From: Sulfurospirillum sp.
GTDB lineage: Bacteria; Campylobacterota; Campylobacteria; Campylobacterales; Sulfurospirillaceae
Assembly (NCBI GenBank): GCA_016744795.1
Contig: JADGDR010000010.1
Span: 1-64,000 of the forward strand
Reading direction: 5' to 3'
Length of the DNA stretch: 64,000 nt
Shown piece by piece: positions 1-64,000 of this stretch (the stretch's first letter is position 1; every line of letters starts with the position of its first letter). Made by a program: the position numbers and the translations under genes. The notes below the pieces were generated by a model, which was not told the DNA's origin, did no database searches, and was given only the letters and a program-made list of their open reading frames with translations.

Positions 1-857
1 TAAATCAAAACTTTAAAATTCCTACATGTAAAGAGTAAAACACTTTCACTTTTTAATGCTTTGAGCTCACTTGTGTATCCTTTTTTTGCAAATAATACAT
101 AGATATCTGCTTCTATATTAGACTCTTTACATAACTCTTTTAATTTTGAAAGTTCATTTTTTTTGAGTTTTTTATCTGTATATTTACAAAGCCCTACTAT
201 CTTTGTACCTACTTTTGTTTTTGCAACTAAGTCTATCTCACGCTCATCATCCCAGTATCTACCTATGTTATAAATCTTCTCCTGTGAAAAATTATATTTG
301 ATTAATTCATGAGAAAGTTGAGAAAAAACTAGGTCACTGAACTCTGCTTTTCTATTATTGTATATCTCATAAAATTCTTTATAATCTTTATCTCTTATAC
401 TTTTAAAAATAGGAGAAATAAAAGCAAACCAAAATCTTAAAAAAGGAGAATTAAAAAGAATTTTGTCCGATACATACACATCTTCTGTACATCTTTCTAA
501 CTTGATAAAGCCTTTATCACGAAGTTCTTCAACTAAGTCCATACCATCATCAAAAGAGAAACTTGCTCTTTTAAAACTAGAATTCGTTCTTCTATCTCCT
601 AAAGCACTAGCACTTAAAAGTCTATGGAATTTTTCATCTCCTGTTGTCAGTTTTGAGACATCATTTCTAAGAAATTTATACTCTTTTAGTATGTGCTTTT
701 GGATAAGTTTATCAAGTGGCTCTTCCATATTTAATGTGACATCAAGTCCACCAAAAACAGTAAAATACTCAACTGCAATTTCTAAATTTTTAGGGTTGTT
801 CTTTTTACAAAAAGAGCTAAACTGCTCCTGTAAAGTTTGTTTGTTTTGTATATTCAT
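1..857 (-). CDS. DUF234-like protein, 3' end at or beyond the window edge
   Basis: This minus-strand reading frame stays open for 285 codons from an ATG at 857 and runs off the left edge, where the last two bases (TA) could begin a stop. The C-terminal half has the look of the DUF234 part of archaeal-type ATPases: a segment with RFWFAFISP and then a PD-(D/E)XK-like core with EIDLVAKTK and GLCKY. The usual acidic residue before the K is not evident (GLCKY where relatives often have GECKW). There is no P-loop, so the ATPase half common in this family is missing. No good Shine-Dalgarno precedes the ATG; a TATAAT lies only a few bases upstream, so the message may be nearly leaderless. It is divergent from rpiB. 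Family assignment is from memory of the fold; function is unknown. Confidence 0.6.
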   Translation of the reverse strand, partial: MNIQNKQTLQEQFSSFCKKNNPKNLEIAVEYFTVFGGLDVTLNMEEPLDKLIQKHILKEYKFLRNDVSKLTTGDEKFHRLLSASALGDRRTNSSFKRASFSFDDGMDLVEELRDKGFIKLERCTEDVYVSDKILFNSPFLRFWFAFISPIFKSIRDKDYKEFYEIYNNRKAEFSDLVFSQLSHELIKYNFSQEKIYNIGRYWDDEREIDLVAKTKVGTKIVGLCKYTDKKLKKNELSKLKELCKESNIEADIYVLFAKKGYTSELKALKSESVLLFTCRNFKVLI

Positions 858-882
858 AATCTGATTATAACATATATTGTGG

Positions 883-888
883 TATAAT
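883..888 (+). promoter_or_regulatory. -10 element for rpiB
   Basis: A perfect TATAAT in the context GGTATAATCGC lies 27 bp before the TTG start of rpiB, in the 58-bp gap between divergent genes. The same GGTATAAT context recurs before gltX at 34718. Confidence 0.5.
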
Positions 889-915
889 CGCGAAAATTAT
901 ATATAAGGAATTTAT

Positions 916-1344
916 TTGAAATTTTTTATTGCAACAGATCATGCTGGAGTAGCAATCAAACCTAACATCATAGAGATGTTAAAAAAAAGAGGACATGAAA
1001 TAGTTGACTTAGGTCCTACAGATGCAAGCAGAGTTGACTACCCAGACTATGCACATAAACTTTGTCTAGAAGTTTTAGCAGATAATAATGCTTTTGGTAT
1101 CCTCATTTGTGGTTCCGGCATTGGTATGAGCCTTGCCGCAAACAAGCATAAAGGAATTCGTGCTGCACTTTGCCACGATGCTTATACTTCAAGTATGGCA
1201 AGAGCTCACAATGACGCAAATGTACTTTGCTTTGGTGAACGCATAGTTGGATTAGGTGTTGCTGAATCTATCATAGATGCTTGGTGTGATGGAAGTTTTG
1301 AAGGCGGAAGACACGCTGATCGTGTTAAAAAGATAGAGCTTTAA
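916..1344 (+). CDS. rpiB: Ribose-5-phosphate isomerase B
   Basis: Interconverts ribose 5-phosphate and ribulose 5-phosphate in the cytoplasmic pentose phosphate pathway. The 142-residue length is normal for RpiB. The N-terminus IATDHAGVAIK and the motif ICGSGIGMSLAANK near residues 63-76, which carries the active-site cysteine and phosphate loop, are diagnostic. The start is TTG, with AAGGA 6-7 bases upstream; no ATG is available nearby. It begins a plus-strand run of closely spaced genes (rpiB, coiled-coil protein, small peptide, apt, trpB, pepA, ychF) in which most neighbours touch or overlap, so the run is probably one operon. Confidence 0.96.
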   Translation: MKFFIATDHAGVAIKPNIIEMLKKRGHEIVDLGPTDASRVDYPDYAHKLCLEVLADNNAFGILICGSGIGMSLAANKHKGIRAALCHDAYTSSMARAHNDANVLCFGERIVGLGVAESIIDAWCDGSFEGGRHADRVKKIEL

Positions 1345-1346
1345 TT

Positions 1347-1679
1347 ATGCTTATAGAGTGGATTGTAACAACAACACTAGCTTCACTTTGTGTATACCTA
1401 ACTATCATGGTTTTTTATTTTAAAACCCTTCTCAAAAAAGAGAAATTAGGTAGTGTAGTTGTTAAAAACACTCTAGGTGACGCAGAAGTTGTCATAAGAA
1501 AATATCAAGTGCAACTTCAACGCTCGTTAGGTAATATTGACATACTAAGTGATGAACTTACAAAAGTTAAAAATGACCTAAAATCTTTACGAACTAGAAA
1601 CTCTCAATATCGTATGGAGAGTGATAAATTAAGACACCAAATAAAAGAACTTCAAGGAAAAATAGAGGCATTACTCTAA
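1347..1679 (+). CDS. Membrane-anchored coiled-coil protein, unknown
   Basis: A 110-residue protein with one N-terminal membrane segment (about residues 4-27) followed by a charged helical stretch from about residue 50 to the end, with the heptad pattern of a coiled coil (LRHQIKELQGKIEALL at the end). It starts 2 bases after rpiB stops and its stop codon overlaps the start of a 27-residue ORF. I do not recognise a named family. The layout resembles small bitopic scaffold or division-associated proteins, but nothing in the sequence proves that. The tail would face the cytoplasm if the short N-terminus is outside. Confidence 0.75.
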   Translation: MLIEWIVTTTLASLCVYLTIMVFYFKTLLKKEKLGSVVVKNTLGDAEVVIRKYQVQLQRSLGNIDILSDELTKVKNDLKSLRTRNSQYRMESDKLRHQIKELQGKIEALL

Positions 1680-1762
1680 TGGGAGTTGAAGTCATATCGT
1701 ACGGAGCCTTTGCTCTGTTCTTAACACTCTTGTTATACATAAAATACAAATTATTCAAATAG
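1679..1762 (+). CDS. 27-residue single-span membrane peptide
   Basis: A short ORF starts in the TAATG overlap with the preceding gene and ends at TAG, 10 bases before apt. It encodes a peptide that begins [11 protein letters not shown], continues with a leucine-rich hydrophobic stretch and ends in the basic YIKYKLFK, the pattern of a single membrane span with a cytoplasmic positive end. Translational coupling through the overlap, and its place between two co-directional genes, favour it being real. It could still be a spacer that happens to be open; conservation in relatives would decide. Confidence 0.5.
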
Positions 1763-1772
1763 GACAATAACC

Positions 1773-2327
1773 ATGAAAACATTAAATCAAAGCGACAAAG
1801 AATATCTACTTGACTCCATAAGAGATATAAAAGATTTTCCCAAACCAGGTATAGTTTTTAAAGACATTACAACACTTCTTTCAGATGCAAAAGCATATAA
1901 CTTTTTGATGGATCATTTGGCTGACAGATATCAAGATGAAGATATAGATTTTATAGCTGGTATTGAAGCTCGTGGTTTTATATTTGGAGCTGCACTTGCT
2001 GCAAAAATAAGAAAACCTTTTATTCCTATTAGAAAACCAGGTAAACTTCCATACACTACTATTAGTGAAAAATACTCTTTGGAATATGGTGTAGATGAAG
2101 TTGAAATTCATATAGATGCTTTTAAATGCGACAAAGAGAATCCAAAGGTTTTACTTATTGATGATTTAATAGCAACTGGTGGAACCGCAACTGCATCTGT
2201 TAGTCTGATAAATAAATCAGGTGCACAGTGCGTAGAAGTTTGTTTTTTACTAAATCTAACTTTCCTTCAAGGAGATAAAGAGATTAAAAAAATGACAAAT
2301 GTTTACTCAGTGTTGGAAGTTGACTAA
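1773..2327 (+). CDS. apt: Adenine phosphoribosyltransferase
   Basis: Makes AMP from adenine and PRPP in purine salvage. The 184-residue length fits the family. The N-terminus has [16 protein letters not shown], typical of Apt, and the PRPP-binding loop [14 protein letters not shown] is near residues 126-139. The ATG has AGGA 8 bases upstream. Its stop overlaps the trpB start (TAATG), so the two are probably translationally coupled although their pathways differ; such mixed housekeeping operons are common in Campylobacterota. Confidence 0.96.
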
Positions 2328-3541
2328 TGTATATTCCAAAAGCTTCAAAATTTGATCCTGATTCAAATGGACATTTTGGTATATTTGGGGGTAGATATGT
2401 TCCTGAAACTCTAATGCCTACTCTTTTAGAACTAGATGAATTTTATAAAACTATACGTTTTGATAAAGAATTTTGGACTGAAGTTGATGCTTATCTCAAA
2501 GATTATGTTGGTCGCCCTTCTGCTCTTTATTATGCTAAAAATATTTCTGAAGAACTGGGTGCAAAAATCTACCTTAAAAGAGAAGATTTAAATCATACAG
2601 GAGCACACAAAGTAAACAATACTATTGTTCAAGGTCTTATGGCAAAGAAGATGGGTAAAAAAAGAGTAATTGCAGAGACTGGTGCAGGTCAACATGGCGT
2701 AGCAACTGCTACCATAGCAGCTCTTTTAGGTTTAGAGTGTGAAGTATTTATGGGAGAAAAAGATGTCGAGAGACAAGAACTTAACGTTTTTCGTATGAAA
2801 CTTCTTGGTGCAAAAGTGCATAGCGTAAAAAGTGGTAGCAGAACTTTAAAAGACGCCATGAATGCAGCCATACGTAACTGGGTAACAAATGCAAGAGATA
2901 CTTTTTACATTATTGGAACTGTTGCAGGTCCTCATCCATACCCCATGATGGTGCGTGATTTTCAAGCTATCATTGGATATGAAGCAAAAGCACAGATACT
3001 AACAAAAGAGAATAGACTTCCAGACTATGTTATAGCTTGCATAGGTGGTGGTAGCAATGCAATTGGAGCTTTTAGTCACTTCTTGGAAAATGACGGTGTA
3101 ACATGCATTGGCATAGAAGCTGGTGGGTTAGGTGTTGAAACAGATAAACATGGGGCTAGTTTAGCTAAAGGAAGTCCTGGCGTTCTTCATGGTCAAATGA
3201 GTTATATTCTTCAAGATGATGATGGACAGGTACTAGAAGCTCACTCCATAAGTGCTGGACTTGACTACCCTGGAATAGGTCCTGAACATTCTTATCTTAA
3301 AGAACTTAAAAAGGCAAGATATGAACACATTACTGACCAAGAAGCCTTAGATGCTTTTGTATGGTTAAGCCAAAAAGAGGGATTAATTCCTGCATTTGAA
3401 AGTTCACATGCAGTTGCATATCTTAAAAAGATACCAAAAGATGAGTTAAAAAACTCACTCATCATAGTAAATATTTCTGGTCGTGGAGATAAAGATATGA
3501 TACAAGCAAAAGAGTTATTAGATTTTGATAAGGAAAAATAA
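2327..3541 (+). CDS. trpB: Tryptophan synthase beta chain
   Basis: Condenses indole and serine to tryptophan using pyridoxal phosphate. The 404-residue length and the start [16 protein letters not shown] fit the canonical TrpB1 type. The PLP lysine lies in [12 protein letters not shown] (about residues 84-95) and the phosphate-binding loop in [11 protein letters not shown]. Its usual partner trpA and the rest of the trp pathway are not in the window, so the gene is separated from its operon here. It overlaps apt by one base and is followed closely by pepA. Intact in every motif I checked. Confidence 0.96.
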
Positions 3542-3542
3542 A

Positions 3543-5003
3543 ATGAAAATATTAATAGAAAACAAAAGACTAAATGAAATAAAAGCAGATATAAAAATTA
3601 TATTTGTAGTAAATAAAGACTTAAATCACAAAAGTATAGAAGATAAAGATACTTTGGAATTTTTAGGTTTTAAAGGTGAAAGCGAAGAGAGTTGTTTCTT
3701 AACAGAGAAAAAAACTGTATATGTTGGTATTGAATCACTTAATAATGAAGAGATAAGACTTGCATCTTCAAAAGCTATTAATATCATAAAAAGCACAAAT
3801 GCAAAAAGCATAAAAATAGGAACTTACTCTGGGGATTGCCCTGGTGAAAACATCAAAGCTATGAGTGAAGCATTTATACTTGGAAGTTATAGTTTTGAAG
3901 AGTATAAATCTAAAAAAAATCCAATTAAAATAGAAACTATCACTATATGTTTAGATGATTTCAGTAGACCTGATGTATCGCAAGAGACTGCAAAAAAAGC
4001 AGTAAAAGTAGGAACTATCATAGCTAACTCTACAAACTACGCAAAAAACTTAGTAAACACTATCCCTTATGAGATGACATCAGTAAAACTTGCTGAAGTT
4101 GCACAAGAGTTAGATGGTCTTGAAAATGTTACATGCAAAGTATATGATGAGAAGTTTTTAGAAGAACAAGGAATGGGTGCATTTTTAGCAGTTAATAGAG
4201 CTAGTCATATACCTCCTCGTCTTATTCACGTTATATACAAACCAAAAAATGCAAAAGAAAAATTTGTATATGTGGGAAAAGGTTTGACTTACGATAGTGG
4301 TGGACTTAGTCTAAAGCCAGGAAGTTCAATGGTATCAATGAAATCAGATATGAGTGGAGGAGCAGCTGTTCTTGGTATTATAAAAGGTGCAGCTAGTCTT
4401 GATCTTCCTTATGAAGTTCATGCGATAGTAGGAGCAACTGAAAATTCAATAGGACCAGAAGCTTACAAACCTGATGATGTATTAGTAGCAAAAAATGGAA
4501 AAACCATAGAAATAGGAAATACAGATGCAGAAGGACGTTTAGTTCTTGCTGATTGTCTTTGTTACGCTTGTGAGCAAAAACCTGATTACTTAATTGATAT
4601 GGCTACTTTAACTGGTGCTTGTGTTGTAGCACTTGGTGAGTATACAACTGCGATTATGGGACATTCAAGTTCACTAAAACAATCTCTTGGCGACTCAGCT
4701 TCTAATAGCGGTGAGCTTACAGGAACCTTACCATTTAACAGATACCTAAAAAAACAACTTAAAAGCCCAATTGCAGATTTAAGCAACATTGCATCTACAC
4801 GTTATGGTGGTGCTATTACAGCTGGAATGTTTCTAGATAACTTTGTTACAGATGAATATAAAGACAAATGGTTACACCTTGACATTGCAGGACCTGCTTT
4901 TGTTGATAAAGATTGGGGATATAATCAATGTGGAGCAAGTGGAGCTGGTATAAGAATGAACCTATACTGGATGATTGAAAAAAGTAAAGAAGAGGCTAAA
5001 TAA
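3543..5003 (+). CDS. pepA: Leucyl aminopeptidase (M17 family)
   Basis: A cytoplasmic two-metal aminopeptidase that removes N-terminal residues from peptides. The diagnostic NTDAEGRL motif is at about residue 326 and the metal-binding GKGLTYDSGG near residue 245. Length from the chosen start is 486 residues, normal for PepA. An in-frame TTG at 3525 would overlap trpB. The ATG at 3543 is preferred because AAGGA lies just upstream at the right distance and it directly follows the trpB stop. The stop overlaps the ychF start (TAATG), suggesting coupled translation. Confidence 0.95.
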   Translation: MKILIENKRLNEIKADIKIIFVVNKDLNHKSIEDKDTLEFLGFKGESEESCFLTEKKTVYVGIESLNNEEIRLASSKAINIIKSTNAKSIKIGTYSGDCPGENIKAMSEAFILGSYSFEEYKSKKNPIKIETITICLDDFSRPDVSQETAKKAVKVGTIIANSTNYAKNLVNTIPYEMTSVKLAEVAQELDGLENVTCKVYDEKFLEEQGMGAFLAVNRASHIPPRLIHVIYKPKNAKEKFVYVGKGLTYDSGGLSLKPGSSMVSMKSDMSGGAAVLGIIKGAASLDLPYEVHAIVGATENSIGPEAYKPDDVLVAKNGKTIEIGNTDAEGRLVLADCLCYACEQKPDYLIDMATLTGACVVALGEYTTAIMGHSSSLKQSLGDSASNSGELTGTLPFNRYLKKQLKSPIADLSNIASTRYGGAITAGMFLDNFVTDEYKDKWLHLDIAGPAFVDKDWGYNQCGASGAGIRMNLYWMIEKSKEEAK

Positions 5004-6103
5004 TGGGACTAGGTGTAGGAATAGTAGGACTTCCAAATATTGGGAAATCAACAACTTTTAACGCTTTAACAAAGGCACAAAATGCAGAAAGTGCAAACTA
5101 TCCATTTTGTACGATTGAGCCAAATAAAGCAATAGTTCCTGTTCCTGATGACAGATTAAACGAACTAGCAAAGATAGTTAATCCAGAGCGTATTCAGTAC
5201 TCTACCGTAGATTTTGTAGATATCGCAGGGCTCGTTAAAGGAGCTTCAACTGGCGAAGGTCTTGGTAATCAGTTTTTATCAAATATTCGTGAAGTTGAAG
5301 TTATATTGCATATGGTAAGATGTTTTGAAGATGACAATATTACTCATGTTGAGGGGAAGATTGACCCTTTGAGAGATATTGAAATTATTGAGAGTGAATT
5401 AATCTTTGCTGACATTCAACAGCTTGATAAAAAAGTGGATAAACTTTTTCGTACTTCAAAAGCAGACAAAAGTGTTCGTGCAGCTCATGAATTTTCACTA
5501 GAACTTAAAGCTCACCTTGATGATATAAAACCCGTTAGTACCTTTGCTAAAAAAGATGATCCAATGTTTGAAGAGTTAGATCGTGAACTAAGATTTTTAT
5601 CAAATAAAGAAATAATATATGGTGCAAATGTAGATGAAGACTCTCTTTTGCAAGACAATGATTTTGTAACAAAAGTAAAAGCACATGCTAAAGAAGTTGG
5701 AGCAGAAGTTATAGTTCTTTGTGCAAAAATAGAAGAAGAGCTTTGCGGACTTGAAGAGGAAGAAGCTCAAGAATTTTTAGCAGATCTTGGCATAGAAGAG
5801 TCTGGGTTAAACAAAATAATACATACAGCATTTGCTAAACTAAACCTTATTAGCTACTTTACAGCGGGAGTTATGGAAGTAAGAGCATGGACAATTAGCA
5901 AGGGGTGGAAAGCTCCAAAATCAGCTTCAGTTATACATAATGATTTTGAAAAAGGTTTTATTCGTGCGGAAGTAATAGCCTATGAAGATTTCGTTACATG
6001 TAAAGGAGAAAATAACGCAAAGGATGCTGGTAAAATGAGATTGGAAGGAAAAGATTACATTGTCAATGATGGCGATGTAATGCATTTTAGATTTAACGTG
6101 TAA
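5003..6103 (+). CDS. ychF: YchF/Ola1-type ATPase
   Basis: An Obg-family P-loop NTPase that prefers ATP and binds ribosomes; linked to translation and oxidative stress responses. The 366-residue protein has the P-loop GLPNIGKST at residues 9-17, the switch region [10 protein letters not shown], the G3 sequence [10 protein letters not shown] and a C-terminal TGS-like domain ending MHFRFNV. YchF proteins carry a non-canonical G4 motif, which explains their ATP preference. The start overlaps the stop of pepA. It is the last gene of the tight run; the next gene, a chemoreceptor, starts 14 bases later. Confidence 0.95.
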
Positions 6104-6117
6104 AAAAAAGGATGATT

Positions 6118-7698
6118 GTGGATAATCTGAGTATAAAGAGTAAAGTGTATATTATGTTGGCAATTTCTATGTTTGCTTTTATAACTATGAACTTATATAT
6201 AAGTTCACTTGTAAGTTCAAGTCAAAAAGAGACTTCTATCATTAATGTTTTGGGTAAACAAAGAATGCTAAGTCAAAAAATATCAAGAGAGATCCTTTCT
6301 TGGTATAAATTTAAAACACTTACATCTCTTGAAGGCATAAGAGACTCGTCTAATGCCTTTAACAAAGTAATACAAGAACAACAAAATGGAAAAATGTCTT
6401 TAGGAAATATGACCATAGAATTAAGAATGGATAATGAGTTTAAAAATAAAACCAATGAAATATACTCTTTATGGATTCCTTTTTATGAAAGGATTCAAAA
6501 AGTTATTGAACAAACAGAGAAAAACAATATAGCTAAATCGGAACTTCAAAAAGACCTCAAACTTTTGAAATTAAGTAATGATGCTGTAAAAATATATGCA
6601 CAACATTCAGAAGAAATAATGTCTAAAATCAATACTCTTTCATATTTGAATATTTTACTAAATATCATTATTATGGCAATAATTATATACACTTTTACAA
6701 CTCTTATATTAAGAAGATTAGAAAATGTTGCAAAATTTGCTGAAAATGTTGCAAAAACACAGGACTATACAAAAAAATTATCAATTATAAATAATGATGA
6801 GATAGGGAAAATTCTTACTCAAATCAATAATTTCATATCAAAAACTAAAGATTTAGTGCAAAATGCAAAAACAACTTCAAATGAGAATGCTGCAATAGCA
6901 AATCAACTCGCATCATCATCTATTGAAGTTGGTAAGTCTGCTCAAAAATCAATGATAATTGTAAATGAAACTACCCAAAAAGCAAATGAAACAAAAATAG
7001 AGATGCTCAAATCTATAGATAAAGTAGAAAATAACAAAAAAGAGATTATAGAAGCAAATAAAAGCCTTAACCAATCTAAAAATGATATTTACAAACTAAC
7101 AAAAACTATAGAAGAGAATACTAAAGAAGAGATGGAATTAGCTCTAAAAATAAAAGAGTTAAGTACAACAGCAACAGATGTGCAAAATGTACTTGGTATT
7201 ATAGGTGACATAGCAGATCAAACAAATCTTTTAGCACTAAATGCTGCTATTGAAGCTGCTCGTGCTGGTGAACATGGTCGTGGGTTTGCAGTTGTCGCTG
7301 ATGAAGTTAGAAACTTAGCAGAAAGAACACAAAAATCTCTTGGAGAAATTAGTGCGACAATAAATATCATTGTCCAATCTATTAATGATTCAAGTGAGCA
7401 AATGAATGAAAGTGCTCAAAAAAATCAAAAAATTTCTGATATGGCACAATCAACACAAGATAGAATAAGTAATATATCAGATACTATGCACCAAGCTTCT
7501 GCTGTCAACGAAGAAAGTGTGCGTGATTATGTAACAATGGGTAAAGAACTTAGTGAAATCATAACTCTAATAGAAAAAATAAATATAATCTCAACCCAAA
7601 ATGCAACAAACGTGGATGAAATATCAGGTGCAGCAGGTCATCTTACAGATATGACTAAAGAATTAAACAATAAGTTAAATCAATTTAAGACAAGTTAA
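6118..7698 (+). CDS. Methyl-accepting chemotaxis protein with PilJ-type sensor domain
   Basis: A membrane chemoreceptor. N-terminal membrane segment (about residues 11-31), then a periplasmic region opening with [19 protein letters not shown], the PilJ/NarX-like signature seen in nitrate-sensing receptors. A second membrane segment lies near residues 180-198, then a HAMP-like linker and a signalling domain whose hairpin tip reads [22 protein letters not shown] at 6112 is possible, but its AAAAGG would then touch the start codon. The in-frame GTG at 6118 has that Shine-Dalgarno at 6 bases, so I chose it. Family knowledge: PilJ-domain receptors such as McpN sense nitrate. Nitrate sensing here is inference, helped by nap genes 9-15 kb away. 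Confidence 0.88.
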
Positions 7699-9034
7699 TT
7701 GAATATAAATCAAGATTTAACAACGGAGTCAATAAAAAAACATCTAAAAAATATTGCTATACCATCAAGTATAGGGTATTTTTTTCATACTATGTTTAAC
7801 GTAACTGACACCTTTTTTGCAGCAGAAATATCAACTCAAGCAGTAGCTTCACTTTCACTGACTTTTTCTATATTTTTTATCATCATCGCAGTTGCTGGTG
7901 GTATGAGTCAAGGAGTTACTTCTCTTATAGGAAATGCTATAGGAGAGAAAAAAGTAAATGATGCAAAATAAATAATCCTTCATGTACTATTTTTTGCAAT
8001 CTGCATTACTATAATAATAACAACTATTGGTCTCTTAAGTGCCCCTTTTTTAATGAAAGTTTTAGGAGCCAAAGGTGAGTATTTAAAAGAAGCACTATCA
8101 TACATAAATGTAGTGCTTTGTGGTGCTATATTTTATGTTGGTGCCTTTTTTACAAATTCGATTCTAACCTCAATAGGGAATACCAAGCCTTTTAGAAACT
8201 TCTTGCTTATTGGCTTTTTTTAAATATTGTTTTAGATTTTTGGTTTATACAAGGAGGCTATGGAGTTAAGCCTATGGGTGTTGGAGGTATTGCTTACGCA
8301 ACTATCATTATAGAGTTTTTAGGTTTTATATATCTTTTTAGTATTTTAAGAAAGACTTATTTACTTCAAGATTTACCTATATTCATATTTGATAAACAAA
8401 TAATTTTTTCATTTTTTAAACAAGGAACTCCTCCAACTATAAACATGCTACTAATGGCTCTTGGTATGTTCATTATAACTTACTATATATCTGATTTTGG
8501 TCAACATGTTGTTGCTGCTTATGGGATTGCAATTAGGATTGATCAAATATTTTTACTTCCTAGTATTGGCATTAATGTTGCAGTTCTTGCTATAGTCTCT
8601 CAAAATAATGGGGCAGGATTATATGATAGAGTAAAACAAAGTGTTATTTATACTCAAAAAGTTGGTTTTATTTTATGGATTATTGGAATGTTATCATTAT
8701 TTATATTTGGAGAGTACCTGCTAAAAATATTCACCAATGACACCCAAGTAATTGAGGCTGGTTTAAGTTACCTCTATGCGGCTGCAATTTCACTCTATGC
8801 ATATATGTTAGTATTTATCAATATATCTTTTTTACAAGGCATAAAAAACCAGCACTTTTAGTTTATTTAAGTCTTATTAGACAACTTCTTATCCCTGTTG
8901 TTGTATTTAGTTTATTTGCTTACTATAAAAATTACCTCTTAGTTTTTATTGCTGGGGGCTTGTAGCTTTCATATGGTTATCGGCATTTTTTTATTGTTTG
9001 GTATGCAAAACATAAATTTAATGAAATCCTTTAA
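7699..9034 (+). pseudogene. MATE-family efflux transporter, broken by a stop and several frameshifts
   Basis: The reading frame starts at a TTG touching the chemoreceptor stop and shows a clear MATE start (AIPSSIGYFFHTMFNVTDTFF). It is interrupted by an in-frame TAA at 7969-7971, after which the same frame continues as recognisable transporter (LLSAPFLMKVLGAKGEYLKEAL). A one-base loss in the T7 run at 8215-8221 shifts frame into the segment with MGVGGIAYATII. A second loss occurs in the A6 run near 8843-8848 (continuing PALLVYLSLIRQLLIP), a third indel near the G5 run at 8954-8958, and a fourth in the T7 run at 8986-8992. The last frame ends at 9032-9034. Neighbouring genes are intact, so local decay is more likely than poor sequence. 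A functional product is not expected. Confidence 0.88.
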
Positions 9035-9062
9035 ATAAAATTTTATATTAAATAAAACTTGC

Positions 9063-9068
9063 TATAAT
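9063..9068 (+). promoter_or_regulatory. -10 element for the permease gene
   Basis: A perfect TATAAT lies 30 bp before the TTG start at 9098. It is followed by TGATAATCATT (9075-9085), which resembles half of a Fur/Zur-type operator. Metal control would suit a metal-efflux gene, but this is only suggestive. Confidence 0.4.
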
Positions 9069-9097
9069 TAATACTGATAATCATTTAAAGGTATATT

Positions 9098-10144
9098 TTG
9101 GTATTTATTTCTACATTTTTGAGTAACTTTTGGCATTTTACGAGTTTAATTTCTTTCTACATTATCTTTGGTCTTTTGATAGCTGGTATTATTAAACAAC
9201 TAATTCCAGATAGTTATATACAAAAACATATAGGGAAAAATTCCATAGGTTCAGTTTTCAAAGCTGCTCTTCTTGGAATCCCTCTTCCACTTTGTTCTTG
9301 TAGTGTTATACCTTTTGCAACCTCACTGAGAAATAGTGGCGCAAGTAAAAGTGCTATACAAACTTTTCTTATTTCTACTCCTATTACTGGTGTAGACTCT
9401 ATTAGTGCTACTTACGGAGCATTTGGATGGTTTTTTACCATTTATCGTGTAATAACTTCTGTTTTTATTTCTATCTTAGCTGGACTTCTCTCAATGCTGT
9501 TTATAAAAGAAAATGAAGTTAAGAAGTCTCTTTGGACCACTCAAGAACCTATTGGAAAAAAGCCTATTATATCTTTACATGTAAAGAGTAAAACACCTTT
9601 TATAAATCGTGTTTTTGATTATGCTTTTAACCAACTTTTTAGGGGAATAGCAAAATCACTTCTTATAGGTATATTTTTAGGTTCGCTTCTTAGTACAATA
9701 ATCCCTACTGATATGACTTCTCTTTTATCTGAGAATCTTCTGCTTAGTTATATCTTTGTATTACTTATTGCAATGCCTCTTTATGTCTGTGCAATAACTT
9801 CAATACCTATTGGAATCACTCTGATACTTACTGGTTTCTCACCTGGTGCTGCTTTTGTCTTTTTAACAGCCGGACCTGCTACTAATCTTATAACCATATC
9901 TGTAATTAAAAAAATACTAGGAACAAAGTCCACTATTATATATCTTAGTTCAGTTATATTTGGAACAATATTCTTTGCCTATATCATGGACACTACATTT
10001 TTAAGCTTTTTAGGAAGTGTTACACAAAGTGTGCATATAAATGAAGATGCTAGTCTATTAGAGGCTATTTCAGCTATTATCATGTTAGTTCTATTTTATA
10101 AATATATAGTACCTAAAAAAAGCTCAAAAGGTTGTTGTAGTTAA
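9098..10144 (+). CDS. Permease of the SO_0444 Cu/Zn efflux type
   Basis: A 348-residue integral membrane permease with about eight hydrophobic segments. The conserved core PLPLCSCSVIPFATSLRNSG (about residues 65-84) and a later AGPATNLITI segment mark the ArsP/DUF318 permease group. The CSC motif and the cysteine-rich C-terminus SSKGCCS point to the branch annotated as SO_0444-type copper/zinc efflux. Substrate is by family only. The TTG start has AAGG six bases upstream. It has its own promoter and follows the MATE pseudogene. Its last 4 bases overlap the 3' end of the convergent EAL gene. Confidence 0.8.
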   Translation: MVFISTFLSNFWHFTSLISFYIIFGLLIAGIIKQLIPDSYIQKHIGKNSIGSVFKAALLGIPLPLCSCSVIPFATSLRNSGASKSAIQTFLISTPITGVDSISATYGAFGWFFTIYRVITSVFISILAGLLSMLFIKENEVKKSLWTTQEPIGKKPIISLHVKSKTPFINRVFDYAFNQLFRGIAKSLLIGIFLGSLLSTIIPTDMTSLLSENLLLSYIFVLLIAMPLYVCAITSIPIGITLILTGFSPGAAFVFLTAGPATNLITISVIKKILGTKSTIIYLSSVIFGTIFFAYIMDTTFLSFLGSVTQSVHINEDASLLEAISAIIMLVLFYKYIVPKKSSKGCCS

Positions 10145-12297
10145 AATAACTCTTCAGCTTTTCCAAAAGCATACCCTTGTGAGTAATCTATACCCATCTC
10201 TTTTACGATATCAAATATAGCTTCATTTTCAACAAATTCTGCTACAGTTTTTAAATTTTGTTTTTTAGCAAACATAACAATTGTTTCAACTATATTTTTA
10301 CTCAGTTCATTATTTTTGATATTTTTAATTAAACTTCCATCTATTTTGATTACATCTGGTTCATACTGTAAAAGTCTTTCAAAGTTAGAATAACCTGCAC
10401 CAAAATCATCTATGGCTATTTGTACACCCAATAATTTTACCTTTTTAATAAAGTTAATAATGGTAACTATATTTTTACTATCTTCACTCTCTAAAAGCTC
10501 AAAAGTAATCCTCTGTGCATGATCTTTATACTTGGCTAATAAGCTAAAAATTTTATCTTGTACTTTTATTGATTCCATATCTATTGTTGATAAGTTGATA
10601 GAAATATCTTTATCTGTATCCATTAAAGCTGAAAAAGAGTTTTCTAAAACTATTTTAGTTACTTTACTATAGTATCTTCCTTTTTTTGCTATATCCAAAA
10701 ACTCTATAGGAGAGACTATATCACCATTTGCTTTTATAAGCCTAACTAACGATTCATATTTAATGATTTTTCTTGTTTCATTATCAACTATAGGTTGAAA
10801 ATAAGAGACAATTTTATTATCATCTATTGCTATTTTAATTGTATGCAAGACTTCTAGGTTTTTTAAAGCTTTAGTGTATTCCATGATTGATAGTCCATCA
10901 GCATAAACTATAGATTGTTTGTCTTGTATAGCCTTTTCTATTCCTATTTTTCCATCTTCAAAAGTCTGTATAACACCATAAGTAAAACTACATACAACAG
11001 ATATATCATACTCTATATTATCAAACTTAACTACATATTCTTTAACATTTTTTAAAAAAACTTCAAGCATATTTTCTATAACTTTTTGTGAATGATAACA
11101 AGTTTTTCTGTCTCTAACCAATGCATAAAGACCATTTTCAAGATAATAAACCTTACTAAAACTACAAGTTTCTGGTAAAAGATATAAAATGACATCTCCA
11201 AATTTATTTTCTATATTTTTAACACTTTTTTTATCATAAAATTTTTCCAATATATTATAATCTTCAATCTGAATCATAATTAAAGTACTTAATTTATTTG
11301 ATTCAAGATAATCAAAAAGCTGATTTTTATCACTCATAACACCTGATATATTGTTTTTTAAAGCAATATACTCTATGATATTTTTTTCATCATCTAAAAT
11401 TGGTGTTATGGTTGCATTGACATAATATGCATCACCATTTTTTGCCCTATTTTTAACTACACCTTTCCAAGTCTTTTTTTCTCTTTTTATTACATCCCAT
11501 ATATTAGTAAAAGATGATTTTGGTACATCAGGATGCCTTACAATATTGTGATTTTTTCCAACTAATTCTTCTCTTGAGTATCCTGAAATATTGCAAAAAT
11601 TATCATTCACATATGTTATAATCCCTAATGTATCAGTTTTAGAGATAATTGAGCTTTTATTTGCAACACTTTCATACTGCTTTAAAAAATCAATGTTTAA
11701 AGCATTTTCTTTTGATAACTTATGCTTCTTATAAGAAATTTTTAAAATTGTAAATACATAAAATAGAATTAAAAGTACTTGAGTATATTCTCTCATATCA
11801 GTCATACCTTGGTATATAAGCGCAAATACTGTTGGTATAGATAAAAAAACTACAAAAGTGAAAATAGCCATAAAAATTGAGCCCAAAGTGACTATTGAAC
11901 CTGAGGTCAATGCAAAATACATCATTAAAATAAAAATTTCATATATGACATCTAATTGATTGATTACTAGACATATTAACAAACCCCACAACAAACCACT
12001 GATGGCTATTATAATGAGGTAAGAATTTAAATAATAATTAATAAGTTTTTTCTTTTTAATTTCCATACTTTGAGAAAGTTTTTTTCCTACAAAAAACCTT
12101 AATATACCAACACAAATTTGTGACGATACCCAAAATAATAGATATAATAGATCTATATGAGAATACAAGACTACTACTACAACAATTACAGAAAATAAAT
12201 TTACTCCAAAAACACTAAAATACAACTCTTCAGTCATATTTTTTATTTGTTCAGGAGTATAATTAAATTTAAAAAAATTTTTAAACTTTAACCACAT
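10141..12297 (-). CDS. Membrane PAS-EAL protein, probable c-di-GMP phosphodiesterase
   Basis: 718 residues. The first ~190 residues hold about six hydrophobic segments, then an Aer-type PAS domain (ITYVNDNFCNISGY, HNIVRHPDVP; about residues 225-310), a degenerate GGDEF region without the active-site motif, and an EAL domain from about residue 475. The EAL signature reads ESL within YESLVRL, keeping the metal-binding Glu. DDFGAGYSNF and the final GYAFGKAEE are intact, so c-di-GMP hydrolysis is likely and synthesis is not. The PAS domain closely resembles that of the protein at 14575-15111, so the two may respond to the same redox or oxygen cue. Convergent with the permease, overlapping by 4 bases. 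Confidence 0.87.
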   Translation of the reverse strand: MWLKFKNFFKFNYTPEQIKNMTEELYFSVFGVNLFSVIVVVVVLYSHIDLLYLLFWVSSQICVGILRFFVGKKLSQSMEIKKKKLINYYLNSYLIIIAISGLLWGLLICLVINQLDVIYEIFILMMYFALTSGSIVTLGSIFMAIFTFVVFLSIPTVFALIYQGMTDMREYTQVLLILFYVFTILKISYKKHKLSKENALNIDFLKQYESVANKSSIISKTDTLGIITYVNDNFCNISGYSREELVGKNHNIVRHPDVPKSSFTNIWDVIKREKKTWKGVVKNRAKNGDAYYVNATITPILDDEKNIIEYIALKNNISGVMSDKNQLFDYLESNKLSTLIMIQIEDYNILEKFYDKKSVKNIENKFGDVILYLLPETCSFSKVYYLENGLYALVRDRKTCYHSQKVIENMLEVFLKNVKEYVVKFDNIEYDISVVCSFTYGVIQTFEDGKIGIEKAIQDKQSIVYADGLSIMEYTKALKNLEVLHTIKIAIDDNKIVSYFQPIVDNETRKIIKYESLVRLIKANGDIVSPIEFLDIAKKGRYYSKVTKIVLENSFSALMDTDKDISINLSTIDMESIKVQDKIFSLLAKYKDHAQRITFELLESEDSKNIVTIINFIKKVKLLGVQIAIDDFGAGYSNFERLLQYEPDVIKIDGSLIKNIKNNELSKNIVETIVMFAKKQNLKTVAEFVENEAIFDIVKEMGIDYSQGYAFGKAEELF

Positions 12298-12319
12298 ATA
12301 TCTCCTTCTATAATTTATG

Positions 12320-13141
12320 TCAAATTATTGTTTTTGCTATACTCTTAGTAAATTTTATAGGTTCATGTTTATTACATGTAAGCTCTACCATCTCTTTTTC
12401 AAAAAACATAACAATAGTCGAACCCATTTCAAAGCGTCCTAATTCATCGCCTTTTTTAAGTTGAATATCTTTATACATGTAAAGCTGTTCTGTTGAAGCT
12501 TTTACATTTGTTTGAATATTTTTGTCAAATGTAAACTGCATTTTTCCTACATTTAAAGCTCCTACAAAAACCATATAAAAAAGTTTTTCATCTTTAGTAT
12601 AACACTCTAAAACTACTCTCTCATTTTCTATAAAAAGCTCAGGTATCCTCTCAAGCCAAGTAAAATTCACAGGATAAAGTTTACCAGGGATATGAACTGC
12701 TTTTTTAATTCTCATATCAAATGGTACATGATAACGATGATAATCTTTTGGAGATAGATAAAAATTTATATAATCTCCACCTATGAGTCTATCTTTTTCA
12801 CGTTTAAGCACATAATTACTTAAAAGATTTCTTACTCTGTAAGAATGTCCCTTTATCTGTAAAGCTTTTTGATCTGTTATCTCTCCAGACTCACTTATAA
12901 ATGCATCACAAGGAGATATAAACTCATTTTCATTTGATTCAAATTTTCTTGGGCTTTTCAACTCTCTTGTAAAAAGCTTATTTAAACTCTTATAACTATC
13001 TTCATTTTGACACTCACTCAAATCAACTTTCATAAGTTTTACATACGTTTTATTTATAATATTTTGCAAAAATGTTGGAAACTCTTTTGAAGCAAAACAT
13101 CCAAACAACCTTGAAGCACAACTACTTTTAAAATTATTCAT
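12320..13141 (-). CDS. psd: Phosphatidylserine decarboxylase
   Basis: A pyruvoyl enzyme of the inner membrane that makes phosphatidylethanolamine. The 273-residue proenzyme has FYLSPKDYHRYHVPF near the middle and the self-cleavage site in MGST near residues 239-242, where most homologues have LGST. The serine that becomes the pyruvoyl group is kept. Start ATG has AAAGAG upstream. It lies between a PAS-EAL gene (same strand, 22 bases downstream) and the divergent dbpA. Confidence 0.93.
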   Translation of the reverse strand: MNNFKSSCASRLFGCFASKEFPTFLQNIINKTYVKLMKVDLSECQNEDSYKSLNKLFTRELKSPRKFESNENEFISPCDAFISESGEITDQKALQIKGHSYRVRNLLSNYVLKREKDRLIGGDYINFYLSPKDYHRYHVPFDMRIKKAVHIPGKLYPVNFTWLERIPELFIENERVVLECYTKDEKLFYMVFVGALNVGKMQFTFDKNIQTNVKASTEQLYMYKDIQLKKGDELGRFEMGSTIVMFFEKEMVELTCNKHEPIKFTKSIAKTII

Positions 13142-13160
13142 ATAACTCTTTCAATTATGA

Positions 13161-13166
13161 TATAAT
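13161..13166 (+). promoter_or_regulatory. -10 element for dbpA
   Basis: TATAAT 30 bp upstream of the dbpA TTG start, in the 54-bp gap between divergent psd and dbpA. AAAGGA follows at about 13182-13187 as the ribosome binding site. Confidence 0.45.
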
Positions 13167-13195
13167 TAATTATACTACCATAAAGGAACTTTATA

Positions 13196-14524
13196 TTGAA
13201 TTTTTCTGATTTCATAGCAAATAATGATATGATAAAAAACTTAGACAACTTAGGATACAAAAATCCAACACCTATACAAGAAAAAACTATCCCTTCTATT
13301 TTAAAAAAACAAGATGTTCTTGCTAAAGCAAAAACAGGAAGTGGCAAAACTGCTGCTTTTGGACTACCTCTTATTCTTGAACTTGACGTTAAAAAAAGAT
13401 ACGAAACTAGCGCTATTATATTAGCACCAACAAGAGAATTAGCAGACCAAGTAGCAAAAGAATTAAGAAGATTAGCTGCCTTTGTTGAAAACACTAAGAT
13501 TTTAACGCTTTGCGGTGGAACTCCTATGAGAGGACAAATACAATCAATGAAACATGGTGTTCACATTGTAGTTGGAACCCCAGGGCGTGTTTTAGCACTT
13601 TTAAAAAAAGAAGCTCTCAACCTTGAATATATTAAAACTTTAGTACTAGATGAAGCTGATAGAATGCTTGATATGGGCTTTTTTGAAGATATCGAACAGA
13701 TTATAAACTTCACTCCTAAAAAAAGGCAGACTCTTCTTTTTTCTGCTACTTTTGATGATAAGATACTTGAATTTAGCAAGTCTATACAAAATGATAGAGT
13801 AGAAGTTGAAATTGAAGAAGAAACATCAAGTATAAAAGAAAGATTTTTCAAATTTTCAGACGAGGGACTTGAAATAGCCGTCCAGCACTTCAAACCTGAA
13901 ACATGTATCATCTTTTGTAATACAAAAATTAAATGCAAAGAGATAGAAGCAAGACTTCAAGACAAAAATTATGATGCACTCAGTATACACAGCGATTTAG
14001 AGCAAATTGATAGAGATGAAACTCTTTTAGAGTTCACGCATAAAAGTTGCACTTTTCTCATTGCAACAGATGTTGCAGCTCGTGGTTTAGATATTCCAAG
14101 CGTTGATTTAGTCATAAACTACGACTTACCAAAAGGACAAGAGGTCTATACTCATAGAATTGGACGAACGGGACGCATGGATAAAGAAGGTTTAGCAATA
14201 TCATTTGTTAGAGGTTATGAAGAGTATATTGATGTTCAATTAGAAGATATAAACTCTTTACATGTAGACTCTCCACGTTCATACAAAGCAAAGATGATAA
14301 CACTATGCATAGAAGGTGGAAAACGTGATAAGATAAGAGCAGGAGATATATTAGGAGCTCTTATTAAAGAGATTAGGCTTGATGGTAAACACATAGGTAA
14401 AATCACGATTAACAGAAAAGATTCTTATGTTTCTATAAATAGTGAATTTGCACAAGAAACCTTTGAAAAATTAAAAAAATCAAAAATCAAAGGAAGAACA
14501 TTAAGAGTGTGGATGCTTTCGTAA
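13196..14524 (+). CDS. dbpA: DEAD-box RNA helicase of the DbpA type
   Basis: A 442-residue ATP-dependent RNA helicase. Q-motif region GYKNPTPIQEKTIP, motif I AKTGSGKTAAF (about residues 44-54), DEAD box VLDEADRML (about 150), SAT in LLFSATFDD, and HRIGRTGRM. The last ~75 residues form a DbpA-type RNA-binding domain (RAGDILGALIKEIRL, ITINRKDSYVSI). In E. coli that domain directs the helicase to a 23S rRNA hairpin during large-subunit assembly, so the same role is likely. TTG start with AAAGGA upstream. One TACATGTA copy lies in the gene and another just after its stop. Confidence 0.9.
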   Translation: MNFSDFIANNDMIKNLDNLGYKNPTPIQEKTIPSILKKQDVLAKAKTGSGKTAAFGLPLILELDVKKRYETSAIILAPTRELADQVAKELRRLAAFVENTKILTLCGGTPMRGQIQSMKHGVHIVVGTPGRVLALLKKEALNLEYIKTLVLDEADRMLDMGFFEDIEQIINFTPKKRQTLLFSATFDDKILEFSKSIQNDRVEVEIEEETSSIKERFFKFSDEGLEIAVQHFKPETCIIFCNTKIKCKEIEARLQDKNYDALSIHSDLEQIDRDETLLEFTHKSCTFLIATDVAARGLDIPSVDLVINYDLPKGQEVYTHRIGRTGRMDKEGLAISFVRGYEEYIDVQLEDINSLHVDSPRSYKAKMITLCIEGGKRDKIRAGDILGALIKEIRLDGKHIGKITINRKDSYVSINSEFAQETFEKLKKSKIKGRTLRVWMLS

Positions 14525-14574
14525 AAAACTGTTTACATGTAGAATAATTACTAATAAAAAATTATTAAAAATAT

Positions 14575-15111
14575 TTAAAACAAAGAGTCTGAAAGAATAT
14601 ATTCTAAGATTTTATCTTCAGATATATTTTCCTCATTTGAAATTTTTTTTAATTTTTCATAATTTTCTATAGAAATATTAGTAACTATTCTACAACTACC
14701 CTCTTCACTTTTACGTAATTCATCATATGTGTTTTGAAACTCTCTTTTTTTACTCTCATCAATAGGGGATCTAAGAGATTTAAACTCTACTAATTTATCA
14801 TCTTTGTAAACACCAGATACTTCTGCATATACCCAGTAAAAACCACCATCTTTTCTCATATTTTTAATATATCCTCTCCATATACCACCTAATAGTATTG
14901 TTTCCCACATTTTTTTAAAAACCAAATGTGGCATATCAGGATGTCGCACTATTGAGTGAGGTTTACCAACTAACTCTCCAGGAGTATAACCTGATATATT
15001 TGAAAAAATATCATTGGCATAAGTTATGTAACCATTCAAATCAGTCCTAGAAACAATCAACTCATCACTAGGAACTGTAGTCTCAATAAAGTATTGATAC
15101 GAATTAATCAT
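14575..15111 (-). CDS. Stand-alone Aer-type PAS protein at the end of the nap operon
   Basis: 178 residues with a single PAS domain (about residues 15-120: GYITYANDIFSNISGYTPGE, HSIVRHPDMPH, GIWRGYIKNMRKDGG). The HSIVRHPDMP segment is typical of Aer-like PAS domains, several of which bind FAD and report redox state. The rest is helical with no recognisable output domain. It starts 9 bases after the napD stop on the same strand, so it is probably transcribed as the last gene of the nap operon. It may adjust energy taxis or another process to nitrate respiration; that is inference. Closest relative in the window is the PAS domain of the EAL protein at 10141-12297. Confidence 0.8.
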   Translation of the reverse strand: MINSYQYFIETTVPSDELIVSRTDLNGYITYANDIFSNISGYTPGELVGKPHSIVRHPDMPHLVFKKMWETILLGGIWRGYIKNMRKDGGFYWVYAEVSGVYKDDKLVEFKSLRSPIDESKKREFQNTYDELRKSEEGSCRIVTNISIENYEKLKKISNEENISEDKILEYILSDSLF

Positions 15112-15120
15112 AATATTCCC

Positions 15121-15471
15121 CTATAATTTTTTCTTTAAATCTCCATTATATGTTATATCTTCTGCTCTTATTGCATCGTTTTTAAGTACATCTGGAACGA
15201 CATTACTCTTACCTAATTTTTCTCTCTCACGATCTAATTCATCTTCACTATAAGCCATCATCATCTCAGCAGAAATAACGTGTTTAAGAGCTTCAATCTT
15301 TCTAACATTTTCCATTTCCTGTTCTACTCCCTCTCCCTCAACTGTCACAATAATCTTGCCTATTGAAACATCGTGAAAGTGATAATCACAAAAATCACAA
15401 CTTTTAATCTCTTCTACTAAACCATCTATATATTCATTTCTTGCCTGTACTACTATACTTGATACGTTCAC
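15121..15471 (-). CDS. napD: NapA signal-peptide chaperone NapD
   Basis: A small cytoplasmic chaperone that binds the Tat signal peptide of NapA during cofactor insertion. 116 residues: an N-terminal ferredoxin-like fold (MNVSSIVVQARNEYIDGLVE, then GKIIVTVEGEGVEQE) typical of NapD, with a charged C-terminal tail. GTG start with AAGGA six bases upstream; no ATG fits. It starts 9 bases after the napL stop and is the last canonical nap gene, as in other Campylobacterota nap operons. Confidence 0.9.
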   Translation of the reverse strand: MNVSSIVVQARNEYIDGLVEEIKSCDFCDYHFHDVSIGKIIVTVEGEGVEQEMENVRKIEALKHVISAEMMMAYSEDELDREREKLGKSNVVPDVLKNDAIRAEDITYNGDLKKKL

Positions 15472-15480
15472 ACTTAATCC

Positions 15481-16434
15481 TTATTTTAATTTCCACATCA
15501 TTATAAATCTATCGTCACTTCCACTTACTAAAGTATTTTCGTCTACAAATACTATAGTATTGAGCGTACTTTTTTGTCCTTTTAAATTATACAATTCTTT
15601 ATCTGAAAATAAATCAAAAATTACAATATCATTATCCTCAGTAAAAGCAAAAGCAGCCTTATTAGCACTTGGACTCAATGCTCCAGCATATATAAGAAAA
15701 TCACCATCAAATCTACTATATGTGCCTGTATCTAGATCATATACTACACCTCTTCTATCTTGTCCGGCAGCTAAAACTTTTGATTTTTTTATATCTACTT
15801 TATATACATTATCAACATTAGCACCTTTTAATGTTTTAATTACTTTCCCATTTTCCACATTTAGTACAGTTATCTCACCAGATTCAGAACTACCTACTAA
15901 TATGCTTTTATCCAAACTCAGCATAAAATCTGAAAAATGTGAATAGCTTATATGAATACGATAAATTATCTTTTTTTCTTTTATGTCAAAAAGTATATAT
16001 TCATTACTTAAAAGTGCAATCATAATACGATTTTCATCTACAAATTTAGCTTTTGATATAAATAGTTTCTTTTTTTCACTTATAAGCTTAGTCTTTTTTC
16101 CATCTTTTATAACAAAAAGTTCACGTGAACCACTAACTCCTTGAACAACTGCTAGATATCTTTTTGAGATTTTAAGATAATCAGTAGAAAAAACTTTAGG
16201 ATATATATCGTCTCCCATGAAATCTTTAATCATAGGAAATTTAACTTTCATAATTTGATCTTTAGTACTCATTTTATATGATTCAATAGTACCTTTATCT
16301 GTACTAACAATAATCATATCATTAATTACAACAATATCTATTACATCTCCACTAGCTTCTATAAAATCATATGGTTTAATAGTGTGAGCTTGAACACTAA
16401 AAACCAAAAGGAAAATCGAGATTAACCACTTCAT
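15481..16434 (-). CDS. napL: NapL, periplasmic WD40-like protein
   Basis: 317 residues with an N-terminal signal peptide (MKWLISIFLLVFSVQA) and repeated beta-propeller-like segments, for example GSSESGEITVLNVENGKVI and the final VSGSDDRFIMMWKLK. NapL is found in Campylobacterota nap operons between napF and napD. Its role is not settled; Wolinella mutants show only mild effects on nitrate reduction. The ATG overlaps the napF stop by 4 bases, so it is coupled to napF. Function beyond nap association is inference. Confidence 0.86.
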   Translation of the reverse strand: MKWLISIFLLVFSVQAHTIKPYDFIEASGDVIDIVVINDMIIVSTDKGTIESYKMSTKDQIMKVKFPMIKDFMGDDIYPKVFSTDYLKISKRYLAVVQGVSGSRELFVIKDGKKTKLISEKKKLFISKAKFVDENRIMIALLSNEYILFDIKEKKIIYRIHISYSHFSDFMLSLDKSILVGSSESGEITVLNVENGKVIKTLKGANVDNVYKVDIKKSKVLAAGQDRRGVVYDLDTGTYSRFDGDFLIYAGALSPSANKAAFAFTEDNDIVIFDLFSDKELYNLKGQKSTLNTIVFVDENTLVSGSDDRFIMMWKLK

Positions 16435-16943
16435 AACTTCTCCCTAATTGCTTCATATTTAACCGCATATGGAGGACATACACTATAACAAAATCCACAA
16501 GAAGTACACTTGTCCATATCTATTGTAGGTCTAAAAACTCCAAGAAAGTTGATTGCATCTTCAAAACAAGCATCTTTACATGTACTGCACATTACACTAT
16601 TCCATGCTAAACAACTATTAATATTTATGCTAAATTTTGCTTTTATCTGATGCTCATTATTTAATACTAACACTTCACTTGGACATGCTTTTGAACACTC
16701 TTCACAAAATGTGCATCCACTTTTCTCAAAACTCAAAAATGGGATTTTATTTTCATCAAGTTTTATAATATCCTCTTCACAAATAGTGACACAAGGTGTT
16801 AACTCACACTCTGGGCACGATTTGTGAAAAGTAAATACATCTTGATTATAAGGTGGTCTTACATGTAAAGGTTTATCTGTTTTACTCTTTGTAAAACGAG
16901 AAGCAAGGGAAGCAAATGCTTCCCTTGAGCTTATATTAGCCAT
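16431..16943 (-). CDS. napF: NapF, cytoplasmic polyferredoxin
   Basis: 170 residues with several cysteine clusters for [4Fe-4S] centres: CPECELTPCVTICEED (about residues 39-54), CTFCEECSKACP, CSTCKDAC and CTSCGFCYSVCPPYA near the end. NapF proteins lack a signal peptide and act on the cytoplasmic side; in other bacteria they are linked to NapA maturation or to electron supply to NapH. Two bases separate it from napB and it overlaps napL, in the canonical nap order. Confidence 0.9.
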   Translation of the reverse strand: MANISSREAFASLASRFTKSKTDKPLHVRPPYNQDVFTFHKSCPECELTPCVTICEEDIIKLDENKIPFLSFEKSGCTFCEECSKACPSEVLVLNNEHQIKAKFSININSCLAWNSVMCSTCKDACFEDAINFLGVFRPTIDMDKCTSCGFCYSVCPPYAVKYEAIREKL

Positions 16944-16945
16944 TC

Positions 16946-17473
16946 TTACTGAACACCCTCATTTAGATTATCAAGTAAATTTGAGTGCTTCATACCATTT
17001 TGAGTTCTAAACTCTGGTTTGAATGTATTCTCTACCAAAGGCTCATTATCTGATTGAGGAGCATGACACTGAGTACAATTGTATCTAGCATTTGATACAG
17101 TTGCAAGTACCTTATCTTTTCTCATATCAAACAGATGTGACTTTGGAACTGGTGTTGCATTCACTGAAGCTGCAACCAAAGGATCATGACATCCTAAACA
17201 TGAATTGTTATCGATAGTTATTGGTAACATATCTTCAACTTCATGGGAAATCATAGGTGGTGCATTTTCAAACGCACGCTCATATACTTTTGACTCACCT
17301 GCAGCAACAGTACTATAAGAAGTTTTATCTCCTGTAGTAGTATTCTCTGTGTAAAGGTCAGTTTTCCTAAGCCCTAACGATTCTTCACTAATATTACTAC
17401 TCATAGCACATCCCGTTGCTATAATAGCTGTTAGTGTCGCAGCAGCTATAAGTGTCTTTTTACTAAACATCAT
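16946..17473 (-). CDS. napB: NapB, diheme cytochrome c subunit of nitrate reductase
   Basis: Receives electrons and passes them to NapA in the periplasm. Two haem c motifs, CLGCH and CTQCH, and the PPMISHEVEDMLPIT segment are typical of NapB. A longer frame opens at 17635 but overlaps napH deeply. The start MMFSKKTL, with AGGAGA upstream, gives a proper signal peptide and is chosen. Either of two adjacent ATGs (17473 or 17470) could be used. The signal peptide ends ATGC, a lipobox-like sequence, so the protein might be lipid-anchored rather than soluble; that is unusual for NapB. Confidence 0.92.
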   Translation of the reverse strand: MMFSKKTLIAAATLTAIIATGCAMSSNISEESLGLRKTDLYTENTTTGDKTSYSTVAAGESKVYERAFENAPPMISHEVEDMLPITIDNNSCLGCHDPLVAASVNATPVPKSHLFDMRKDKVLATVSNARYNCTQCHAPQSDNEPLVENTFKPEFRTQNGMKHSNLLDNLNEGVQ

Positions 17474-17480
17474 ATGTCTC

Positions 17481-18299
17481 CTATCCGTTTTTATTAATAT
17501 AATTTCTAATACCAAAGTGCAGTGCATCGTCATCACAAACTTCAATACATCTACCACAATTGGTACATTCTCCTGAACGCACATCTCCACTCTCTTTTCC
17601 GATAAAAGAGAGAATCTGCTTTTCAGGACATACATCTTTGCATTTCATACAAAGAGTACAATTTGGTTGATTATGTTTTACTCTTATGATGCTCAATTTT
17701 GATGCAACAGAATAAAACCCTCCTAATGGACATATATGTCCACACCAACCATTTTTAACCGCAAAAAGGTCAAATAAGAAGATTGACAGTACTGCTGCAA
17801 ATCCCATACCCATTCCAAATACTATACCACGATGTAGCATAGAAATTGGCGATATAATTTCAAAAGCAGCAACACTTGTAAAAGCTGACAAGATTAGGGA
17901 AAGAATTATTACCCAATACCTAACACCTCGTCCAAGCCAAACTCTTTTCTCCGTCTTATCAAGTAAGAGAACTCTTCTTAACCAATTTGCCAAATCAGTT
18001 ATCATATTTATCGGACACACCCAAGAACAAAATGCTCGTCCACCAATACTTACATAAAATAGCAACACTATTAAAGCACCTACCAATACATCTGCTCCAA
18101 GTAAAGCTCCTGCTGAAAACATCTGCGCTACGGCAAATGGATCAGATAAAGGAATCGTACCAAAAAGCAAAGATGAACTCAAAGTTCCTGTTAGAACATT
18201 GAACCCATATGCATTAGCGCTAAAATAAAGAGCCATAATACCAATTTGGCTAACTCTACGCAACATCAAAAAACGATATTTTTTTAGAAAATTACTCAT
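17481..18299 (-). CDS. napH: NapH, membrane quinol dehydrogenase subunit
   Basis: A membrane [4Fe-4S] protein that, with NapG, oxidises menaquinol and feeds NapB/NapA in organisms without NapC. 272 residues from the chosen start, with about four membrane segments, cysteine pairs of the NapH type (FCSWVCPIN, GWCGHICPLGG), and two C-terminal clusters CTLCMKCKDVCP and CTNCGRCIEVC. An in-frame ATG at 18314 exists. The ATG at 18299 (MSNFLKKY) is preferred because it has GAGG upstream and overlaps napG by only 8 bases. Confidence 0.92.
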   Translation of the reverse strand: MSNFLKKYRFLMLRRVSQIGIMALYFSANAYGFNVLTGTLSSSLLFGTIPLSDPFAVAQMFSAGALLGADVLVGALIVLLFYVSIGGRAFCSWVCPINMITDLANWLRRVLLLDKTEKRVWLGRGVRYWVIILSLILSAFTSVAAFEIISPISMLHRGIVFGMGMGFAAVLSIFLFDLFAVKNGWCGHICPLGGFYSVASKLSIIRVKHNQPNCTLCMKCKDVCPEKQILSFIGKESGDVRSGECTNCGRCIEVCDDDALHFGIRNYINKNG

Positions 18300-19116
18300 C
18301 GAACAGTACCTCATCAGAGTTTAAGTAATCTTGAGGAACAAGTTCACTTCTTTTTGTTCGAGTTGTAACATCCACTGAAACATCATTTAAACGTTTTTCA
18401 TCGTCTGGATCCCAACCTTTTATGTAATGTCCCCCGATTTTACCTTGGGCAATCTCATGAGGTAGTACAAAAATAGCTGCCTTTTGTGTTACACAAGCAC
18501 GTTCACATAAACCACACCCTGTACAAGCTTCGCTCATAACTTTTGGTATCAAAAGTGCATGTTTTCCTGTTCTCTTATTTCTCTTATACTCAAGAACAAT
18601 AGCTTTATCCATTAAAGGACAAGCACGATAACAAGCATCACACTGAATTCCCCAAAAAGCGATGCAAGACTCTTCGTCAACGACGGCAAGTCCCATTTTA
18701 GACTTATTTATATCTAAAACTTTTTCACCTTCAACGACACTAGATACACTTTCCTCATCTAAAGCTCCTGTAGGGCATACGGGAACACAAGGGATATCTG
18801 TACACATATAACATGGTACATCTCTTGGAATGAAGTACGGAGTACCCATAGGTTTATTATCTCCTGGTTTTGCCATGAGTAAAGTGTCAAACGGACATGC
18901 TTCAGCACACTGTCCACACTTTATACACATACGCAAAAAATCAGTTTCAGGTTTTGCACCAGGAGGACGCAAAATCAGCGGTGCTGACTTTGCTTCCTCT
19001 ATATAACCAGTCCAAACCATTCCACCTAATGCCGACAAACCAACACTTTGTGCCATTACAGAAAGAAATCTTCTTCTTTTAGTAATAACCGGTTTTTTTG
19101 AATCAAGATTGCTCAA
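18292..19116 (-). CDS. napG: NapG, periplasmic ferredoxin subunit
   Basis: 274 residues. An N-terminal Tat signal with RRRFLSVMAQSVG (about residues 14-26) sends the folded FeS protein to the periplasm. Four [4Fe-4S] motifs follow, including CIKCGQCAEACP, CYMCTDIPCVPVCP and CTGCGLCERACV. With NapH it forms the menaquinol-oxidising module of Campylobacterota nap systems. Start is TTG with AAAGGA seven bases upstream. It follows napA by 18 bases. Confidence 0.93.
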   Translation of the reverse strand: MSNLDSKKPVITKRRRFLSVMAQSVGLSALGGMVWTGYIEEAKSAPLILRPPGAKPETDFLRMCIKCGQCAEACPFDTLLMAKPGDNKPMGTPYFIPRDVPCYMCTDIPCVPVCPTGALDEESVSSVVEGEKVLDINKSKMGLAVVDEESCIAFWGIQCDACYRACPLMDKAIVLEYKRNKRTGKHALLIPKVMSEACTGCGLCERACVTQKAAIFVLPHEIAQGKIGGHYIKGWDPDDEKRLNDVSVDVTTRTKRSELVPQDYLNSDEVLFDE

Positions 19117-19134
19117 AACAATCCTTTTCCTATA

Positions 19135-21957
19135 TTACGCTTTGTAAAGCTTAACAGCACATTTTTTATAGTCTGTTTGCTTTGACATCGGACAAGTAGC
19201 ATCTAGACAAACTTTGTTTATAAACACTTTCTCATCAAACCACGGAACAAAAATAAGCCCTTTTGGAACTCTATTTCTTCCTCTAGTCTCAACCCTAGCT
19301 CTTACCTTACCACGACGTGATTCAACCCAAATAAGTTCACCTTGTTTAAACCCTTTAGTTTTAGCATCACCTGGATTAATAAAACATAAAGCTTCTGGAA
19401 CGGCGCGATATAATTCAGGTACACGCATAGTCATTGTTCCACTATGCCAATGTTCAAGAACACGTCCTGTACACATCCAAGTGTCATATTTTGAATCAGG
19501 CATCTCTGGAGGATCCATATATGGTCTAGCAAATATTTTGGCTTTATTTTTCAAGCTTTTCTTAGTCTTATCTTTAATACCAAGTAAATCACCTTGAGAA
19601 AGAGCTTTTGCTAATGGACCGTAGAATGCAAAATCTGCTCCATTTGCAGCTTTTCTTGCATACGGATCATATTTAGCATTAAATCTCCATTGAGTCTCTT
19701 TTCCATCTACAACTGGCCATTTCAATCCTCTTACTCTATGGTAAGTGTCAAAATCTGCCAAGTCATGAGCATGACCACGACCAAAGTTAGCATACTCTTC
19801 AAAAAGATATTTATGAAGAAAGTAACCATAACCTTCAAATACTTTTCCATCTGAGCCTATAACATCTCTGCTATCACCATTACACTCAGAATTATCATAT
19901 CCTGCTTGAATTGGATCTTTTAAATCAATTTTATATGATTTTGCTCTCTCATTTGCAAAAAGGATTTCAAACATAGTTGTATCTTCATTATATCCCATTG
20001 CTTTTGCTTTTGCTATTACATTTGGAAGTTTTTTGTTACCACGAAGTGGTTGCTGACCCCAAACATCTTTAACAGTAAATCTTTTTGAAAGTTCAACCCA
20101 TTGCCATGTATCACTCATAGAATCACCTACTGGAAGAACTTGTTGTCTCCAGTGCTGTGTACGACGCTCTGCATTACCATAAGCTCCCCACTTCTCATAA
20201 ATCATAGCAGTTGGAAGAATAAGGTCAGCTACTTTTGCGCTTATTCCAGGATAACCATCACTACAAACAATAAAGTTATCCATTTTTCTTGCTGCTTTTA
20301 TCCAGTGATTTGCACTTGCTGAATCTTGATATGGATTACATACATTTACCCATGCAAATTTTATAACACCATCTTCTATATCTCTATGAATCTTCATAAT
20401 ATGTTGATTACCAACTGGATTTAGAGTTCCATCAGGAATTTTCCAGCTTTTTTCAACTATTTTTCTATGTTTTCCACTTTTTACCATCATATCTGCTGGT
20501 AATCTGTGACAGAATGTTCCAACTTCACGAGCAGTTCCACAAGCACTTGGTTGTCCTGTAAGACTAAAAGCACCATTTCCTGGCTTAGCTTGTTTTCCTA
20601 ATAAAAAGTGCACATTATATGCTAAAGTATTTACCCATGTACCACGTGTGTGTTGATTCATACCCATAGTCCAGAAAGATACTACTTTTCTACCTTTTTC
20701 AACGTAAAGTTTAGCTAATAATTTAAGCTTCTTTTTGAAGCTGTCAATTGACTCATCAGGATCACCCTTAGAGATTTTAGCTACATAGTCTAATGTATAA
20801 GGAGCTAAGAACTTTTTATACTCTTCAAATGAGATTTCCCAATGCTTTAGACCAGCTGGTTTGTGAACCATCTTGTCTCCAGCTTTATAACCATAAGGTG
20901 CAAGAGCAGGTGCTTCTTTTTGTGAAACAATAGTCTCCATCTCATGATTGATAATTTCCATCTCTTTTGCTGAATATTTACCAGCACTACCATCTGCTCT
21001 TACTGGTAAAAGTGACTTCTCACCAGCTCTTCTCATACCATAGCCCATATTTACTGGACTTGCTGCAAATACAATATGCTTTTTAACAAAATCCCAATCA
21101 ATTGCCTCAGGATAGTTATATACTATCTCTCTAGCAACATAATTCCATAATGCTAAATCTGTATTTGGAGAAAAGATTATTTCAGTATCTGAAAGATCAG
21201 AACATCTGTGTCTGTAAGTAGAAATATTTACTACTTTAACTTTATCTGGGCTTGAAAGTTTTCTGTCTGAAACACGTGACCAAAGAATTGGGTGCATTTC
21301 AGCCATATTTGCTCCCCATGTTATAATTGTATCAGTTAACTCGATATCATCATAACAGCCACTTGGCTCATCTATACCGAAAGTTTGGTAAAAACCAACA
21401 ACGGCACTTGCCATACAATGACGAGCATTTGGATCGATTGCATTAGAACGGAATCCACCCTTCATCATCTTTTGTGCTGCGTATCCTTCCATAACAGTAT
21501 ACTGTCCTGAAGCAAATACACCAACACCTTCTGGTCCACTAGCCTTAAGTGCCTTTTTGATATTGACTTCCATCTCATCAAATGCTCTTTTCCAGCTAAT
21601 TGGTTGAAACTTACCGTTTTTATCAAACTTACCATCTTCTCCTACACGAAGTAATGGTTGTTTTAAACGATCTGCACCATACATGATTTTTGCATTAAAA
21701 TAACCTTTAATACAATTAAGTCCACGATTGACCGGAGCTGCCGGATCACCTTTTACTGCGACAATTTTTCCGCCTTTAGTTGCAAGCATGATACCACAAC
21801 CGGTACCACAAAAACGACAAGCGGCCTTGTCCCATCTCCATCCTGACTCAGCCTTAGCTACTGCTGCACGAGCCTCTTGTGGTACTGTTATTCCCACTGC
21901 TGCTGCTGCACTTACTGCTGCTGTTGTCTTAAGAAAGTCTCTTCTTGAAAGCGACAT
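19135..21957 (-). CDS. napA: NapA, periplasmic nitrate reductase catalytic subunit
   Basis: Reduces nitrate to nitrite in the periplasm. 940 residues with a Tat signal SRRDFLK at the start (cleavage after about residue 31). An N-terminal [4Fe-4S] site [12 protein letters not shown] comes next, with its fourth cysteine in GLNCIKG, then the molybdenum-ligand cysteine in ARHCMAS, and a bis-MGD fold to the end. The length suits the Campylobacterota NapA. It leads the operon napA-G-H-B-F-L-D, followed by a PAS protein. A Crp/Fnr-type palindrome and -10 box lie upstream. A mobB gene for the molybdenum cofactor is elsewhere in the window. Confidence 0.97.
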
Positions 21958-21988
21958 ATAGATACCTCCTGATTTGGGTTACACAATG

Positions 21989-21994
21989 ATTATA
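21989..21994 (-). promoter_or_regulatory. Putative -10 element of the nap operon
   Basis: On the minus strand TATAAT lies 31 bp before the napA ATG, predicting a transcript start near 21982. AGGAGG follows close to the start codon. No good -35 box is seen where one would be; that space holds the 14-bp palindrome, centred about 42 bp before the predicted start, the position of class II Crp/Fnr activators. Confidence 0.5.
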
Positions 21995-22017
21995 TCTATA
22001 GAAGTTGTGACATAGCC

Positions 22018-22031
22018 ATGACTTATGTCAA
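22018..22031 (-). promoter_or_regulatory. Crp/Fnr-type operator upstream of napA
   Basis: Reading with napA the site is TTGAC-ATAA-GTCAT, an inverted repeat with the half-site length and 4-base spacer of Fnr/DNR/NnrR operators. The near-identical TTGAC-CTAA-GTCAT occurs before the Hao operon (29630-29643). A further half-site-like TGACATAG is visible between it and napA. Two Crp/Fnr proteins with an ETLSR recognition helix are encoded nearby. Binding itself is inferred. Confidence 0.55.
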
Positions 22032-22051
22032 AAAATATCTTTTTTTAAAAT

Positions 22052-23422
22052 TTATTCTACCTTTTGTGAATTTTCTACCATTGTATTTAAATTTGCTTTT
22101 AATTTTTCTAACATTTTTCTTACATGTATCAGGTTTTCTGCTGACTCTATTGCTATATCTTCTGTAGCATTTACTTCTTTATCAAAATTGGCTTTTTCTT
22201 TCTTGTCAATTTTTAAATCTTGAAGAGTATTTTCAACATTATCAGCTAAGTGTTGGAGTTCTAAAACTGCTGATTCTGCTTGTTTTATTGCATCTTCAGA
22301 GTGATTCATAGCTACATTTACTTTTTTAACAAAATTTGAAAGATAATTAGATGCTTCTATTAACTCATCTTCGCTCTCTTCATCTCCTTTTATATGTCTA
22401 TGATTAAGATTTTTAATATTATCACTATCTAAAGCCTTAGTTCTTTTTACAAAATTGTTAATATGATTAACTATCTCACGAGAGAGTATATAAGAAAAAA
22501 GTATAAGAATAAGGGCTATAATAAGTGATATATATTGAAACTTTATAAAAAAACTATTTTTATCTTCACTATACTCTGTATAGAGCCAAACTGCTGCATC
22601 CATTGTGTTGAGTAGTTTAATGTTTTTTTCATATATATATGAAATAGAGTCATTTATACTGTTTTCAACTTGTAAAATATTTAATATATACTTTTCATGT
22701 GCTTTCCAATACTTATATGTTTTTTCTACACAATTATAAACTTCCGGAATATCTTGAACTTCTTTATTATTTATAAACCTATTAATTGTTTCATTATATA
22801 AGTTTTTTGCCTTTATAAATTGCAGATAATCTTCTTCATTATCAGTTCTTAAGTATTTTTCAACAAAAAGACTCATTCTTTGTGAAAGCATTCTTTGCCT
22901 ACCAGAGAGATCAATAAATTCACCACTCATATTGTTTTTAACCATAATTTTTACAATTTTATCTGATTCCGCTAGAAGTGATGTTGTTCTTCCTGTTAAA
23001 GTTTCTAAATCATTCTTTATAAAAACTACTGCTTTTCTTACTTTTTCTACCTCTTTTTTAAAAGGAATCCAAAGTGAATTAACTTTTTCTAATTTAGATT
23101 TTATTTTGACATTTTGAGGAAGATAAATACCTTTTACTGAATTACCATGAATAAGATCATTAAGATTATTATCAAATAAATCAATAGCACTATTGAGCTC
23201 TCTAAAATCTGTACTTTGTCTATATTTTATATAAAAGATTTCTTTACTCATCTTCTGAGTAAGCATCCTCTGTTTTCCTGCAATATTTATAATAAGAGAA
23301 TCTTTTTTACTTTTTTCATTCATAACTACTGTAAGTGTTATTACACATACAATTATAAAAGACAACGTACCTCCAGCAAAGTGTAGTTTCTTGTTTATCC
23401 CTCTTAGTTTTAACATTCCCAT
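22052..23422 (-). CDS. Membrane receptor with two PilJ/NarX-like sensor modules and no output domain
   Basis: 456 residues. N-terminal membrane segment (about 14-32), then a periplasmic region with two P-box-like repeats: NIAGKQRMLTQKMSKEIF and, about 130 residues later, DLSGRQRMLSQRMSLF. These resemble the nitrate-binding helix of NarX/NarQ and PilJ-domain receptors. A second membrane segment lies near residues 295-315, followed by a HAMP-like and coiled-coil tail. No histidine kinase, methyl-accepting hairpin, GGDEF or EAL motif is present. It starts 8 bases after the Crp/Fnr gene, so the two are probably cotranscribed, directly before nap. Nitrate or nitrite sensing is inference. Confidence 0.78.
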   Translation of the reverse strand: MGMLKLRGINKKLHFAGGTLSFIIVCVITLTVVMNEKSKKDSLIINIAGKQRMLTQKMSKEIFYIKYRQSTDFRELNSAIDLFDNNLNDLIHGNSVKGIYLPQNVKIKSKLEKVNSLWIPFKKEVEKVRKAVVFIKNDLETLTGRTTSLLAESDKIVKIMVKNNMSGEFIDLSGRQRMLSQRMSLFVEKYLRTDNEEDYLQFIKAKNLYNETINRFINNKEVQDIPEVYNCVEKTYKYWKAHEKYILNILQVENSINDSISYIYEKNIKLLNTMDAAVWLYTEYSEDKNSFFIKFQYISLIIALILILFSYILSREIVNHINNFVKRTKALDSDNIKNLNHRHIKGDEESEDELIEASNYLSNFVKKVNVAMNHSEDAIKQAESAVLELQHLADNVENTLQDLKIDKKEKANFDKEVNATEDIAIESAENLIHVRKMLEKLKANLNTMVENSQKVE

Positions 23423-23430
23423 TTCTAATC

Positions 23431-24087
23431 CTATTCGTAAATATCTCTTAATTCATCTAAATTTAGTATTTTTACACAGTTTTTTTCTATCTCAATTATC
23501 CCGTTTCTTGTCAATTTTTTTAAAATTCTTGAAAGAGTTTCTGGCTGAATATGAAGCATATATGCTGTTTCATGTTTTTTAAATGCATTAAAGTTTTTCA
23601 AATCATTTACTAACATATGAGCAACTTTTGCAGTGCCATCAAAAACAACATCACGACTAATTATACACTGAAGTTGTTGAATCATTCGAAATGACTCTTT
23701 TAATACAACTTTCATAAAATCATGGTTTGTTTGCATTAACTCTTTAAATCCTATACAATCAAAAACCAACACTCTACTATCTTCTAGAAACTCAGCATTT
23801 GCATAACAACTCATAATATACTTATCACACATTTTTCCAATGTCAAAAACTAAAGAGTTTGAGATTATCTTATATAAAAAAATTTCATTATCAAATCTAT
23901 CTACTTTATAAAATTTGATAACACCTTCAAGAAGGTAAAAAATCTCATTTTGATTATCTTTTTCATAAAAAAGAACATCAGAGTTAACATAATCTTTTAA
24001 AGTTGTTATTTTTGATAATTGTTCTAAAGCATTGTCATCTAAAGAATTAAAAAAAGTTATACTTTTAAGAAGGTTTACATCTACCAA
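23431..24087 (-). CDS. Crp/Fnr-family transcription regulator
   Basis: 218 residues: an N-terminal cyclic-nucleotide-like beta-barrel (about 10-120), a long dimer helix, and a C-terminal winged helix with LHIQPETLSRILKKLTRNG as the recognition region. The E-x-x-S-R pattern is that of Fnr/DNR rather than Crp. There is no Fnr-type N-terminal cysteine cluster, so an oxygen-labile [4Fe-4S] centre is unlikely; the signal may be NO or another nitrogen oxide. TTG start with AGGA eight bases upstream. It sits between the Hao and nap operons, each preceded by TTGAC-N4-GTCAT, which makes it a candidate regulator of both. Confidence 0.88.
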   Translation of the reverse strand: MVDVNLLKSITFFNSLDDNALEQLSKITTLKDYVNSDVLFYEKDNQNEIFYLLEGVIKFYKVDRFDNEIFLYKIISNSLVFDIGKMCDKYIMSCYANAEFLEDSRVLVFDCIGFKELMQTNHDFMKVVLKESFRMIQQLQCIISRDVVFDGTAKVAHMLVNDLKNFNAFKKHETAYMLHIQPETLSRILKKLTRNGIIEIEKNCVKILNLDELRDIYE

Positions 24088-24122
24088 ATAATTATCCTAT
24101 TTTGAAGTTCAACCATTTTACC

Positions 24123-24674
24123 CTAAGGTCTGTAAAATATCCATAAAGTTTTTACTTTATTTTCACTTTTCATTTGAATATTAATGATTGATTGAGGATA
24201 AATATTATGATTTAGAAGATAATCATTTAGTGCTTTTTCCATATTATCAACTCTATTTGGAACTTTCAAAAAACCAATACGAACAGAATCAGTATTGCTA
24301 ACATATGGTTTAAAAGTATCATTAGTAGATGTGGTATCATACTCTCTCACCATACCTTGCCCAAACATATTTGAAAAAGATGAACCACTTTGTGCATTTA
24401 AAATTTCATTAAAAAATGGATTTTGAAATTCCAACATATCACCTTTTCCATTTAAGACATAAAAGTTTTTTGCCCCATAATCATCTTCCGTTATGACACT
24501 TGCCCCCTCTTTTAAATCATTAGGAATTTTACTAATGTCTTCATAAACTGTAGTTTCTGATATTATTTGTGACAAAAATTTACTATCTTTATTGTCACTT
24601 TTTATCTTTAGTGTTTGCAAATCAATAGCAAATACTAAAGATAAAGAGAAAAAGAATAGCAAAAAAACTTTCAC
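24123..24674 (-). CDS. Unknown exported protein, Hao-nap region (B)
   Basis: 183 residues with an N-terminal signal peptide (MKVFLLFFFSLSLVFA), no cysteine-haem motif and no recognisable domain. Visible features are a GKGDMLEFQNPFFNEIL segment and the end TLWIFYRP. It overlaps the preceding exported protein by 4 bases, so the two are translated together, and a Crp/Fnr gene follows 35 bases on. Its place between Hao and nap genes suggests a periplasmic role linked to nitrogen-oxide respiration, but the sequence gives no direct evidence. Confidence 0.7.
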   Translation of the reverse strand: MKVFLLFFFSLSLVFAIDLQTLKIKSDNKDSKFLSQIISETTVYEDISKIPNDLKEGASVITEDDYGAKNFYVLNGKGDMLEFQNPFFNEILNAQSGSSFSNMFGQGMVREYDTTSTNDTFKPYVSNTDSVRIGFLKVPNRVDNMEKALNDYLLNHNIYPQSIINIQMKSENKVKTLWIFYRP

Positions 24675-25315
24675 TGTTTTTTTGCCATTTTACTTTGCAT
24701 ATCTTCTATAAGTTTATTTGAAGAGTATATCAAATATGCTGATGCATCAGTATATATCAACTCTTTATTAGTTATTTCTTTTGAACAACTAAGTTTTATA
24801 GTTGCATAAGGGTCATATTTTTTAACTACTGCTTCTGGTTTTAAACTTTCTACTAAAGTAGAACTTTTATCCTGTTTTTTAACCTTTTCTTTAAAAGCTT
24901 TCATATCTTCTTCAGAGATTTGTTTTCCATCTTTATCATAACTCCAATAGACTAATTTATCATGAGCAAAAGCCGTTGGATCACCAAAATTCAACATAGC
25001 ACTACCAAACAATCCTTTTGCCTCTTTATTATCTACATTATCATAACTTTTGTACATAACAATCACTCTATCATCACTCTTAGTTGCTATAACAAAAAGA
25101 TCTTTATCACTAAATTTATAAGTACCCTCAACTGCTTTTTTTATAGCATTTTTTTTTGCAATTTTAAGTTGTTCAACTGTAAGCTTTTTCCCTAATATAT
25201 ACCCATTAGTTCCTATTTTTAAAGAAGCAACTTTATCTGATATATTCTCAGCATTTGCAAATCCAAAGATAAAACACAGTGACAATATAGTCAAAATCTT
25301 TAATGTTAATTTCAT
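24671..25315 (-). CDS. Unknown exported protein, Hao-nap region (A)
   Basis: 214 residues with a signal peptide (MKLTLKILTILSLCFIFGFANA). The body is lysine-rich and includes GTNGYILGKKLTVEQLK, DDRVIVMYKSYDNVDNKEA and a single cysteine in KLSCSKEI. I do not recognise a family. It starts about 100 bases after the Hao gene, beyond two strong hairpins, and has AAGGATTGAT before the ATG. It overlaps the next exported protein by 4 bases. It may be read at lower level than Hao from the same transcript or from its own promoter. A small periplasmic partner of the cytochromes is possible but unproven. Confidence 0.7.
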   Translation of the reverse strand: MKLTLKILTILSLCFIFGFANAENISDKVASLKIGTNGYILGKKLTVEQLKIAKKNAIKKAVEGTYKFSDKDLFVIATKSDDRVIVMYKSYDNVDNKEAKGLFGSAMLNFGDPTAFAHDKLVYWSYDKDGKQISEEDMKAFKEKVKKQDKSSTLVESLKPEAVVKKYDPYATIKLSCSKEITNKELIYTDASAYLIYSSNKLIEDMQSKMAKKQ

Positions 25316-25326
25316 ATCAATCCTTT

Positions 25327-25374
25327 TTTATAATTTATTCTTTACATGTAAAGATGTAAAGAATAAATTATAAA
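25327..25374 (-). terminator. 21-bp perfect inverted repeat, first of two hairpins after hao
   Basis: Arms at 25327-25347 and 25354-25374 are exact reverse complements with a 6-base loop. The arm is AT-rich (TTATAATTTATTC then TTTACAT) and contains part of a TACATGTA octamer. In transcription order this is the second hairpin downstream of hao, and it ends just before the ribosome binding site of the next gene. It could slow or end transcription or protect upstream mRNA. Confidence 0.7.
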
Positions 25375-25404
25375 GAACTCCAAGAGTTTTACTCTTGGAG
25401 TTCT
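25374..25404 (-). terminator. 14-bp perfect hairpin directly after hao
   Basis: AGAACTCCAAGAGT (25374-25387) and ACTCTTGGAGTTCT (25391-25404) pair perfectly around a 3-base loop, 13 bases after the hao stop. On the transcribed strand it is followed by TTATAATTTATTC, a U-rich but interrupted run, so termination may be partial. It abuts a second, larger inverted repeat. Confidence 0.75.
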
Positions 25405-25417
25405 AAACAATAACTTA

Positions 25418-27007
25418 TTACTGCTTATATCTTGATTTATTCTCAGCATTTAACTCTTTAAAGAAATCAGCATTATTAGGGTTTCCACCCGTTTTTATCC
25501 AAACATGCTCAGGCTTAGCAAGTAAGTCAGCTATCATTTTCTTATATTTAGCACCTTTTCCAGCTTTATCAGCCATCTTTTGTACTTTTGGTAAGAATTT
25601 TGAGTAGAAGTGACGAGATACTTCATACATACCATGCCAATGAGTATAATCAGGACCCATCATAGCAGCACCATGTCTTGCTCTACGACCTTCGTGATGC
25701 CAGATTTCAAACCAGATATATCCCATATCATCTTGTTGGAATCCAGATTTCTTCCAAATTTTGTCTTTTTTCATCTCTTTAACAATCTTAAGTCCTGGTT
25801 TAATAAACTTATTATTGTAAGTATATACTAGGCTGTCATATTGTTTATAGAAATTAAGAGTTTGGGAACTTGAATGACAAGATACACAAACACCTTGCAT
25901 ATTTGCTCTTCTCTCTTTCCAATCAATTACCTTAACAACTTTTTTCTTTTTCATAGACTTAACAAGCTTATCGCCTTTTCTGTCATATGCTTTGTAAGTT
26001 GTCATATCTCCAACTCTTGGTGGTTTTTCACCTGCAACATCGTAAACTGTACCATCTTCAAAAATAACACGGTTTAGTTTAACTGATAATGGAGCTCTTA
26101 AATTCCAAGAAATTCTATCACTAACATTGTGAGTTCCTTTTACAACACCACCAGATGAAGTTTTGTAAGCACCCATATGACAAGTTGAACAAGTAGGAGC
26201 TGCATGGTAATCTTTTCCAAGAATCCATTTACCTTTTTTATAAATGTTCATACCACCCTTAACAGCACCTTTTGGTGAAGCATAGTAAGCAATACCGTGC
26301 TTAGACTCTTCATAAATCTCTTTTTGAGGATGATCAGGTCCAAGGTGACATTTACCACAATTCTCTGGTTGTCTTGCTCTACTTGAACTAAAATCATGCT
26401 TTGAGTGACAAGCGTTACAAGAACCTTTTGAACCATCTGGATTAATTCTTCCTATTCCAGAGTTTGGCCATGTCATATATGTAGTCATAGGAGCACCAGC
26501 TTCGTTGTAAATCATCTTTCCTTTTTTATCTTTTTGGAAAGCAACAACAGAGCCATGACACTGCCAACAACCATTAACTGCATCAGCTTTTGTATCTGGG
26601 AATGATGCAATAACCTCTCCAAGTAAGTTATCTAGTGATGCCATAATCTGACCAGCAGTTGCATGATGAGAATTTGTCATCTCTTTAACTTCATTTTCAT
26701 GACAGAACTTACAATCATTTGGAGTCATAATTGTTTTTATGAACGCGCCTTCGTGTTCATAACCTGTAGGATCTTTCTTGTCTGCCGCATGACAAGTATA
26801 ACATCCAACCTTTGAATCTGCGTGAACAGAATGATCCCACTGATCAACCAATGATCTGTTCTCCTTAAGATGACAAGTAAGACATTTGTCATTCTTGTCG
26901 ACAACACCCTCGTTTCTCACCTTTGAAGATGCCTTTGTAGCTGCAAATGCGCTACTCGCTAAACCAATTGCTAACAACGTAGCAACGATAAGCTTACCTA
27001 ACTTCAT
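25418..27007 (-). CDS. hao: Octaheme cytochrome c of the hydroxylamine oxidoreductase family (epsilon-Hao-like)
   Basis: 529 residues with a signal peptide to about residue 22 and eight CXXCH haem motifs at about 42, 69, 99, 147, 197, 217, 273 and 374. After the last haem the tail WHHEGRRARHGAAMMGPDYTHWHG (two joined pieces around residues 436-459) is typical of HAO-family octahemes. No CXXCK (as in OTR) and no CX15CH (as in MccA) is seen. In Campylobacterota such proteins are thought to reduce nitrite or hydroxylamine rather than oxidise hydroxylamine. Whether Tyr454 or another residue matches the cross-linking tyrosine of Nitrosomonas HAO needs an alignment. ATG at 27007 has GGAGATC upstream; a longer frame to 27037 lacks a start site and is rejected. 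Confidence 0.85.
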   Translation of the reverse strand: MKLGKLIVATLLAIGLASSAFAATKASSKVRNEGVVDKNDKCLTCHLKENRSLVDQWDHSVHADSKVGCYTCHAADKKDPTGYEHEGAFIKTIMTPNDCKFCHENEVKEMTNSHHATAGQIMASLDNLLGEVIASFPDTKADAVNGCWQCHGSVVAFQKDKKGKMIYNEAGAPMTTYMTWPNSGIGRINPDGSKGSCNACHSKHDFSSSRARQPENCGKCHLGPDHPQKEIYEESKHGIAYYASPKGAVKGGMNIYKKGKWILGKDYHAAPTCSTCHMGAYKTSSGGVVKGTHNVSDRISWNLRAPLSVKLNRVIFEDGTVYDVAGEKPPRVGDMTTYKAYDRKGDKLVKSMKKKKVVKVIDWKERRANMQGVCVSCHSSSQTLNFYKQYDSLVYTYNNKFIKPGLKIVKEMKKDKIWKKSGFQQDDMGYIWFEIWHHEGRRARHGAAMMGPDYTHWHGMYEVSRHFYSKFLPKVQKMADKAGKGAKYKKMIADLLAKPEHVWIKTGGNPNNADFFKELNAENKSRYKQ

Positions 27008-27063
27008 GTAGATCTCCTTTTTATATTTTCCGACCAACCAACCACTGAACCAAACTCTGATTA

Positions 27064-28242
27064 TTAATGAGTTAACTCTCTATCACATTCACTTTCCCAA
27101 AGAGGAAAAATCTTACTTAAAATCCAAAGTGTAACTATCGGAGCTACAAGCATTATAATAGTTACTAAAATACCCTCCTTTTCAAAGAACTGAGGGTGAT
27201 AAACAGCAAAGCCTCTTTCACTCTTTGCCATAATCTGCCCACCTATAACAACATTCCATCTCATAAATAAAACTTGTGCTAAAAGCATAAAAGACACTAT
27301 TGGTCCTATGATTAATAGGGTACTTCTGCTTACTTTTGAAAGTGATAACCACATTAGAATTAAAAATGGAACGATTGAAAGTAACTTAATTTGCATAGTC
27401 CAAAATGACCAATCAAGTGGACCATTTAATGCAGCTGCTACATGATGCCAACCTTCAGTTCCACCATATGCATGAACTGAAAGTTCAATCAATTCAAACA
27501 AAAAGTCAAATATAAAAAATGCCCAAAGAAGTTGAATCATAACTTTGATAGTCTCTGTCTTTACCTCTGCTAACTTTCCAGTCATCTTTTTTATACCTAT
27601 GTAAAATAAAATCATACCTGCAATCCCAGAAACAGAAGCAGATAATAAAAATATGATAGGCATAAGTGGCGTAAACCACCACTCAACACTTTTTAATGCA
27701 CCAAAAATAAATCCAACATATCCATGAAGTGAACATGCTAATGGTATGCCAATAGCCGCCATTACAAAAGCTACCTTAGAATCTCTTTTTCTTCCTGCCA
27801 TGCTTTCATCATTTGTTCCTAGTGTCAATACGCAATATATAACTTTTTTAACTCCAATTGCACTCTTTTTAAGAATGGTTAACTCATATCTATAGATAAC
27901 AAGTATTTCAAAAATAAGTAAAATCGAATAAGCCATGTAAATATAACCAAATCCACTCATCATGGATGGTCCGACAAAATTTGGTGTAAAGAGCATATTT
28001 AAAGCACGCTCTGGATGCCCAAGATGATTTATAAGTGGAGCTGTAACAAACAGTAACCAAGATAGCGCAAATATGAGCGCAAACTTAGCAACTGGCATAA
28101 GAGCTTTTACATGAAAAACATGAGCAAGAGCTGAAACAATAAATGCACCAGCAACAACACCCGTAATATACGGATAAATAACAATCATCAAAGTCCAATG
28201 AGCATGTATGTCATTTGGAAAAACGTAGTTTAAAATATCCAT
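27064..28242 (-). CDS. NrfD/PsrC-type quinol-interacting membrane subunit
   Basis: 392 residues with about ten hydrophobic segments, the size of the longer NrfD-family proteins (PsrC, TtrC, CbcU). The start MDILNYVFPNDIHAHWTLM and the segment PLINHLGHPERALNM are typical of this family, whose members exchange electrons with menaquinone for a partner FeS protein. Its start overlaps the stop of the FeS gene by one base. It lies between that gene and the octaheme gene, so it probably forms the quinol module that feeds the Hao-like enzyme. The direction of electron flow is inferred. Confidence 0.87.
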   Translation of the reverse strand: MDILNYVFPNDIHAHWTLMIVIYPYITGVVAGAFIVSALAHVFHVKALMPVAKFALIFALSWLLFVTAPLINHLGHPERALNMLFTPNFVGPSMMSGFGYIYMAYSILLIFEILVIYRYELTILKKSAIGVKKVIYCVLTLGTNDESMAGRKRDSKVAFVMAAIGIPLACSLHGYVGFIFGALKSVEWWFTPLMPIIFLLSASVSGIAGMILFYIGIKKMTGKLAEVKTETIKVMIQLLWAFFIFDFLFELIELSVHAYGGTEGWHHVAAALNGPLDWSFWTMQIKLLSIVPFLILMWLSLSKVSRSTLLIIGPIVSFMLLAQVLFMRWNVVIGGQIMAKSERGFAVYHPQFFEKEGILVTIIMLVAPIVTLWILSKIFPLWESECDRELTH

Positions 28243-29048
28243 TATATTACCTCCTCATGAGCACCAACATAAAATAGTGCTGGCTCATTTCCTAGACTTT
28301 TTTTAAGTACTTTTAATACTGTTTTAGAATTATATATCTTAGCTACTTCACTTTTTGGGTCATTTAAATCACCAAATTTTCTTGCCCCTGTTGGACAAGC
28401 ATTAACACATGCAGGAAGTTTTCCTTTGCTAATACGGTGATAACACCAAGTACATTTATCTGCTGTTTTTGTATCATTGTTTATAAAACGTACACCATAA
28501 GGACATGCTTGAACACAATATCCGCAAGCAACACAGTGAGAATTATCTACTAATACAAAACCATCTGGTGATTTAAATGTTGCTGCAACTGGACAGACTT
28601 GAACACAACTTGGCTCTTCACACATATTGCAAAGTTTTGGAACAAAAAAAGCATCTTTTATCTTTTCTTTTATATCCGTCCTTGGTTTAGAATATCCCTT
28701 TTCACCACCTTCAGGTGAATCAACATAAACAGTATTGTATATATCAATCACATATCTCTCCACCCAAGTTCTATATTGTCCTTGCGGTACGCTGTTCTCT
28801 TTTCTGTCAGCAACGCAACAACTACCACATCCAATGCAACCAGTAACATCCACCATAAATGCATAATGTTTTGCTTTGTCTTTTGGGTCTATTAAACTTA
28901 CTAGTTTACTGTCATCTCCTGCAACCTTGGCAAAAAGTTTAGAATTCATAGGAATCATAAGCATTAAACTTCCTGCAATTGAGCCTTTAACAACTTTTTC
29001 GATGAAACCTCTTCTATCTTTATCGATAAAATTTTGATCAATTTTCAT
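28242..29048 (-). CDS. NrfC/PsrB-type [4Fe-4S] protein
   Basis: 268 residues. A Tat-like signal with DRRGFIEKVVKGSIAGS at the start sends it to the periplasm. The body has four [4Fe-4S] clusters of cysteines: CIGCGSCCVADRKEN (the second motif reads CC), CNMCEEPSCVQVCP, CVACGYCVQACPYGV and CTWCYHR with CVNACPTGA. This is the usual NrfD partner. It overlaps the tetraheme gene by 4 bases and NrfD by one. Together they form a cytochrome/FeS/NrfD unit similar in composition to CbcSTU of Geobacter, an analogy drawn from family knowledge. Confidence 0.88.
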   Translation of the reverse strand: MKIDQNFIDKDRRGFIEKVVKGSIAGSLMLMIPMNSKLFAKVAGDDSKLVSLIDPKDKAKHYAFMVDVTGCIGCGSCCVADRKENSVPQGQYRTWVERYVIDIYNTVYVDSPEGGEKGYSKPRTDIKEKIKDAFFVPKLCNMCEEPSCVQVCPVAATFKSPDGFVLVDNSHCVACGYCVQACPYGVRFINNDTKTADKCTWCYHRISKGKLPACVNACPTGARKFGDLNDPKSEVAKIYNSKTVLKVLKKSLGNEPALFYVGAHEEVI

Positions 29049-29569
29049 TGTGAGACCTCCTCTTTAAGTGTCCTTAATTCATGCATCTTCTTAATAATAT
29101 TCATATTTTCTAAAGGCTCATGTACTGTATGACACTGATCACAAGTATGCGTTAATTTTACATCTAACTCTTCTAAGTGTTTAATATGCTCAATCATAGG
29201 AAATTTTTCTGGACGACCTGCTACTTTAGCATGGCAAGTTAAACAAAGTTCAATCTGTTTATCACCTTTTCTAACAGGCATATCACCTATCTTTTTACCA
29301 TCTTTTACATGAACAGTAACAGGACCATGACAAATCTCACAGGATAATCTTTTGTGTGTCCCCTCTGCTTTTAATTCATAAATTTCTTCATGACACTTTT
29401 CACAAGACTTGTTTGTACCATAAACTAAATCTCGAGAAGCCTCTTCTTGAATGTACCCTCCACGATAGTAACCATACTCACCCCAACTTTTTGGAATTAA
29501 TACTGCTCTACCAATTAACACTAATGCTACTATACCCGCAAACACTAGTACAAGGCGCAAATAAAACAT
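29045..29569 (-). CDS. Membrane-anchored tetraheme cytochrome c
   Basis: 174 residues: one N-terminal hydrophobic segment (about 3-22) likely uncleaved, then four CXXCH motifs (CEKCH, CEICH, CLTCH, CDQCH). The spacing (THKRLSCEICHGPVTVHV, CDQCHTVHEP) differs from NapC/NrfH proteins, so I do not call it HaoC/NrfH, although the role could be similar. It leads the operon tetraheme-FeS-NrfD-octaheme. ATG at 29569 has AGGAG six bases upstream. A Crp/Fnr-type palindrome lies about 60-75 bases upstream. Confidence 0.85.
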   Translation of the reverse strand: MFYLRLVLVFAGIVALVLIGRAVLIPKSWGEYGYYRGGYIQEEASRDLVYGTNKSCEKCHEEIYELKAEGTHKRLSCEICHGPVTVHVKDGKKIGDMPVRKGDKQIELCLTCHAKVAGRPEKFPMIEHIKHLEELDVKLTHTCDQCHTVHEPLENMNIIKKMHELRTLKEEVSQ

Positions 29570-29629
29570 ATGTACTCCTAATAATAAAACTTTATAATGA
29601 AAGTGTACAAATTCATAAGAACATTAACA

Positions 29630-29643
29630 ATGACTTAGGTCAA
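29630..29643 (-). promoter_or_regulatory. Crp/Fnr-type operator upstream of the Hao operon
   Basis: Reading with the operon the site is TTGAC-CTAA-GTCAT, the same as the napA site except in the spacer. Its centre is 67 bases before the start codon. The best -10-like sequence downstream (TATAAA, 29596-29591) would put it near -52, so the exact promoter is uncertain. Confidence 0.5.
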
Positions 29644-29646
29644 AAA

Positions 29647-29663
29647 GTTAATGGTATGTTAAC
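29647..29663. promoter_or_regulatory. GTTAA-N7-TTAAC inverted repeat
   Basis: GTTAA and TTAAC pair perfectly around a 7-base spacer, 4 bases upstream of the TTGAC site. It recalls the TTAAC-N4-GTTAA boxes of NssR in Campylobacter, but the order and spacing differ, so it is only a possible second regulator site. Confidence 0.25.
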
Positions 29664-30015
29664 AAGAAAAATTTAAGATAATTTTTGTCTTATTTTATTT
29701 ATTAATATATTTTTGATGTAACTCACCGTGATAAGGGATTTAAAGAGTAAATACAATGAAATAAATAAAATAAAAACTTTTTTTATTTATTTATTTCATG
29801 TGTTACAAAATTAAACATAGCTTAATTAATTGAAAATTATTATCAATTTGATTATTTTATAATTAATATTTATTTTTTATTTTTATTTAATGGCTAAAAA
29901 GCGCAGATGCATCTATTATTACTATAAATGCATCAGGAAGATTCTATTTTATTATTTTAAGAAAATGGCAAATTTACCAATTTCTAACAAGATAAATATT
30001 ATAATTTTTTACTAA
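29664..30015. other. AT-rich intergenic region upstream of the Hao operon
   Basis: No coding frame is supported. It holds a perfect 14-bp inverted repeat (arms ATGAAATAAATAAA at 29756-29769 and its complement at 29786-29799), a Fur-like sequence at 29831-29847, and GATGCAT/ATGCATC arms at 29906-29912 and 29928-29934. The last could be a weak hairpin beyond the 3' end of the next upstream Crp/Fnr gene region. No tRNA or known small RNA is recognised. Confidence 0.45.
29831..29847. promoter_or_regulatory. Fur-box-like sequence
   Basis: TGAAAATTATTATCAAT resembles the AT-rich TGATAATNATTATCA type Fur operators of Campylobacterota. In such AT-rich DNA a chance match is quite possible. Iron control would make sense for haem- and FeS-rich enzymes. 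Confidence 0.25.
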
Positions 30016-30654
30016 TTAGTTCGCATACATTTCTACCAAAGCATTTTCATCTAATACTTTAAAGTTTTCATCGGTCCTTATTAGTCCACGTTTTTTGAAC
30101 TTTGTAAGAGTTCGAGAGAGTGTCTCTGGAGTTAGGTTTAAAAGTGAGGCTACTTTTGTATTTTTTAAAGTACTAAAAAGTTCTCCATTTTCTACTAAAA
30201 ATTTTGCTATTTTAGCTTCTGAAGTTAATACAATTTCATTAGTTATAACTTCACTCATAATTTTTAATTTGCCTGCGAGTGATTTAATAATTTGAAAAGA
30301 GAGTTCGGGATTTTTAAAAAAGCCCTCTTCAAGTTTTTTATAATCAATCTTGAGTATTTCGCCTCTACATGTAAACTCAGCAGTAGCAGGGTAAGGAATA
30401 TTTTCAAAGTTAGCAAGTTCAGCAATAAGACTTACTGGCAAAAATTGGTGTAAAAAGATTTGATTACCCTTGTAATTTGTTTTATAAAGTCTTACTATAC
30501 CATCAAGCAGTACATGTAAATATTTTGGCTCTTCACCTTCAAAAAAAAGTATCTCTTTTGAGTTGTACTTTTTTATACTTGATATATCTTTTAATTTTTT
30601 TAGACCGTCTTCACTTAAGTGCGAAAAAAATGGAATTTCTTTTATTCTATTTAT
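30016..30654 (-). CDS. Second Crp/Fnr-family regulator, apparent ATA start
   Basis: The frame codes a full-length regulator of 212 residues: an N-terminal barrel (IKEIPFFSHLSEDGL, then EGEEPKYLHVLLDGIVRLYK), a dimer helix and an HTH with LTPETLSRTLTKFKKRG. No ATG, GTG or TTG begins it. The first possible codon with a good ribosome site is ATA at 30654, seven bases after GGAG, in the place where an ATG would be expected. The only standard start in frame, TTG at 30441, would remove about a third of the barrel. Either a rare ATA start is used or the start codon has been lost. It has no Fnr-type cysteine cluster. It lies directly upstream of the Hao operon on the same strand. Confidence 0.72.
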   Translation of the reverse strand: MNRIKEIPFFSHLSEDGLKKLKDISSIKKYNSKEILFFEGEEPKYLHVLLDGIVRLYKTNYKGNQIFLHQFLPVSLIAELANFENIPYPATAEFTCRGEILKIDYKKLEEGFFKNPELSFQIIKSLAGKLKIMSEVITNEIVLTSEAKIAKFLVENGELFSTLKNTKVASLLNLTPETLSRTLTKFKKRGLIRTDENFKVLDENALVEMYAN

Positions 30655-30772
30655 TTTATATCTCCTTTTTACTGAGCCTAGTTCAGTAAAATCCCCTCAC
30701 TAAAGCTACAGCTTACTGAGAGTTATTTTAATCTATATTATCATTTATTAACTTTAAAAAGATATAATAGAA

Positions 30773-30778
30773 TAAAAA
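30773..30778 (+). promoter_or_regulatory. -10 element for glnS
   Basis: TATAAT 27 bp before the glnS TTG start, with AAAGG about 9 bases before the start codon as ribosome site. Confidence 0.45.
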
Positions 30779-30804
30779 TTAGGGATATTTAAAGGTAGAA
30801 TAAA

Positions 30805-33039
30805 TTGAATGAGAGCAAAGATTTTTTACGTACAATAATTGATGAAGACTTAAAGTCTGGTAAATATAAAGAGATTATAACTAGATTTCCTCCAGAGCCT
30901 AATGGCTTTCCACACATTGGACACGCTAAGTCTATCTGCATAAATTTTGGTATTGCACGGGACTTTGAAGGTCAATGTAACCTTAGGATGGATGATACTG
31001 ACCCCAAAAAAGAAGATACAAAATATGTTGAGGCTCTTAAAGATGCTGTAAAGTGGTTAGGATTTGAATGGAATACTAAGGTACATTTTACTTCTGATTA
31101 TTTTTCAAAATTATACGATTATGCCGTTGAACTTATTAAAATAGATAAGGCTTATGTTGATAGTCTAAGTGAAGAAGAAATACGCCAATACCGTGGAACA
31201 GTTACACAATCTGGCAAACGTAGCAAATATGCAAAGCGAAGCGTTGAAGAGAATTTAGATCTTTTTGCAAGAATGAAAAATGGTGAATTTAAAGATGGTG
31301 AACATATTCTTAGAGCTAAAATTGACATGAGTGCGGCTAATATGAAAATGCGTGATCCTCTTTTATATAGAATTAGACACGCAAATCATTTTAGAGCAGG
31401 AGACAAATGGTGCGTTTACCCAATGTATGACTTTGCTCACTGCTTATCTGATTACATGGAGGGGGTTTCTCACTCTATTTGTACATTAGAATTTGAAAAT
31501 AACCGTGATATTTACAACTGGGTACTAAATACTTTAAAACTTGAATTACCCCGTCCTTATCAATATGAATTTGCACGTTTGGGCATTAATTACACCATTA
31601 TGAGCAAAAGAAAACTTTTAGAATTAGTTCAAAGTGGAGAAGTAAGCGGTTGGGATGACCCTCGTTTACCTACAATTGCTGGATATAAAAGACGAGGTTA
31701 TACGCCAGAATCTATTTTAAATTTTTGTGATCAAATAGGCATAGCAAAGGCAAATTCAATGGTTGATGTTTCTCAACTTGAATTTTGCATAAGAGATGAT
31801 TTAAATAAAAAAGTCCCTCGCGTTATGTGTGTACTCGATCCCATAAAAGTAAATATTGTAAATTATGATGGTTGTGAAAAGATTGATGCTTCATACTATC
31901 CTCATGATGTGCCAAAAGAGGGAACAAGAGAGTTACCTTTTTCAAAAGACATCTATATTGAACGTGATGATTTTAACCAAAACCCTCCAAAGGACTACTT
32001 TCGCCTTACTCCTGAACAACCCGTACGTCTTAAACATGCTTATATTATTTCTTTTAAAGAGCTAATCAAAGATGCTAGTGGCAATATTATAGAAATAAAA
32101 GTGAACTATCATAGTGACTCAAAAAGTGGGGTTGATACAAGTGGTATTAAGGTAAAAAGTGCTATTCAGTGGGTGAGTGCAAAAGAATGCAAAAAAGTAG
32201 AAGTAAGACTATATAACAGACTATTTTTAGTAGAAAATCCTGAAGGCATTAAAGACATTAATCCTAATTCTTTGCAAATTATAAAAAATGCATTAATTGA
32301 ACCTGCTGTTATTAATGAAAAACCTGATGAGCGATTTCAATTTGAAAGACAGGGATATTTTTATGCTGATCCTATTGATTATACTGAGCAAAACCCTGTA
32401 TTTAATAAGATTGTAGCGCTTAAAGATTCTTGGACTAAAAAAGTAAAAACAACTAAGACTAAAGCTAATAAAATTCAAATTGATGGTGAAGCAGCACCCA
32501 TGAATGAAGAGCAGAATAAAGCCTTTAATAAGTATGCTAATGAGCTTAAACTAAATAATGAATTAGCAAATATTTTAGCTCGTGATGAAGAACTCTCGCA
32601 CTTTTTTGAAGAGTCATTAAGTCTACTTAATAGTCCAATTACTCTAGCAAACATGGTTGCGAATGAAGTTGCAAGAGAATTAAAACAAACAACTAAGCTA
32701 AAATTTACTCCAAAGCAAATTGCTGAACTTGTTGGAATGATTGATGATGGAACTATTTCAAATAAAATTGCAAAACAAGTATTTGAAGAGATGGCAAAAT
32801 CTGGAGAAAATCCAAACGCAATAGTTGAAAGTAAAGGACTTGTGCAAATAAGTGACCCTTCTAAACTTTCCCCTATTATTGATGAAATCATCGCAAAAAA
32901 CCCAACTAATGTTGCAAAATTCAAAGAAGGAAACACAAAACTCTTAGGTTTCTTCGTAGGACAAGTATTAAAAACCACAGGGGGAAAAGCCAATCCAAAA
33001 GTAGTGAATGAACTTGTAGCAAAAAAGCTAAATGAGTAA
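30805..33039 (+). CDS. glnS: Glutaminyl-tRNA synthetase with C-terminal YqeY-like domain
   Basis: Charges tRNA-Gln directly. 744 residues: class I catalytic core with PPEPNGFPHIGHAKS (HIGH motif near 38-41) and IMSKRKLL as the KMSKS motif near residue 272, then the anticodon-binding barrels, then an extra domain from about residue 590 (LNSPITLANMVANEVAREL, FVGQVLKTTGGKANP) that matches the YqeY/GatB-tail type. This fusion is known in several bacteria. Many Campylobacterota lack GlnRS and use GatCAB, so horizontal gain is plausible. TTG start. A hairpin follows the stop, then a repeat-rich island and a GluRS gene. Confidence 0.93.
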   Translation: MNESKDFLRTIIDEDLKSGKYKEIITRFPPEPNGFPHIGHAKSICINFGIARDFEGQCNLRMDDTDPKKEDTKYVEALKDAVKWLGFEWNTKVHFTSDYFSKLYDYAVELIKIDKAYVDSLSEEEIRQYRGTVTQSGKRSKYAKRSVEENLDLFARMKNGEFKDGEHILRAKIDMSAANMKMRDPLLYRIRHANHFRAGDKWCVYPMYDFAHCLSDYMEGVSHSICTLEFENNRDIYNWVLNTLKLELPRPYQYEFARLGINYTIMSKRKLLELVQSGEVSGWDDPRLPTIAGYKRRGYTPESILNFCDQIGIAKANSMVDVSQLEFCIRDDLNKKVPRVMCVLDPIKVNIVNYDGCEKIDASYYPHDVPKEGTRELPFSKDIYIERDDFNQNPPKDYFRLTPEQPVRLKHAYIISFKELIKDASGNIIEIKVNYHSDSKSGVDTSGIKVKSAIQWVSAKECKKVEVRLYNRLFLVENPEGIKDINPNSLQIIKNALIEPAVINEKPDERFQFERQGYFYADPIDYTEQNPVFNKIVALKDSWTKKVKTTKTKANKIQIDGEAAPMNEEQNKAFNKYANELKLNNELANILARDEELSHFFEESLSLLNSPITLANMVANEVARELKQTTKLKFTPKQIAELVGMIDDGTISNKIAKQVFEEMAKSGENPNAIVESKGLVQISDPSKLSPIIDEIIAKNPTNVAKFKEGNTKLLGFFVGQVLKTTGGKANPKVVNELVAKKLNE

Positions 33040-33040
33040 C

Positions 33041-33053
33041 TAGGCTCAGGACA
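33041..33053 (+). repeat. Left arm of 13-bp inverted repeat bounding the island
   Basis: TAGGCTCAGGACA, two bases after the glnS stop, is the exact reverse complement of 34696-34708, just before the gltX promoter. With one mismatch the match extends to 16 bp. Together they bracket the repeat-rich island like terminal inverted repeats, though no target-site duplication is evident. Confidence 0.6.
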
Positions 33054-33087
33054 CAAAAACTACTTTTAATCGTAGTTATTGTGTCCT
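33048..33087 (+). terminator. Hairpin after glnS
   Basis: Arms at 33048-33063 and 33072-33087 match in 15 of 16 positions (AGGACACAA at the base, ACTAC at the tip) around an 8-base loop. No strong T run follows, so it may act as an mRNA end stabiliser or as part of the repeat system of the island rather than as a strict terminator. Confidence 0.5.
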
Positions 33088-33180
33088 ATGCTAAATTGTT
33101 TTATTCTAAATTATTTAAAAAAAAGCTACTATTAAACCTATCTTACGTAATTCCCTGCAATATAAATTTTTATTTATTAC

Positions 33181-33213
33181 AAAAAAGTTAAAAGTTTAAC
33201 TCCGACCCCTTTT
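33181..33213 (+). repeat. 33-bp direct repeat, copy 1
   Basis: An exact copy of 33448-33480, containing GTTTAACTCCGACCCC between A and T runs. The two copies flank a long palindrome. The GGGGTCGGAGTTAAAC core on the other strand recalls REP-type sequences moved by RAYT transposases, but no such transposase is in the window. Confidence 0.75.
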
Positions 33214-33242
33214 GTATTTGTATTTGTATTTGTATTTGTATT
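33214..33242 (+). repeat. Tandem GTATTT array
   Basis: Four perfect GTATTT units and a fifth, partial one directly follow the first 33-bp repeat. It is a short microsatellite that could vary in number between strains; no gene reads through it. Confidence 0.85.
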
Positions 33243-33254
33243 AATTCTTTAAGA

Positions 33255-33405
33255 CCAACATTTGAAATGCAAGAAATTTATCAAATTTTTTCGAAAAAGA
33301 TGTTTAACTGTTTGAAGAGAAAAGCTATACGCTGTATAGTTTTTCTCTGAGTTTTAAACATTAGAAAAAATTTTAGAAATTTCTGATTAGCATTTCAACC
33401 GTTGG
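33255..33405. repeat. Long imperfect palindrome (arms about 72-76 nt)
   Basis: The left arm (33255-33330) and right arm (33334-33405) pair over most of their length around a 3-base loop GCT. The tip AGAGAAAAGCTATAC/GTATAGTTTTTCTCT has one mismatch. Further out ATGTTTAA, AAATTTTTTC, AGAAATTT and TTGAAATGC have partners, and CCAAC/GTTGG closes the base. As RNA or single-stranded DNA it would form one long stem. It sits between the two 33-bp direct repeats, a MITE-like layout. Confidence 0.65.
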
Positions 33406-33427
33406 TGAGCTTTTGTTTCTTTTTGCG
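33389..33427 (+). repeat. 39-bp repeat, copy 1
   Basis: AGCATTTCAACCGTTGGTGAG followed by a T-rich part ending TTTTTGCG recurs at 34562-34600 with one difference (C/T). The two direct copies flank the orphan gene. The first copy overlaps the right arm of the long palindrome. Confidence 0.75.
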
Positions 33428-33447
33428 ATAAAAAAGAAAAGAACACT

Positions 33448-33480
33448 AAAAAAGTTAAAAGTTTAACTCCGACCCCTTTT
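33448..33480 (+). repeat. 33-bp direct repeat, copy 2
   Basis: Identical to 33181-33213 over all 33 bases. Between the copies lie the hexamer array, the long palindrome and one copy of the 39-bp repeat. Confidence 0.75.
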
Positions 33481-33772
33481 TTTCTTTTTTTCTAAGATTG
33501 GATTCTTTAATAAACTCTTCATAGCATAATTGATATAATTTGCAAGTCCATAAAATAAGCCCTTTATAATGATGTTGTGGTAACAAAATTATACCTAAAT
33601 GTGCCTATTTATGGGCTTTAATACTTATATTAACTTCATGGATTTACTGGAATCTATGTGCGAAAGTTGAGTTATTATTTAATAAATATAAAAAGTACAA
33701 AAATTTGGATAAAATAATTTTAATGTTTTATACAACTCGTTCTAAAAAATATATAAAGAAAGTCTTAAAAAT

Positions 33773-34420
33773 ATGGGTAAATATTTATTAAAAATTTTTG
33801 AAAATGAAAAATATCAAAATGACTTTTTAAATGGTGATTTGTATATGAATACATTGAAAAAATTTAAAGAATATGATAAATCAGATACAAACCGTTCTGA
33901 TAAATTTGAAGCTCTTATATCAAATCAGAAACCTGACTTAGTACAAATAGGAAAGTTATCATTTCCGAAAAAAGATTGTGGTTTTATGAAACTTAATTCA
34001 CTTGAATATGATTATTGTAATTTACTTTGTATGTATAAATTATGGATGGAAAATGAAAATGATATATTGTCAATTGATAGTAAAAATAAAGAATTTGGTA
34101 GCTGTTGTGTCATTATACATAATGTAAATTTATTTTTAAAAAAAATTACTGAAAAAACTGATAGTAAAGATATTGTGTGCCACTATAACGAAGTTAAATA
34201 TATAAATAAAAATAAAGAATTTAAAAACTTAAATGACTTTGATATTCCCTTTACAAAATTTAGTGAGTATAAATATCAAAGAGAGTTTAGAATTGCTATT
34301 GACACTAAAAGAAATGTCAATGAACCTTATATATTAAATATTGGAGATATTCGAAATATATGCGAAATTACTACTATTGAAAAAATTAATCAACAATTAA
34401 AAAATTATTATTTAAAATAA
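33773..34420 (+). CDS. Orphan protein of unknown function in the repeat island
   Basis: 215 residues, no signal peptide or membrane segment. It starts GKYLLKIFENEKYQNDFLNG, has RSDKFEALI near residue 45 and ends with a YQREFRIAID segment. This pattern (an N-terminal KYLYK..F-like start, a D-x-F-E motif, a late YQ-REFR) is one I associate with uncharacterised proteins of accessory islands and phages, but I cannot name a family. The codon use is extremely AT-rich, more than its neighbours, which suggests transfer. The ribosome site is weak (AGAAAG). Direct repeats on both sides support arrival as cargo. A defence or toxin role is possible and unproven. Confidence 0.7.
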   Translation: MGKYLLKIFENEKYQNDFLNGDLYMNTLKKFKEYDKSDTNRSDKFEALISNQKPDLVQIGKLSFPKKDCGFMKLNSLEYDYCNLLCMYKLWMENENDILSIDSKNKEFGSCCVIIHNVNLFLKKITEKTDSKDIVCHYNEVKYINKNKEFKNLNDFDIPFTKFSEYKYQREFRIAIDTKRNVNEPYILNIGDIRNICEITTIEKINQQLKNYYLK

Positions 34421-34453
34421 TTTAACACTTATAAAATTATCGTTTTTATTGAT

Positions 34454-34527
34454 TTAGAAATTAGGGTCAGCAAATTTAGAGTTAGCAAATTTAGAGTCAA
34501 AATTTAGAGTCAGAAATTTAGAGTCAG
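34454..34527 (+). repeat. Degenerate tandem repeat, unit about AAATTTAGAGTCAG
   Basis: Five units of 13-17 bases (first one with GGGTCAGC, second with GAGTTAGC, then three close to AAATTTAGAGTCA) lead into GGACACAACCC. AGAGTCA-type elements are another form often seen near REP-like sequences. Unit length and lack of spacers rule out a CRISPR array. Confidence 0.7.
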
Positions 34528-34561
34528 GACACAACCCACTACTTTTTAAAAATTTCTACTA

Positions 34562-34600
34562 AGCATTTCAACCGTTGGTGAGTTTTTGTTTCTTTTTGCG
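34562..34600 (+). repeat. 39-bp repeat, copy 2
   Basis: Second copy of the 33389-33427 sequence, differing by T for C after GGTGAG. It lies 140 bases after the orphan gene. The following GGGAAAAAAGAGAAG also parallels the first copy loosely. Confidence 0.75.
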
Positions 34601-34695
34601 GGAAAAAAGAGAAGAAAACCAAAACGAACAAGAATTAATAAAAGGCTTCAGTACTTTTATATCAAAAGTATTTAGAGCTCTTAACTAGTGGCTTA

Positions 34696-34708
34696 TGTCC
34701 TGAGCCTA
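34696..34708 (-). repeat. Right arm of 13-bp inverted repeat bounding the island
   Basis: TGTCCTGAGCCTA is the exact complement of 33041-33053. It ends 9 bases before the gltX -10 box, so the repeat overlaps the region where a -35 box would lie. Confidence 0.6.
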
Positions 34709-34717
34709 ATTATATGG

Positions 34718-34723
34718 TATAAT
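34718..34723 (+). promoter_or_regulatory. -10 element for gltX
   Basis: TATAAT in the context GGTATAATTCGC, 23 bp before the gltX ATG; the same context precedes rpiB. TTAGG at about 34736-34740 is the ribosome site. Confidence 0.5.
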
Positions 34724-34746
34724 TCGCAAAAAGACTTAGGATTTTA

Positions 34747-36009
34747 ATGTATAGATTTGCACCATCTCCAACAAGAAACTTACATATAGGTAACCTCAGA
34801 GTTGCCATATTTAACTACATATGTGCCAAACAATCAGGTGATATGTTTATAGTGCGTATAGAAGACTGTAACAAAGCAAAAAATATTGAAGGAAAAGATC
34901 AAGAAATCCTTGATATATTAGCTATATTTGGTATTAGTTATGATGCTTTGTATTATCAAAGTGAAAATTTCAAATATCATTTACAATTTGCTTCATCACT
35001 AGTGGATAAGAAAAAAGCATTTGCTTGCTTTTGTACACAAGAAGAATTAAAAACTGATAAATACAGTGGAAAATGTTTACATGTAAGCGATGATGAACTT
35101 CTAAACAATAACCTTCCTTTTACAATAAGAATCAAAAAACCTGAAGATACAATTCACTTTACAGATACTATTAAAGGTAATATGAGTTTTACCAGCAGTG
35201 ATGTAGATAGTTTTGTAATAATGAACCAAGACAAATATCCGACATATAACTTTGCCTGTGCAACCGATGATATGATTCAAGGTATAAAATATATAATTAG
35301 AGGCGAAGATCATATATCTAACACACCAAAACAAGAATTAATTAGAAAGTCAATTGGTTATGAAGAGGAGATAAAATATGCTCATTTACCTATCATACTA
35401 AATTCAAATGGCAAAAAAATGAGTAAAGATGATGAAGGAAGTAGTGTAAAATGGTTTTTAGACCAAGGTTATATGCCTGAAGCCATCATGAACTATCTAA
35501 TTCTTTTAGGCAATAAAGTTCCTACTGAAATTTTTTCTTTTACAGAAGCTCTAACTTGGTTTGAACTTAAAAATATTTCAAAATCTTCAGAAAAATTCGA
35601 TATTGATAAACTACGTTTTATCAACCGTGAACATATAAAACTAGTAGAAGATGTAGAACTTTCTAAACGCATAGGTTACTCTTGTGCAAGTATAGGAAAA
35701 CTAGCCAAACTTTATACCCAAGAGGCTAGCACAACAGCTAATATAAAAGATAAAATAGATACAATCTTTGCTCTAAAAAGTTCAGATGAATATAAAGAAG
35801 GTTTAGGCAAACTAAAAACGATAGTAAAAGATGCTCCATACTTTGAAAAGTTTGATGAGTTTAAAAAATATCTTGAAAAAAAGAGTGAACTAAAAGGCAA
35901 AAACTTTTTAATACCTCTACAGATTTTACTAACAGGCAAAAAGAGTGGTCCAGACTTAGCAGAAATTTACCCACTAATCAAAAATTATTTACAGGAGATA
36001 GCAAAATAA
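34747..36009 (+). CDS. gltX: Glutamyl-tRNA synthetase (short, GltX2-like)
   Basis: Class I synthetase of 420 residues. The HIGH-type motif reads PTRNLHIGNLR (about residues 8-18) and the KMSKS-type motif reads KKMSKDDEG near residue 224. The C-terminal anticodon domain is shorter than in full-length GluRS. Campylobacterota usually have two GluRS paralogues, one of which glutamylates tRNA-Gln for GatCAB. This could be either. Its closeness to a GlnRS gene is of interest because the two functions would compete. Its stop overlaps the start of the YggT gene. Confidence 0.88.
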   Translation: MYRFAPSPTRNLHIGNLRVAIFNYICAKQSGDMFIVRIEDCNKAKNIEGKDQEILDILAIFGISYDALYYQSENFKYHLQFASSLVDKKKAFACFCTQEELKTDKYSGKCLHVSDDELLNNNLPFTIRIKKPEDTIHFTDTIKGNMSFTSSDVDSFVIMNQDKYPTYNFACATDDMIQGIKYIIRGEDHISNTPKQELIRKSIGYEEEIKYAHLPIILNSNGKKMSKDDEGSSVKWFLDQGYMPEAIMNYLILLGNKVPTEIFSFTEALTWFELKNISKSSEKFDIDKLRFINREHIKLVEDVELSKRIGYSCASIGKLAKLYTQEASTTANIKDKIDTIFALKSSDEYKEGLGKLKTIVKDAPYFEKFDEFKKYLEKKSELKGKNFLIPLQILLTGKKSGPDLAEIYPLIKNYLQEIAK

Positions 36010-36302
36010 TGGTTTTAGCAACATTAATTGAGGCAATAGCACAAATACTACACATGGTTTTAAATATATACATCTGGGTTGTAATTATCTCAGCATTAAT
36101 TACATGGGTGAGACCTGATCCATATAACCCTATAGTTCAAATTCTTAGACGTTTAACAGAACCTGTTTATGAGTTTATGAGACGTTTCATACCTACTATG
36201 ATAGGTGGTGTTGATTTAGCTCCTATTATTGTTATACTGTCTCTTCAATTTATAGATTTATTTGCTGTTAAACTACTATTTAGTTTAGCAAATGGACTTT
36301 AA
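36009..36302 (+). CDS. YggT-family membrane protein
   Basis: 97 residues with two hydrophobic segments separated by a basic loop (RPDPYNPIVQILRRL), which matches the YggT family. In E. coli YggT aids osmotic or potassium-related tolerance; in other bacteria the gene is near division genes. Start overlaps gltX (TAATG) and its end overlaps slt by 11 bases, so gltX-yggT-slt form one operon. The precise role is not known. Confidence 0.87.
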   Translation: MVLATLIEAIAQILHMVLNIYIWVVIISALITWVRPDPYNPIVQILRRLTEPVYEFMRRFIPTMIGGVDLAPIIVILSLQFIDLFAVKLLFSLANGL

Positions 36303-37923
36303 AACTTCAAGCAGGGTTTTACTACTCTGCTTTCTTTTTTCCTCAACACTTTTTTCAGAAGTTCCCAAAGACATCTCTTTTTTTAATGATAAACCAAGAG
36401 GTATATCAAAAGATTTTTATATCTATAGATATCTAAAAAAACCAAGCACAACTTCAAAAGAAGCATGGAAACTTTTGGGACTTACAAGCCGTATGAGTAT
36501 GAAACTCTTTTATGCTTATGCAAACAAACTTGATGAACCTGGTATTAAAAAAGTTTCAAAATGTCTAAGAATGAAACTAAAACCTCTTTTACAAAGTGAT
36601 GATGAGTGTTTAGCTATAAAATTTTCTCCATACTTAGCAACTCAATTGAGTAAAGAAGAGTTAAAAAATGTAGAAAAAAGATTAGCTAAATATAAAATTT
36701 CAAAATCTCTACATGTAATCTACTCTGATAATCCATTTAAAAGTATGATTGAAGGTGATAACGAATTATTTTTTAGTATATTTAACAGTGTTGGAAGTAA
36801 ATACAGAGCAAAATTTTTAGACCACGAAATAAGTAAAAACAAAATAAAAGAACTTGAAAAAAGTTGGAAAATTAACTCAACAATCAAATATGTAATAACT
36901 GGAAGAAAACTAAAAAACTTTAACAAATCTCTTATTTATGTAGATAGATTTGCCAAAACTCTCTCTCATAAAAGTCTCTTTTTCTTAGGCTTAAATGCAC
37001 TTCAACTAAGATATAAAAAACTTGCAATGGCATTTTTTGATGAAGCTTATAAAAAAGCTTATTACCGCATGGATAAAGACAAGGTTCTATTTTGGCAATT
37101 TTTAGTTAGTAAAAATATAAAATATAAAATTGCTATTAAAAAGAGTTCTGATATAAATATTTATACCTTACTCTCAGGTATGAAAAACAATAGAATCATG
37201 ATAGCAAAAGCATGGGAACAACACCCTACTTACGATGAAAAAGACCCTTTTGCTTGGGAAAAACTTTTAAATCAAACAAGAGGTAAAACACCAAAAGAAC
37301 TTGAAGATATAGCACAAACATATCTGTATGGAAGCACACTTCCTATTTACTCATACCTTATGGAAAAAGCAAGTGGATACAAAGATCACTACTTTCCATT
37401 GCCTTACAAAAATTTTATTGAAGGAGAAGACAACAAACGATTAGCACTAATTATGGCAATAGCTCGTCAAGAGAGTCGTTTTATGCCTTCTGCCATAAGT
37501 ACGTCTTATGCACTTGGTATGATGCAATTTATGCCATTTTTGGCAAAAAGCATAGCAAAAGAACAACATATACAAAACTTTGATTTAGATGATGTGTTTG
37601 CACCCAAAACAGCTCTGGGTTTTGCCAATATCCATCTTGATTGGCTTGAGCGTTCTGTTTATCATCCACTTTTTATTGCTTACGCATATAATGGAGGAAT
37701 AGGGTTTACAAAAAGACTCTTAGAATCAGGAACATTTAAAAAAGGTGCATATGAGCCATTTTTGAGTATGGAATTAATTCACTATGATGAAAGTAGAAAA
37801 TATGGCAAAAAAGTATTAGCAAATTACATTATATACATGCAAATTTTAGGTGAACCAGTCTCAATATACCAACTTTTTGAGGACTTAACAGAACCAAGTA
37901 AAACTGATAGATTTAGAAATTAA
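36292..37923 (+). CDS. slt: Soluble lytic murein transglycosylase
   Basis: Cleaves peptidoglycan glycan strands in the periplasm. 543 residues with a signal peptide (to about residue 22, FSSTLFS), a long alpha-helical superhelix and a C-terminal SLT domain. The catalytic Glu lies in IARQESRFMPSA, and GMMQFMP, AYNGG and a final YIIYMQI segment complete the fold. The order gltX-yggT-slt is compact, with an 11-base overlap at the start. Its last 4 bases overlap the convergent lipoprotein gene. Confidence 0.9.
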   Translation: MDFKTSSRVLLLCFLFSSTLFSEVPKDISFFNDKPRGISKDFYIYRYLKKPSTTSKEAWKLLGLTSRMSMKLFYAYANKLDEPGIKKVSKCLRMKLKPLLQSDDECLAIKFSPYLATQLSKEELKNVEKRLAKYKISKSLHVIYSDNPFKSMIEGDNELFFSIFNSVGSKYRAKFLDHEISKNKIKELEKSWKINSTIKYVITGRKLKNFNKSLIYVDRFAKTLSHKSLFFLGLNALQLRYKKLAMAFFDEAYKKAYYRMDKDKVLFWQFLVSKNIKYKIAIKKSSDINIYTLLSGMKNNRIMIAKAWEQHPTYDEKDPFAWEKLLNQTRGKTPKELEDIAQTYLYGSTLPIYSYLMEKASGYKDHYFPLPYKNFIEGEDNKRLALIMAIARQESRFMPSAISTSYALGMMQFMPFLAKSIAKEQHIQNFDLDDVFAPKTALGFANIHLDWLERSVYHPLFIAYAYNGGIGFTKRLLESGTFKKGAYEPFLSMELIHYDESRKYGKKVLANYIIYMQILGEPVSIYQLFEDLTEPSKTDRFRN

Positions 37924-38414
37924 AGATAATCTTTTGGAAATAACAAAACAGTACTTTCATTGTCTAAAGTTTTGAACCTAAAAGTTATAGTTTTACTTTT
38001 TGTATTTCTTGGAGCCTCAACATAATAGTGCCTGCTCCAAGGATTTGATGATGGAATTAATTGCAATAAAGGATTATCTTTTTTCATAGTTGTTACATAA
38101 CTCACTTCAGTCCCATTGATAATAAAAGTTATCTCATTGTAAAGTTCTTGTCGTTGCTCACTAGGAACGTAAATACTAACTATAAATTTCTCAACTTCGT
38201 GATTCTTGCCCTCAAGTTCATGACCAATTTGATTTATATATGTTGCAGTAATATATGTTTTTATTGTTGTGCCAGATTTTATAGTTGCTTTTTGTGTCTG
38301 AGTTAATGCTTGTTCATGTAAAACATCTGTTGGTTTAGCGTAATTATTAATTTTTTGAGAGCATCCTATAAATAGAAAAGAGATTATTAAAACTATTAAG
38401 ATTTTATATTTCAT
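37920..38414 (-). CDS. Putative outer-membrane lipoprotein, unknown
   Basis: 164 residues from the ATG at 38414. Signal peptide with a lipobox FIGC (MKYKILIVLIISFLFIGCSQ), then a soluble domain with TTIKTYITATYINQIGHELE and a C-terminal RFKTLDNESTVLLFPKDYL. The frame is open for another 75 codons upstream, but that part would cover the mobB start region and has no signal sequence, so the inner ATG is right. Function unknown. Convergent with slt and divergent from mobB. Confidence 0.75.
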   Translation of the reverse strand: MKYKILIVLIISFLFIGCSQKINNYAKPTDVLHEQALTQTQKATIKSGTTIKTYITATYINQIGHELEGKNHEVEKFIVSIYVPSEQRQELYNEITFIINGTEVSYVTTMKKDNPLLQLIPSSNPWSRHYYVEAPRNTKSKTITFRFKTLDNESTVLLFPKDYL

Positions 38415-38462
38415 TATTGTCCTTTGAAAATGGATTTTATCATAATTTATGCCATATTTTGA

Positions 38463-38468
38463 TATAAT
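38463..38468 (+). promoter_or_regulatory. -10 element for mobB
   Basis: TATAAT in TTTGATATAATCGC, 29 bp before the mobB ATG, within the 82-bp divergent gap. A TACATGTA octamer sits between this box and the start codon (38480-38487). Confidence 0.45.
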
Positions 38469-38496
38469 CGCAAATATTTTACATGTAAGGCAAATT

Positions 38497-38997
38497 ATGA
38501 GCTCTTTAGCCATCGCTTTTAGCGGTCCATCAAATAGTGGAAAAACCACTCTTATAGTCAAGGTTGCAGAGGCTTTAAAAAGTAAATACTCCTTAGCAAT
38601 AGTAAAACACGATCCTAGTGATAAAGCTATATTCGACAAAGAAGGAAAAGATAGTTGGAAGTTTTCACAAACAGGTGCAGAAGTTGTTGTAGCATCTCCA
38701 ACAAGAACAACACTTCTTTCTCAACGAGAAAAAAGTATAGATGATATTATAGATATGCTAGGAGATTTTGATATTCTTTTAGTTGAAGGACTTAAAACTC
38801 TTCCACTTCCAAGACTGTCAGTTTTTAGAAATAAACTTGACGAAAACTATTTTCCTATGTCTAATGCCTTAGCAATTGATGATAGTATAAATCTAAATGA
38901 TTACGATATACCAAAACATCTGGATATATTGGATTTAAATGATACAACTTCCATAGTAGAGTGGATTTTAAAGAATGCAAAAAAAATAAAAAAATAA
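38497..38997 (+). CDS. mobB: Molybdopterin-guanine dinucleotide biosynthesis protein MobB
   Basis: A GTP-binding protein that assists MobA in attaching GMP to molybdopterin; NapA needs the resulting bis-MGD cofactor. 166 residues with the P-loop [10 protein letters not shown] near the start and conserved LAIVKHDP and LLVEGLK segments. A longer frame begins at 38449 but lies in promoter sequence; the ATG at 38497 is chosen. mobA and other cofactor genes are not in the window. Confidence 0.9.
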
Positions 38998-39034
38998 TTT
39001 TTCTTGGACTTGTTCAAGAAAAAGGAGAAATAAA

Positions 39035-39871
39035 ATGACAGAAATATTTGAAGCAATAAAGCGTGCTGCAATAGAGATAAATGAAGCAATTATGTATGAT
39101 GATACTGGTTACTCTGAAGAGCATAATGCAACAGGAGATGCCCAATTAAAACTTGATATAAAAAGCGATATTTTTATAGAGAATGAGTTCAAAAAAGTAA
39201 CCTCTATAAGAGAAATTATTAGTGAAGAGAAAGAGCATAAAACTTCAGTTCATGCAGAAGGGAAATATCTTGTTGGTTATGATCCACTTGATGGTTCAAG
39301 TCTTTTAGATGTTGATCAAAGCGTTGGTTCAATATTTGGTATTTATGAGAATGATTATAGTGGTAAAAACCTAATAGCTAGTGCATATGTAGTGTATGGT
39401 CCTAGGGTTGAACTTGTAATTGCCACTGATAAAGTAAGAATGTATAGACTAAATAGAAAAGACGAGTTTTATTTTTATAAAGAGATAAATCTAAATCAAA
39501 AAGGCAAACTAAATGCTCCTGGTTCAACTCAAATGTGTTGGTCAGCTAAGCATAAAAAAATGATTGATGATATTTTTAATGATGGTTATCGTCTTAGATA
39601 TTCTGGTGGTATGGTTCTTGACTTACACCATATACTTTTAAAAGGTGGTGGATTGTTTTCATACCCAAGCACTAGTGATGTGCCAAAAGGTAAACTAAGA
39701 CTTGTATTTGAAGTACTACCTTATGCATTTATATTTGAAAAAGCGGGTGGTCAAGCAATAGATGGTAAAAAAAGATTATTAGATATAAACCCTGCTCACC
39801 CGCATGATACATCTCCATGCTTTTTTGGATCAAATGATGAGATAAAAAGAGTTTTAAAAACTTATGCATAA
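39035..39871 (+). CDS. fbp: Fructose-1,6-bisphosphatase, class I
   Basis: Hydrolyses fructose 1,6-bisphosphate in gluconeogenesis. 278 residues. The metal and substrate site [20 protein letters not shown] (about residues 92-111) is intact, as is the later [13 protein letters not shown]. It is somewhat shorter than enteric Fbp (about 330), normal for Campylobacterota. AAGGAG precedes the ATG. Overlaps a small cysteine-containing ORF by 8 bases, itself 10 bases before metG. Confidence 0.95.
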
Positions 39872-40058
39872 AACCAACGACGAGTATCAACTCGCCCTTG
39901 ATGGAAAAAAAAAGATACTTCAAGAGTGTCAAAAAGAAAAAAATCTAGATTCTTGCATGAAATGTGAAAAGCTTTTTAAGTGTGAAATTAGAGAAAATTA
40001 TGTTAAGTCAGTTTATGAGAGTATGTCTCATGGTGAAACTGGTGGATTTGAATTTTAA
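39864..40058 (+). CDS. Small cysteine-motif protein between fbp and metG
   Basis: 64 residues, mostly charged helix, with a C-x2-C-x4-C arrangement in [14 protein letters not shown] around residues 31-42. Ends [13 protein letters not shown]. It overlaps fbp by 8 bases and ends 10 bases before metG, so it is probably expressed with them. The cysteines could bind zinc or an FeS centre, but the set of three is incomplete without a partner. No family name recognised. Confidence 0.7.
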
Positions 40059-40068
40059 TGGAGAAAGA

Positions 40069-41994
40069 ATGAATAACCAAACAGCTTATGTAACAACCCC
40101 AATATACTACGTAAATGATGTTCCTCATATAGGACATGCTTACACAACAATCATAGCAGATACTATGGCTAGATACTACCGCCTTAAAGGACATGAAACT
40201 TTTTTCTTAACTGGCACTGATGAGCATGGACAAAAAATAGAAGAAGCAGCAAAAAGCAGAGGTCGTGAACCTCAAGAATATGCAGATGAGATTAGTGGCA
40301 AATTCAAAGCTCTTTGGGATGAATTTGACATAAGCTATGACAAATTTATCCGTACAACTGATAAAGAACACAAACAAGGTGTACAAAAAGCTTTTAAAAG
40401 TATGTTTGATAAAGGTGATATTTATAAGGGTGAGTATGAAGGATACTACTGTGTAAGTTGTGAAACTTTTTTTACAGAGACTCAACTTATGGATGGTGAT
40501 GGTTGTCCTGATTGTGGTAAACCTACGAAACTAGTTAAAGAAGAGAGTTATTTCTTTAAACTTTCAGATTATCAAGAAAAACTTCTAAAATGGTACAGCG
40601 ATGATGAACTATGCGTTCTTCCAAAAGCAAAAAAAAATGAAGTTATCTCTTTTGTAAAACAAGGACTTCGTGACCTTTCTATTACTCGTACTAGTTTTGA
40701 TTGGGGTGTTAAGCTTCCTCCTGAGATGAATGACCCTAAACATGTTATGTATGTTTGGCTTGATGCACTTTTAAATTATGTAACTGCTCTTGGGTACGGT
40801 GGTGATGAAAAAAATATGCACTTTTGGCCTGCAACAATGCACTTAGTAGGTAAAGATATACTTCGTTTTCATGCTATATACTGGCCAGCATTTTTAATGA
40901 GTCTTGATCTTCCTCTTCCAACTCATGTGGCAGCTCACGGTTGGTGGACTAGAAATGGTGAGAAGATGAGTAAGTCAAAAGGAAATGTTGTAAACCCTAA
41001 AGAAATTGCTGACGCTTATGGACTTGAAAATTTTAGATACTTTTTACTTCGTGAAGTTCCTTTTGGACAAGATGGTGACTTTAGCCAAAAAGCTCTTATT
41101 GATCGTATTAACTCAGACCTTGGTAATGAGTTTGGAAATCTTCTAAACCGTATCATAGGCATGAGTGGAAAATATAGTGAGGGCAATATAACTTCTAAGA
41201 ATGTAAAAGCTTTACATGTAAAAGAGTTAGATGAAGTTGAAGCACTATTGGAAAACATAGAAGATAGACTAAATATGCTTCAAACAAATCGTTATCTTGA
41301 AGACTTATGGAAAGTTCTTACTATTGCAAATGTCGCAATAACAGCACATGAACCATGGGCAAAAATAAAAGTTGGTGATAAAGATGGAGCATTAGCAGTT
41401 GTTGGACTTGTGGCAAATATACTTGCACGTGTAACAGTTCTAGTAAGTCCTATTATGCCAAAAACTGCTGAGAAGATAGCATCTTCGCTTGGTTTTGAAG
41501 TTAATACTGAAAATTATACAAAACTAATTCTAAACAAAGAATTACTTAATGATTTTGTTATAGAAAAAATTCCACCACTTTTTCCTAGAATAGAAGAAGA
41601 AGCAATAGAAACTCCTGAACCTGCTCCAAAACCTGAAAAGAAAAAGAAAAAAGAAAAAAAAGCAGAATCAATCATAACAATAGACCAGTTTTTTGAAACA
41701 TCATTAAAAATAGGAACTATACTTGAAGCTGAAGAAGTTCCAAAAAGTGATAGATTATTAAAATTAAAAGTCGACCTTGGTGAAGAAAAAACTCGCCAAG
41801 TGATAGCTGGAATAAAAGAGTTTTATGCACCTGCAGATTTGATAAATACTCAAGTGTGCATAGTAGCAAATCTAAAACCTGCAAAAATTATGGGAATGCT
41901 TAGTGAAGGAATGCTTCTAGCTGCTAAAGACAAAGATGGATTAGCACTTATGAGACCAGAAGCTCCTAAAAAGAGCGGAACATCTGTTGGCTAA
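40069..41994 (+). CDS. metG: Methionyl-tRNA synthetase
   Basis: 641 residues from the ATG at 40069 with GGAGAAAG upstream; an upstream in-frame extension to 39964 covers the small ORF and is rejected. HIGH motif PHIGHA at residues 19-24, a knuckle with CVSCETFF and CPDCG, and KMSKSKGN near residue 300. A lysine-rich linker leads to a C-terminal tRNA-binding domain (TIDQFFETSLKIGTI, NLKPAKIMGMLSEGM) like that of dimeric MetRS. Overlaps the next gene by 8 bases. Confidence 0.95.
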   Translation: MNNQTAYVTTPIYYVNDVPHIGHAYTTIIADTMARYYRLKGHETFFLTGTDEHGQKIEEAAKSRGREPQEYADEISGKFKALWDEFDISYDKFIRTTDKEHKQGVQKAFKSMFDKGDIYKGEYEGYYCVSCETFFTETQLMDGDGCPDCGKPTKLVKEESYFFKLSDYQEKLLKWYSDDELCVLPKAKKNEVISFVKQGLRDLSITRTSFDWGVKLPPEMNDPKHVMYVWLDALLNYVTALGYGGDEKNMHFWPATMHLVGKDILRFHAIYWPAFLMSLDLPLPTHVAAHGWWTRNGEKMSKSKGNVVNPKEIADAYGLENFRYFLLREVPFGQDGDFSQKALIDRINSDLGNEFGNLLNRIIGMSGKYSEGNITSKNVKALHVKELDEVEALLENIEDRLNMLQTNRYLEDLWKVLTIANVAITAHEPWAKIKVGDKDGALAVVGLVANILARVTVLVSPIMPKTAEKIASSLGFEVNTENYTKLILNKELLNDFVIEKIPPLFPRIEEEAIETPEPAPKPEKKKKKEKKAESIITIDQFFETSLKIGTILEAEEVPKSDRLLKLKVDLGEEKTRQVIAGIKEFYAPADLINTQVCIVANLKPAKIMGMLSEGMLLAAKDKDGLALMRPEAPKKSGTSVG

Positions 41995-42940
41995 AATAGA
42001 CTCTATATTAAGAATTAGTGGTGGAGTTTTATTAAATACTCCATCAGTTGACTCTGTAGAGGATATCAAAACGTCCCCTTTTAAAGTTAAAAGAGGGGAT
42101 CTCTTTATAGATATAAAAAGCTCTAATGAAGAGATTCAATTAGCTGTAAAAAATGGTGCATACTGTATACTAACAGCTCTTATACCAAATATAAACGATG
42201 AAGAAATAGCTTGGATTAGTGTAGAAGATTTAGAAATGAGTTTAATAAAACTTGCTCGTTTTTTTGCAAATGAAAAAAACTTTAGATTTATTCCCCTTTT
42301 AGACGTCCAGTATGCACTTGCAAAATCTTTGAATATCAACGAGAAAGCTAAACTACTCTCAAATTCTCCAGCTGAAGCTTTATTACAACTTCTTAAAAGT
42401 GAAAAAGAGACACTTTTTTTTGTAGTTAGAAACTCTTTTATTCAAATTGTAGACCCTACTATAAAAGAATTTCCTTCGAAAATAGAGCCTACTCAAATAT
42501 TTGAAAATGGTATTTTTCATGCATCTTTTGTCTATAAAGATAGATTTATACAAGATATTCGATTATCATCTTTTTTTGTGCCATATCTATGTTCGTTAAT
42601 AGAGTATCTTGATAACTTAAACATAAGCTTTAGAATTGAAAACTTCAACAACTTTGAACATTTTTATCCACAATTTGTAACTTCTAAACTTGAAAGTAGT
42701 GATTTTGGAAGCACTAGAAAAGTTATTATATATGAGAGCAATTTTGAACTTTTTAATGAAGAATTAGACTATATGACTCAAAAAGTTGATAAAGATTTAA
42801 TTGTAAGTTTTACATGTAAAGATGATGTTATAAAAAAACTACCTAATATGGAATTTAGATATGCTCTAATACATGGGAACAAAGAAGATTTTGAAGAGTT
42901 AGTAAAAGAAAAAAAGATAGTACAAATGGAGCTTTTTTAA
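41987..42940 (+). CDS. Protein with MurF-like N-terminal region, no ATP site
   Basis: 317 residues. The segment FKVKRGDLFIDIKSS followed by EEIQLAVKNGAYCILTA and LIKLARFFA resembles the UDP-substrate domain of MurE/MurF ligases (the -PGDLFIAL-, -GA-A-V- and D-L-AL-LA pattern). No P-loop GKT or later ligase motifs are seen; the rest is unlike the Mur central domain. So it is not an active Mur ligase. It overlaps metG by 8 bases (TTG start) and its stop overlaps ybeY. Perhaps a degenerate MurF relative with a regulatory or structural role; this is weak inference. Confidence 0.55.
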   Translation: MAKIDSILRISGGVLLNTPSVDSVEDIKTSPFKVKRGDLFIDIKSSNEEIQLAVKNGAYCILTALIPNINDEEIAWISVEDLEMSLIKLARFFANEKNFRFIPLLDVQYALAKSLNINEKAKLLSNSPAEALLQLLKSEKETLFFVVRNSFIQIVDPTIKEFPSKIEPTQIFENGIFHASFVYKDRFIQDIRLSSFFVPYLCSLIEYLDNLNISFRIENFNNFEHFYPQFVTSKLESSDFGSTRKVIIYESNFELFNEELDYMTQKVDKDLIVSFTCKDDVIKKLPNMEFRYALIHGNKEDFEELVKEKKIVQMELF

Positions 42941-43353
42941 TGATAGAATTAGACAATCAAACTGATGTAGAAATAGACATTGAAATATTGCAAAATATTG
43001 CAGACGAACAAAAAGTAATAGAGTTAATCATAGTAGATGATAAAACTATGCACAAGATAAATTTTGAACAAAGAGGAGTTGATAAAACAACTGATGTGCT
43101 TAGTTTTCCACTAGAAGATTTTCCTCATTTTCCATTAGGATCAATAGTAATAAACAGTGATTTAGCTAAAATAAAAGCTCAGGAATTTGAACACGACTTA
43201 AAAGACGAAATAACTCTAATGTTCATTCATGGACTCTTACATGTAAAGGGATATGATCATGAATGTGATGATGGTGAAATGCGAAAAGAAGAAAATCGTC
43301 TTATAAATAAGTTCAATCTGCCAAAAAGTTTAATAATTAGGACGGAAAATTAA
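42940..43353 (+). CDS. ybeY: Endoribonuclease YbeY
   Basis: A zinc-dependent endonuclease for 16S rRNA maturation and ribosome quality control. 137 residues with the three-histidine signature HGLLHVKGYDHE (about residues 101-112) and RGVDKTTDVLSFP upstream. Start overlaps the preceding gene by one base. The TACATGTA octamer lies inside the histidine motif coding sequence without harming it (LHV). Confidence 0.94.
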   Translation: MIELDNQTDVEIDIEILQNIADEQKVIELIIVDDKTMHKINFEQRGVDKTTDVLSFPLEDFPHFPLGSIVINSDLAKIKAQEFEHDLKDEITLMFIHGLLHVKGYDHECDDGEMRKEENRLINKFNLPKSLIIRTEN

Positions 43354-43354
43354 T

Positions 43355-44290
43355 ATGGAATATTTAGTATTTTTAGCTTCAATGGGTGCCCTTATATATG
43401 GTGCAAATCATATTATAGTAGAATCAGAAAGAATAGCACTACATTTTAATATATCATCATTTGTAATAGGTGCAACACTTGTAGCAGTAGGTACTAGTTT
43501 ACCTGAAATGGCAGCAAGTATAGCAGCAAGTAGTGCTGGTAAATCAGATATGGCTGTTGCCAATGTTCTTGGAAGCGTAACATTTAATATTTCCTTAGTC
43601 TTAGGTCTAATTTTTCTTATAGCAAAAGACTTAAAACCTAAAAGAGATCTTTTTCAAAATGATAGTGCTTGGTCATTATTCCCACTAATGGTATTTATCA
43701 TCATGGCATATGATGGAGAAATTGGTACTTTTGAAGGTTGTATGTTTTTACTTCTAATGATTGGTTATCTTCTATTCCTAAGTAAAGATGCCAAAGCGAT
43801 AGAAGATGAAGTAAATACTGAACTTTCAAAAGAAAAATTTGCTTGGGGAAAAACTATAGTTTTTCTTTTAATTGGTTTTACACTCGTTATAGTAGGTGCA
43901 AACTATACCATAGAGAGTGCTTCAACCATTGCTAGAAGTCTAGGTGTAACTGAGTGGGTTATATCTCTAATTCTCATTGCCTTTGGAACTAGCCTACCTG
44001 AACTTGTTGTAAGCATTGCAGCTGCAAAAAAAGGTAATGCTGATATGATAATAGGCAATATTATAGGAAGTAATGTTGCAAACTTTACTGTAGTCTTAGG
44101 AAGTGCCGCGATAGTCAATCCTCTAACTATAGATTTTTCAAAAAATGGATACGATATATTATGTGCAGGAACTGCCTCTTTTATGTTAGTTTTTATAACA
44201 GCAAATAAACTATACAACAAATCAGCAGGTATTGGTCTTCTTGTTATTATAGCTCTTATGCTTCATAATTCTCTCAAAGTATTTCTATGA
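43355..44290 (+). CDS. Calcium/sodium antiporter, YrbG type
   Basis: 311 residues with about ten membrane segments and the two alpha-repeats of the CaCA superfamily: GTSLPEMAASIAA (about residues 48-60) and GTSLPELVVSIAA (about 211-223), each followed by an N-rich GNI/NVLGS segment. Predicted to exchange Ca2+ or a similar cation with Na+ or H+ across the inner membrane. It follows ybeY by one base and ends at a bidirectional terminator-like hairpin. Confidence 0.9.
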   Translation: MEYLVFLASMGALIYGANHIIVESERIALHFNISSFVIGATLVAVGTSLPEMAASIAASSAGKSDMAVANVLGSVTFNISLVLGLIFLIAKDLKPKRDLFQNDSAWSLFPLMVFIIMAYDGEIGTFEGCMFLLLMIGYLLFLSKDAKAIEDEVNTELSKEKFAWGKTIVFLLIGFTLVIVGANYTIESASTIARSLGVTEWVISLILIAFGTSLPELVVSIAAAKKGNADMIIGNIIGSNVANFTVVLGSAAIVNPLTIDFSKNGYDILCAGTASFMLVFITANKLYNKSAGIGLLVIIALMLHNSLKVFL

Positions 44291-44307
44291 GCCTTCTTTG
44301 TAAGGCT
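44290..44307. terminator. Hairpin between convergent antiporter and mrdA genes
   Basis: AGCCTT (44290-44295) and AAGGCT (44302-44307) pair around a 6-base loop; TTTA follows on the plus side. It fills the 20-base gap between the convergent stops and may serve both directions. Confidence 0.5.
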
Positions 44308-44310
44308 TTA

Positions 44311-46095
44311 CTACTTTATATACCCCATATCTAAAAGTCTATCATATATTTTAGAAATTATTTTTCCTGCTGCTGAACCACCATGTCCACCATGTTCTAC
44401 CATAGCAGTTATTACATACTGAGGGTCTTTATATGGTCCATAGGTAGTAAACCAAGCGTGTGAGCGATGGAAATACTCTAATTCATGCTCTTTCATACGT
44501 TTTTTCTCACTTTGAGGAATGCCAACTACTTGAGCCGTTCCAGTCTTTCCAGCAATATCTACTTTTGATTTGATATACCGATGTCCTGTTCCTCTTGGGT
44601 TAGATATGACTTCTCTCATAGCTTTTCTAAGAAGTGGCAAATTTCTTTTTTCTGTCAAAGTCAAAATATCTTGTTTACCATAATCAACATTTAAACCTCC
44701 TACACTTTGTATAAAATGAGGTGTTACATTATAACCTGTTGCCAAAAGTGCTGTATATTTTGCTACTTGCAAAGGTGTTGCCAAGAAATAACCTTGACCA
44801 ATAGAAGTAATTAATGTTTCACCTTGATACCAAGGTTTTTGGTATTTTTGCATTTTCCAAAATCTTCCAGGAACTGAACCTACAAATTCATAAGGTAAAT
44901 CTACTCCTGTTTTAGTAGCAAAACCAAGTTGCCTAAGAACTGGTGCAATTTTGTCTATTCCAACTTTTAAACTACCTTTATAAAAATAATCATCGCAACT
45001 CTCTCTTATAGCCTTTTTGAGATTTGTTTTACCATGTCCTATATTTTTCCAACATCTAAAATTTCTTCCTCCCAACTCCATAGAGCCAGAACAATAATAG
45101 TTCGTATAAGGTGTTATAAGTCCAGATTCCAAAAATGCCAGTGCTACCCCCATTTTTACAACTGAACCTGGAGGATAAAGCCCATTTATAAGCTTATTTG
45201 TAAAAGGATGATTAAAATCATTTGCTAATCTTTTCCACTCTTTATGGCTAATACCACTTACAAATTTATTAAGATTATACTCAGGAAAACTTCCTGCAGC
45301 CAATATCTTTCCATTTTTAGCATCCATCACAATTACTGCACCACTTTTCTCACCAAAAAGTTTTGCAACATATTTCTGTAAATCTAAATCTAAGCTAAGT
45401 TTTATATTATTTGAAGTTGGAAGTTCTTTATCTATCTCTTCTATCTCTTCATTAAAAGCTGTTACTTTTGTACGTTTAATACCTTTTTGACCCTGTAAAA
45501 CGTCATTATAATACTTTTCAATACCAGTTCTTCCTATAAAGCCTGTAAGTTTTGCTACTGAGTTTTCTTGCTCATCTTTTAAATTTGCTTTTGCAACATA
45601 TCCTATAATATGAGAAGCAAGTTCTTTATATGGATAGTAACGTTTTGAAGCAATATTTATCTTTAGATTATCTCTAAGTGAAAGTTTTGAAAACTCAGCT
45701 ATTATGTCATCGCGTGAGATAAAATCAACAACTTTTACATACTTATGAGAATATGGAGAATCACGTTTTATATATAATTTTTTTAATTTTTTTGCATCTA
45801 AATCTTCTACATTTTTAACTAAAAAATTTATCTCTTTTTCTAAAATAGCTCTTTTTCTTTTTGAACTAAGTTGAGGTTTTATTCCTATACTAAATCCAAG
45901 TTTATTAACTGAGAGTGGTTTTCCATTAGCATCTAAGATAGAACCACGAAATGGAGCTAAATCTTCAACTTTTATTGCATTTTGCTTTGCTATTTCTTCA
46001 TAATAGGTATTTGATTTAATACTTATATAATATATTCTCACAAGCAATATTAGCCAAAAAGCGGTAAAGCCCATTAATAAAAGTTTAATTCTCAT
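44311..46095 (-). CDS. mrdA: Penicillin-binding protein 2
   Basis: The peptidoglycan transpeptidase of the elongation machinery. 594 residues: N-terminal membrane anchor, dimerisation domain (DLAPFRGSILDANG), and transpeptidase domain with the active-site PPGSVVK around residue 315, SCDDYFY and KTGTAQ. It overlaps the MreD-like gene upstream by 4 bases and closes a long minus-strand cluster. Confidence 0.94.
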   Translation of the reverse strand: MRIKLLLMGFTAFWLILLVRIYYISIKSNTYYEEIAKQNAIKVEDLAPFRGSILDANGKPLSVNKLGFSIGIKPQLSSKRKRAILEKEINFLVKNVEDLDAKKLKKLYIKRDSPYSHKYVKVVDFISRDDIIAEFSKLSLRDNLKINIASKRYYPYKELASHIIGYVAKANLKDEQENSVAKLTGFIGRTGIEKYYNDVLQGQKGIKRTKVTAFNEEIEEIDKELPTSNNIKLSLDLDLQKYVAKLFGEKSGAVIVMDAKNGKILAAGSFPEYNLNKFVSGISHKEWKRLANDFNHPFTNKLINGLYPPGSVVKMGVALAFLESGLITPYTNYYCSGSMELGGRNFRCWKNIGHGKTNLKKAIRESCDDYFYKGSLKVGIDKIAPVLRQLGFATKTGVDLPYEFVGSVPGRFWKMQKYQKPWYQGETLITSIGQGYFLATPLQVAKYTALLATGYNVTPHFIQSVGGLNVDYGKQDILTLTEKRNLPLLRKAMREVISNPRGTGHRYIKSKVDIAGKTGTAQVVGIPQSEKKRMKEHELEYFHRSHAWFTTYGPYKDPQYVITAMVEHGGHGGSAAGKIISKIYDRLLDMGYIK

Positions 46096-46562
46096 ACTTT
46101 TCCTTTAAAAAGGATAATGGTTAGGACTATATCTATCACTATATAATAAATATATTCTTTTGAAAAAGGAGGTGAATCTTTATGTAAAATATACGATATA
46201 AATGAATTTAATAAAAAATGTCCTAGATATGCTACTAAAACATATATAACTAGTATACAATTACTACATGTAAAGAAGTTTCTTATTCTTTCTATAAAAA
46301 TATGATAAAAAATCATAAAAAACAGTATTGAAGAAAAAAGATAAAAACCTTTATCTAAATCGTAAATACTTAAATATGCAAAACTAAAATAAACATATAA
46401 TCTGCTCTTCTCTTTTTCAAAATTAATAACAATATATGTAAAAAATACTCCAACAAAAAGTGGCAAAAAAGTATATAATGAACTTATTATTTGGTAAAAT
46501 ACCAAAGATAAGCAAATGAGAGTTAATCTCAAATAATTTTGATCAATGCTACTTCGTCGCAT
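46092..46562 (-). CDS. Small multispan membrane protein, MreD-like
   Basis: 156 residues with about five membrane segments and little else. Position directly upstream of mrdA, with a 4-base overlap, matches that of MreD in many bacteria, and the size fits. MreD sequences are poorly conserved, so the call rests on context and topology. It overlaps the acetyltransferase gene before it by 34 bases. Confidence 0.6.
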   Translation of the reverse strand: MRRSSIDQNYLRLTLICLSLVFYQIISSLYTFLPLFVGVFFTYIVINFEKEKSRLYVYFSFAYLSIYDLDKGFYLFSSILFFMIFYHIFIERIRNFFTCSNCILVIYVLVAYLGHFLLNSFISYILHKDSPPFSKEYIYYIVIDIVLTIILFKGKV

Positions 46563-46987
46563 ACTGGAAAGTGCTTACATTTAACGCAATCAGCCCAAAT
46601 TTTGTGAGCTGGTAATGATTCTTTTGGAATCTCTTTAAAGCCAATTGACTCAAAAAAACCTTGTTCATAAGTAAGAGTGAAAATCTTTTTAACTTTTAAG
46701 TTTTTACCCTCTTCTAGCATAGCCTTTACCATGCCTTTACCAATTCCTTCTCCTCGATATTTATCTGATACTATAAGACTTCTTAGCTCACCTAAATCAT
46801 AAGCATGAAAATGAAGTGCACCAAATCCAATAATAACATTTTCTTTTTTTGCTATGATATATGAGCGTATATTAGTTGCCATTTCATCAGAACTCCTAAA
46901 AAGAATTGTACCTTTTTTGACTTCTTTTAGAACCAAAGCTTGCATCTCTTGTATATCACAAAGCTGTGCCTTAGTATACTCAATCAA
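46529..46987 (-). CDS. GNAT acetyltransferase, ArgA-like
   Basis: 152 residues with a GNAT fold: LGELRSLIVSDKYRGEGIGKGM holds the acetyl-CoA loop. Short GNAT proteins of this type supply N-acetylglutamate synthase activity for arginine biosynthesis in several phyla, and the sequence resembles those. The C-terminus has CVKCKHFPVCDE, a C-x2-C-x5-C set. Overlaps engB by 8 bases and the MreD-like gene by 34. Substrate is inferred. Confidence 0.75.
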   Translation of the reverse strand: MIEYTKAQLCDIQEMQALVLKEVKKGTILFRSSDEMATNIRSYIIAKKENVIIGFGALHFHAYDLGELRSLIVSDKYRGEGIGKGMVKAMLEEGKNLKVKKIFTLTYEQGFFESIGFKEIPKESLPAHKIWADCVKCKHFPVCDEVALIKII

Positions 46988-47585
46988 TATCTACACCAAA
47001 CAAAGCATAAAATATTTCATCTGTTGCTTTTTGAATGCCTTTACCCTTTGAACTTGAAACTGTAAGACAATTCGGATATATTTTTTTTAATGCACTTACA
47101 TCTTTTTGTTTTAACTTATCTGCCTTAGTAAATAAAACTAATATTTTTTGATCTTCTCTACATATTTCATGAAGATAAGCCGATACCTCTTTATCAATAT
47201 CCAATTCAGGATGACGAGAATCTACTAAGTGAATAAAAAGTTTAATTGATTCTCTCTCTTTGATAAACTTAGTTAAAGTTTTTTGCCACTCATGTTTCAT
47301 TGATTTTGAAACTCTTGCATAACCAAAACCAGGAAGATCTACTAATCTTGCACTAAAATCTTCTTCGTCTTTTTTAAATTTAATATCAAAAAAGTTTATA
47401 AGTCTAGTTTTACCAGGAGTCGACGAACTTTTTGCTAAACCGTTTCTTTTAGTTAAGGCATTTATGATAGAACTCTTTCCAACATTACTACGCCCAATAA
47501 AAGCTACTTCACTTACACCTTCATCTAAAACTTGGTCCATCTTCTCAGCAGACTTTATGAAATTAGCTTCTTTTATAATTATCAT
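46980..47585 (-). CDS. engB: Ribosome-assembly GTPase EngB/YsxC
   Basis: 201 residues. G1 motif FIGRSNVGKSSIINAL (about residues 29-44), G3 LVDLPGFGYARV, G4 FTKADK and G5 VSSSKGKG. This family is needed for late 50S assembly. It overlaps lptA by 4 bases and the acetyltransferase by 8, so it is translated as part of the LPS-transport/cell-shape cluster. Confidence 0.94.
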   Translation of the reverse strand: MIIIKEANFIKSAEKMDQVLDEGVSEVAFIGRSNVGKSSIINALTKRNGLAKSSSTPGKTRLINFFDIKFKKDEEDFSARLVDLPGFGYARVSKSMKHEWQKTLTKFIKERESIKLFIHLVDSRHPELDIDKEVSAYLHEICREDQKILVLFTKADKLKQKDVSALKKIYPNCLTVSSSKGKGIQKATDEIFYALFGVDID

Positions 47586-48046
47586 TTTTTCTTTTTCTCT
47601 TCTACTTTAAATATAAATTTTACAGGTTTTTTACCATTACTCTCGACTTCATACCGACCAGTTGTTTGATTTACAAAAATTTTGTCTCCATAAACTTTTT
47701 TATCCGTCACTTTCTCATGTAAAAAAGCATTTTTAATAAGTGTATATTGATCTTTAATGGGATTATAAATCATAGTTTGTGCTGAACCAAAATAGATTTT
47801 ATCATTCATTGTCATATCTATGGTAGCATTTCCCGATGCTGTATATTTTAGAGGTTGTTTCTTTTTATCAAAAGTAATTACTAATTTTTTAGCAACTAAT
47901 TTATCTTTTCCTTTTGTTACTACAACATTACCACTAAACTCTGTTACCTGTTTTTTTTCATCTGCAAAAAATTTATCTGCTACTACTTCTACTGTCTGCG
48001 CACTTAAAAAAACAACTAAACTAAGTAGCATTATTAATATCTTCAC
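47582..48046 (-). CDS. lptA: LptA, periplasmic LPS-transport bridge
   Basis: 154 residues with a signal peptide (MKILIMLLSLVVFLSA) and an OstA-type beta-jellyroll: EVVADKFFADEKKQVTEFSGNV and NATIDMTMNDKIYFGSA. Carries LPS across the periplasm between LptC and LptD. Overlaps lptC by 4 bases upstream and engB by 4 downstream, the usual order. Confidence 0.9.
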   Translation of the reverse strand: MKILIMLLSLVVFLSAQTVEVVADKFFADEKKQVTEFSGNVVVTKGKDKLVAKKLVITFDKKKQPLKYTASGNATIDMTMNDKIYFGSAQTMIYNPIKDQYTLIKNAFLHEKVTDKKVYGDKIFVNQTTGRYEVESNGKKPVKFIFKVEEKKKK

Positions 48047-48570
48047 TTCTCTTCTTCCTCTATATTTGATTTAATATTATTAGCATATATTTTACCTTCA
48101 ATGGTCTTATATACCAATGAACTTCCATAAGTAATACTTCTATTGTCTTCCAGCATGAAGTCAACATCGGTTTTAAATATTTTTGTTTTTAAATTGTAAT
48201 CAGCCTTTTGTGTTTTAAAATTTACATCATCACTATTTTCATAACGAACATTACCAAAAAACTTCAAATCATCTTTTATCAATTTCCCCTTATCAGCTCT
48301 TAAATTATCTAAAAAATAATCATCTTTTTTACGTATAGCATTTATATCATAAAACTCATCATAAGATGCAAATCTTAAAACTTTTGTTGCAGTTACTATA
48401 TGAGAAATACCCTCTTTTGTGATAGAATAATTTGTTACTCCAATCATCTCAATATTTGGCTTATTTGTAGCATTACTGATGTTAGTTACTACATAAGGTT
48501 TTTGATATAACAAAAATACCATAATTGATACAAAAGCAAAGATGAAATAATATAAAAATTTTACTGCCAA
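48043..48570 (-). CDS. lptC: LptC, inner-membrane LPS-transport protein
   Basis: 175 residues with an N-terminal membrane anchor (about 5-22) and a periplasmic jellyroll (VRYENSDDVNFKTQKADYN). LptC is poorly conserved, so the call also uses its place between kdsC and lptA, the standard order. Overlaps kdsC by 10 bases. Confidence 0.85.
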   Translation of the reverse strand: MAVKFLYYFIFAFVSIMVFLLYQKPYVVTNISNATNKPNIEMIGVTNYSITKEGISHIVTATKVLRFASYDEFYDINAIRKKDDYFLDNLRADKGKLIKDDLKFFGNVRYENSDDVNFKTQKADYNLKTKIFKTDVDFMLEDNRSITYGSSLVYKTIEGKIYANNIKSNIEEEEK

Positions 48571-49055
48571 AGCTTTAAAAACTCCTTTTCAAGACCCTCT
48601 TTTTTTATTATGATATTTATCATCTCTCTTACTGCTCCCTTACCGCCATTTGTTTTTAGTACAGTTTTAACACTCTGTTTTATTAAACTTACTCCATCGT
48701 TGGGAGTAAATGACCATCCAACACTTTTAAGCATAGCAAAGTCATTAAGATCATCGCCAATCGCAGCTACATTTTCCCAAGTCAAATTTTCTTTTTTTAA
48801 AATCTCTTCTAAAAGTGTTCTTTTATCTTTAATACCTTGATGAAGATGAGTAATATTAAGCTCACATGCTCGTCTCTCTACTACTTTTGAATTTCTGCCT
48901 GTAATTATGGCACTTTTTAGTCCAAGTCTATTCCAAGAAGCTATAGCTAAGCCATCTTTTACATTAAAAGCTTTGTACTCATCATTGTTACTTCCATAAA
49001 TGATACTACCATCAGTTAAACAGCCATCTACATCAAATACTAAAAGCTTTATCAT
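48561..49055 (-). CDS. kdsC: KDO 8-phosphate phosphatase
   Basis: A HAD-family hydrolase that yields KDO for lipid A core. 164 residues with motif I VFDVDGCLTDG (about 5-15), the conserved GLAIASWNRLGLKSAIITGR and motif III/IV GDDLNDFAML. Lies between hisB (4-base overlap) and lptC. Confidence 0.93.
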   Translation of the reverse strand: MIKLLVFDVDGCLTDGSIIYGSNNDEYKAFNVKDGLAIASWNRLGLKSAIITGRNSKVVERRACELNITHLHQGIKDKRTLLEEILKKENLTWENVAAIGDDLNDFAMLKSVGWSFTPNDGVSLIKQSVKTVLKTNGGKGAVREMINIIIKKEGLEKEFLKLWQ

Positions 49056-49624
49056 AGTATTCCCTTCGTACTAGGAATTCCCACCCTATCATTTTTTGTA
49101 ATTGAGCGACGAAGGGCAACAGCAAATGATTTGAAAACTGCTTCAAGTATATGGTGCTTATTTTTACCACGTTTGCACTCTACATGTAAAGTCAATCCTG
49201 CACTACTTACAACTGCTCTAAAAAATTCTTCTGCAAGTTCTACATCAAACTCACCTACTTTGCCATTTAGATTTACATCATATACAAGATAGGCACGATT
49301 ACTCAAATCTAAACTACTCTCTACAGCAGCTTCATCCATAACAACAACTGCATTTGAATATCTCTCTACATTTTCTATAGGAAAAATTGCCTCTTTTAAA
49401 GTCTTTCCTATTACAATACCCACATCTTCCACACTATGATGAAAATCTATATGAGTATCCCCTTTACATCTAACATTTAAATCTACTAAGGAGTGTTTTG
49501 AAAAAGCTTCTAACATATGGTCAAAAAAACCAATTCCTGTAGATATATTAGATTTACCACTGCCATACAATTTTAACTCAACACTGATATCTGTCTCTTT
49601 TGTTTTACGATTTATCTTTACCAT
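49052..49624 (-). CDS. hisB: Imidazoleglycerol-phosphate dehydratase
   Basis: Sixth step of histidine synthesis. 190 residues, monofunctional (no phosphatase domain). Metal-binding motifs FDHMLEAFSKHSL, DFHHSVEDVGI and HHILEAVFKSF are intact. It is separated from other his genes and embedded in the envelope cluster between rlpA and kdsC, an arrangement seen in other Campylobacterota. Confidence 0.95.
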   Translation of the reverse strand: MVKINRKTKETDISVELKLYGSGKSNISTGIGFFDHMLEAFSKHSLVDLNVRCKGDTHIDFHHSVEDVGIVIGKTLKEAIFPIENVERYSNAVVVMDEAAVESSLDLSNRAYLVYDVNLNGKVGEFDVELAEEFFRAVVSSAGLTLHVECKRGKNKHHILEAVFKSFAVALRRSITKNDRVGIPSTKGIL

Positions 49625-49627
49625 ATT

Positions 49628-50389
49628 TTACTCTCTTACTATAAATGAGCCACTAAACCCATCACTTGATTTGTAATCTCTTGCTTCACCTTCACTCTTA
49701 AAACCTGTCAAAAATACTCTATATAACGCAATTCCCTCTTTGTATCCAGTTACTACACGTGAACGATATCTGCCCTTTACTTCTTTATATTTTTTTGCAT
49801 ATTTATATGCTCCATCTTTGTTTCTAAAAGCACCAATTTGTACCGCATAGTTGTTCATGATCACACTTTTTGTACTTCCTAAAGAACTTCCTACAACTCC
49901 ATTGAAACCTATGACTTCTATGCGAACCGGAGCTGTTCCTTTTTTAACCATATAAATTCTATGAGCTGCTTGATTTGAAAGATCTATAATTCTTGATTTT
50001 ACAAAAGGTCCTCTATCGTTTACTCTTACTACTATTTTTGCACCATTTTCAAGATTTGTCACTCTTAGCATAGTATTCATAGGTAAAGTTTTATGTGCTG
50101 CTGTCATAGCATGCATATTGTAGTACTCACCATTTGATGTTAACTTATTATGAAAATTTGGTCCATACCAACTTGCTATTCCACTAAAAGAGTCATTTAT
50201 GCTCACTTTTGTAGGATAGTATTTTTTGCCTAGTACAGTATAAGGTCGCATTGTTGCTCTATGCATATTGCTTGAATTTCTTATATCCCCAGTTGAACGA
50301 TTATTAGACCCGCTGTAAACATACTGACGACTAGAGCATCCACTAAAAACTAGTAGTACTAATAAAAATATAGAACTTCTAATAAACAT
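49628..50389 (-). CDS. rlpA: RlpA-family lipoprotein with SPOR domain
   Basis: A septal-ring lytic transglycosylase type lipoprotein. From the ATG at 50389 it has a lipoprotein signal (LLVLLVFSGCSS), a double-psi barrel (GIASWYGPNFHNKLTSNGE, VRVNDRGPF with the catalytic Asp) and a C-terminal SPOR domain (YAVQIGAFRNKDGAYKYA) that binds denuded glycan. A GTG at 50410 would add 7 residues and overlap mltD by 32 bases, but lacks a ribosome site; the start is not certain. Confidence 0.88.
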   Translation of the reverse strand: MFIRSSIFLLVLLVFSGCSSRQYVYSGSNNRSTGDIRNSSNMHRATMRPYTVLGKKYYPTKVSINDSFSGIASWYGPNFHNKLTSNGEYYNMHAMTAAHKTLPMNTMLRVTNLENGAKIVVRVNDRGPFVKSRIIDLSNQAAHRIYMVKKGTAPVRIEVIGFNGVVGSSLGSTKSVIMNNYAVQIGAFRNKDGAYKYAKKYKEVKGRYRSRVVTGYKEGIALYRVFLTGFKSEGEARDYKSSDGFSGSFIVRE

Positions 50390-51596
50390 ACGGTATAACA
50401 ATTCTTTCACCTATTACTATTCTTGAGCTTTTTTTATTGTTTATTTTCATAATAGTATTTATAGTCACGTTAAACTTTCTAGAAATTTTTCCTATTGTAT
50501 CACCAGTTCGTATGGTGTAATTTCTTGTTTTTGGTTTTAAAACTGGTATCACTAACTTTTTATTTATTCTTAAATTATTTGATTTTAGTCTATTAAAATC
50601 TTTGATTATCTTATATGATACTCCATACCTTTTTCCTATGGAATAAAGAGAATCTCCTTTTTTGATTTTATGTACATAAAATCGTCCATTATCTTTTTTG
50701 GGATTAAAATTTTCAGCAAATAACGTCTGTTTACCATACGGAATATAAATATGATAAAGTCCTTTTGTGGGAGGAACAAAACCATATCTAAGATGAGGAT
50801 TATATGATTTTATCTCTTTATATGACATGCCAATACTATCAGCAATATTACTTAATGTTGTTCCACCTTTTACTTCTACTCTAGCAAAAGTATGTGTAGT
50901 TCCTCTATTCATCAAATAACCAGCATCATGTCCAACAATGAAATCTTGACTATTAGAGAGATTCTCCATCATCATTATTTTTCTTATATAAATTCTACTC
51001 TCTCTTGGAATATATTTTTTATGTTTATCTAGTAAAACAGCTAAGTCATCCGTACCAGCTCTTCTTATAGCTTTAGCAACTCTTCCTTCACCACAGTTAT
51101 ATGCAATAGCCGCAAGATACCACTTTCCAAACCTTTTATGAAGATACTTTAGAAATTCAATAGCAGCTTCAGTTGATTTTACAGGATCACGTCTCTCATC
51201 AACATATAGATTAATCTCAAGTCCAAATTTTCTTCCAGTATATGGCATAAACTGCCAAATTCCAGCTGCTTTTGCTTTTGAAAAAGCTCTTGGCACGAAA
51301 TTTGACTCCGCCATAGCAAGATATAAAAAAGCATCAGGAATATTTGCCTCTTTTAACATACTTCTTAAAACTGGTATAAATCTATTGCCATTCTCTAAAA
51401 CTCGTAAAAAATGCTTTGTTCTATATCTATCTGTATCTTCTTTCATGGTTATAAAAAGAAGATCAGTCATAAAAGTTGGATCTATATCAAGGGTTTTAAG
51501 AACCTTTGCTTGTTCTTGATAATTTGTTTCTGTACTTAAAAAAGCACTTGCACTCTGTATTAATACAAAGAGTAATAACAAAATTCTAAATAACAT
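50379..51596 (-). CDS. mltD: Membrane-bound lytic transglycosylase D with LysM repeats
   Basis: 405 residues from the ATG at 51596 (GGGAG upstream; a TTG one codon earlier would sit too close). Signal peptide, then an SLT domain with catalytic Glu in MAESNFVPRAFS and the AGIWQFMPYTG and YNCGEGRV motifs, then LysM modules (KKGDSLYSIGKRYGVSYK, RTGDTIGKISRKFNVTIN, and a weaker first one). Cuts peptidoglycan; probably acts with the RlpA protein downstream, whose gene overlaps it. Confidence 0.92.
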   Translation of the reverse strand: MLFRILLLLFVLIQSASAFLSTETNYQEQAKVLKTLDIDPTFMTDLLFITMKEDTDRYRTKHFLRVLENGNRFIPVLRSMLKEANIPDAFLYLAMAESNFVPRAFSKAKAAGIWQFMPYTGRKFGLEINLYVDERRDPVKSTEAAIEFLKYLHKRFGKWYLAAIAYNCGEGRVAKAIRRAGTDDLAVLLDKHKKYIPRESRIYIRKIMMMENLSNSQDFIVGHDAGYLMNRGTTHTFARVEVKGGTTLSNIADSIGMSYKEIKSYNPHLRYGFVPPTKGLYHIYIPYGKQTLFAENFNPKKDNGRFYVHKIKKGDSLYSIGKRYGVSYKIIKDFNRLKSNNLRINKKLVIPVLKPKTRNYTIRTGDTIGKISRKFNVTINTIMKINNKKSSRIVIGERIVIPYVY

Positions 51597-51648
51597 CAAA
51601 CTCCCTTAAGCATTGTAATTACTTTAAAGTAATTATACTACCTTAATT

Positions 51649-52431
51649 TCACTTCGCAAATGCTTTAAAGAGCCTTTTAGCGTTATTTGTTGTTAAATTT
51701 TCTATATCTTTTACATCTTTTTTAAGTAAACCTGCAATTTTTTCTACTACAAACTTTGTATATGCAGGTTCGTTCCTTTTGCCTCTATAAGGCTGTGGGG
51801 TTAGATATGGGGCATCTGTCTCAACCACTAGTTTATCAAGTGGAATTTTAGCTAACACATCAACTAGATTTTTAGCATTTTTGAAAGTTAAAACACCTCC
51901 TATACCAAAGTAAAACCCAGCATCTGCCAAAGACAAAAGATGTTCACTTGCATTATAACAGTGCAATACTCCACCAACATCTTTTGCACTATTTTCTATT
52001 AAAACTCTTTTACTATCATCATTTGCATCACGAATATGAACTATCAGTGGTTTATTAACACTTTTAGCTAAATTTATATGTGCTTTAAAAACTTCTTGTT
52101 GTGCTGTTTTTTCTATTCTTTTATCTTCTTGTGAGTCTGGAAGTCTATAGTAATCAAGCCCACACTCTCCAACAGCTATACATTTTTCATCCTTTAAAAA
52201 CTCTGTGAGTATCTTCTCATCATACTGTTCATGATGATAAGGATGAACTCCTGCTGCAAAATATATATTTTCATTTGAATGAGCAATCTCTTGAGCTTTT
52301 TTCAAGTCATTTATATCTGCTCCAGGAATCAAAATTCCCTCAACTCCATTTTTTTTAGCATTAGCTAAAACATTATCTAAATCTTCATTATATCTCTCAT
52401 CATCAAGATGAGCATGTGTATCTATTATCAA
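51649..52431 (-). CDS. tatD: TatD-family metal-dependent hydrolase
   Basis: 260 residues. Metal ligands in THAHLDDERY at the start, GECGLDYYR, HIRDAN, and ETDAPYLTP toward the end define a TatD/YcfH-type deoxyribonuclease. It is cotranscribed with the GGDEF regulator (2-base gap). The function in repair or DNA turnover is by family. Confidence 0.92.
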   Translation of the reverse strand: MIIDTHAHLDDERYNEDLDNVLANAKKNGVEGILIPGADINDLKKAQEIAHSNENIYFAAGVHPYHHEQYDEKILTEFLKDEKCIAVGECGLDYYRLPDSQEDKRIEKTAQQEVFKAHINLAKSVNKPLIVHIRDANDDSKRVLIENSAKDVGGVLHCYNASEHLLSLADAGFYFGIGGVLTFKNAKNLVDVLAKIPLDKLVVETDAPYLTPQPYRGKRNEPAYTKFVVEKIAGLLKKDVKDIENLTTNNAKRLFKAFAK

Positions 52432-52433
52432 CT

Positions 52434-53681
52434 TTACTCCGTTATTTCGACTCTATTACGTCCACTATTTTTAGCGTTATATAGAGCCATATCTGCTTGA
52501 TTTAACATCTCCTCTATTCCCTCATCACAATTAAAGGTTATTCCTGTTGAGACAGTATAATTTATCTTATGATTATTAACAGTAATTATGTTTTTTGCTA
52601 TTTTTAGTCTAAGACGTACAAAAATTTCAACTGCACTACTTTTATCTATATTTTTAAGAAGAACACAAAACTCTTCTCCTCCAAATCTAGCAACTTCATC
52701 AGAACCTTTAATACTCTCTGTAATAAGTCTAACTAACTCTTTTATTGCGATGTCACCTACATCGTGACCATAGGTGTCATTAATATTTTTAAACTTATCT
52801 ATATCTATCATTGCAATTGCAAATTCTTCACTACTATTCTTGCACTCTTCCATATAAAGATTTAACTCTCTAAAAAAGCTTCTTCTATTCCTTGCTCCTG
52901 TTAAAAAATCTGTATTTGCCATATCGCTTATGGTTTCTATATACTCTAAAGACTCAATTGCATTATTAACTCTACAAACAAGTTCTTCTTTTGTAAAAGG
53001 TTTATTTATAAAATCATTTGCCCCTATTTTTAAAAACTTTGAAGATACCATTTCATCACTATTTGCAGTAATTCCAATAATACTCATCTGCATTTTAGAG
53101 TACTCTTCACGAAGAGTTTTTGTAAGTTCAAATCCATCTATAACAGGCATATTATAATCAGTCAAAACAAGTTTTATATCAGGATTATCTTTTATATAAA
53201 CTAAAGCTTCTTCACCATGAGCCGCACTAAACACTTTGTACATCTGAAGCTTTAATAATCGTTTTATCTCATTTCTCATAACTATTGAATCATCTACAAT
53301 CATCACTTTGTAATTTCTATTTTTAGAGAGTCTCTCTATAAGTTGGAAGATATAATTTACATCATCCATATTACCTTTATAAACATAGTCTATAACATCT
53401 TTTTTTAGTATAGTATCTCTCGTTTTTTTATCTACATTTGCTGTTAAAATGATAGAAGGAATTTTTTTTAAAAGAATATAATCTACAACTTCTCCATCTG
53501 GAGCATCTGGCAAATTTAAGTCTAAAAGAGAGATAAAGTATTCATTTCCACTTCCTACTAAGTTTTGTGCCTCTTTTAAAGTATGTGCAATATCTACTTC
53601 AAAATCAATATTTTGTGCTATTTTTTTTGCTATTAATTTTGATAACGCTTTGTTGTCTTCTACAATCAGTATTTTTTCCAT
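52434..53681 (-). CDS. Response regulator with two receiver domains and GGDEF output
   Basis: 415 residues: REC domain 1 (about 1-115, LLDLNLPDAPDGE), REC domain 2 (about 125-240, KLVLTDYNMPVIDGF with phospho-Asp), and a diguanylate cyclase domain with the intact active site RFGGEEFCVLL near residue 335. It resembles PleD. It is 14 bases from the histidine kinase upstream, so the pair probably forms one signalling system that makes c-di-GMP. Confidence 0.92.
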   Translation of the reverse strand: MEKILIVEDNKALSKLIAKKIAQNIDFEVDIAHTLKEAQNLVGSGNEYFISLLDLNLPDAPDGEVVDYILLKKIPSIILTANVDKKTRDTILKKDVIDYVYKGNMDDVNYIFQLIERLSKNRNYKVMIVDDSIVMRNEIKRLLKLQMYKVFSAAHGEEALVYIKDNPDIKLVLTDYNMPVIDGFELTKTLREEYSKMQMSIIGITANSDEMVSSKFLKIGANDFINKPFTKEELVCRVNNAIESLEYIETISDMANTDFLTGARNRRSFFRELNLYMEECKNSSEEFAIAMIDIDKFKNINDTYGHDVGDIAIKELVRLITESIKGSDEVARFGGEEFCVLLKNIDKSSAVEIFVRLRLKIAKNIITVNNHKINYTVSTGITFNCDEGIEEMLNQADMALYNAKNSGRNRVEITE

Positions 53682-53695
53682 TTTATTGCCTAATT

Positions 53696-55783
53696 TTAAA
53701 TTGGTATTTTAATATAAAACGTAGTTCCTTGCCCTTCATCACTAATACAACAAATAGTGCCATGGAGCTCCTGTGTAATGATTTTTTTAATTATATTCAA
53801 ACCAAGTCCACTTCCACCTTTTGATTTTTTTGTGGTAAAAAATGGTTCAAATATTTTATCTAAACTCTCTTTAGAGATGCCTTTGCCATCATCTTTATAT
53901 TCTAAATATAGTTTAGAATCTTCTACTTTTACACTTATTGAAATTCTTCCTTTTTTACTATCTTCAAATCCATGTATAATTGAGTTCATTACTAGATTTG
54001 TTATAATTTGAGATATTGATCCTGGATTGCTGTTTATAACAAGTTTTTCATCACAATCAATTAAAAAATCAATATCCATTTTTTTAGTTTTATTTCTCAA
54101 ACTAATTAAGATTTCTTCAAAATATTGTTTTAGATTAAATTCTCTTTTTTCTTTACTTGTCTGATCAACAGCTACTGTTTTAAAACTTCTTATAATATCT
54201 GCTGCACGTTGAAGATTGAGTGTTATTGTATCTGCTAATTCATTTGAAGCATTTATAAACTCTTCAAACTCATTTTGGCTCAAATTATCACTCTCATATA
54301 GTTTTTTTAAATTTTTATTTATATTAGAAAAATGAGTTATCCCTGTCAAACTAAGCCCAACAGGAGTATTTATTTCATGAGAAATTCCAGCAACTAATTC
54401 ACCAAGAGCAGCCATCTTCTTGTTCTCCATCATAAGTGTTTCAGTATTTTGTAGCTTTTTATTTGTTTTGTTTAACTCTTTTGTTCTCTTTTGAACTTTA
54501 TCTTCTAAATTTTGATTCAAATCTTTTATTTTACTTACTAATTCGTTAGTATGTGAAGCCAATACTTCAAACTCTAAAAACTCCATATTTTTCACATCTA
54601 ATGTAACATTCTCTTCCGCTGCTTTTGCAAAAAAGTTTTCAAACTTATAAAAACTTTTATCAATATCTTTTCTAAATTTTTTAGCCATAAAAAATACGTA
54701 CAACCCAATAAATAAAAATATAAGAGTTAAAAAAAAGCTTATATATACAAGCTCACTATTTAATCTTTTCTCTTTGTCTAATAAAATTTTACTAATAGTT
54801 TCTTTGTAAAAACCACTTCCTATTACCCATTGCCACTCTTTTATTGATTTTACAAAGGCTATTTTTCTAGCAGGTTTTTTTGTTTCTGGCCTAAAATGTG
54901 CTATATATTCAATATATCCCCCATCCACATTTTCTTTAGCTATTTTTGTAAGTTCTTGTACAAAATGTACTCCATTTTTATCTTTTAACTTATTTATATT
55001 TTTACCTAAAATTTTTTTATCTACATGTAAAAGATTTGTTCCTCCATAGTCATGAATAAAAATATAGCCGTCTTTTCCAAATCGTATATTGCCAATTATT
55101 TTTAGTAAATCCTCTTTAAAAATATTTTCTATATCTTCAACGTAGTCTCCACCACCAATATACCAATCATACGGCTCAAAATACATCACATAAGTAATCT
55201 TTTTTGATGCTTTATCTGTAAAATCACCAGACTTTACCCAATAATATTCTACAAAACCTTGATTTTTTTTAGAAAGAAGTCTTAATATTTTTTTATGAAC
55301 TTCAGTTGCACCTGCATATTTCAACTCAGCATTATTTTTCTTTTCAATGCTCTTTATATTACCATGCATTTTAATAACACCTTGCATGTCAGAGATGAAA
55401 TAATAGCCTCTTCCATCCAAGAATTTAACATTTCTCAAACTATTTGTGATTATGTCTTTGAGTTCTTCTTCTGTCATTGTATCTTTATACTTATAATAAC
55501 TGTTTTGTATAAATTTATAAGCTTGATTAACACTCTGTTTAATCCTGTTTTTAACTCTACCATACCTAAGATTTTTTATGGTATTTGTATAGTTAACAGC
55601 TATGTCTACATGGTCTTTTATAACTCTTTTTTGTTCATCAATATAATTTTGTTTAAGTTTTTTTATATCGTTTTGAGTATCAATTTTAAGATTATAAAAC
55701 CAACCAAAACCAACAATTAAAAGAAGTGGAAGTATAAGAAAAAGTATTTTTGAAAATATCTTTTTTGTTATGGATTCTTTCAT
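53696..55783 (-). CDS. Sensor histidine kinase with double Cache domain
   Basis: 695 residues from the ATG at 55783 with AGGAGGAG upstream; the open frame extends 14 codons further without a start site. N-terminal membrane segment, two Cache modules (GRGYYFISDMQGVIKMHG and GYIFIHDYGGTNLLHVDK), a second membrane segment near residue 350, a coiled coil, the H-box GISHEINTPVGLS, and ATPase boxes (NLVMNSIIHGF, KGGSGLGLNIIKK). Likely phosphorylates the two-REC GGDEF protein next to it. Ligand unknown. Confidence 0.92.
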   Translation of the reverse strand: MKESITKKIFSKILFLILPLLLIVGFGWFYNLKIDTQNDIKKLKQNYIDEQKRVIKDHVDIAVNYTNTIKNLRYGRVKNRIKQSVNQAYKFIQNSYYKYKDTMTEEELKDIITNSLRNVKFLDGRGYYFISDMQGVIKMHGNIKSIEKKNNAELKYAGATEVHKKILRLLSKKNQGFVEYYWVKSGDFTDKASKKITYVMYFEPYDWYIGGGDYVEDIENIFKEDLLKIIGNIRFGKDGYIFIHDYGGTNLLHVDKKILGKNINKLKDKNGVHFVQELTKIAKENVDGGYIEYIAHFRPETKKPARKIAFVKSIKEWQWVIGSGFYKETISKILLDKEKRLNSELVYISFFLTLIFLFIGLYVFFMAKKFRKDIDKSFYKFENFFAKAAEENVTLDVKNMEFLEFEVLASHTNELVSKIKDLNQNLEDKVQKRTKELNKTNKKLQNTETLMMENKKMAALGELVAGISHEINTPVGLSLTGITHFSNINKNLKKLYESDNLSQNEFEEFINASNELADTITLNLQRAADIIRSFKTVAVDQTSKEKREFNLKQYFEEILISLRNKTKKMDIDFLIDCDEKLVINSNPGSISQIITNLVMNSIIHGFEDSKKGRISISVKVEDSKLYLEYKDDGKGISKESLDKIFEPFFTTKKSKGGSGLGLNIIKKIITQELHGTICCISDEGQGTTFYIKIPI

Positions 55784-55881
55784 GCTAACTATCTCCTCCT
55801 TAATAAGCAAAACCCAGCAAATCATTTCATTAAAGCTTTATACTTAGTGAAAAATTGTTATTACATTTTATTATATCACAT

Positions 55882-57414
55882 TTATATAATATTTAAAAGT
55901 TTTTGAGCAAATATGGTAGCTTCGCTACTTACTTCTTCTCCACTTACCATACGAGCAAGCTCAATAATACGCTCATCTTGATTTAGCAATTCTACTTTAC
56001 TACCATTTTTATCTTTTGTTACAAGAAAGTGCGAGTCTGCTTGAGAAGAGAGTTGAGGTTGATGAGATATAGCAAATATCTGATACTTTTTAGAGAGTAT
56101 CTTTAATACTTTAGCAACACTCATAGACTCTTTTCCACTCAGATTTGCATCAATTTCATCAAGGATAAGAACACCGCCAACATTGAGAAAATATTCACTA
56201 GTAGTTGCTATAAAAGCTAAACGAAGTCTATTGTACTCTCCAGAACTTATTTTTTTTATATTAACCCTGCCAAGCTCTACATGTAAAGAATCATATCCTT
56301 TTTCATAAAGTTCAATTTCATTCATAACTATATTTACTTTTGGCATATATAACATCTCTAAGTAAGCATCTATTTTTTGATTTAATGTTTTAAGAGATTC
56401 AACTCTTTTTTTAGAAAGCCTCTTAGATTTTACTTTTAAAACATCCAATTTTTCTTTACATGTAGAGACAAGTTGTGCCTTTTCAAAACTTATGTTTTCA
56501 TACTCTTCAAACTCTTTTTTCTTTTTATCACGATAATCTAAAATCTCTTCAATAGAACCATATCGACTCTTTAAAGCTGATATTTTTTCTATTCTTTCTA
56601 AAAGAGCTTCAACATCTTGTTCTTCTAAAGTATTAAGTCTATATCTTTCATCTTCCATTATCGCTCTAAGCTCATTCATGCACTCATCAAAAAATCCACT
56701 ATTTTTTTCTGTTAAATTCAAAAATTCACTTACACTACTCTCAAAATCTAAAAGCGTATTTGCTTTTTCCAAGCTCTCTTCTATTTTCTCTTTTTTAGAC
56801 AAAGAGCGTTTAAAATTCATAAGCTCTTCATCTTCACCTATTTTTGGATCAACATCATCTATCTTCGATATTTCAAATAGAGCAAACTCTTTTAACTCTT
56901 CTATTTTTCTCTCTTTTGCTTCTATGATTTCTAATCTATTTTTAATCTTTTTATACTCTAAAAACTCTTTTTCAAATTCAAAAACTTCTTTTACATGTAA
57001 AGATTCTTTTTTGCCTATAAGCGCATCAAGTAAAGCTATCAATCTTTCGTTTTCAAACTCATCACTATCTCTTACCGCAAGTGAATTTAAAAAGCTATTT
57101 GCAATTTCTGCCATACTCTTTTTTGAAACACTCTGTGTGTTTATAAAGTATCTTGTTGACTTATCTTTTGTATATTTAAATATATTAATATCGTCACTTT
57201 GTAAACCAAACTTTTCCAAGTCTATTTTGTCAGTTACTAGGGCTTCTACGCTACTAGCATTTGTATCACTTTGTCCAAATAAAGACAAAATAGCCTGCAT
57301 AAAAACGGATTTTCCTGCTCCACTAGGTCCAGTAAAAGCAATAAGTCCTTCACTAAAACAGACATCTACTTCTTTAAAAGAGAGCTGATTCTTTACATGT
57401 AGACGTTCAATCAT
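55882..57414 (-). CDS. recN: DNA repair protein RecN
   Basis: An SMC-like ATPase for double-strand break repair. 510 residues from the ATG at 57414, with Walker A FTGPSGAGKSVFMQAI at about 29-44, coiled-coil middle, ABC signature ISSGEYNRLRLAF, and Walker B VLILDEIDANLSG. It is slightly shorter than enteric RecN (553). The start overlaps the nadK stop (ATGA), so the two are coupled. It holds four copies of the TACATGTA octamer, in both LHV and TCK reading frames. Confidence 0.92.
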   Translation of the reverse strand: MIERLHVKNQLSFKEVDVCFSEGLIAFTGPSGAGKSVFMQAILSLFGQSDTNASSVEALVTDKIDLEKFGLQSDDINIFKYTKDKSTRYFINTQSVSKKSMAEIANSFLNSLAVRDSDEFENERLIALLDALIGKKESLHVKEVFEFEKEFLEYKKIKNRLEIIEAKERKIEELKEFALFEISKIDDVDPKIGEDEELMNFKRSLSKKEKIEESLEKANTLLDFESSVSEFLNLTEKNSGFFDECMNELRAIMEDERYRLNTLEEQDVEALLERIEKISALKSRYGSIEEILDYRDKKKKEFEEYENISFEKAQLVSTCKEKLDVLKVKSKRLSKKRVESLKTLNQKIDAYLEMLYMPKVNIVMNEIELYEKGYDSLHVELGRVNIKKISSGEYNRLRLAFIATTSEYFLNVGGVLILDEIDANLSGKESMSVAKVLKILSKKYQIFAISHQPQLSSQADSHFLVTKDKNGSKVELLNQDERIIELARMVSGEEVSSEATIFAQKLLNII

Positions 57415-58289
57415 TTTTGACCCCAATGTAATTTTTCTTTTAGAACTTCAAAATAATTTCTATCTACTCTGTGAATTAGTTTTGCTCCATTGGAAGCTAT
57501 TTTAATACTTACATAATCAAAATCAATCATCTTGTAAGTATCTTGTCCATCAACTATAATTACTGTATCTTCATCTAAACTTTTAAACTCAACTTCAAAA
57601 TTTACTGGTAAAACAAGAGGACGCTGAGTTAATGAATGAGGGCATACAGGAGTAAGAATAAGAGCTTTTGTAAGAGGATAAACAACAGGTCCACCAGCAG
57701 AAACATTGTAGGCAGTAGAACCTGTAGGCGTTGAGACTATCAAACCATCACCATAATAAGAATTTATAAGTTCACCATCTATATATGCTTCTATATTTGC
57801 CATCCCTGAAAGTTTTGTTCTTGAAAAAACTATATCATTAAAAGCCACAATATTTTGTATTGCCCCATCTATATGCAAAGATACTTCAAGCATCATTCTT
57901 GTATCTATTCTGTAGTCTTCATTAAAAATTTTATCTATAAAACTCTGTATTTCTGTAAATTTAATATCTGTTAAAAAACCAAGATTCCCTGCATAAATAC
58001 CAAGAATTGGCTTTTCATATTCAAAACTTCTTCTACAAAGTGAGATAAGAGTACCATCGCCACCCAAAGCAATAAGAAAATCACTTCTTCGGCACATCTC
58101 TTCAAAACTAACACTATCACAGCCAAGTAACTTTGCACTTTTGGACTCTACAATAAGCTCTACTTCATATTTTAAAAGTGCCTGCTTTATCTCTTCATAA
58201 TGAGAAATTAAATTTGTATCGTTTGGTTTGCTCATTAAACCTACACATTTAATCTGTTTAAGTTTTTCATTTGTATCTGTTATTTTCAT
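57411..58289 (-). CDS. nadK: NAD kinase
   Basis: Phosphorylates NAD to NADP. 292 residues with the conserved IALGGDGTLISLC near residues 72-84 and VSTPTGSTAYNVSAGGP in the middle. Ends with a 4-base overlap into recN, a pairing common in bacteria. Divergent from aspS across a 91-base gap. Confidence 0.95.
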   Translation of the reverse strand: MKITDTNEKLKQIKCVGLMSKPNDTNLISHYEEIKQALLKYEVELIVESKSAKLLGCDSVSFEEMCRRSDFLIALGGDGTLISLCRRSFEYEKPILGIYAGNLGFLTDIKFTEIQSFIDKIFNEDYRIDTRMMLEVSLHIDGAIQNIVAFNDIVFSRTKLSGMANIEAYIDGELINSYYGDGLIVSTPTGSTAYNVSAGGPVVYPLTKALILTPVCPHSLTQRPLVLPVNFEVEFKSLDEDTVIIVDGQDTYKMIDFDYVSIKIASNGAKLIHRVDRNYFEVLKEKLHWGQK

Positions 58290-58380
58290 ATAAGATTCTA
58301 CTATGAATTTGATTAAGTAGGGATTATATTAAGTTTGGATATACTAATTACCTTATAAAAAACATGAATAGGAACATACC

Positions 58381-60129
58381 TTGAGAAGTCATTATTGCAC
58401 AGATTTAAGTGAAAAAAACATAGGTGAAAAAGTAGAACTTTGTGGTTGGAGTAACAACGACAGAGACCATGGTGGAATTATATTTATAGACCTTCGTGAC
58501 AAAAGCGGATTAATTCAGCTTGTATGTGACCCTGCTGATAGTAAACAAGCTCATGAAAAAGCAAATGAAGTTAGAGATGAGTTTGTTTTAAGAGCAATAG
58601 GAACAGTAAGAGCAAGAGGTGAAGGGCTTGAAAACCCTAAACTAGAAACAGGTAAAATAGAAATTATTGTAGATAAGCTTATCGTAGAAAATGCTAGTGA
58701 GCCAGTTCCATTTGTAATAGGTGATAACAAAGTTGGAGAAGATGTAAGACTAAAATATAGATTTTTAGATCTAAGAAACACAAAATCTTATGAAATTTTT
58801 AAACTAAGAAGTAAAGTAACAATTGCAGCAAGAAACTTGCTTGATAGCCAAGATTTTTTAGAAGTAGAAACTCCAATTTTAACAAAATCAACACCTGAAG
58901 GAGCTAGAGATTATCTTGTTCCAAGTCGTGTTCATAATGGAGAGTTTTTTGCTCTTCCTCAATCTCCACAACTTTTTAAACAACTTCTTATGTGTTCAGG
59001 ATTCGATAGATATTTTCAAATTGCAAAATGTTTTAGAGATGAAGACCTTAGAGCAGATCGTCAACCAGAATTCACTCAAATAGATTTAGAAATGAGTTTT
59101 TGTGACCAAGAACAAATAATGAAAGTAACAGAAGATTTACTTATAGATATGTTTAAAGCAGCAGGTCATGAAATTCAAACTCCGTTTAATAGAATCAGAT
59201 ACAAAGATGCGATGGAAAAATATGGTTCAGATAAACCAGATTTAAGATACGATCTTAGCATGGTTGACGTAATTGACATATTTGCAAATTGTGAAAATGC
59301 AATTTTTAGTGGTATTGCTAAAGATAAAAAGAAAAATAGAATTAAAGCTTTAAAAGTTCCTAATGGAGACAAAATCTTTTCAAAACGTCAAATGAAAGGT
59401 TTTGAAGATTATGTAAGAAAATTTGGAGCCAGTGGACTTGGTTATTTTCAAATGAAAGAAGATGGGCTAAAAGGTCCTCTTACGAAATTCTTTAGTCCTG
59501 CTGACTTAGAAGAAATCATTAGAGTAAGTGATCTTAAAATTGGTGATGCAATTTTCTTTGGTGCTGGTGAAAAATCTCTAGTGCTTGATTATATGGGAAG
59601 ATTCAGAATTTATCTTGCAGAACTTATGGATATTATTCCTGCTAATAAATTTGAATTTGTATGGGTTGTTGATTTTGATATGTTTGAAGTTGTTGATGGT
59701 AGAGTTAAAGCTCTTCATCATCCTTTTACTCAACCAAAAGATATAAATGCTCCTATTGATGAGATGGAAAGCATTGCTTATGATATAGTTCTTAATGGAA
59801 CAGAACTTGGTGGTGGAAGCATGAGAATACACAAAAAAGAGATGCAAGAAAAAGTATTTGAACTACTTGGAATTAGTGAAGAAGAAGCAAATGAAAAATT
59901 TGAATTCTTACTAGATGCCTTAAAATTTGGTGCACCTCCTCATGGTGGACTTGCAATGGGACTTGACCGTCTTATAATGCTATTGACTGGTTCAGAATCT
60001 ATTCGTGATGTTATAGCATTTCCAAAAACACAAAAAGCTCAATGTCTTTTAACTAAAGCTCCAAGTCCTGTTGATAACGATCAATTAAAAGATTTAGGAA
60101 TTAGACTTAGAGAAAAACCTAAGACATAA
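58381..60129 (+). CDS. aspS: Aspartyl-tRNA synthetase
   Basis: Class II synthetase of 582 residues. N-terminal OB-fold anticodon domain ([20 protein letters not shown]), catalytic core with [18 protein letters not shown] (motif 2), a GAD insertion and motif 3 [12 protein letters not shown]. In Campylobacterota AspRS is often non-discriminating and also charges tRNA-Asn; not decidable here. TTG start with TAGGA seven bases upstream. An ATG at 58364 opens only a 6-codon frame that stops at 58382-58384 inside the start region. The stop overlaps adk. Confidence 0.95.
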
Positions 60130-60701
60130 TGAAAAGTTTATTCTTAATCATCGGAGCTCCTGGAAGTGGAAAAACTACAGATGCTGAGATAATCGCAGAA
60201 CAAAACGAAAATATAGCTCACTATTCAACTGGTGAGCTACTTCGTTCTGAAATAAAAAGCGGAAGTAAACTAGGACTTATTATAAACAAACGTATGAGTG
60301 CAGGTGAACTTGTCCCTGTTGAAGTTGCACTAGATACTATTACTAAAGCTATCAACAACTCTACATGTAACACCATACTTATAGATGGTTATCCTAGAAG
60401 TTTTGAGCAAATGATGGGACTTGATTCTATTCTAAAAAATGAAAAAAACATAACTTTAAAATCGGTTATAGAAGTGGTTGTTAGCAAAGAAACTGCAATG
60501 AACCGTGTACTTGGACGTAATCGTGGAGCAGATGATAATATAGAAGTTTTCAATAACCGAATGAAAGTCTATACTGAACCTTTAAAAAGTATACAAGATT
60601 TCTATAACTCTAAAAGTAAATTACATAAAATCAGTGGTGAAGAAAATATTAAAGATGTAGTTAAACAGATGAATCAGTTTATTAATACCCATTCTTCATA
60701 A
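60129..60701 (+). CDS. adk: Adenylate kinase
   Basis: 190 residues with P-loop GAPGSGKTT (about 8-16), NMP-binding YSTGELLRSEI and DGYPRSFEQM. The LID is short (LGRNRGADDNIEVFNNR) without zinc cysteines. The start overlaps the aspS stop by one base. Its last 20 bases overlap the 3' end of the convergent amidase gene. Confidence 0.94.
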   Translation: MKSLFLIIGAPGSGKTTDAEIIAEQNENIAHYSTGELLRSEIKSGSKLGLIINKRMSAGELVPVEVALDTITKAINNSTCNTILIDGYPRSFEQMMGLDSILKNEKNITLKSVIEVVVSKETAMNRVLGRNRGADDNIEVFNNRMKVYTEPLKSIQDFYNSKSKLHKISGEENIKDVVKQMNQFINTHSS

Positions 60702-62100
60702 AATAACTATCTATTCCATCGGCAATTCCATGTGCAATGAGATTTTGATAATGAGAGTTAAAAATTCTTTTTCTCTCAGTTGCATTTGATATATAACCTG
60801 TTTCTATTAAAATCGCAGGCATCTGAGCACCAACAAGAACCCAAAAAGGTGCTTCTCTTACTCCCCCATCTCTTATGCCTCTATATTTACTCTTTAAGCG
60901 ATTTAGCATTCCTTGTTGAACATCTAGTGCAAGTTTATTAGCCGATATGATTTTTTCTCTGTTAAAAACATTCAAAAAAGTCTGTTTTGAAAAATAATCC
61001 ATCTCTTGAATATCTGATTTATTCTCAAGTGCTGCAACATTTTTACTTCGTTTACTTCTTGCAGGTGAAAGAAAAAATGTTTCAACACCATGAAATGATT
61101 TTTTTCTTGAGGCATTTGCATGTATAGATAAGAAAAGATCAGCCCTTTTTCTGTTAGCATATTTTGTTCTTTCTCTTAGTTTTATAAACTTATCTTTTGT
61201 CCTTGTGTAATAAACTCTATAACCTCTTTTTTGTAATACTTTTCCAATACGCAAAGCAATCTGCAGAACTACATGTTTTTCATATTTTGTTCTGCTTCCT
61301 ATTGCCCCCGCATCTTTTCCACCATGCCCAGCATCAATAACTATTATTTTGCTTGATGCTAACGATTTTGTAAATTGTTCATAGCTTTTTTGTATCTTTA
61401 TTTTTTTCTTGCTCTTTTTATTAGCTCCATAATATAACTCCACATTATTACCTTTTACAATTATATTTGATTTCAAAATAGTATCTCTTTGAAAAACAAT
61501 TCTTAGAGTTTTATTATTATATTGAGCTATTCTCAAATCCGACAATGCCTCTGGAACTTTTATATTAGGACTGAAAGGAATAACAGCTTTTATATCAAAA
61601 ACCTCTCTAAAACTATTTTTACTTTTTAATTGAAAAGATTTAATATCTTTGCTAGTTAATTTTTTATCAAAAACAAGTATTAATCTATTTCCAATATTTG
61701 AAATTGATTTCAAATTTGCTAAGTACTTATTATGTTTACTAACTTTTTTTACAGTTATTTTCTTTTTTTTAGGAGTATATTTTTTAATTATGGGCTTTTT
61801 TCTAGGCATAGTTTTTTGTAAAGTTGCAAACTCTTTACTATAACCAGATGAGTCTAACTTTAGTATATTTGAAGTTTTAATAAGGCGTTTAAGAGACTCT
61901 TTTTTTAAGTTATTATCATTATTGACAATAGCATGAATATAAATGCTTTTAAGTGCATGATGAACTCTTAAAAGTTCATCATTATTGGAAGCTACTATTT
62001 TTTTGTCATAAGAGCGTAACTCTTTTGTATAATCAGTAGCATATAAAAGAGTACTACCTAATATGAATATTAAAAATAAAAACTTAAGATTTTTCGCCAT
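60682..62100 (-). CDS. N-acetylmuramoyl-L-alanine amidase
   Basis: 472 residues with a signal peptide (FLFLIFILGSTLLYA), a helical region, a lysine-rich linker, an AMIN-like domain (about residues 140-225) and a C-terminal Amidase_3 zinc domain: VIDAGHGGKDAGAIG, LFLSIHANA and AILIETGYISN carry the metal ligands and catalytic Glu. Cuts peptide stems from glycan at division sites (AmiC type). Overlaps adk antisense by 20 bases and the next gene upstream by 17. Confidence 0.9.
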   Translation of the reverse strand: MAKNLKFLFLIFILGSTLLYATDYTKELRSYDKKIVASNNDELLRVHHALKSIYIHAIVNNDNNLKKESLKRLIKTSNILKLDSSGYSKEFATLQKTMPRKKPIIKKYTPKKKKITVKKVSKHNKYLANLKSISNIGNRLILVFDKKLTSKDIKSFQLKSKNSFREVFDIKAVIPFSPNIKVPEALSDLRIAQYNNKTLRIVFQRDTILKSNIIVKGNNVELYYGANKKSKKKIKIQKSYEQFTKSLASSKIIVIDAGHGGKDAGAIGSRTKYEKHVVLQIALRIGKVLQKRGYRVYYTRTKDKFIKLRERTKYANRKRADLFLSIHANASRKKSFHGVETFFLSPARSKRSKNVAALENKSDIQEMDYFSKQTFLNVFNREKIISANKLALDVQQGMLNRLKSKYRGIRDGGVREAPFWVLVGAQMPAILIETGYISNATERKRIFNSHYQNLIAHGIADGIDSYFMKNGY

Positions 62101-63181
62101 TTACCAACTTACTGATAAGTTCTTTAACACTTATGATTTCATTGAGTTTATATCCGTTTGCACCAGTAAAGAATAATCCTGTCTCTTTTCTTCCAAGAAA
62201 TGCATCAGAGAGGCTATCAGCTATACAATATCCAACTGCTTTAGCTTCAACTCCTCTTTTACAGGGCGATACACAGTTACTTATACATTTAATTGCTGGT
62301 CCTTCTCTTTTTTCAACAAGTTCTATAAGATTTGTTCTTACTCCTCGTGCAGGATAACCAACTGGAGATTTTAAAAGTTTTATATCTTCTTTTTTTGCCC
62401 CCAATATAATTTCTTTAAAGTTTTCGTGTGCATCACACTCATGAGTACCTATAAAACGTGTTCCCATCTGAACACCATCAGCTCCAAGAGCCATCATACG
62501 CTCCATATCATTTTTATCCCAAACACCACCAGCTGCAATCAGAGGAAATTCTCCCCAATTTTTCATTTCTTCTTTTATCGGTTTTATTAAATTTTCCAGC
62601 TTATACTCATCTTGTTTGCACTGCTCGTAAGTAAACCCTTGATGTCCGCCACTTAGTGGTCCTTCAACTACAATAGCATCTGGAAGTCTGTTATATCTTT
62701 TTGTCCATCTTTTGCATATAATTTTTAGAGCTTTTGCAGATGATACTATTGGAACTAATGCAACATCTGGATAATTTTGTGTAAACTCAGGCATATTAGT
62801 AGGAAGTCCAGCACCTGTTATGATAATATCAATTCCAGCGGCACAAGCATCTCTTGCCATTCTCTCATAATCATTACTAGCGTAGAGTATATTCACCGCT
62901 ACAGGATTTCCATTTGCTATTTTTCTTGTATTGTCTATAATTGCCTTAAGACCCTTAGTTGAGTAAAAATTTTCTGAGTTTAATGGCCTTGAGTTAATAT
63001 CTTTTGCACTATATTTACAATCTTGATAATAACCAGTTCCAACAGAACTTATAACTCCAAGTCCACCCTCTTTACTTACATTTCCTGCTAATCTATCCCA
63101 ACTAATTCCAAGCCCCATACCCCCTTGAACTATCGGATGTTTTATCGTATACTTACCTATTTTCAATGGTTTAAATGACAT
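62084..63181 (-). CDS. Nitronate monooxygenase-type flavoprotein
   Basis: 365 residues, a TIM-barrel FMN enzyme of the 2-nitropropane dioxygenase/FabK group. VQGGMGLGISWDRLAGNVS near the start, GPLSGGHQGF in the middle and AAGGVWDKNDMERMMALGADGVQMGTRF mark FMN binding (quoted in parts: AAGGVWDKND, GADGVQMGTRF). A late CISNCVSPC cluster is typical of the Campylobacterota members. Whether it oxidises nitronates or serves fatty acid synthesis is not decidable. Stop/start contact with tyrS. Confidence 0.85.
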   Translation of the reverse strand: MSFKPLKIGKYTIKHPIVQGGMGLGISWDRLAGNVSKEGGLGVISSVGTGYYQDCKYSAKDINSRPLNSENFYSTKGLKAIIDNTRKIANGNPVAVNILYASNDYERMARDACAAGIDIIITGAGLPTNMPEFTQNYPDVALVPIVSSAKALKIICKRWTKRYNRLPDAIVVEGPLSGGHQGFTYEQCKQDEYKLENLIKPIKEEMKNWGEFPLIAAGGVWDKNDMERMMALGADGVQMGTRFIGTHECDAHENFKEIILGAKKEDIKLLKSPVGYPARGVRTNLIELVEKREGPAIKCISNCVSPCKRGVEAKAVGYCIADSLSDAFLGRKETGLFFTGANGYKLNEIISVKELISKLVNGEKS

Positions 63182-64000
63182 TAGATTACCTTTAACTTAG
63201 CAAATTTTCTTTTCCCAATTTGAAGTATATACTCACCTTGGTCTAGCTGTAACTGCTCGTCACTCACTTTTTCTTGATTTAATTTCACTGCACTTTGCTT
63301 TATATCACGGCGTGATTGTGAAGTTGATGGAGATATCTTACACTCAACCAATGCTTTTGCAATCCAAATTGGACCTTTAAGAGTAAACTCTTTAATATCT
63401 GATGGTAGCTCATTTTTCTTATGAACATTGTTAAATTCTTCTTTTGCTTTTAAAGCTAACTCTTCATTGTGGTATCTAGTAACTAACTCCAATGCTAAAT
63501 TCTCTTTTGCTACTTTTGGATGTAATTTTCCACTTTGAACATCATCTTTACATGTAGATATTTCATCAAGACTTAGAGAACTTAAAAGTTCATAATATCT
63601 CCACATCAAGTCATCATTAATGCTTAAGACTTTTCCAAATATATCAATAGGTTTATCAGTAACACCAATATAGTTATTCAAAGACTTGCTCATTTTATTT
63701 ACACCATCAAGACCTTCAAGAAGAGGCATCATAATAACGGCCTGTTCTTTTCCTACATTATACGTACGTTGAAGTTGTCGACCCATAAGAAGGTTAAACT
63801 TCTGATCAGTTCCTCCCATCTCAATATCGCAATTCATAACAACGCTATCATAACCTTGAAGAAGTGGGTATAAAAACTCACTTATTGATATAGGAGTTTG
63901 AGATTTATAACGTTTTTCAAAATCTTCACGCTCAAGCATACGCGCTACGTTAAATGTAGCTGTAAGCTCTATTATGCCAGATGCTCCTAACTTTTCTAAC
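63181..64000 (-). CDS. tyrS: Tyrosyl-tRNA synthetase, N-terminus beyond the window
   Basis: The frame stays open to the right edge; residues LTATFNVARMLERED near the edge are the classic TyrRS helix, so the ATG at 63939 is internal. The visible part has GTDQKFNLLMGRQLQ, the KMSKS loop as KMSKSLNNYIG and a C-terminal S4-like domain (SPSTSQSRRDIKQSAVKLN). About 130 N-terminal residues are missing. Its stop touches the nitronate monooxygenase start. Confidence 0.94.
   Translation of the reverse strand, partial: LEKLGASGIIELTATFNVARMLEREDFEKRYKSQTPISISEFLYPLLQGYDSVVMNCDIEMGGTDQKFNLLMGRQLQRTYNVGKEQAVIMMPLLEGLDGVNKMSKSLNNYIGVTDKPIDIFGKVLSINDDLMWRYYELLSSLSLDEISTCKDDVQSGKLHPKVAKENLALELVTRYHNEELALKAKEEFNNVHKKNELPSDIKEFTLKGPIWIAKALVECKISPSTSQSRRDIKQSAVKLNQEKVSDEQLQLDQGEYILQIGKRKFAKLKVI

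Follow-up and report, generated by a model that had tools for sequence, protein, structure and literature searches.

An HAO-family octaheme cytochrome with a c4/FeS/NrfD module, a predicted nitrite reductase beside nap in Sulfurospirillum

What reaction is carried out by an octaheme cytochrome c that is encoded beside a periplasmic nitrate reductase cluster and together with a tetraheme cytochrome, an iron-sulfur protein and an NrfD-type membrane subunit, and how would electrons reach it? The question is raised by a locus of Sulfurospirillum sp. located in the 64,000-nucleotide stretch of DNA that we analyzed (contig JADGDR010000010.1, positions 1 to 64,000, hereafter termed the window).

Gene content of the locus and family of the octaheme

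The four open reading frames, all of them intact, follow one another on the minus strand as c4, FeS, NrfD and octaheme with intergenic gaps of -4, -1 and 26 bp; their coordinates are those of the initial annotation, whose description of four adjoining genes for a tetraheme cytochrome, an FeS protein, an NrfD subunit and an HAO-family octaheme agreed with our family scans. The first gene, c4 (29045..29569), encodes a membrane-anchored periplasmic tetraheme cytochrome c with four CxxCH motifs and one N-terminal transmembrane segment. In the family scan it matched PF14522/PF14537 and gave no match to the NapC/NrfH family PF03264, which does match HaoC and NrfH (at about 1e-30 for the HaoC proteins of loci L056 and L057); by these family assignments c4 is not NapC/NrfH-like. 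The second gene (28242..29048) encodes a four-cluster ferredoxin of the NrfC/PsrB/TtrB type, with 16 cysteines in four-cluster spacing (PF13247, 6e-27) and a twin-arginine-like motif, DRRGFIEK, in a putative N-terminal Tat leader. It matched PsrB in the PDB (2vpw_B, 8e-46) as well as the TtrB, DsrO and NrfC models, the latter all under their equivalog cut-offs (159.9 bits for NrfC with a cut-off of 377.6), and its sequence places it nearest to TtrB/PsrB/NrfC-type proteins. The third gene (27064..28242) encodes an NrfD-type membrane subunit with multiple transmembrane segments by hydropathy (PF03916, 2e-35; 49.9 bits with the NrfD equivalog, cut-off 347.6), which is predicted to oxidize menaquinol and had no match in a PDB sequence search. 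The octaheme gene itself (25418..27037) is listed with a TTG start at 27037; an ATG is found ten codons further in, at 27007, where a typical Sec signal peptide begins, and this is probably the true start.

Downstream of the octaheme gene and on the same strand follow two genes, u214 (24671..25315) and u183 (24123..24674), then a Crp/Fnr-family regulator gene, a gene for a PilJ-domain protein and the napAGHBFLD cluster (15121..21957). The latter was assigned by gene-by-gene homology to the nap clusters of relatives, its NapA scoring 1429.6 bits (cut-off 904) and a NapD family match lying at 15241-15471. Identical gene order was seen in tens of independent genomes, a recurrence that puts the arrangement far beyond chance. 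Among 80 related loci in other genomes, several of them on truncated contigs, the octaheme was present in 78, NrfD in 72, FeS in 68 and c4 in 59, and the secreted u214 protein is encoded with the octaheme in 68, which makes it a conserved fifth gene. The small secreted u183 protein, to which the family scan assigned no family, occurs in five of the 80, all of them from Campylobacterota. Both genes, like an NrfHA system encoded elsewhere in the genome, had been missed by the initial annotation. Searches with u214 against Pfam, NCBIfam and PDB sequences remained without a match. Its AlphaFold2 model (pLDDT 90) retrieved nothing below an E-value of 0.1 with Foldseek, and the best VIA-align match was DUF4309/YjgB (Z 6.6), PsbP and Mog1-like folds scoring near 4. 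In our view matches of this strength (Z of at most 6.6) do not justify naming a fold or a function after any of the three, and since the structural similarities are only middling u214 is left unnamed.

The octaheme carries exactly eight CxxCH motifs and no CxxCK motif, and it matches PF13447 at 1e-17. Its best phmmer match in the PDB was the Ignicoccus hospitalis octaheme IhOCC (4qo5, 4.5e-43), followed by HAO-family chains at about 1e-9 to 1e-13, and an 18-member profile gave the same ranking, with NrfA reaching only 1e-4. An AlphaFold2 model of the octaheme (mean pLDDT 73) was likewise closest to 4qo5 (Z 22.7, rmsd 3.7 over 393 residues) and then to HAO and HDH chains (Z 15.6-19.0), as compared to a Z of about 8 for NrfA, 7.4-7.9 for ONR and 5.3-5.4 for the MccA structures 4rkm/4rkn. 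No sequence match to MccA was found at a threshold of 0.001, and OTR was not among the sequence or structure matches. IhOCC is thus the nearest solved structure both in sequence and in fold; it is an archaeal protein with about 28% identity to the octaheme of the module, and its position in our tree, where a partial sequence was used, is unresolved. By its modeled fold and by clade the octaheme is a member of the HAO family, where the initial annotation had placed it.

The CxxCK active-site heme motif that defines ONR (PMC12285233) is missing from the octaheme, which sets it apart from enzymes of the TvNiR type. The tyrosine that in HAO is cross-linked to heme 4 (P460) is also absent: in an alignment to the HaoB-linked HAO from Ruegeria pomeroyi its position is taken by Trp467, with a slight alignment doubt due to a one-residue gap nearby, and this tryptophan is invariant in all 18 aligned module and epsilon-Hao sequences. 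The search for a cross-link tyrosine proposed by the initial annotation therefore ended with a tryptophan in its place. Absence of this critical tyrosine has been described as the divide between N-oxide-reducing members of the family and oxidizing HAOs (PMC3701875). That the octaheme might nevertheless be a hydroxylamine-oxidizing HAO delivering electrons into the quinone pool is compatible with its family membership and with a conserved Asp-His pair (Asp235-His236, equivalent to D267-H268 of NeHAO in the phmmer alignment to 1fgj), but we consider this highly improbable given Trp467 in all 18 aligned members, the lack of a haoB or cytochrome c554 gene nearby and the anaerobic nitrate context.

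A slot occupied by haoCA or by the module

The module is bordered on its upstream side by a gene for a second Crp/Fnr-family regulator of 212 codons (30019..30654, minus strand) and on its downstream side by the Crp/Fnr-family regulator gene preceding napA (23431..24087; PF13545) and the gene for the PilJ-domain, NarX-like sensor protein (22052..23422; PF13675), both also on the minus strand. In a genome of the same genus (G399), homologues of these three genes (87% identical by tblastn and intact, 83% and 90%, respectively) enclose a different set, the order being Crp-haoC-haoA-ppi-Crp-PilJ, and in a genome of the same family (G061) the order is haoC-haoA, a gene of 309 aa, Crp-PilJ and NapAGHBF. 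In the window and in the family-mate G400 the same slot is filled by c4-FeS-NrfD-octaheme-u214-u183. Since the slot is syntenic and PF03264 is found in HaoC but not in c4, octahemes with NrfH-like and with NrfCD-like electron feeders alternate at one locus, and these gene orders point to a probable exchange of electron-delivery systems. The earlier suggestion that an FeS/NrfD module takes the place of HaoC is borne out by this comparison within one genus.

The two systems are alike in that epsilon-Hao, the octaheme of HaoCA, is an HAO-fold octaheme equally devoid of the cross-link tyrosine and is encoded in the same slot beside Crp-PilJ-Nap with the same upstream operator. They differ in that the NapC/NrfH-type HaoC is replaced by c4/FeS/NrfD and ppi by u214, and the two octahemes, which share about 34-38% identity and fall into separate clades, are further distinguished by the segment separating hemes 7 and 8, which is longer in the module.

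The operator was recognized as a putative Crp/Fnr-type element, TTGACCTAAGTCAT, on the minus strand 61-74 bp before the c4 start (29630..29643), and the same core, TTGACATAAGTCAT, was found by core search upstream of napA (22018..22031, minus strand). Its TTGAC-N4-GTCAA shape fits a predicted Crp/Fnr-family operator. The element is contained in a 21-mer, TTTGACCTAAGTCATTGTTAA, at 29624-29644 upstream of c4; when up to three mismatches were allowed, the 2.68 Mb genome held one other copy of this 21-mer, upstream of nrfH and with a single mismatch, and a reversed control held none. The core TTGACNNAWGTCAW occurred at five sites genome-wide, upstream of the module, of napA, of nrfH and of a Rieske/cytochrome b operon and once inside a DNA-polymerase-like gene, with no site in the reversed control. 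Related sites precede c4 in loci L068, L071 and L073 and haoC in loci L056, L057 and L059. A promoter element common to the module, nrfHA and napA supports a role in nitrate or nitrite metabolism. The module itself stands between two Crp/Fnr-family regulator genes.

Distribution of the module and its T. dismutans homologue

In a tree of 99 octahemes whose root was not fixed, the 79 module octahemes included formed one group (SH-aLRT support 100) and the 16 epsilon-Hao sequences a separate one (support 99). Within the former, a set of 70 sequences, nearly all of Desulfobacterota origin, was separated from the Campylobacterota copies (support 100). On this phylogeny the module octaheme is not an epsilon-Hao and belongs to a separate clade that it shares with Desulfobacterota. 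A draw of 397 Campylobacterota genomes contained four with the module type, the present one included and none of them with a second match, as compared to about 80 with epsilon-Hao-type octahemes. The module was scattered over MAGs of Arcobacteraceae, Sulfurovaceae, Sulfurospirillaceae and Sulfurimonadaceae, and this patchy distribution suggests that it has spread horizontally.

The carriers are mostly sulfur-cycling Desulfobacterota, in which the module is widespread. NapD was detected above cut-off in 24 of 41 carriers outside the Campylobacterota versus 15 of the 197 Desulfobacterota drawn as background (Fisher p 2e-12), and full-length NrfA in two of the 41 versus 39 of the 197 (p 0.02), in tests that ignore both shared ancestry and MAG incompleteness. 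Full-length NrfA was missing in 45 of the 49 other carriers examined. About 40% of the carriers outside the Campylobacterota had no NapD above cut-off, and nitrate respiration is thus not the universal context of the module. Hcp was dropped as a marker of co-occurrence, the Prismane model probably also catching CO dehydrogenases and inflating the Desulfobacterota counts.

A homologous arrangement had been described earlier: T. dismutans and D. thermophilus carry an 11-gene cluster composed of napMADGH, two periplasmic genes of no known function and a four-gene set for a multiheme cytochrome, an NrfD protein, an FeS protein and a transmembrane cytochrome, for which its authors tentatively propose nitrite reduction or, as the alternative, a role with sulfur compounds (PMC5276818). 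At the T. dismutans locus (L137) we found the same gene order, the two other genes being u214 and a porin-like gene. The four syntenic genes beside nap share 42-60% identity with c4, FeS, NrfD and the octaheme of the module, u214 is likewise homologous, and the octaheme falls into the same clade. By sequence this locus is evidently homologous to the module, and the arrangement was therefore already reported in 2017. The two differ in their surroundings, with NapMADGH and no NrfA in T. dismutans and a Campylobacterota-type Nap, NrfHA, two bordering Crp regulators and a PilJ protein here. The new points are the alternation with haoCA, the operator common with nrfHA, the clade of its own and the conserved fifth gene; in the open-licence literature searched, subscription papers being outside its scope, we found no report of the module in Campylobacterota, of its alternation with haoCA or of the common operator.

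The reduction of a sulfur oxyanion (sulfite, tetrathionate or polysulfide), the alternative offered by Slobodkina et al. for the T. dismutans locus (PMC5276818), would agree with the resemblance of the FeS and NrfD subunits to TtrB/PsrB and with the predominance of sulfur-cycling Desulfobacterota among the carriers. It appears improbable to us, as HAO/IhOCC is a far closer match to the fold of the octaheme than MccA is (Z 22.7 vs 5.4), the locus is linked to nap and nrf and has an operator in common with them, and haoCA alternates with the module at one locus.

The predicted reaction and its place in the cell

We consider it probable that the module is a quinol-driven periplasmic reductase in which NrfD, FeS and c4 feed an octaheme reducing nitrite, and also hydroxylamine, mostly to ammonium. 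This reading is based on the IhOCC/HAO-like fold without the cross-link tyrosine, on the alternation with haoCA, on the common operator and on the link to nap, as well as on the production of ammonium from nitrate by T. dismutans, where the locus lies beside nap and NrfA is lacking; D. thermophilus likewise ammonifies nitrate without NrfA (PMC5276818). A further argument is the presence of hcp directly upstream of c4 and co-directional with it in two Desulfobacterota loci (L093 and L101). As a counterpoint, T. dismutans possesses other candidate octahemes (Otr, TDIS_1483). The most likely electron path, judged from homologues, would start with the oxidation of menaquinol at NrfD, from which the four-cluster FeS protein would accept electrons, and the membrane-anchored c4 would pass them on to the octaheme, where nitrite and hydroxylamine would be reduced at the one open heme, mostly to ammonium. 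We infer that the module is expressed and that its proteins form a complex. Some hydroxylamine might leak from the octaheme and could be removed by Hcp.

Elsewhere in the genome, our search for nrfA and hcp found both: NrfHA is encoded on contig C23, with nrfA, whose product carries the CxxCK motif, beside nrfH, and Hcp on contig C9. The initial annotation had proposed a complete route from nitrate to ammonium beside nap; Nap and the module would form such a route, but with NrfHA and Hcp present it would run parallel to NrfHA and not be the sole one, and the module is dispensable for ammonification in this genome. The coexistence of NrfHA also leads to the strongest rival explanation, namely that NrfHA serves respiratory ammonification and the module a defense against nitrosative stress by detoxifying hydroxylamine, NO or nitrite leaked from Nap. 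In its favor, the module is also present in sulfate reducers where no Nap was detected, hcp lies directly upstream in L093 and L101, and NrfA itself detoxifies in some sulfate reducers (PMC12285233). We nonetheless find this rather unlikely, considering that the module lies in a nap neighborhood with an operator common with nrfHA, that a dedicated NrfD/FeS quinol module suggests a respiratory flux and that most carriers lack NrfA.

If nitrite is indeed the substrate, the module would be related to HaoCA as NrfABCD is to NrfHA, with the same kind of catalyst and a different electron feeder. In NrfABCD a periplasmic multiheme donor, an NrfC-type ferredoxin and NrfD feed the ammonifying cytochrome (PMC12285233). 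At the level of the superfamilies the gammaproteobacterial system resembles the module in its ferredoxin and membrane subunit, the module's proteins scoring below the NrfC and NrfD equivalog cut-offs, and it differs in its catalyst, pentaheme NrfA instead of an HAO-type octaheme, and in its donor, NrfB instead of the membrane-anchored tetraheme c4. For the counterpart catalyst, epsilon-Hao, the reduction of nitrite to ammonium and hydroxylamine in vitro counts as a defining feature, and activity in vitro has reportedly been described by Haase et al. in 2017. Another octaheme system that came into consideration is the Ohc complex of sulfate reducers.

More tentatively, the module could add another architecture of ammonium-forming respiratory nitrite reductase to those of NrfHA/HaoCA and NrfABCD, one that has passed between Desulfobacterota and Campylobacterota and replaced HaoCA in situ, with a feeder that alters the proton-motive force and with u214 as a fifth subunit or assembly factor. 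Should this be true, an NrfD-type feeder in place of an NrfH-type one would change the proton-motive force conserved by nitrite respiration. The swap with haoCA within one genus offers a natural experiment on whether energy conservation and the leakage of hydroxylamine in nitrite ammonification are set by the feeder rather than by the catalyst. As nrfA (and onr) often serve to count ammonifiers in genome surveys, users of the module would be missed. The 2017 proposal for the T. dismutans locus is now directly testable in mesophilic relatives.

Among other neighbors of the module in Desulfobacterota, a third hcp homologue (L095) lies nearby on the opposite strand, and the genes for a DEAH helicase, a NUDIX protein, adenylosuccinate synthetase and GalT probably just reflect gene order conserved among closely related genomes.

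Companion protein and interheme stretch of the octaheme

The minus-strand gene u214 (24671-25315), which encodes a secreted protein, accompanies the octaheme gene (25418-27037) in 68 of the 80 loci, across phyla. No family match for u214 was found in Pfam, NCBIfam or the PDB; its AF2 model (pLDDT 90) gives no more than weak structural matches, of PsbP/Mog1/YjgB-like type. In the octaheme itself, residues ~316-372, which separate heme 7 from heme 8, are predicted to be rich in beta structure; the corresponding stretch in epsilon-Hao is far shorter. This segment is a possible docking surface for the membrane-anchored tetraheme cytochrome c4.

Crp/Fnr regulator and operator core

A full-length Crp/Fnr regulator, matching an intact homologue at 87%, is encoded on the minus strand at 30019-30654. 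ATA replaces ATG at the aligned start codon, and ORF callers therefore truncate the protein to 141 aa; a good ribosome-binding site precedes the ATA. A further copy of the operator core lies immediately 5' of a Rieske/cytochrome b operon (G000:C7:351668-351681; L152, L157), and this position hints that the bc1 complex might also be controlled by the operator-core regulator.

Variants in other genomes

The most divergent of the Campylobacterota octaheme copies is that of Sulfurospirillum sp. Kmv13, where the module (L145) lacks u214 and is immediately preceded on its 5' side by an additional diheme cytochrome c (5734-6441). In a Thermodesulfobacteriaceae MAG, a second, distant octaheme (~24% identity; L100, 1143-2441) stands immediately 5' of the module. 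A mobilisable plasmid of Desulfosarcina ovata (L149) carries a haoCA-like pair, a NapC-type cytochrome with an octaheme, adjoined by norR and a nitric oxide reductase large subunit gene.
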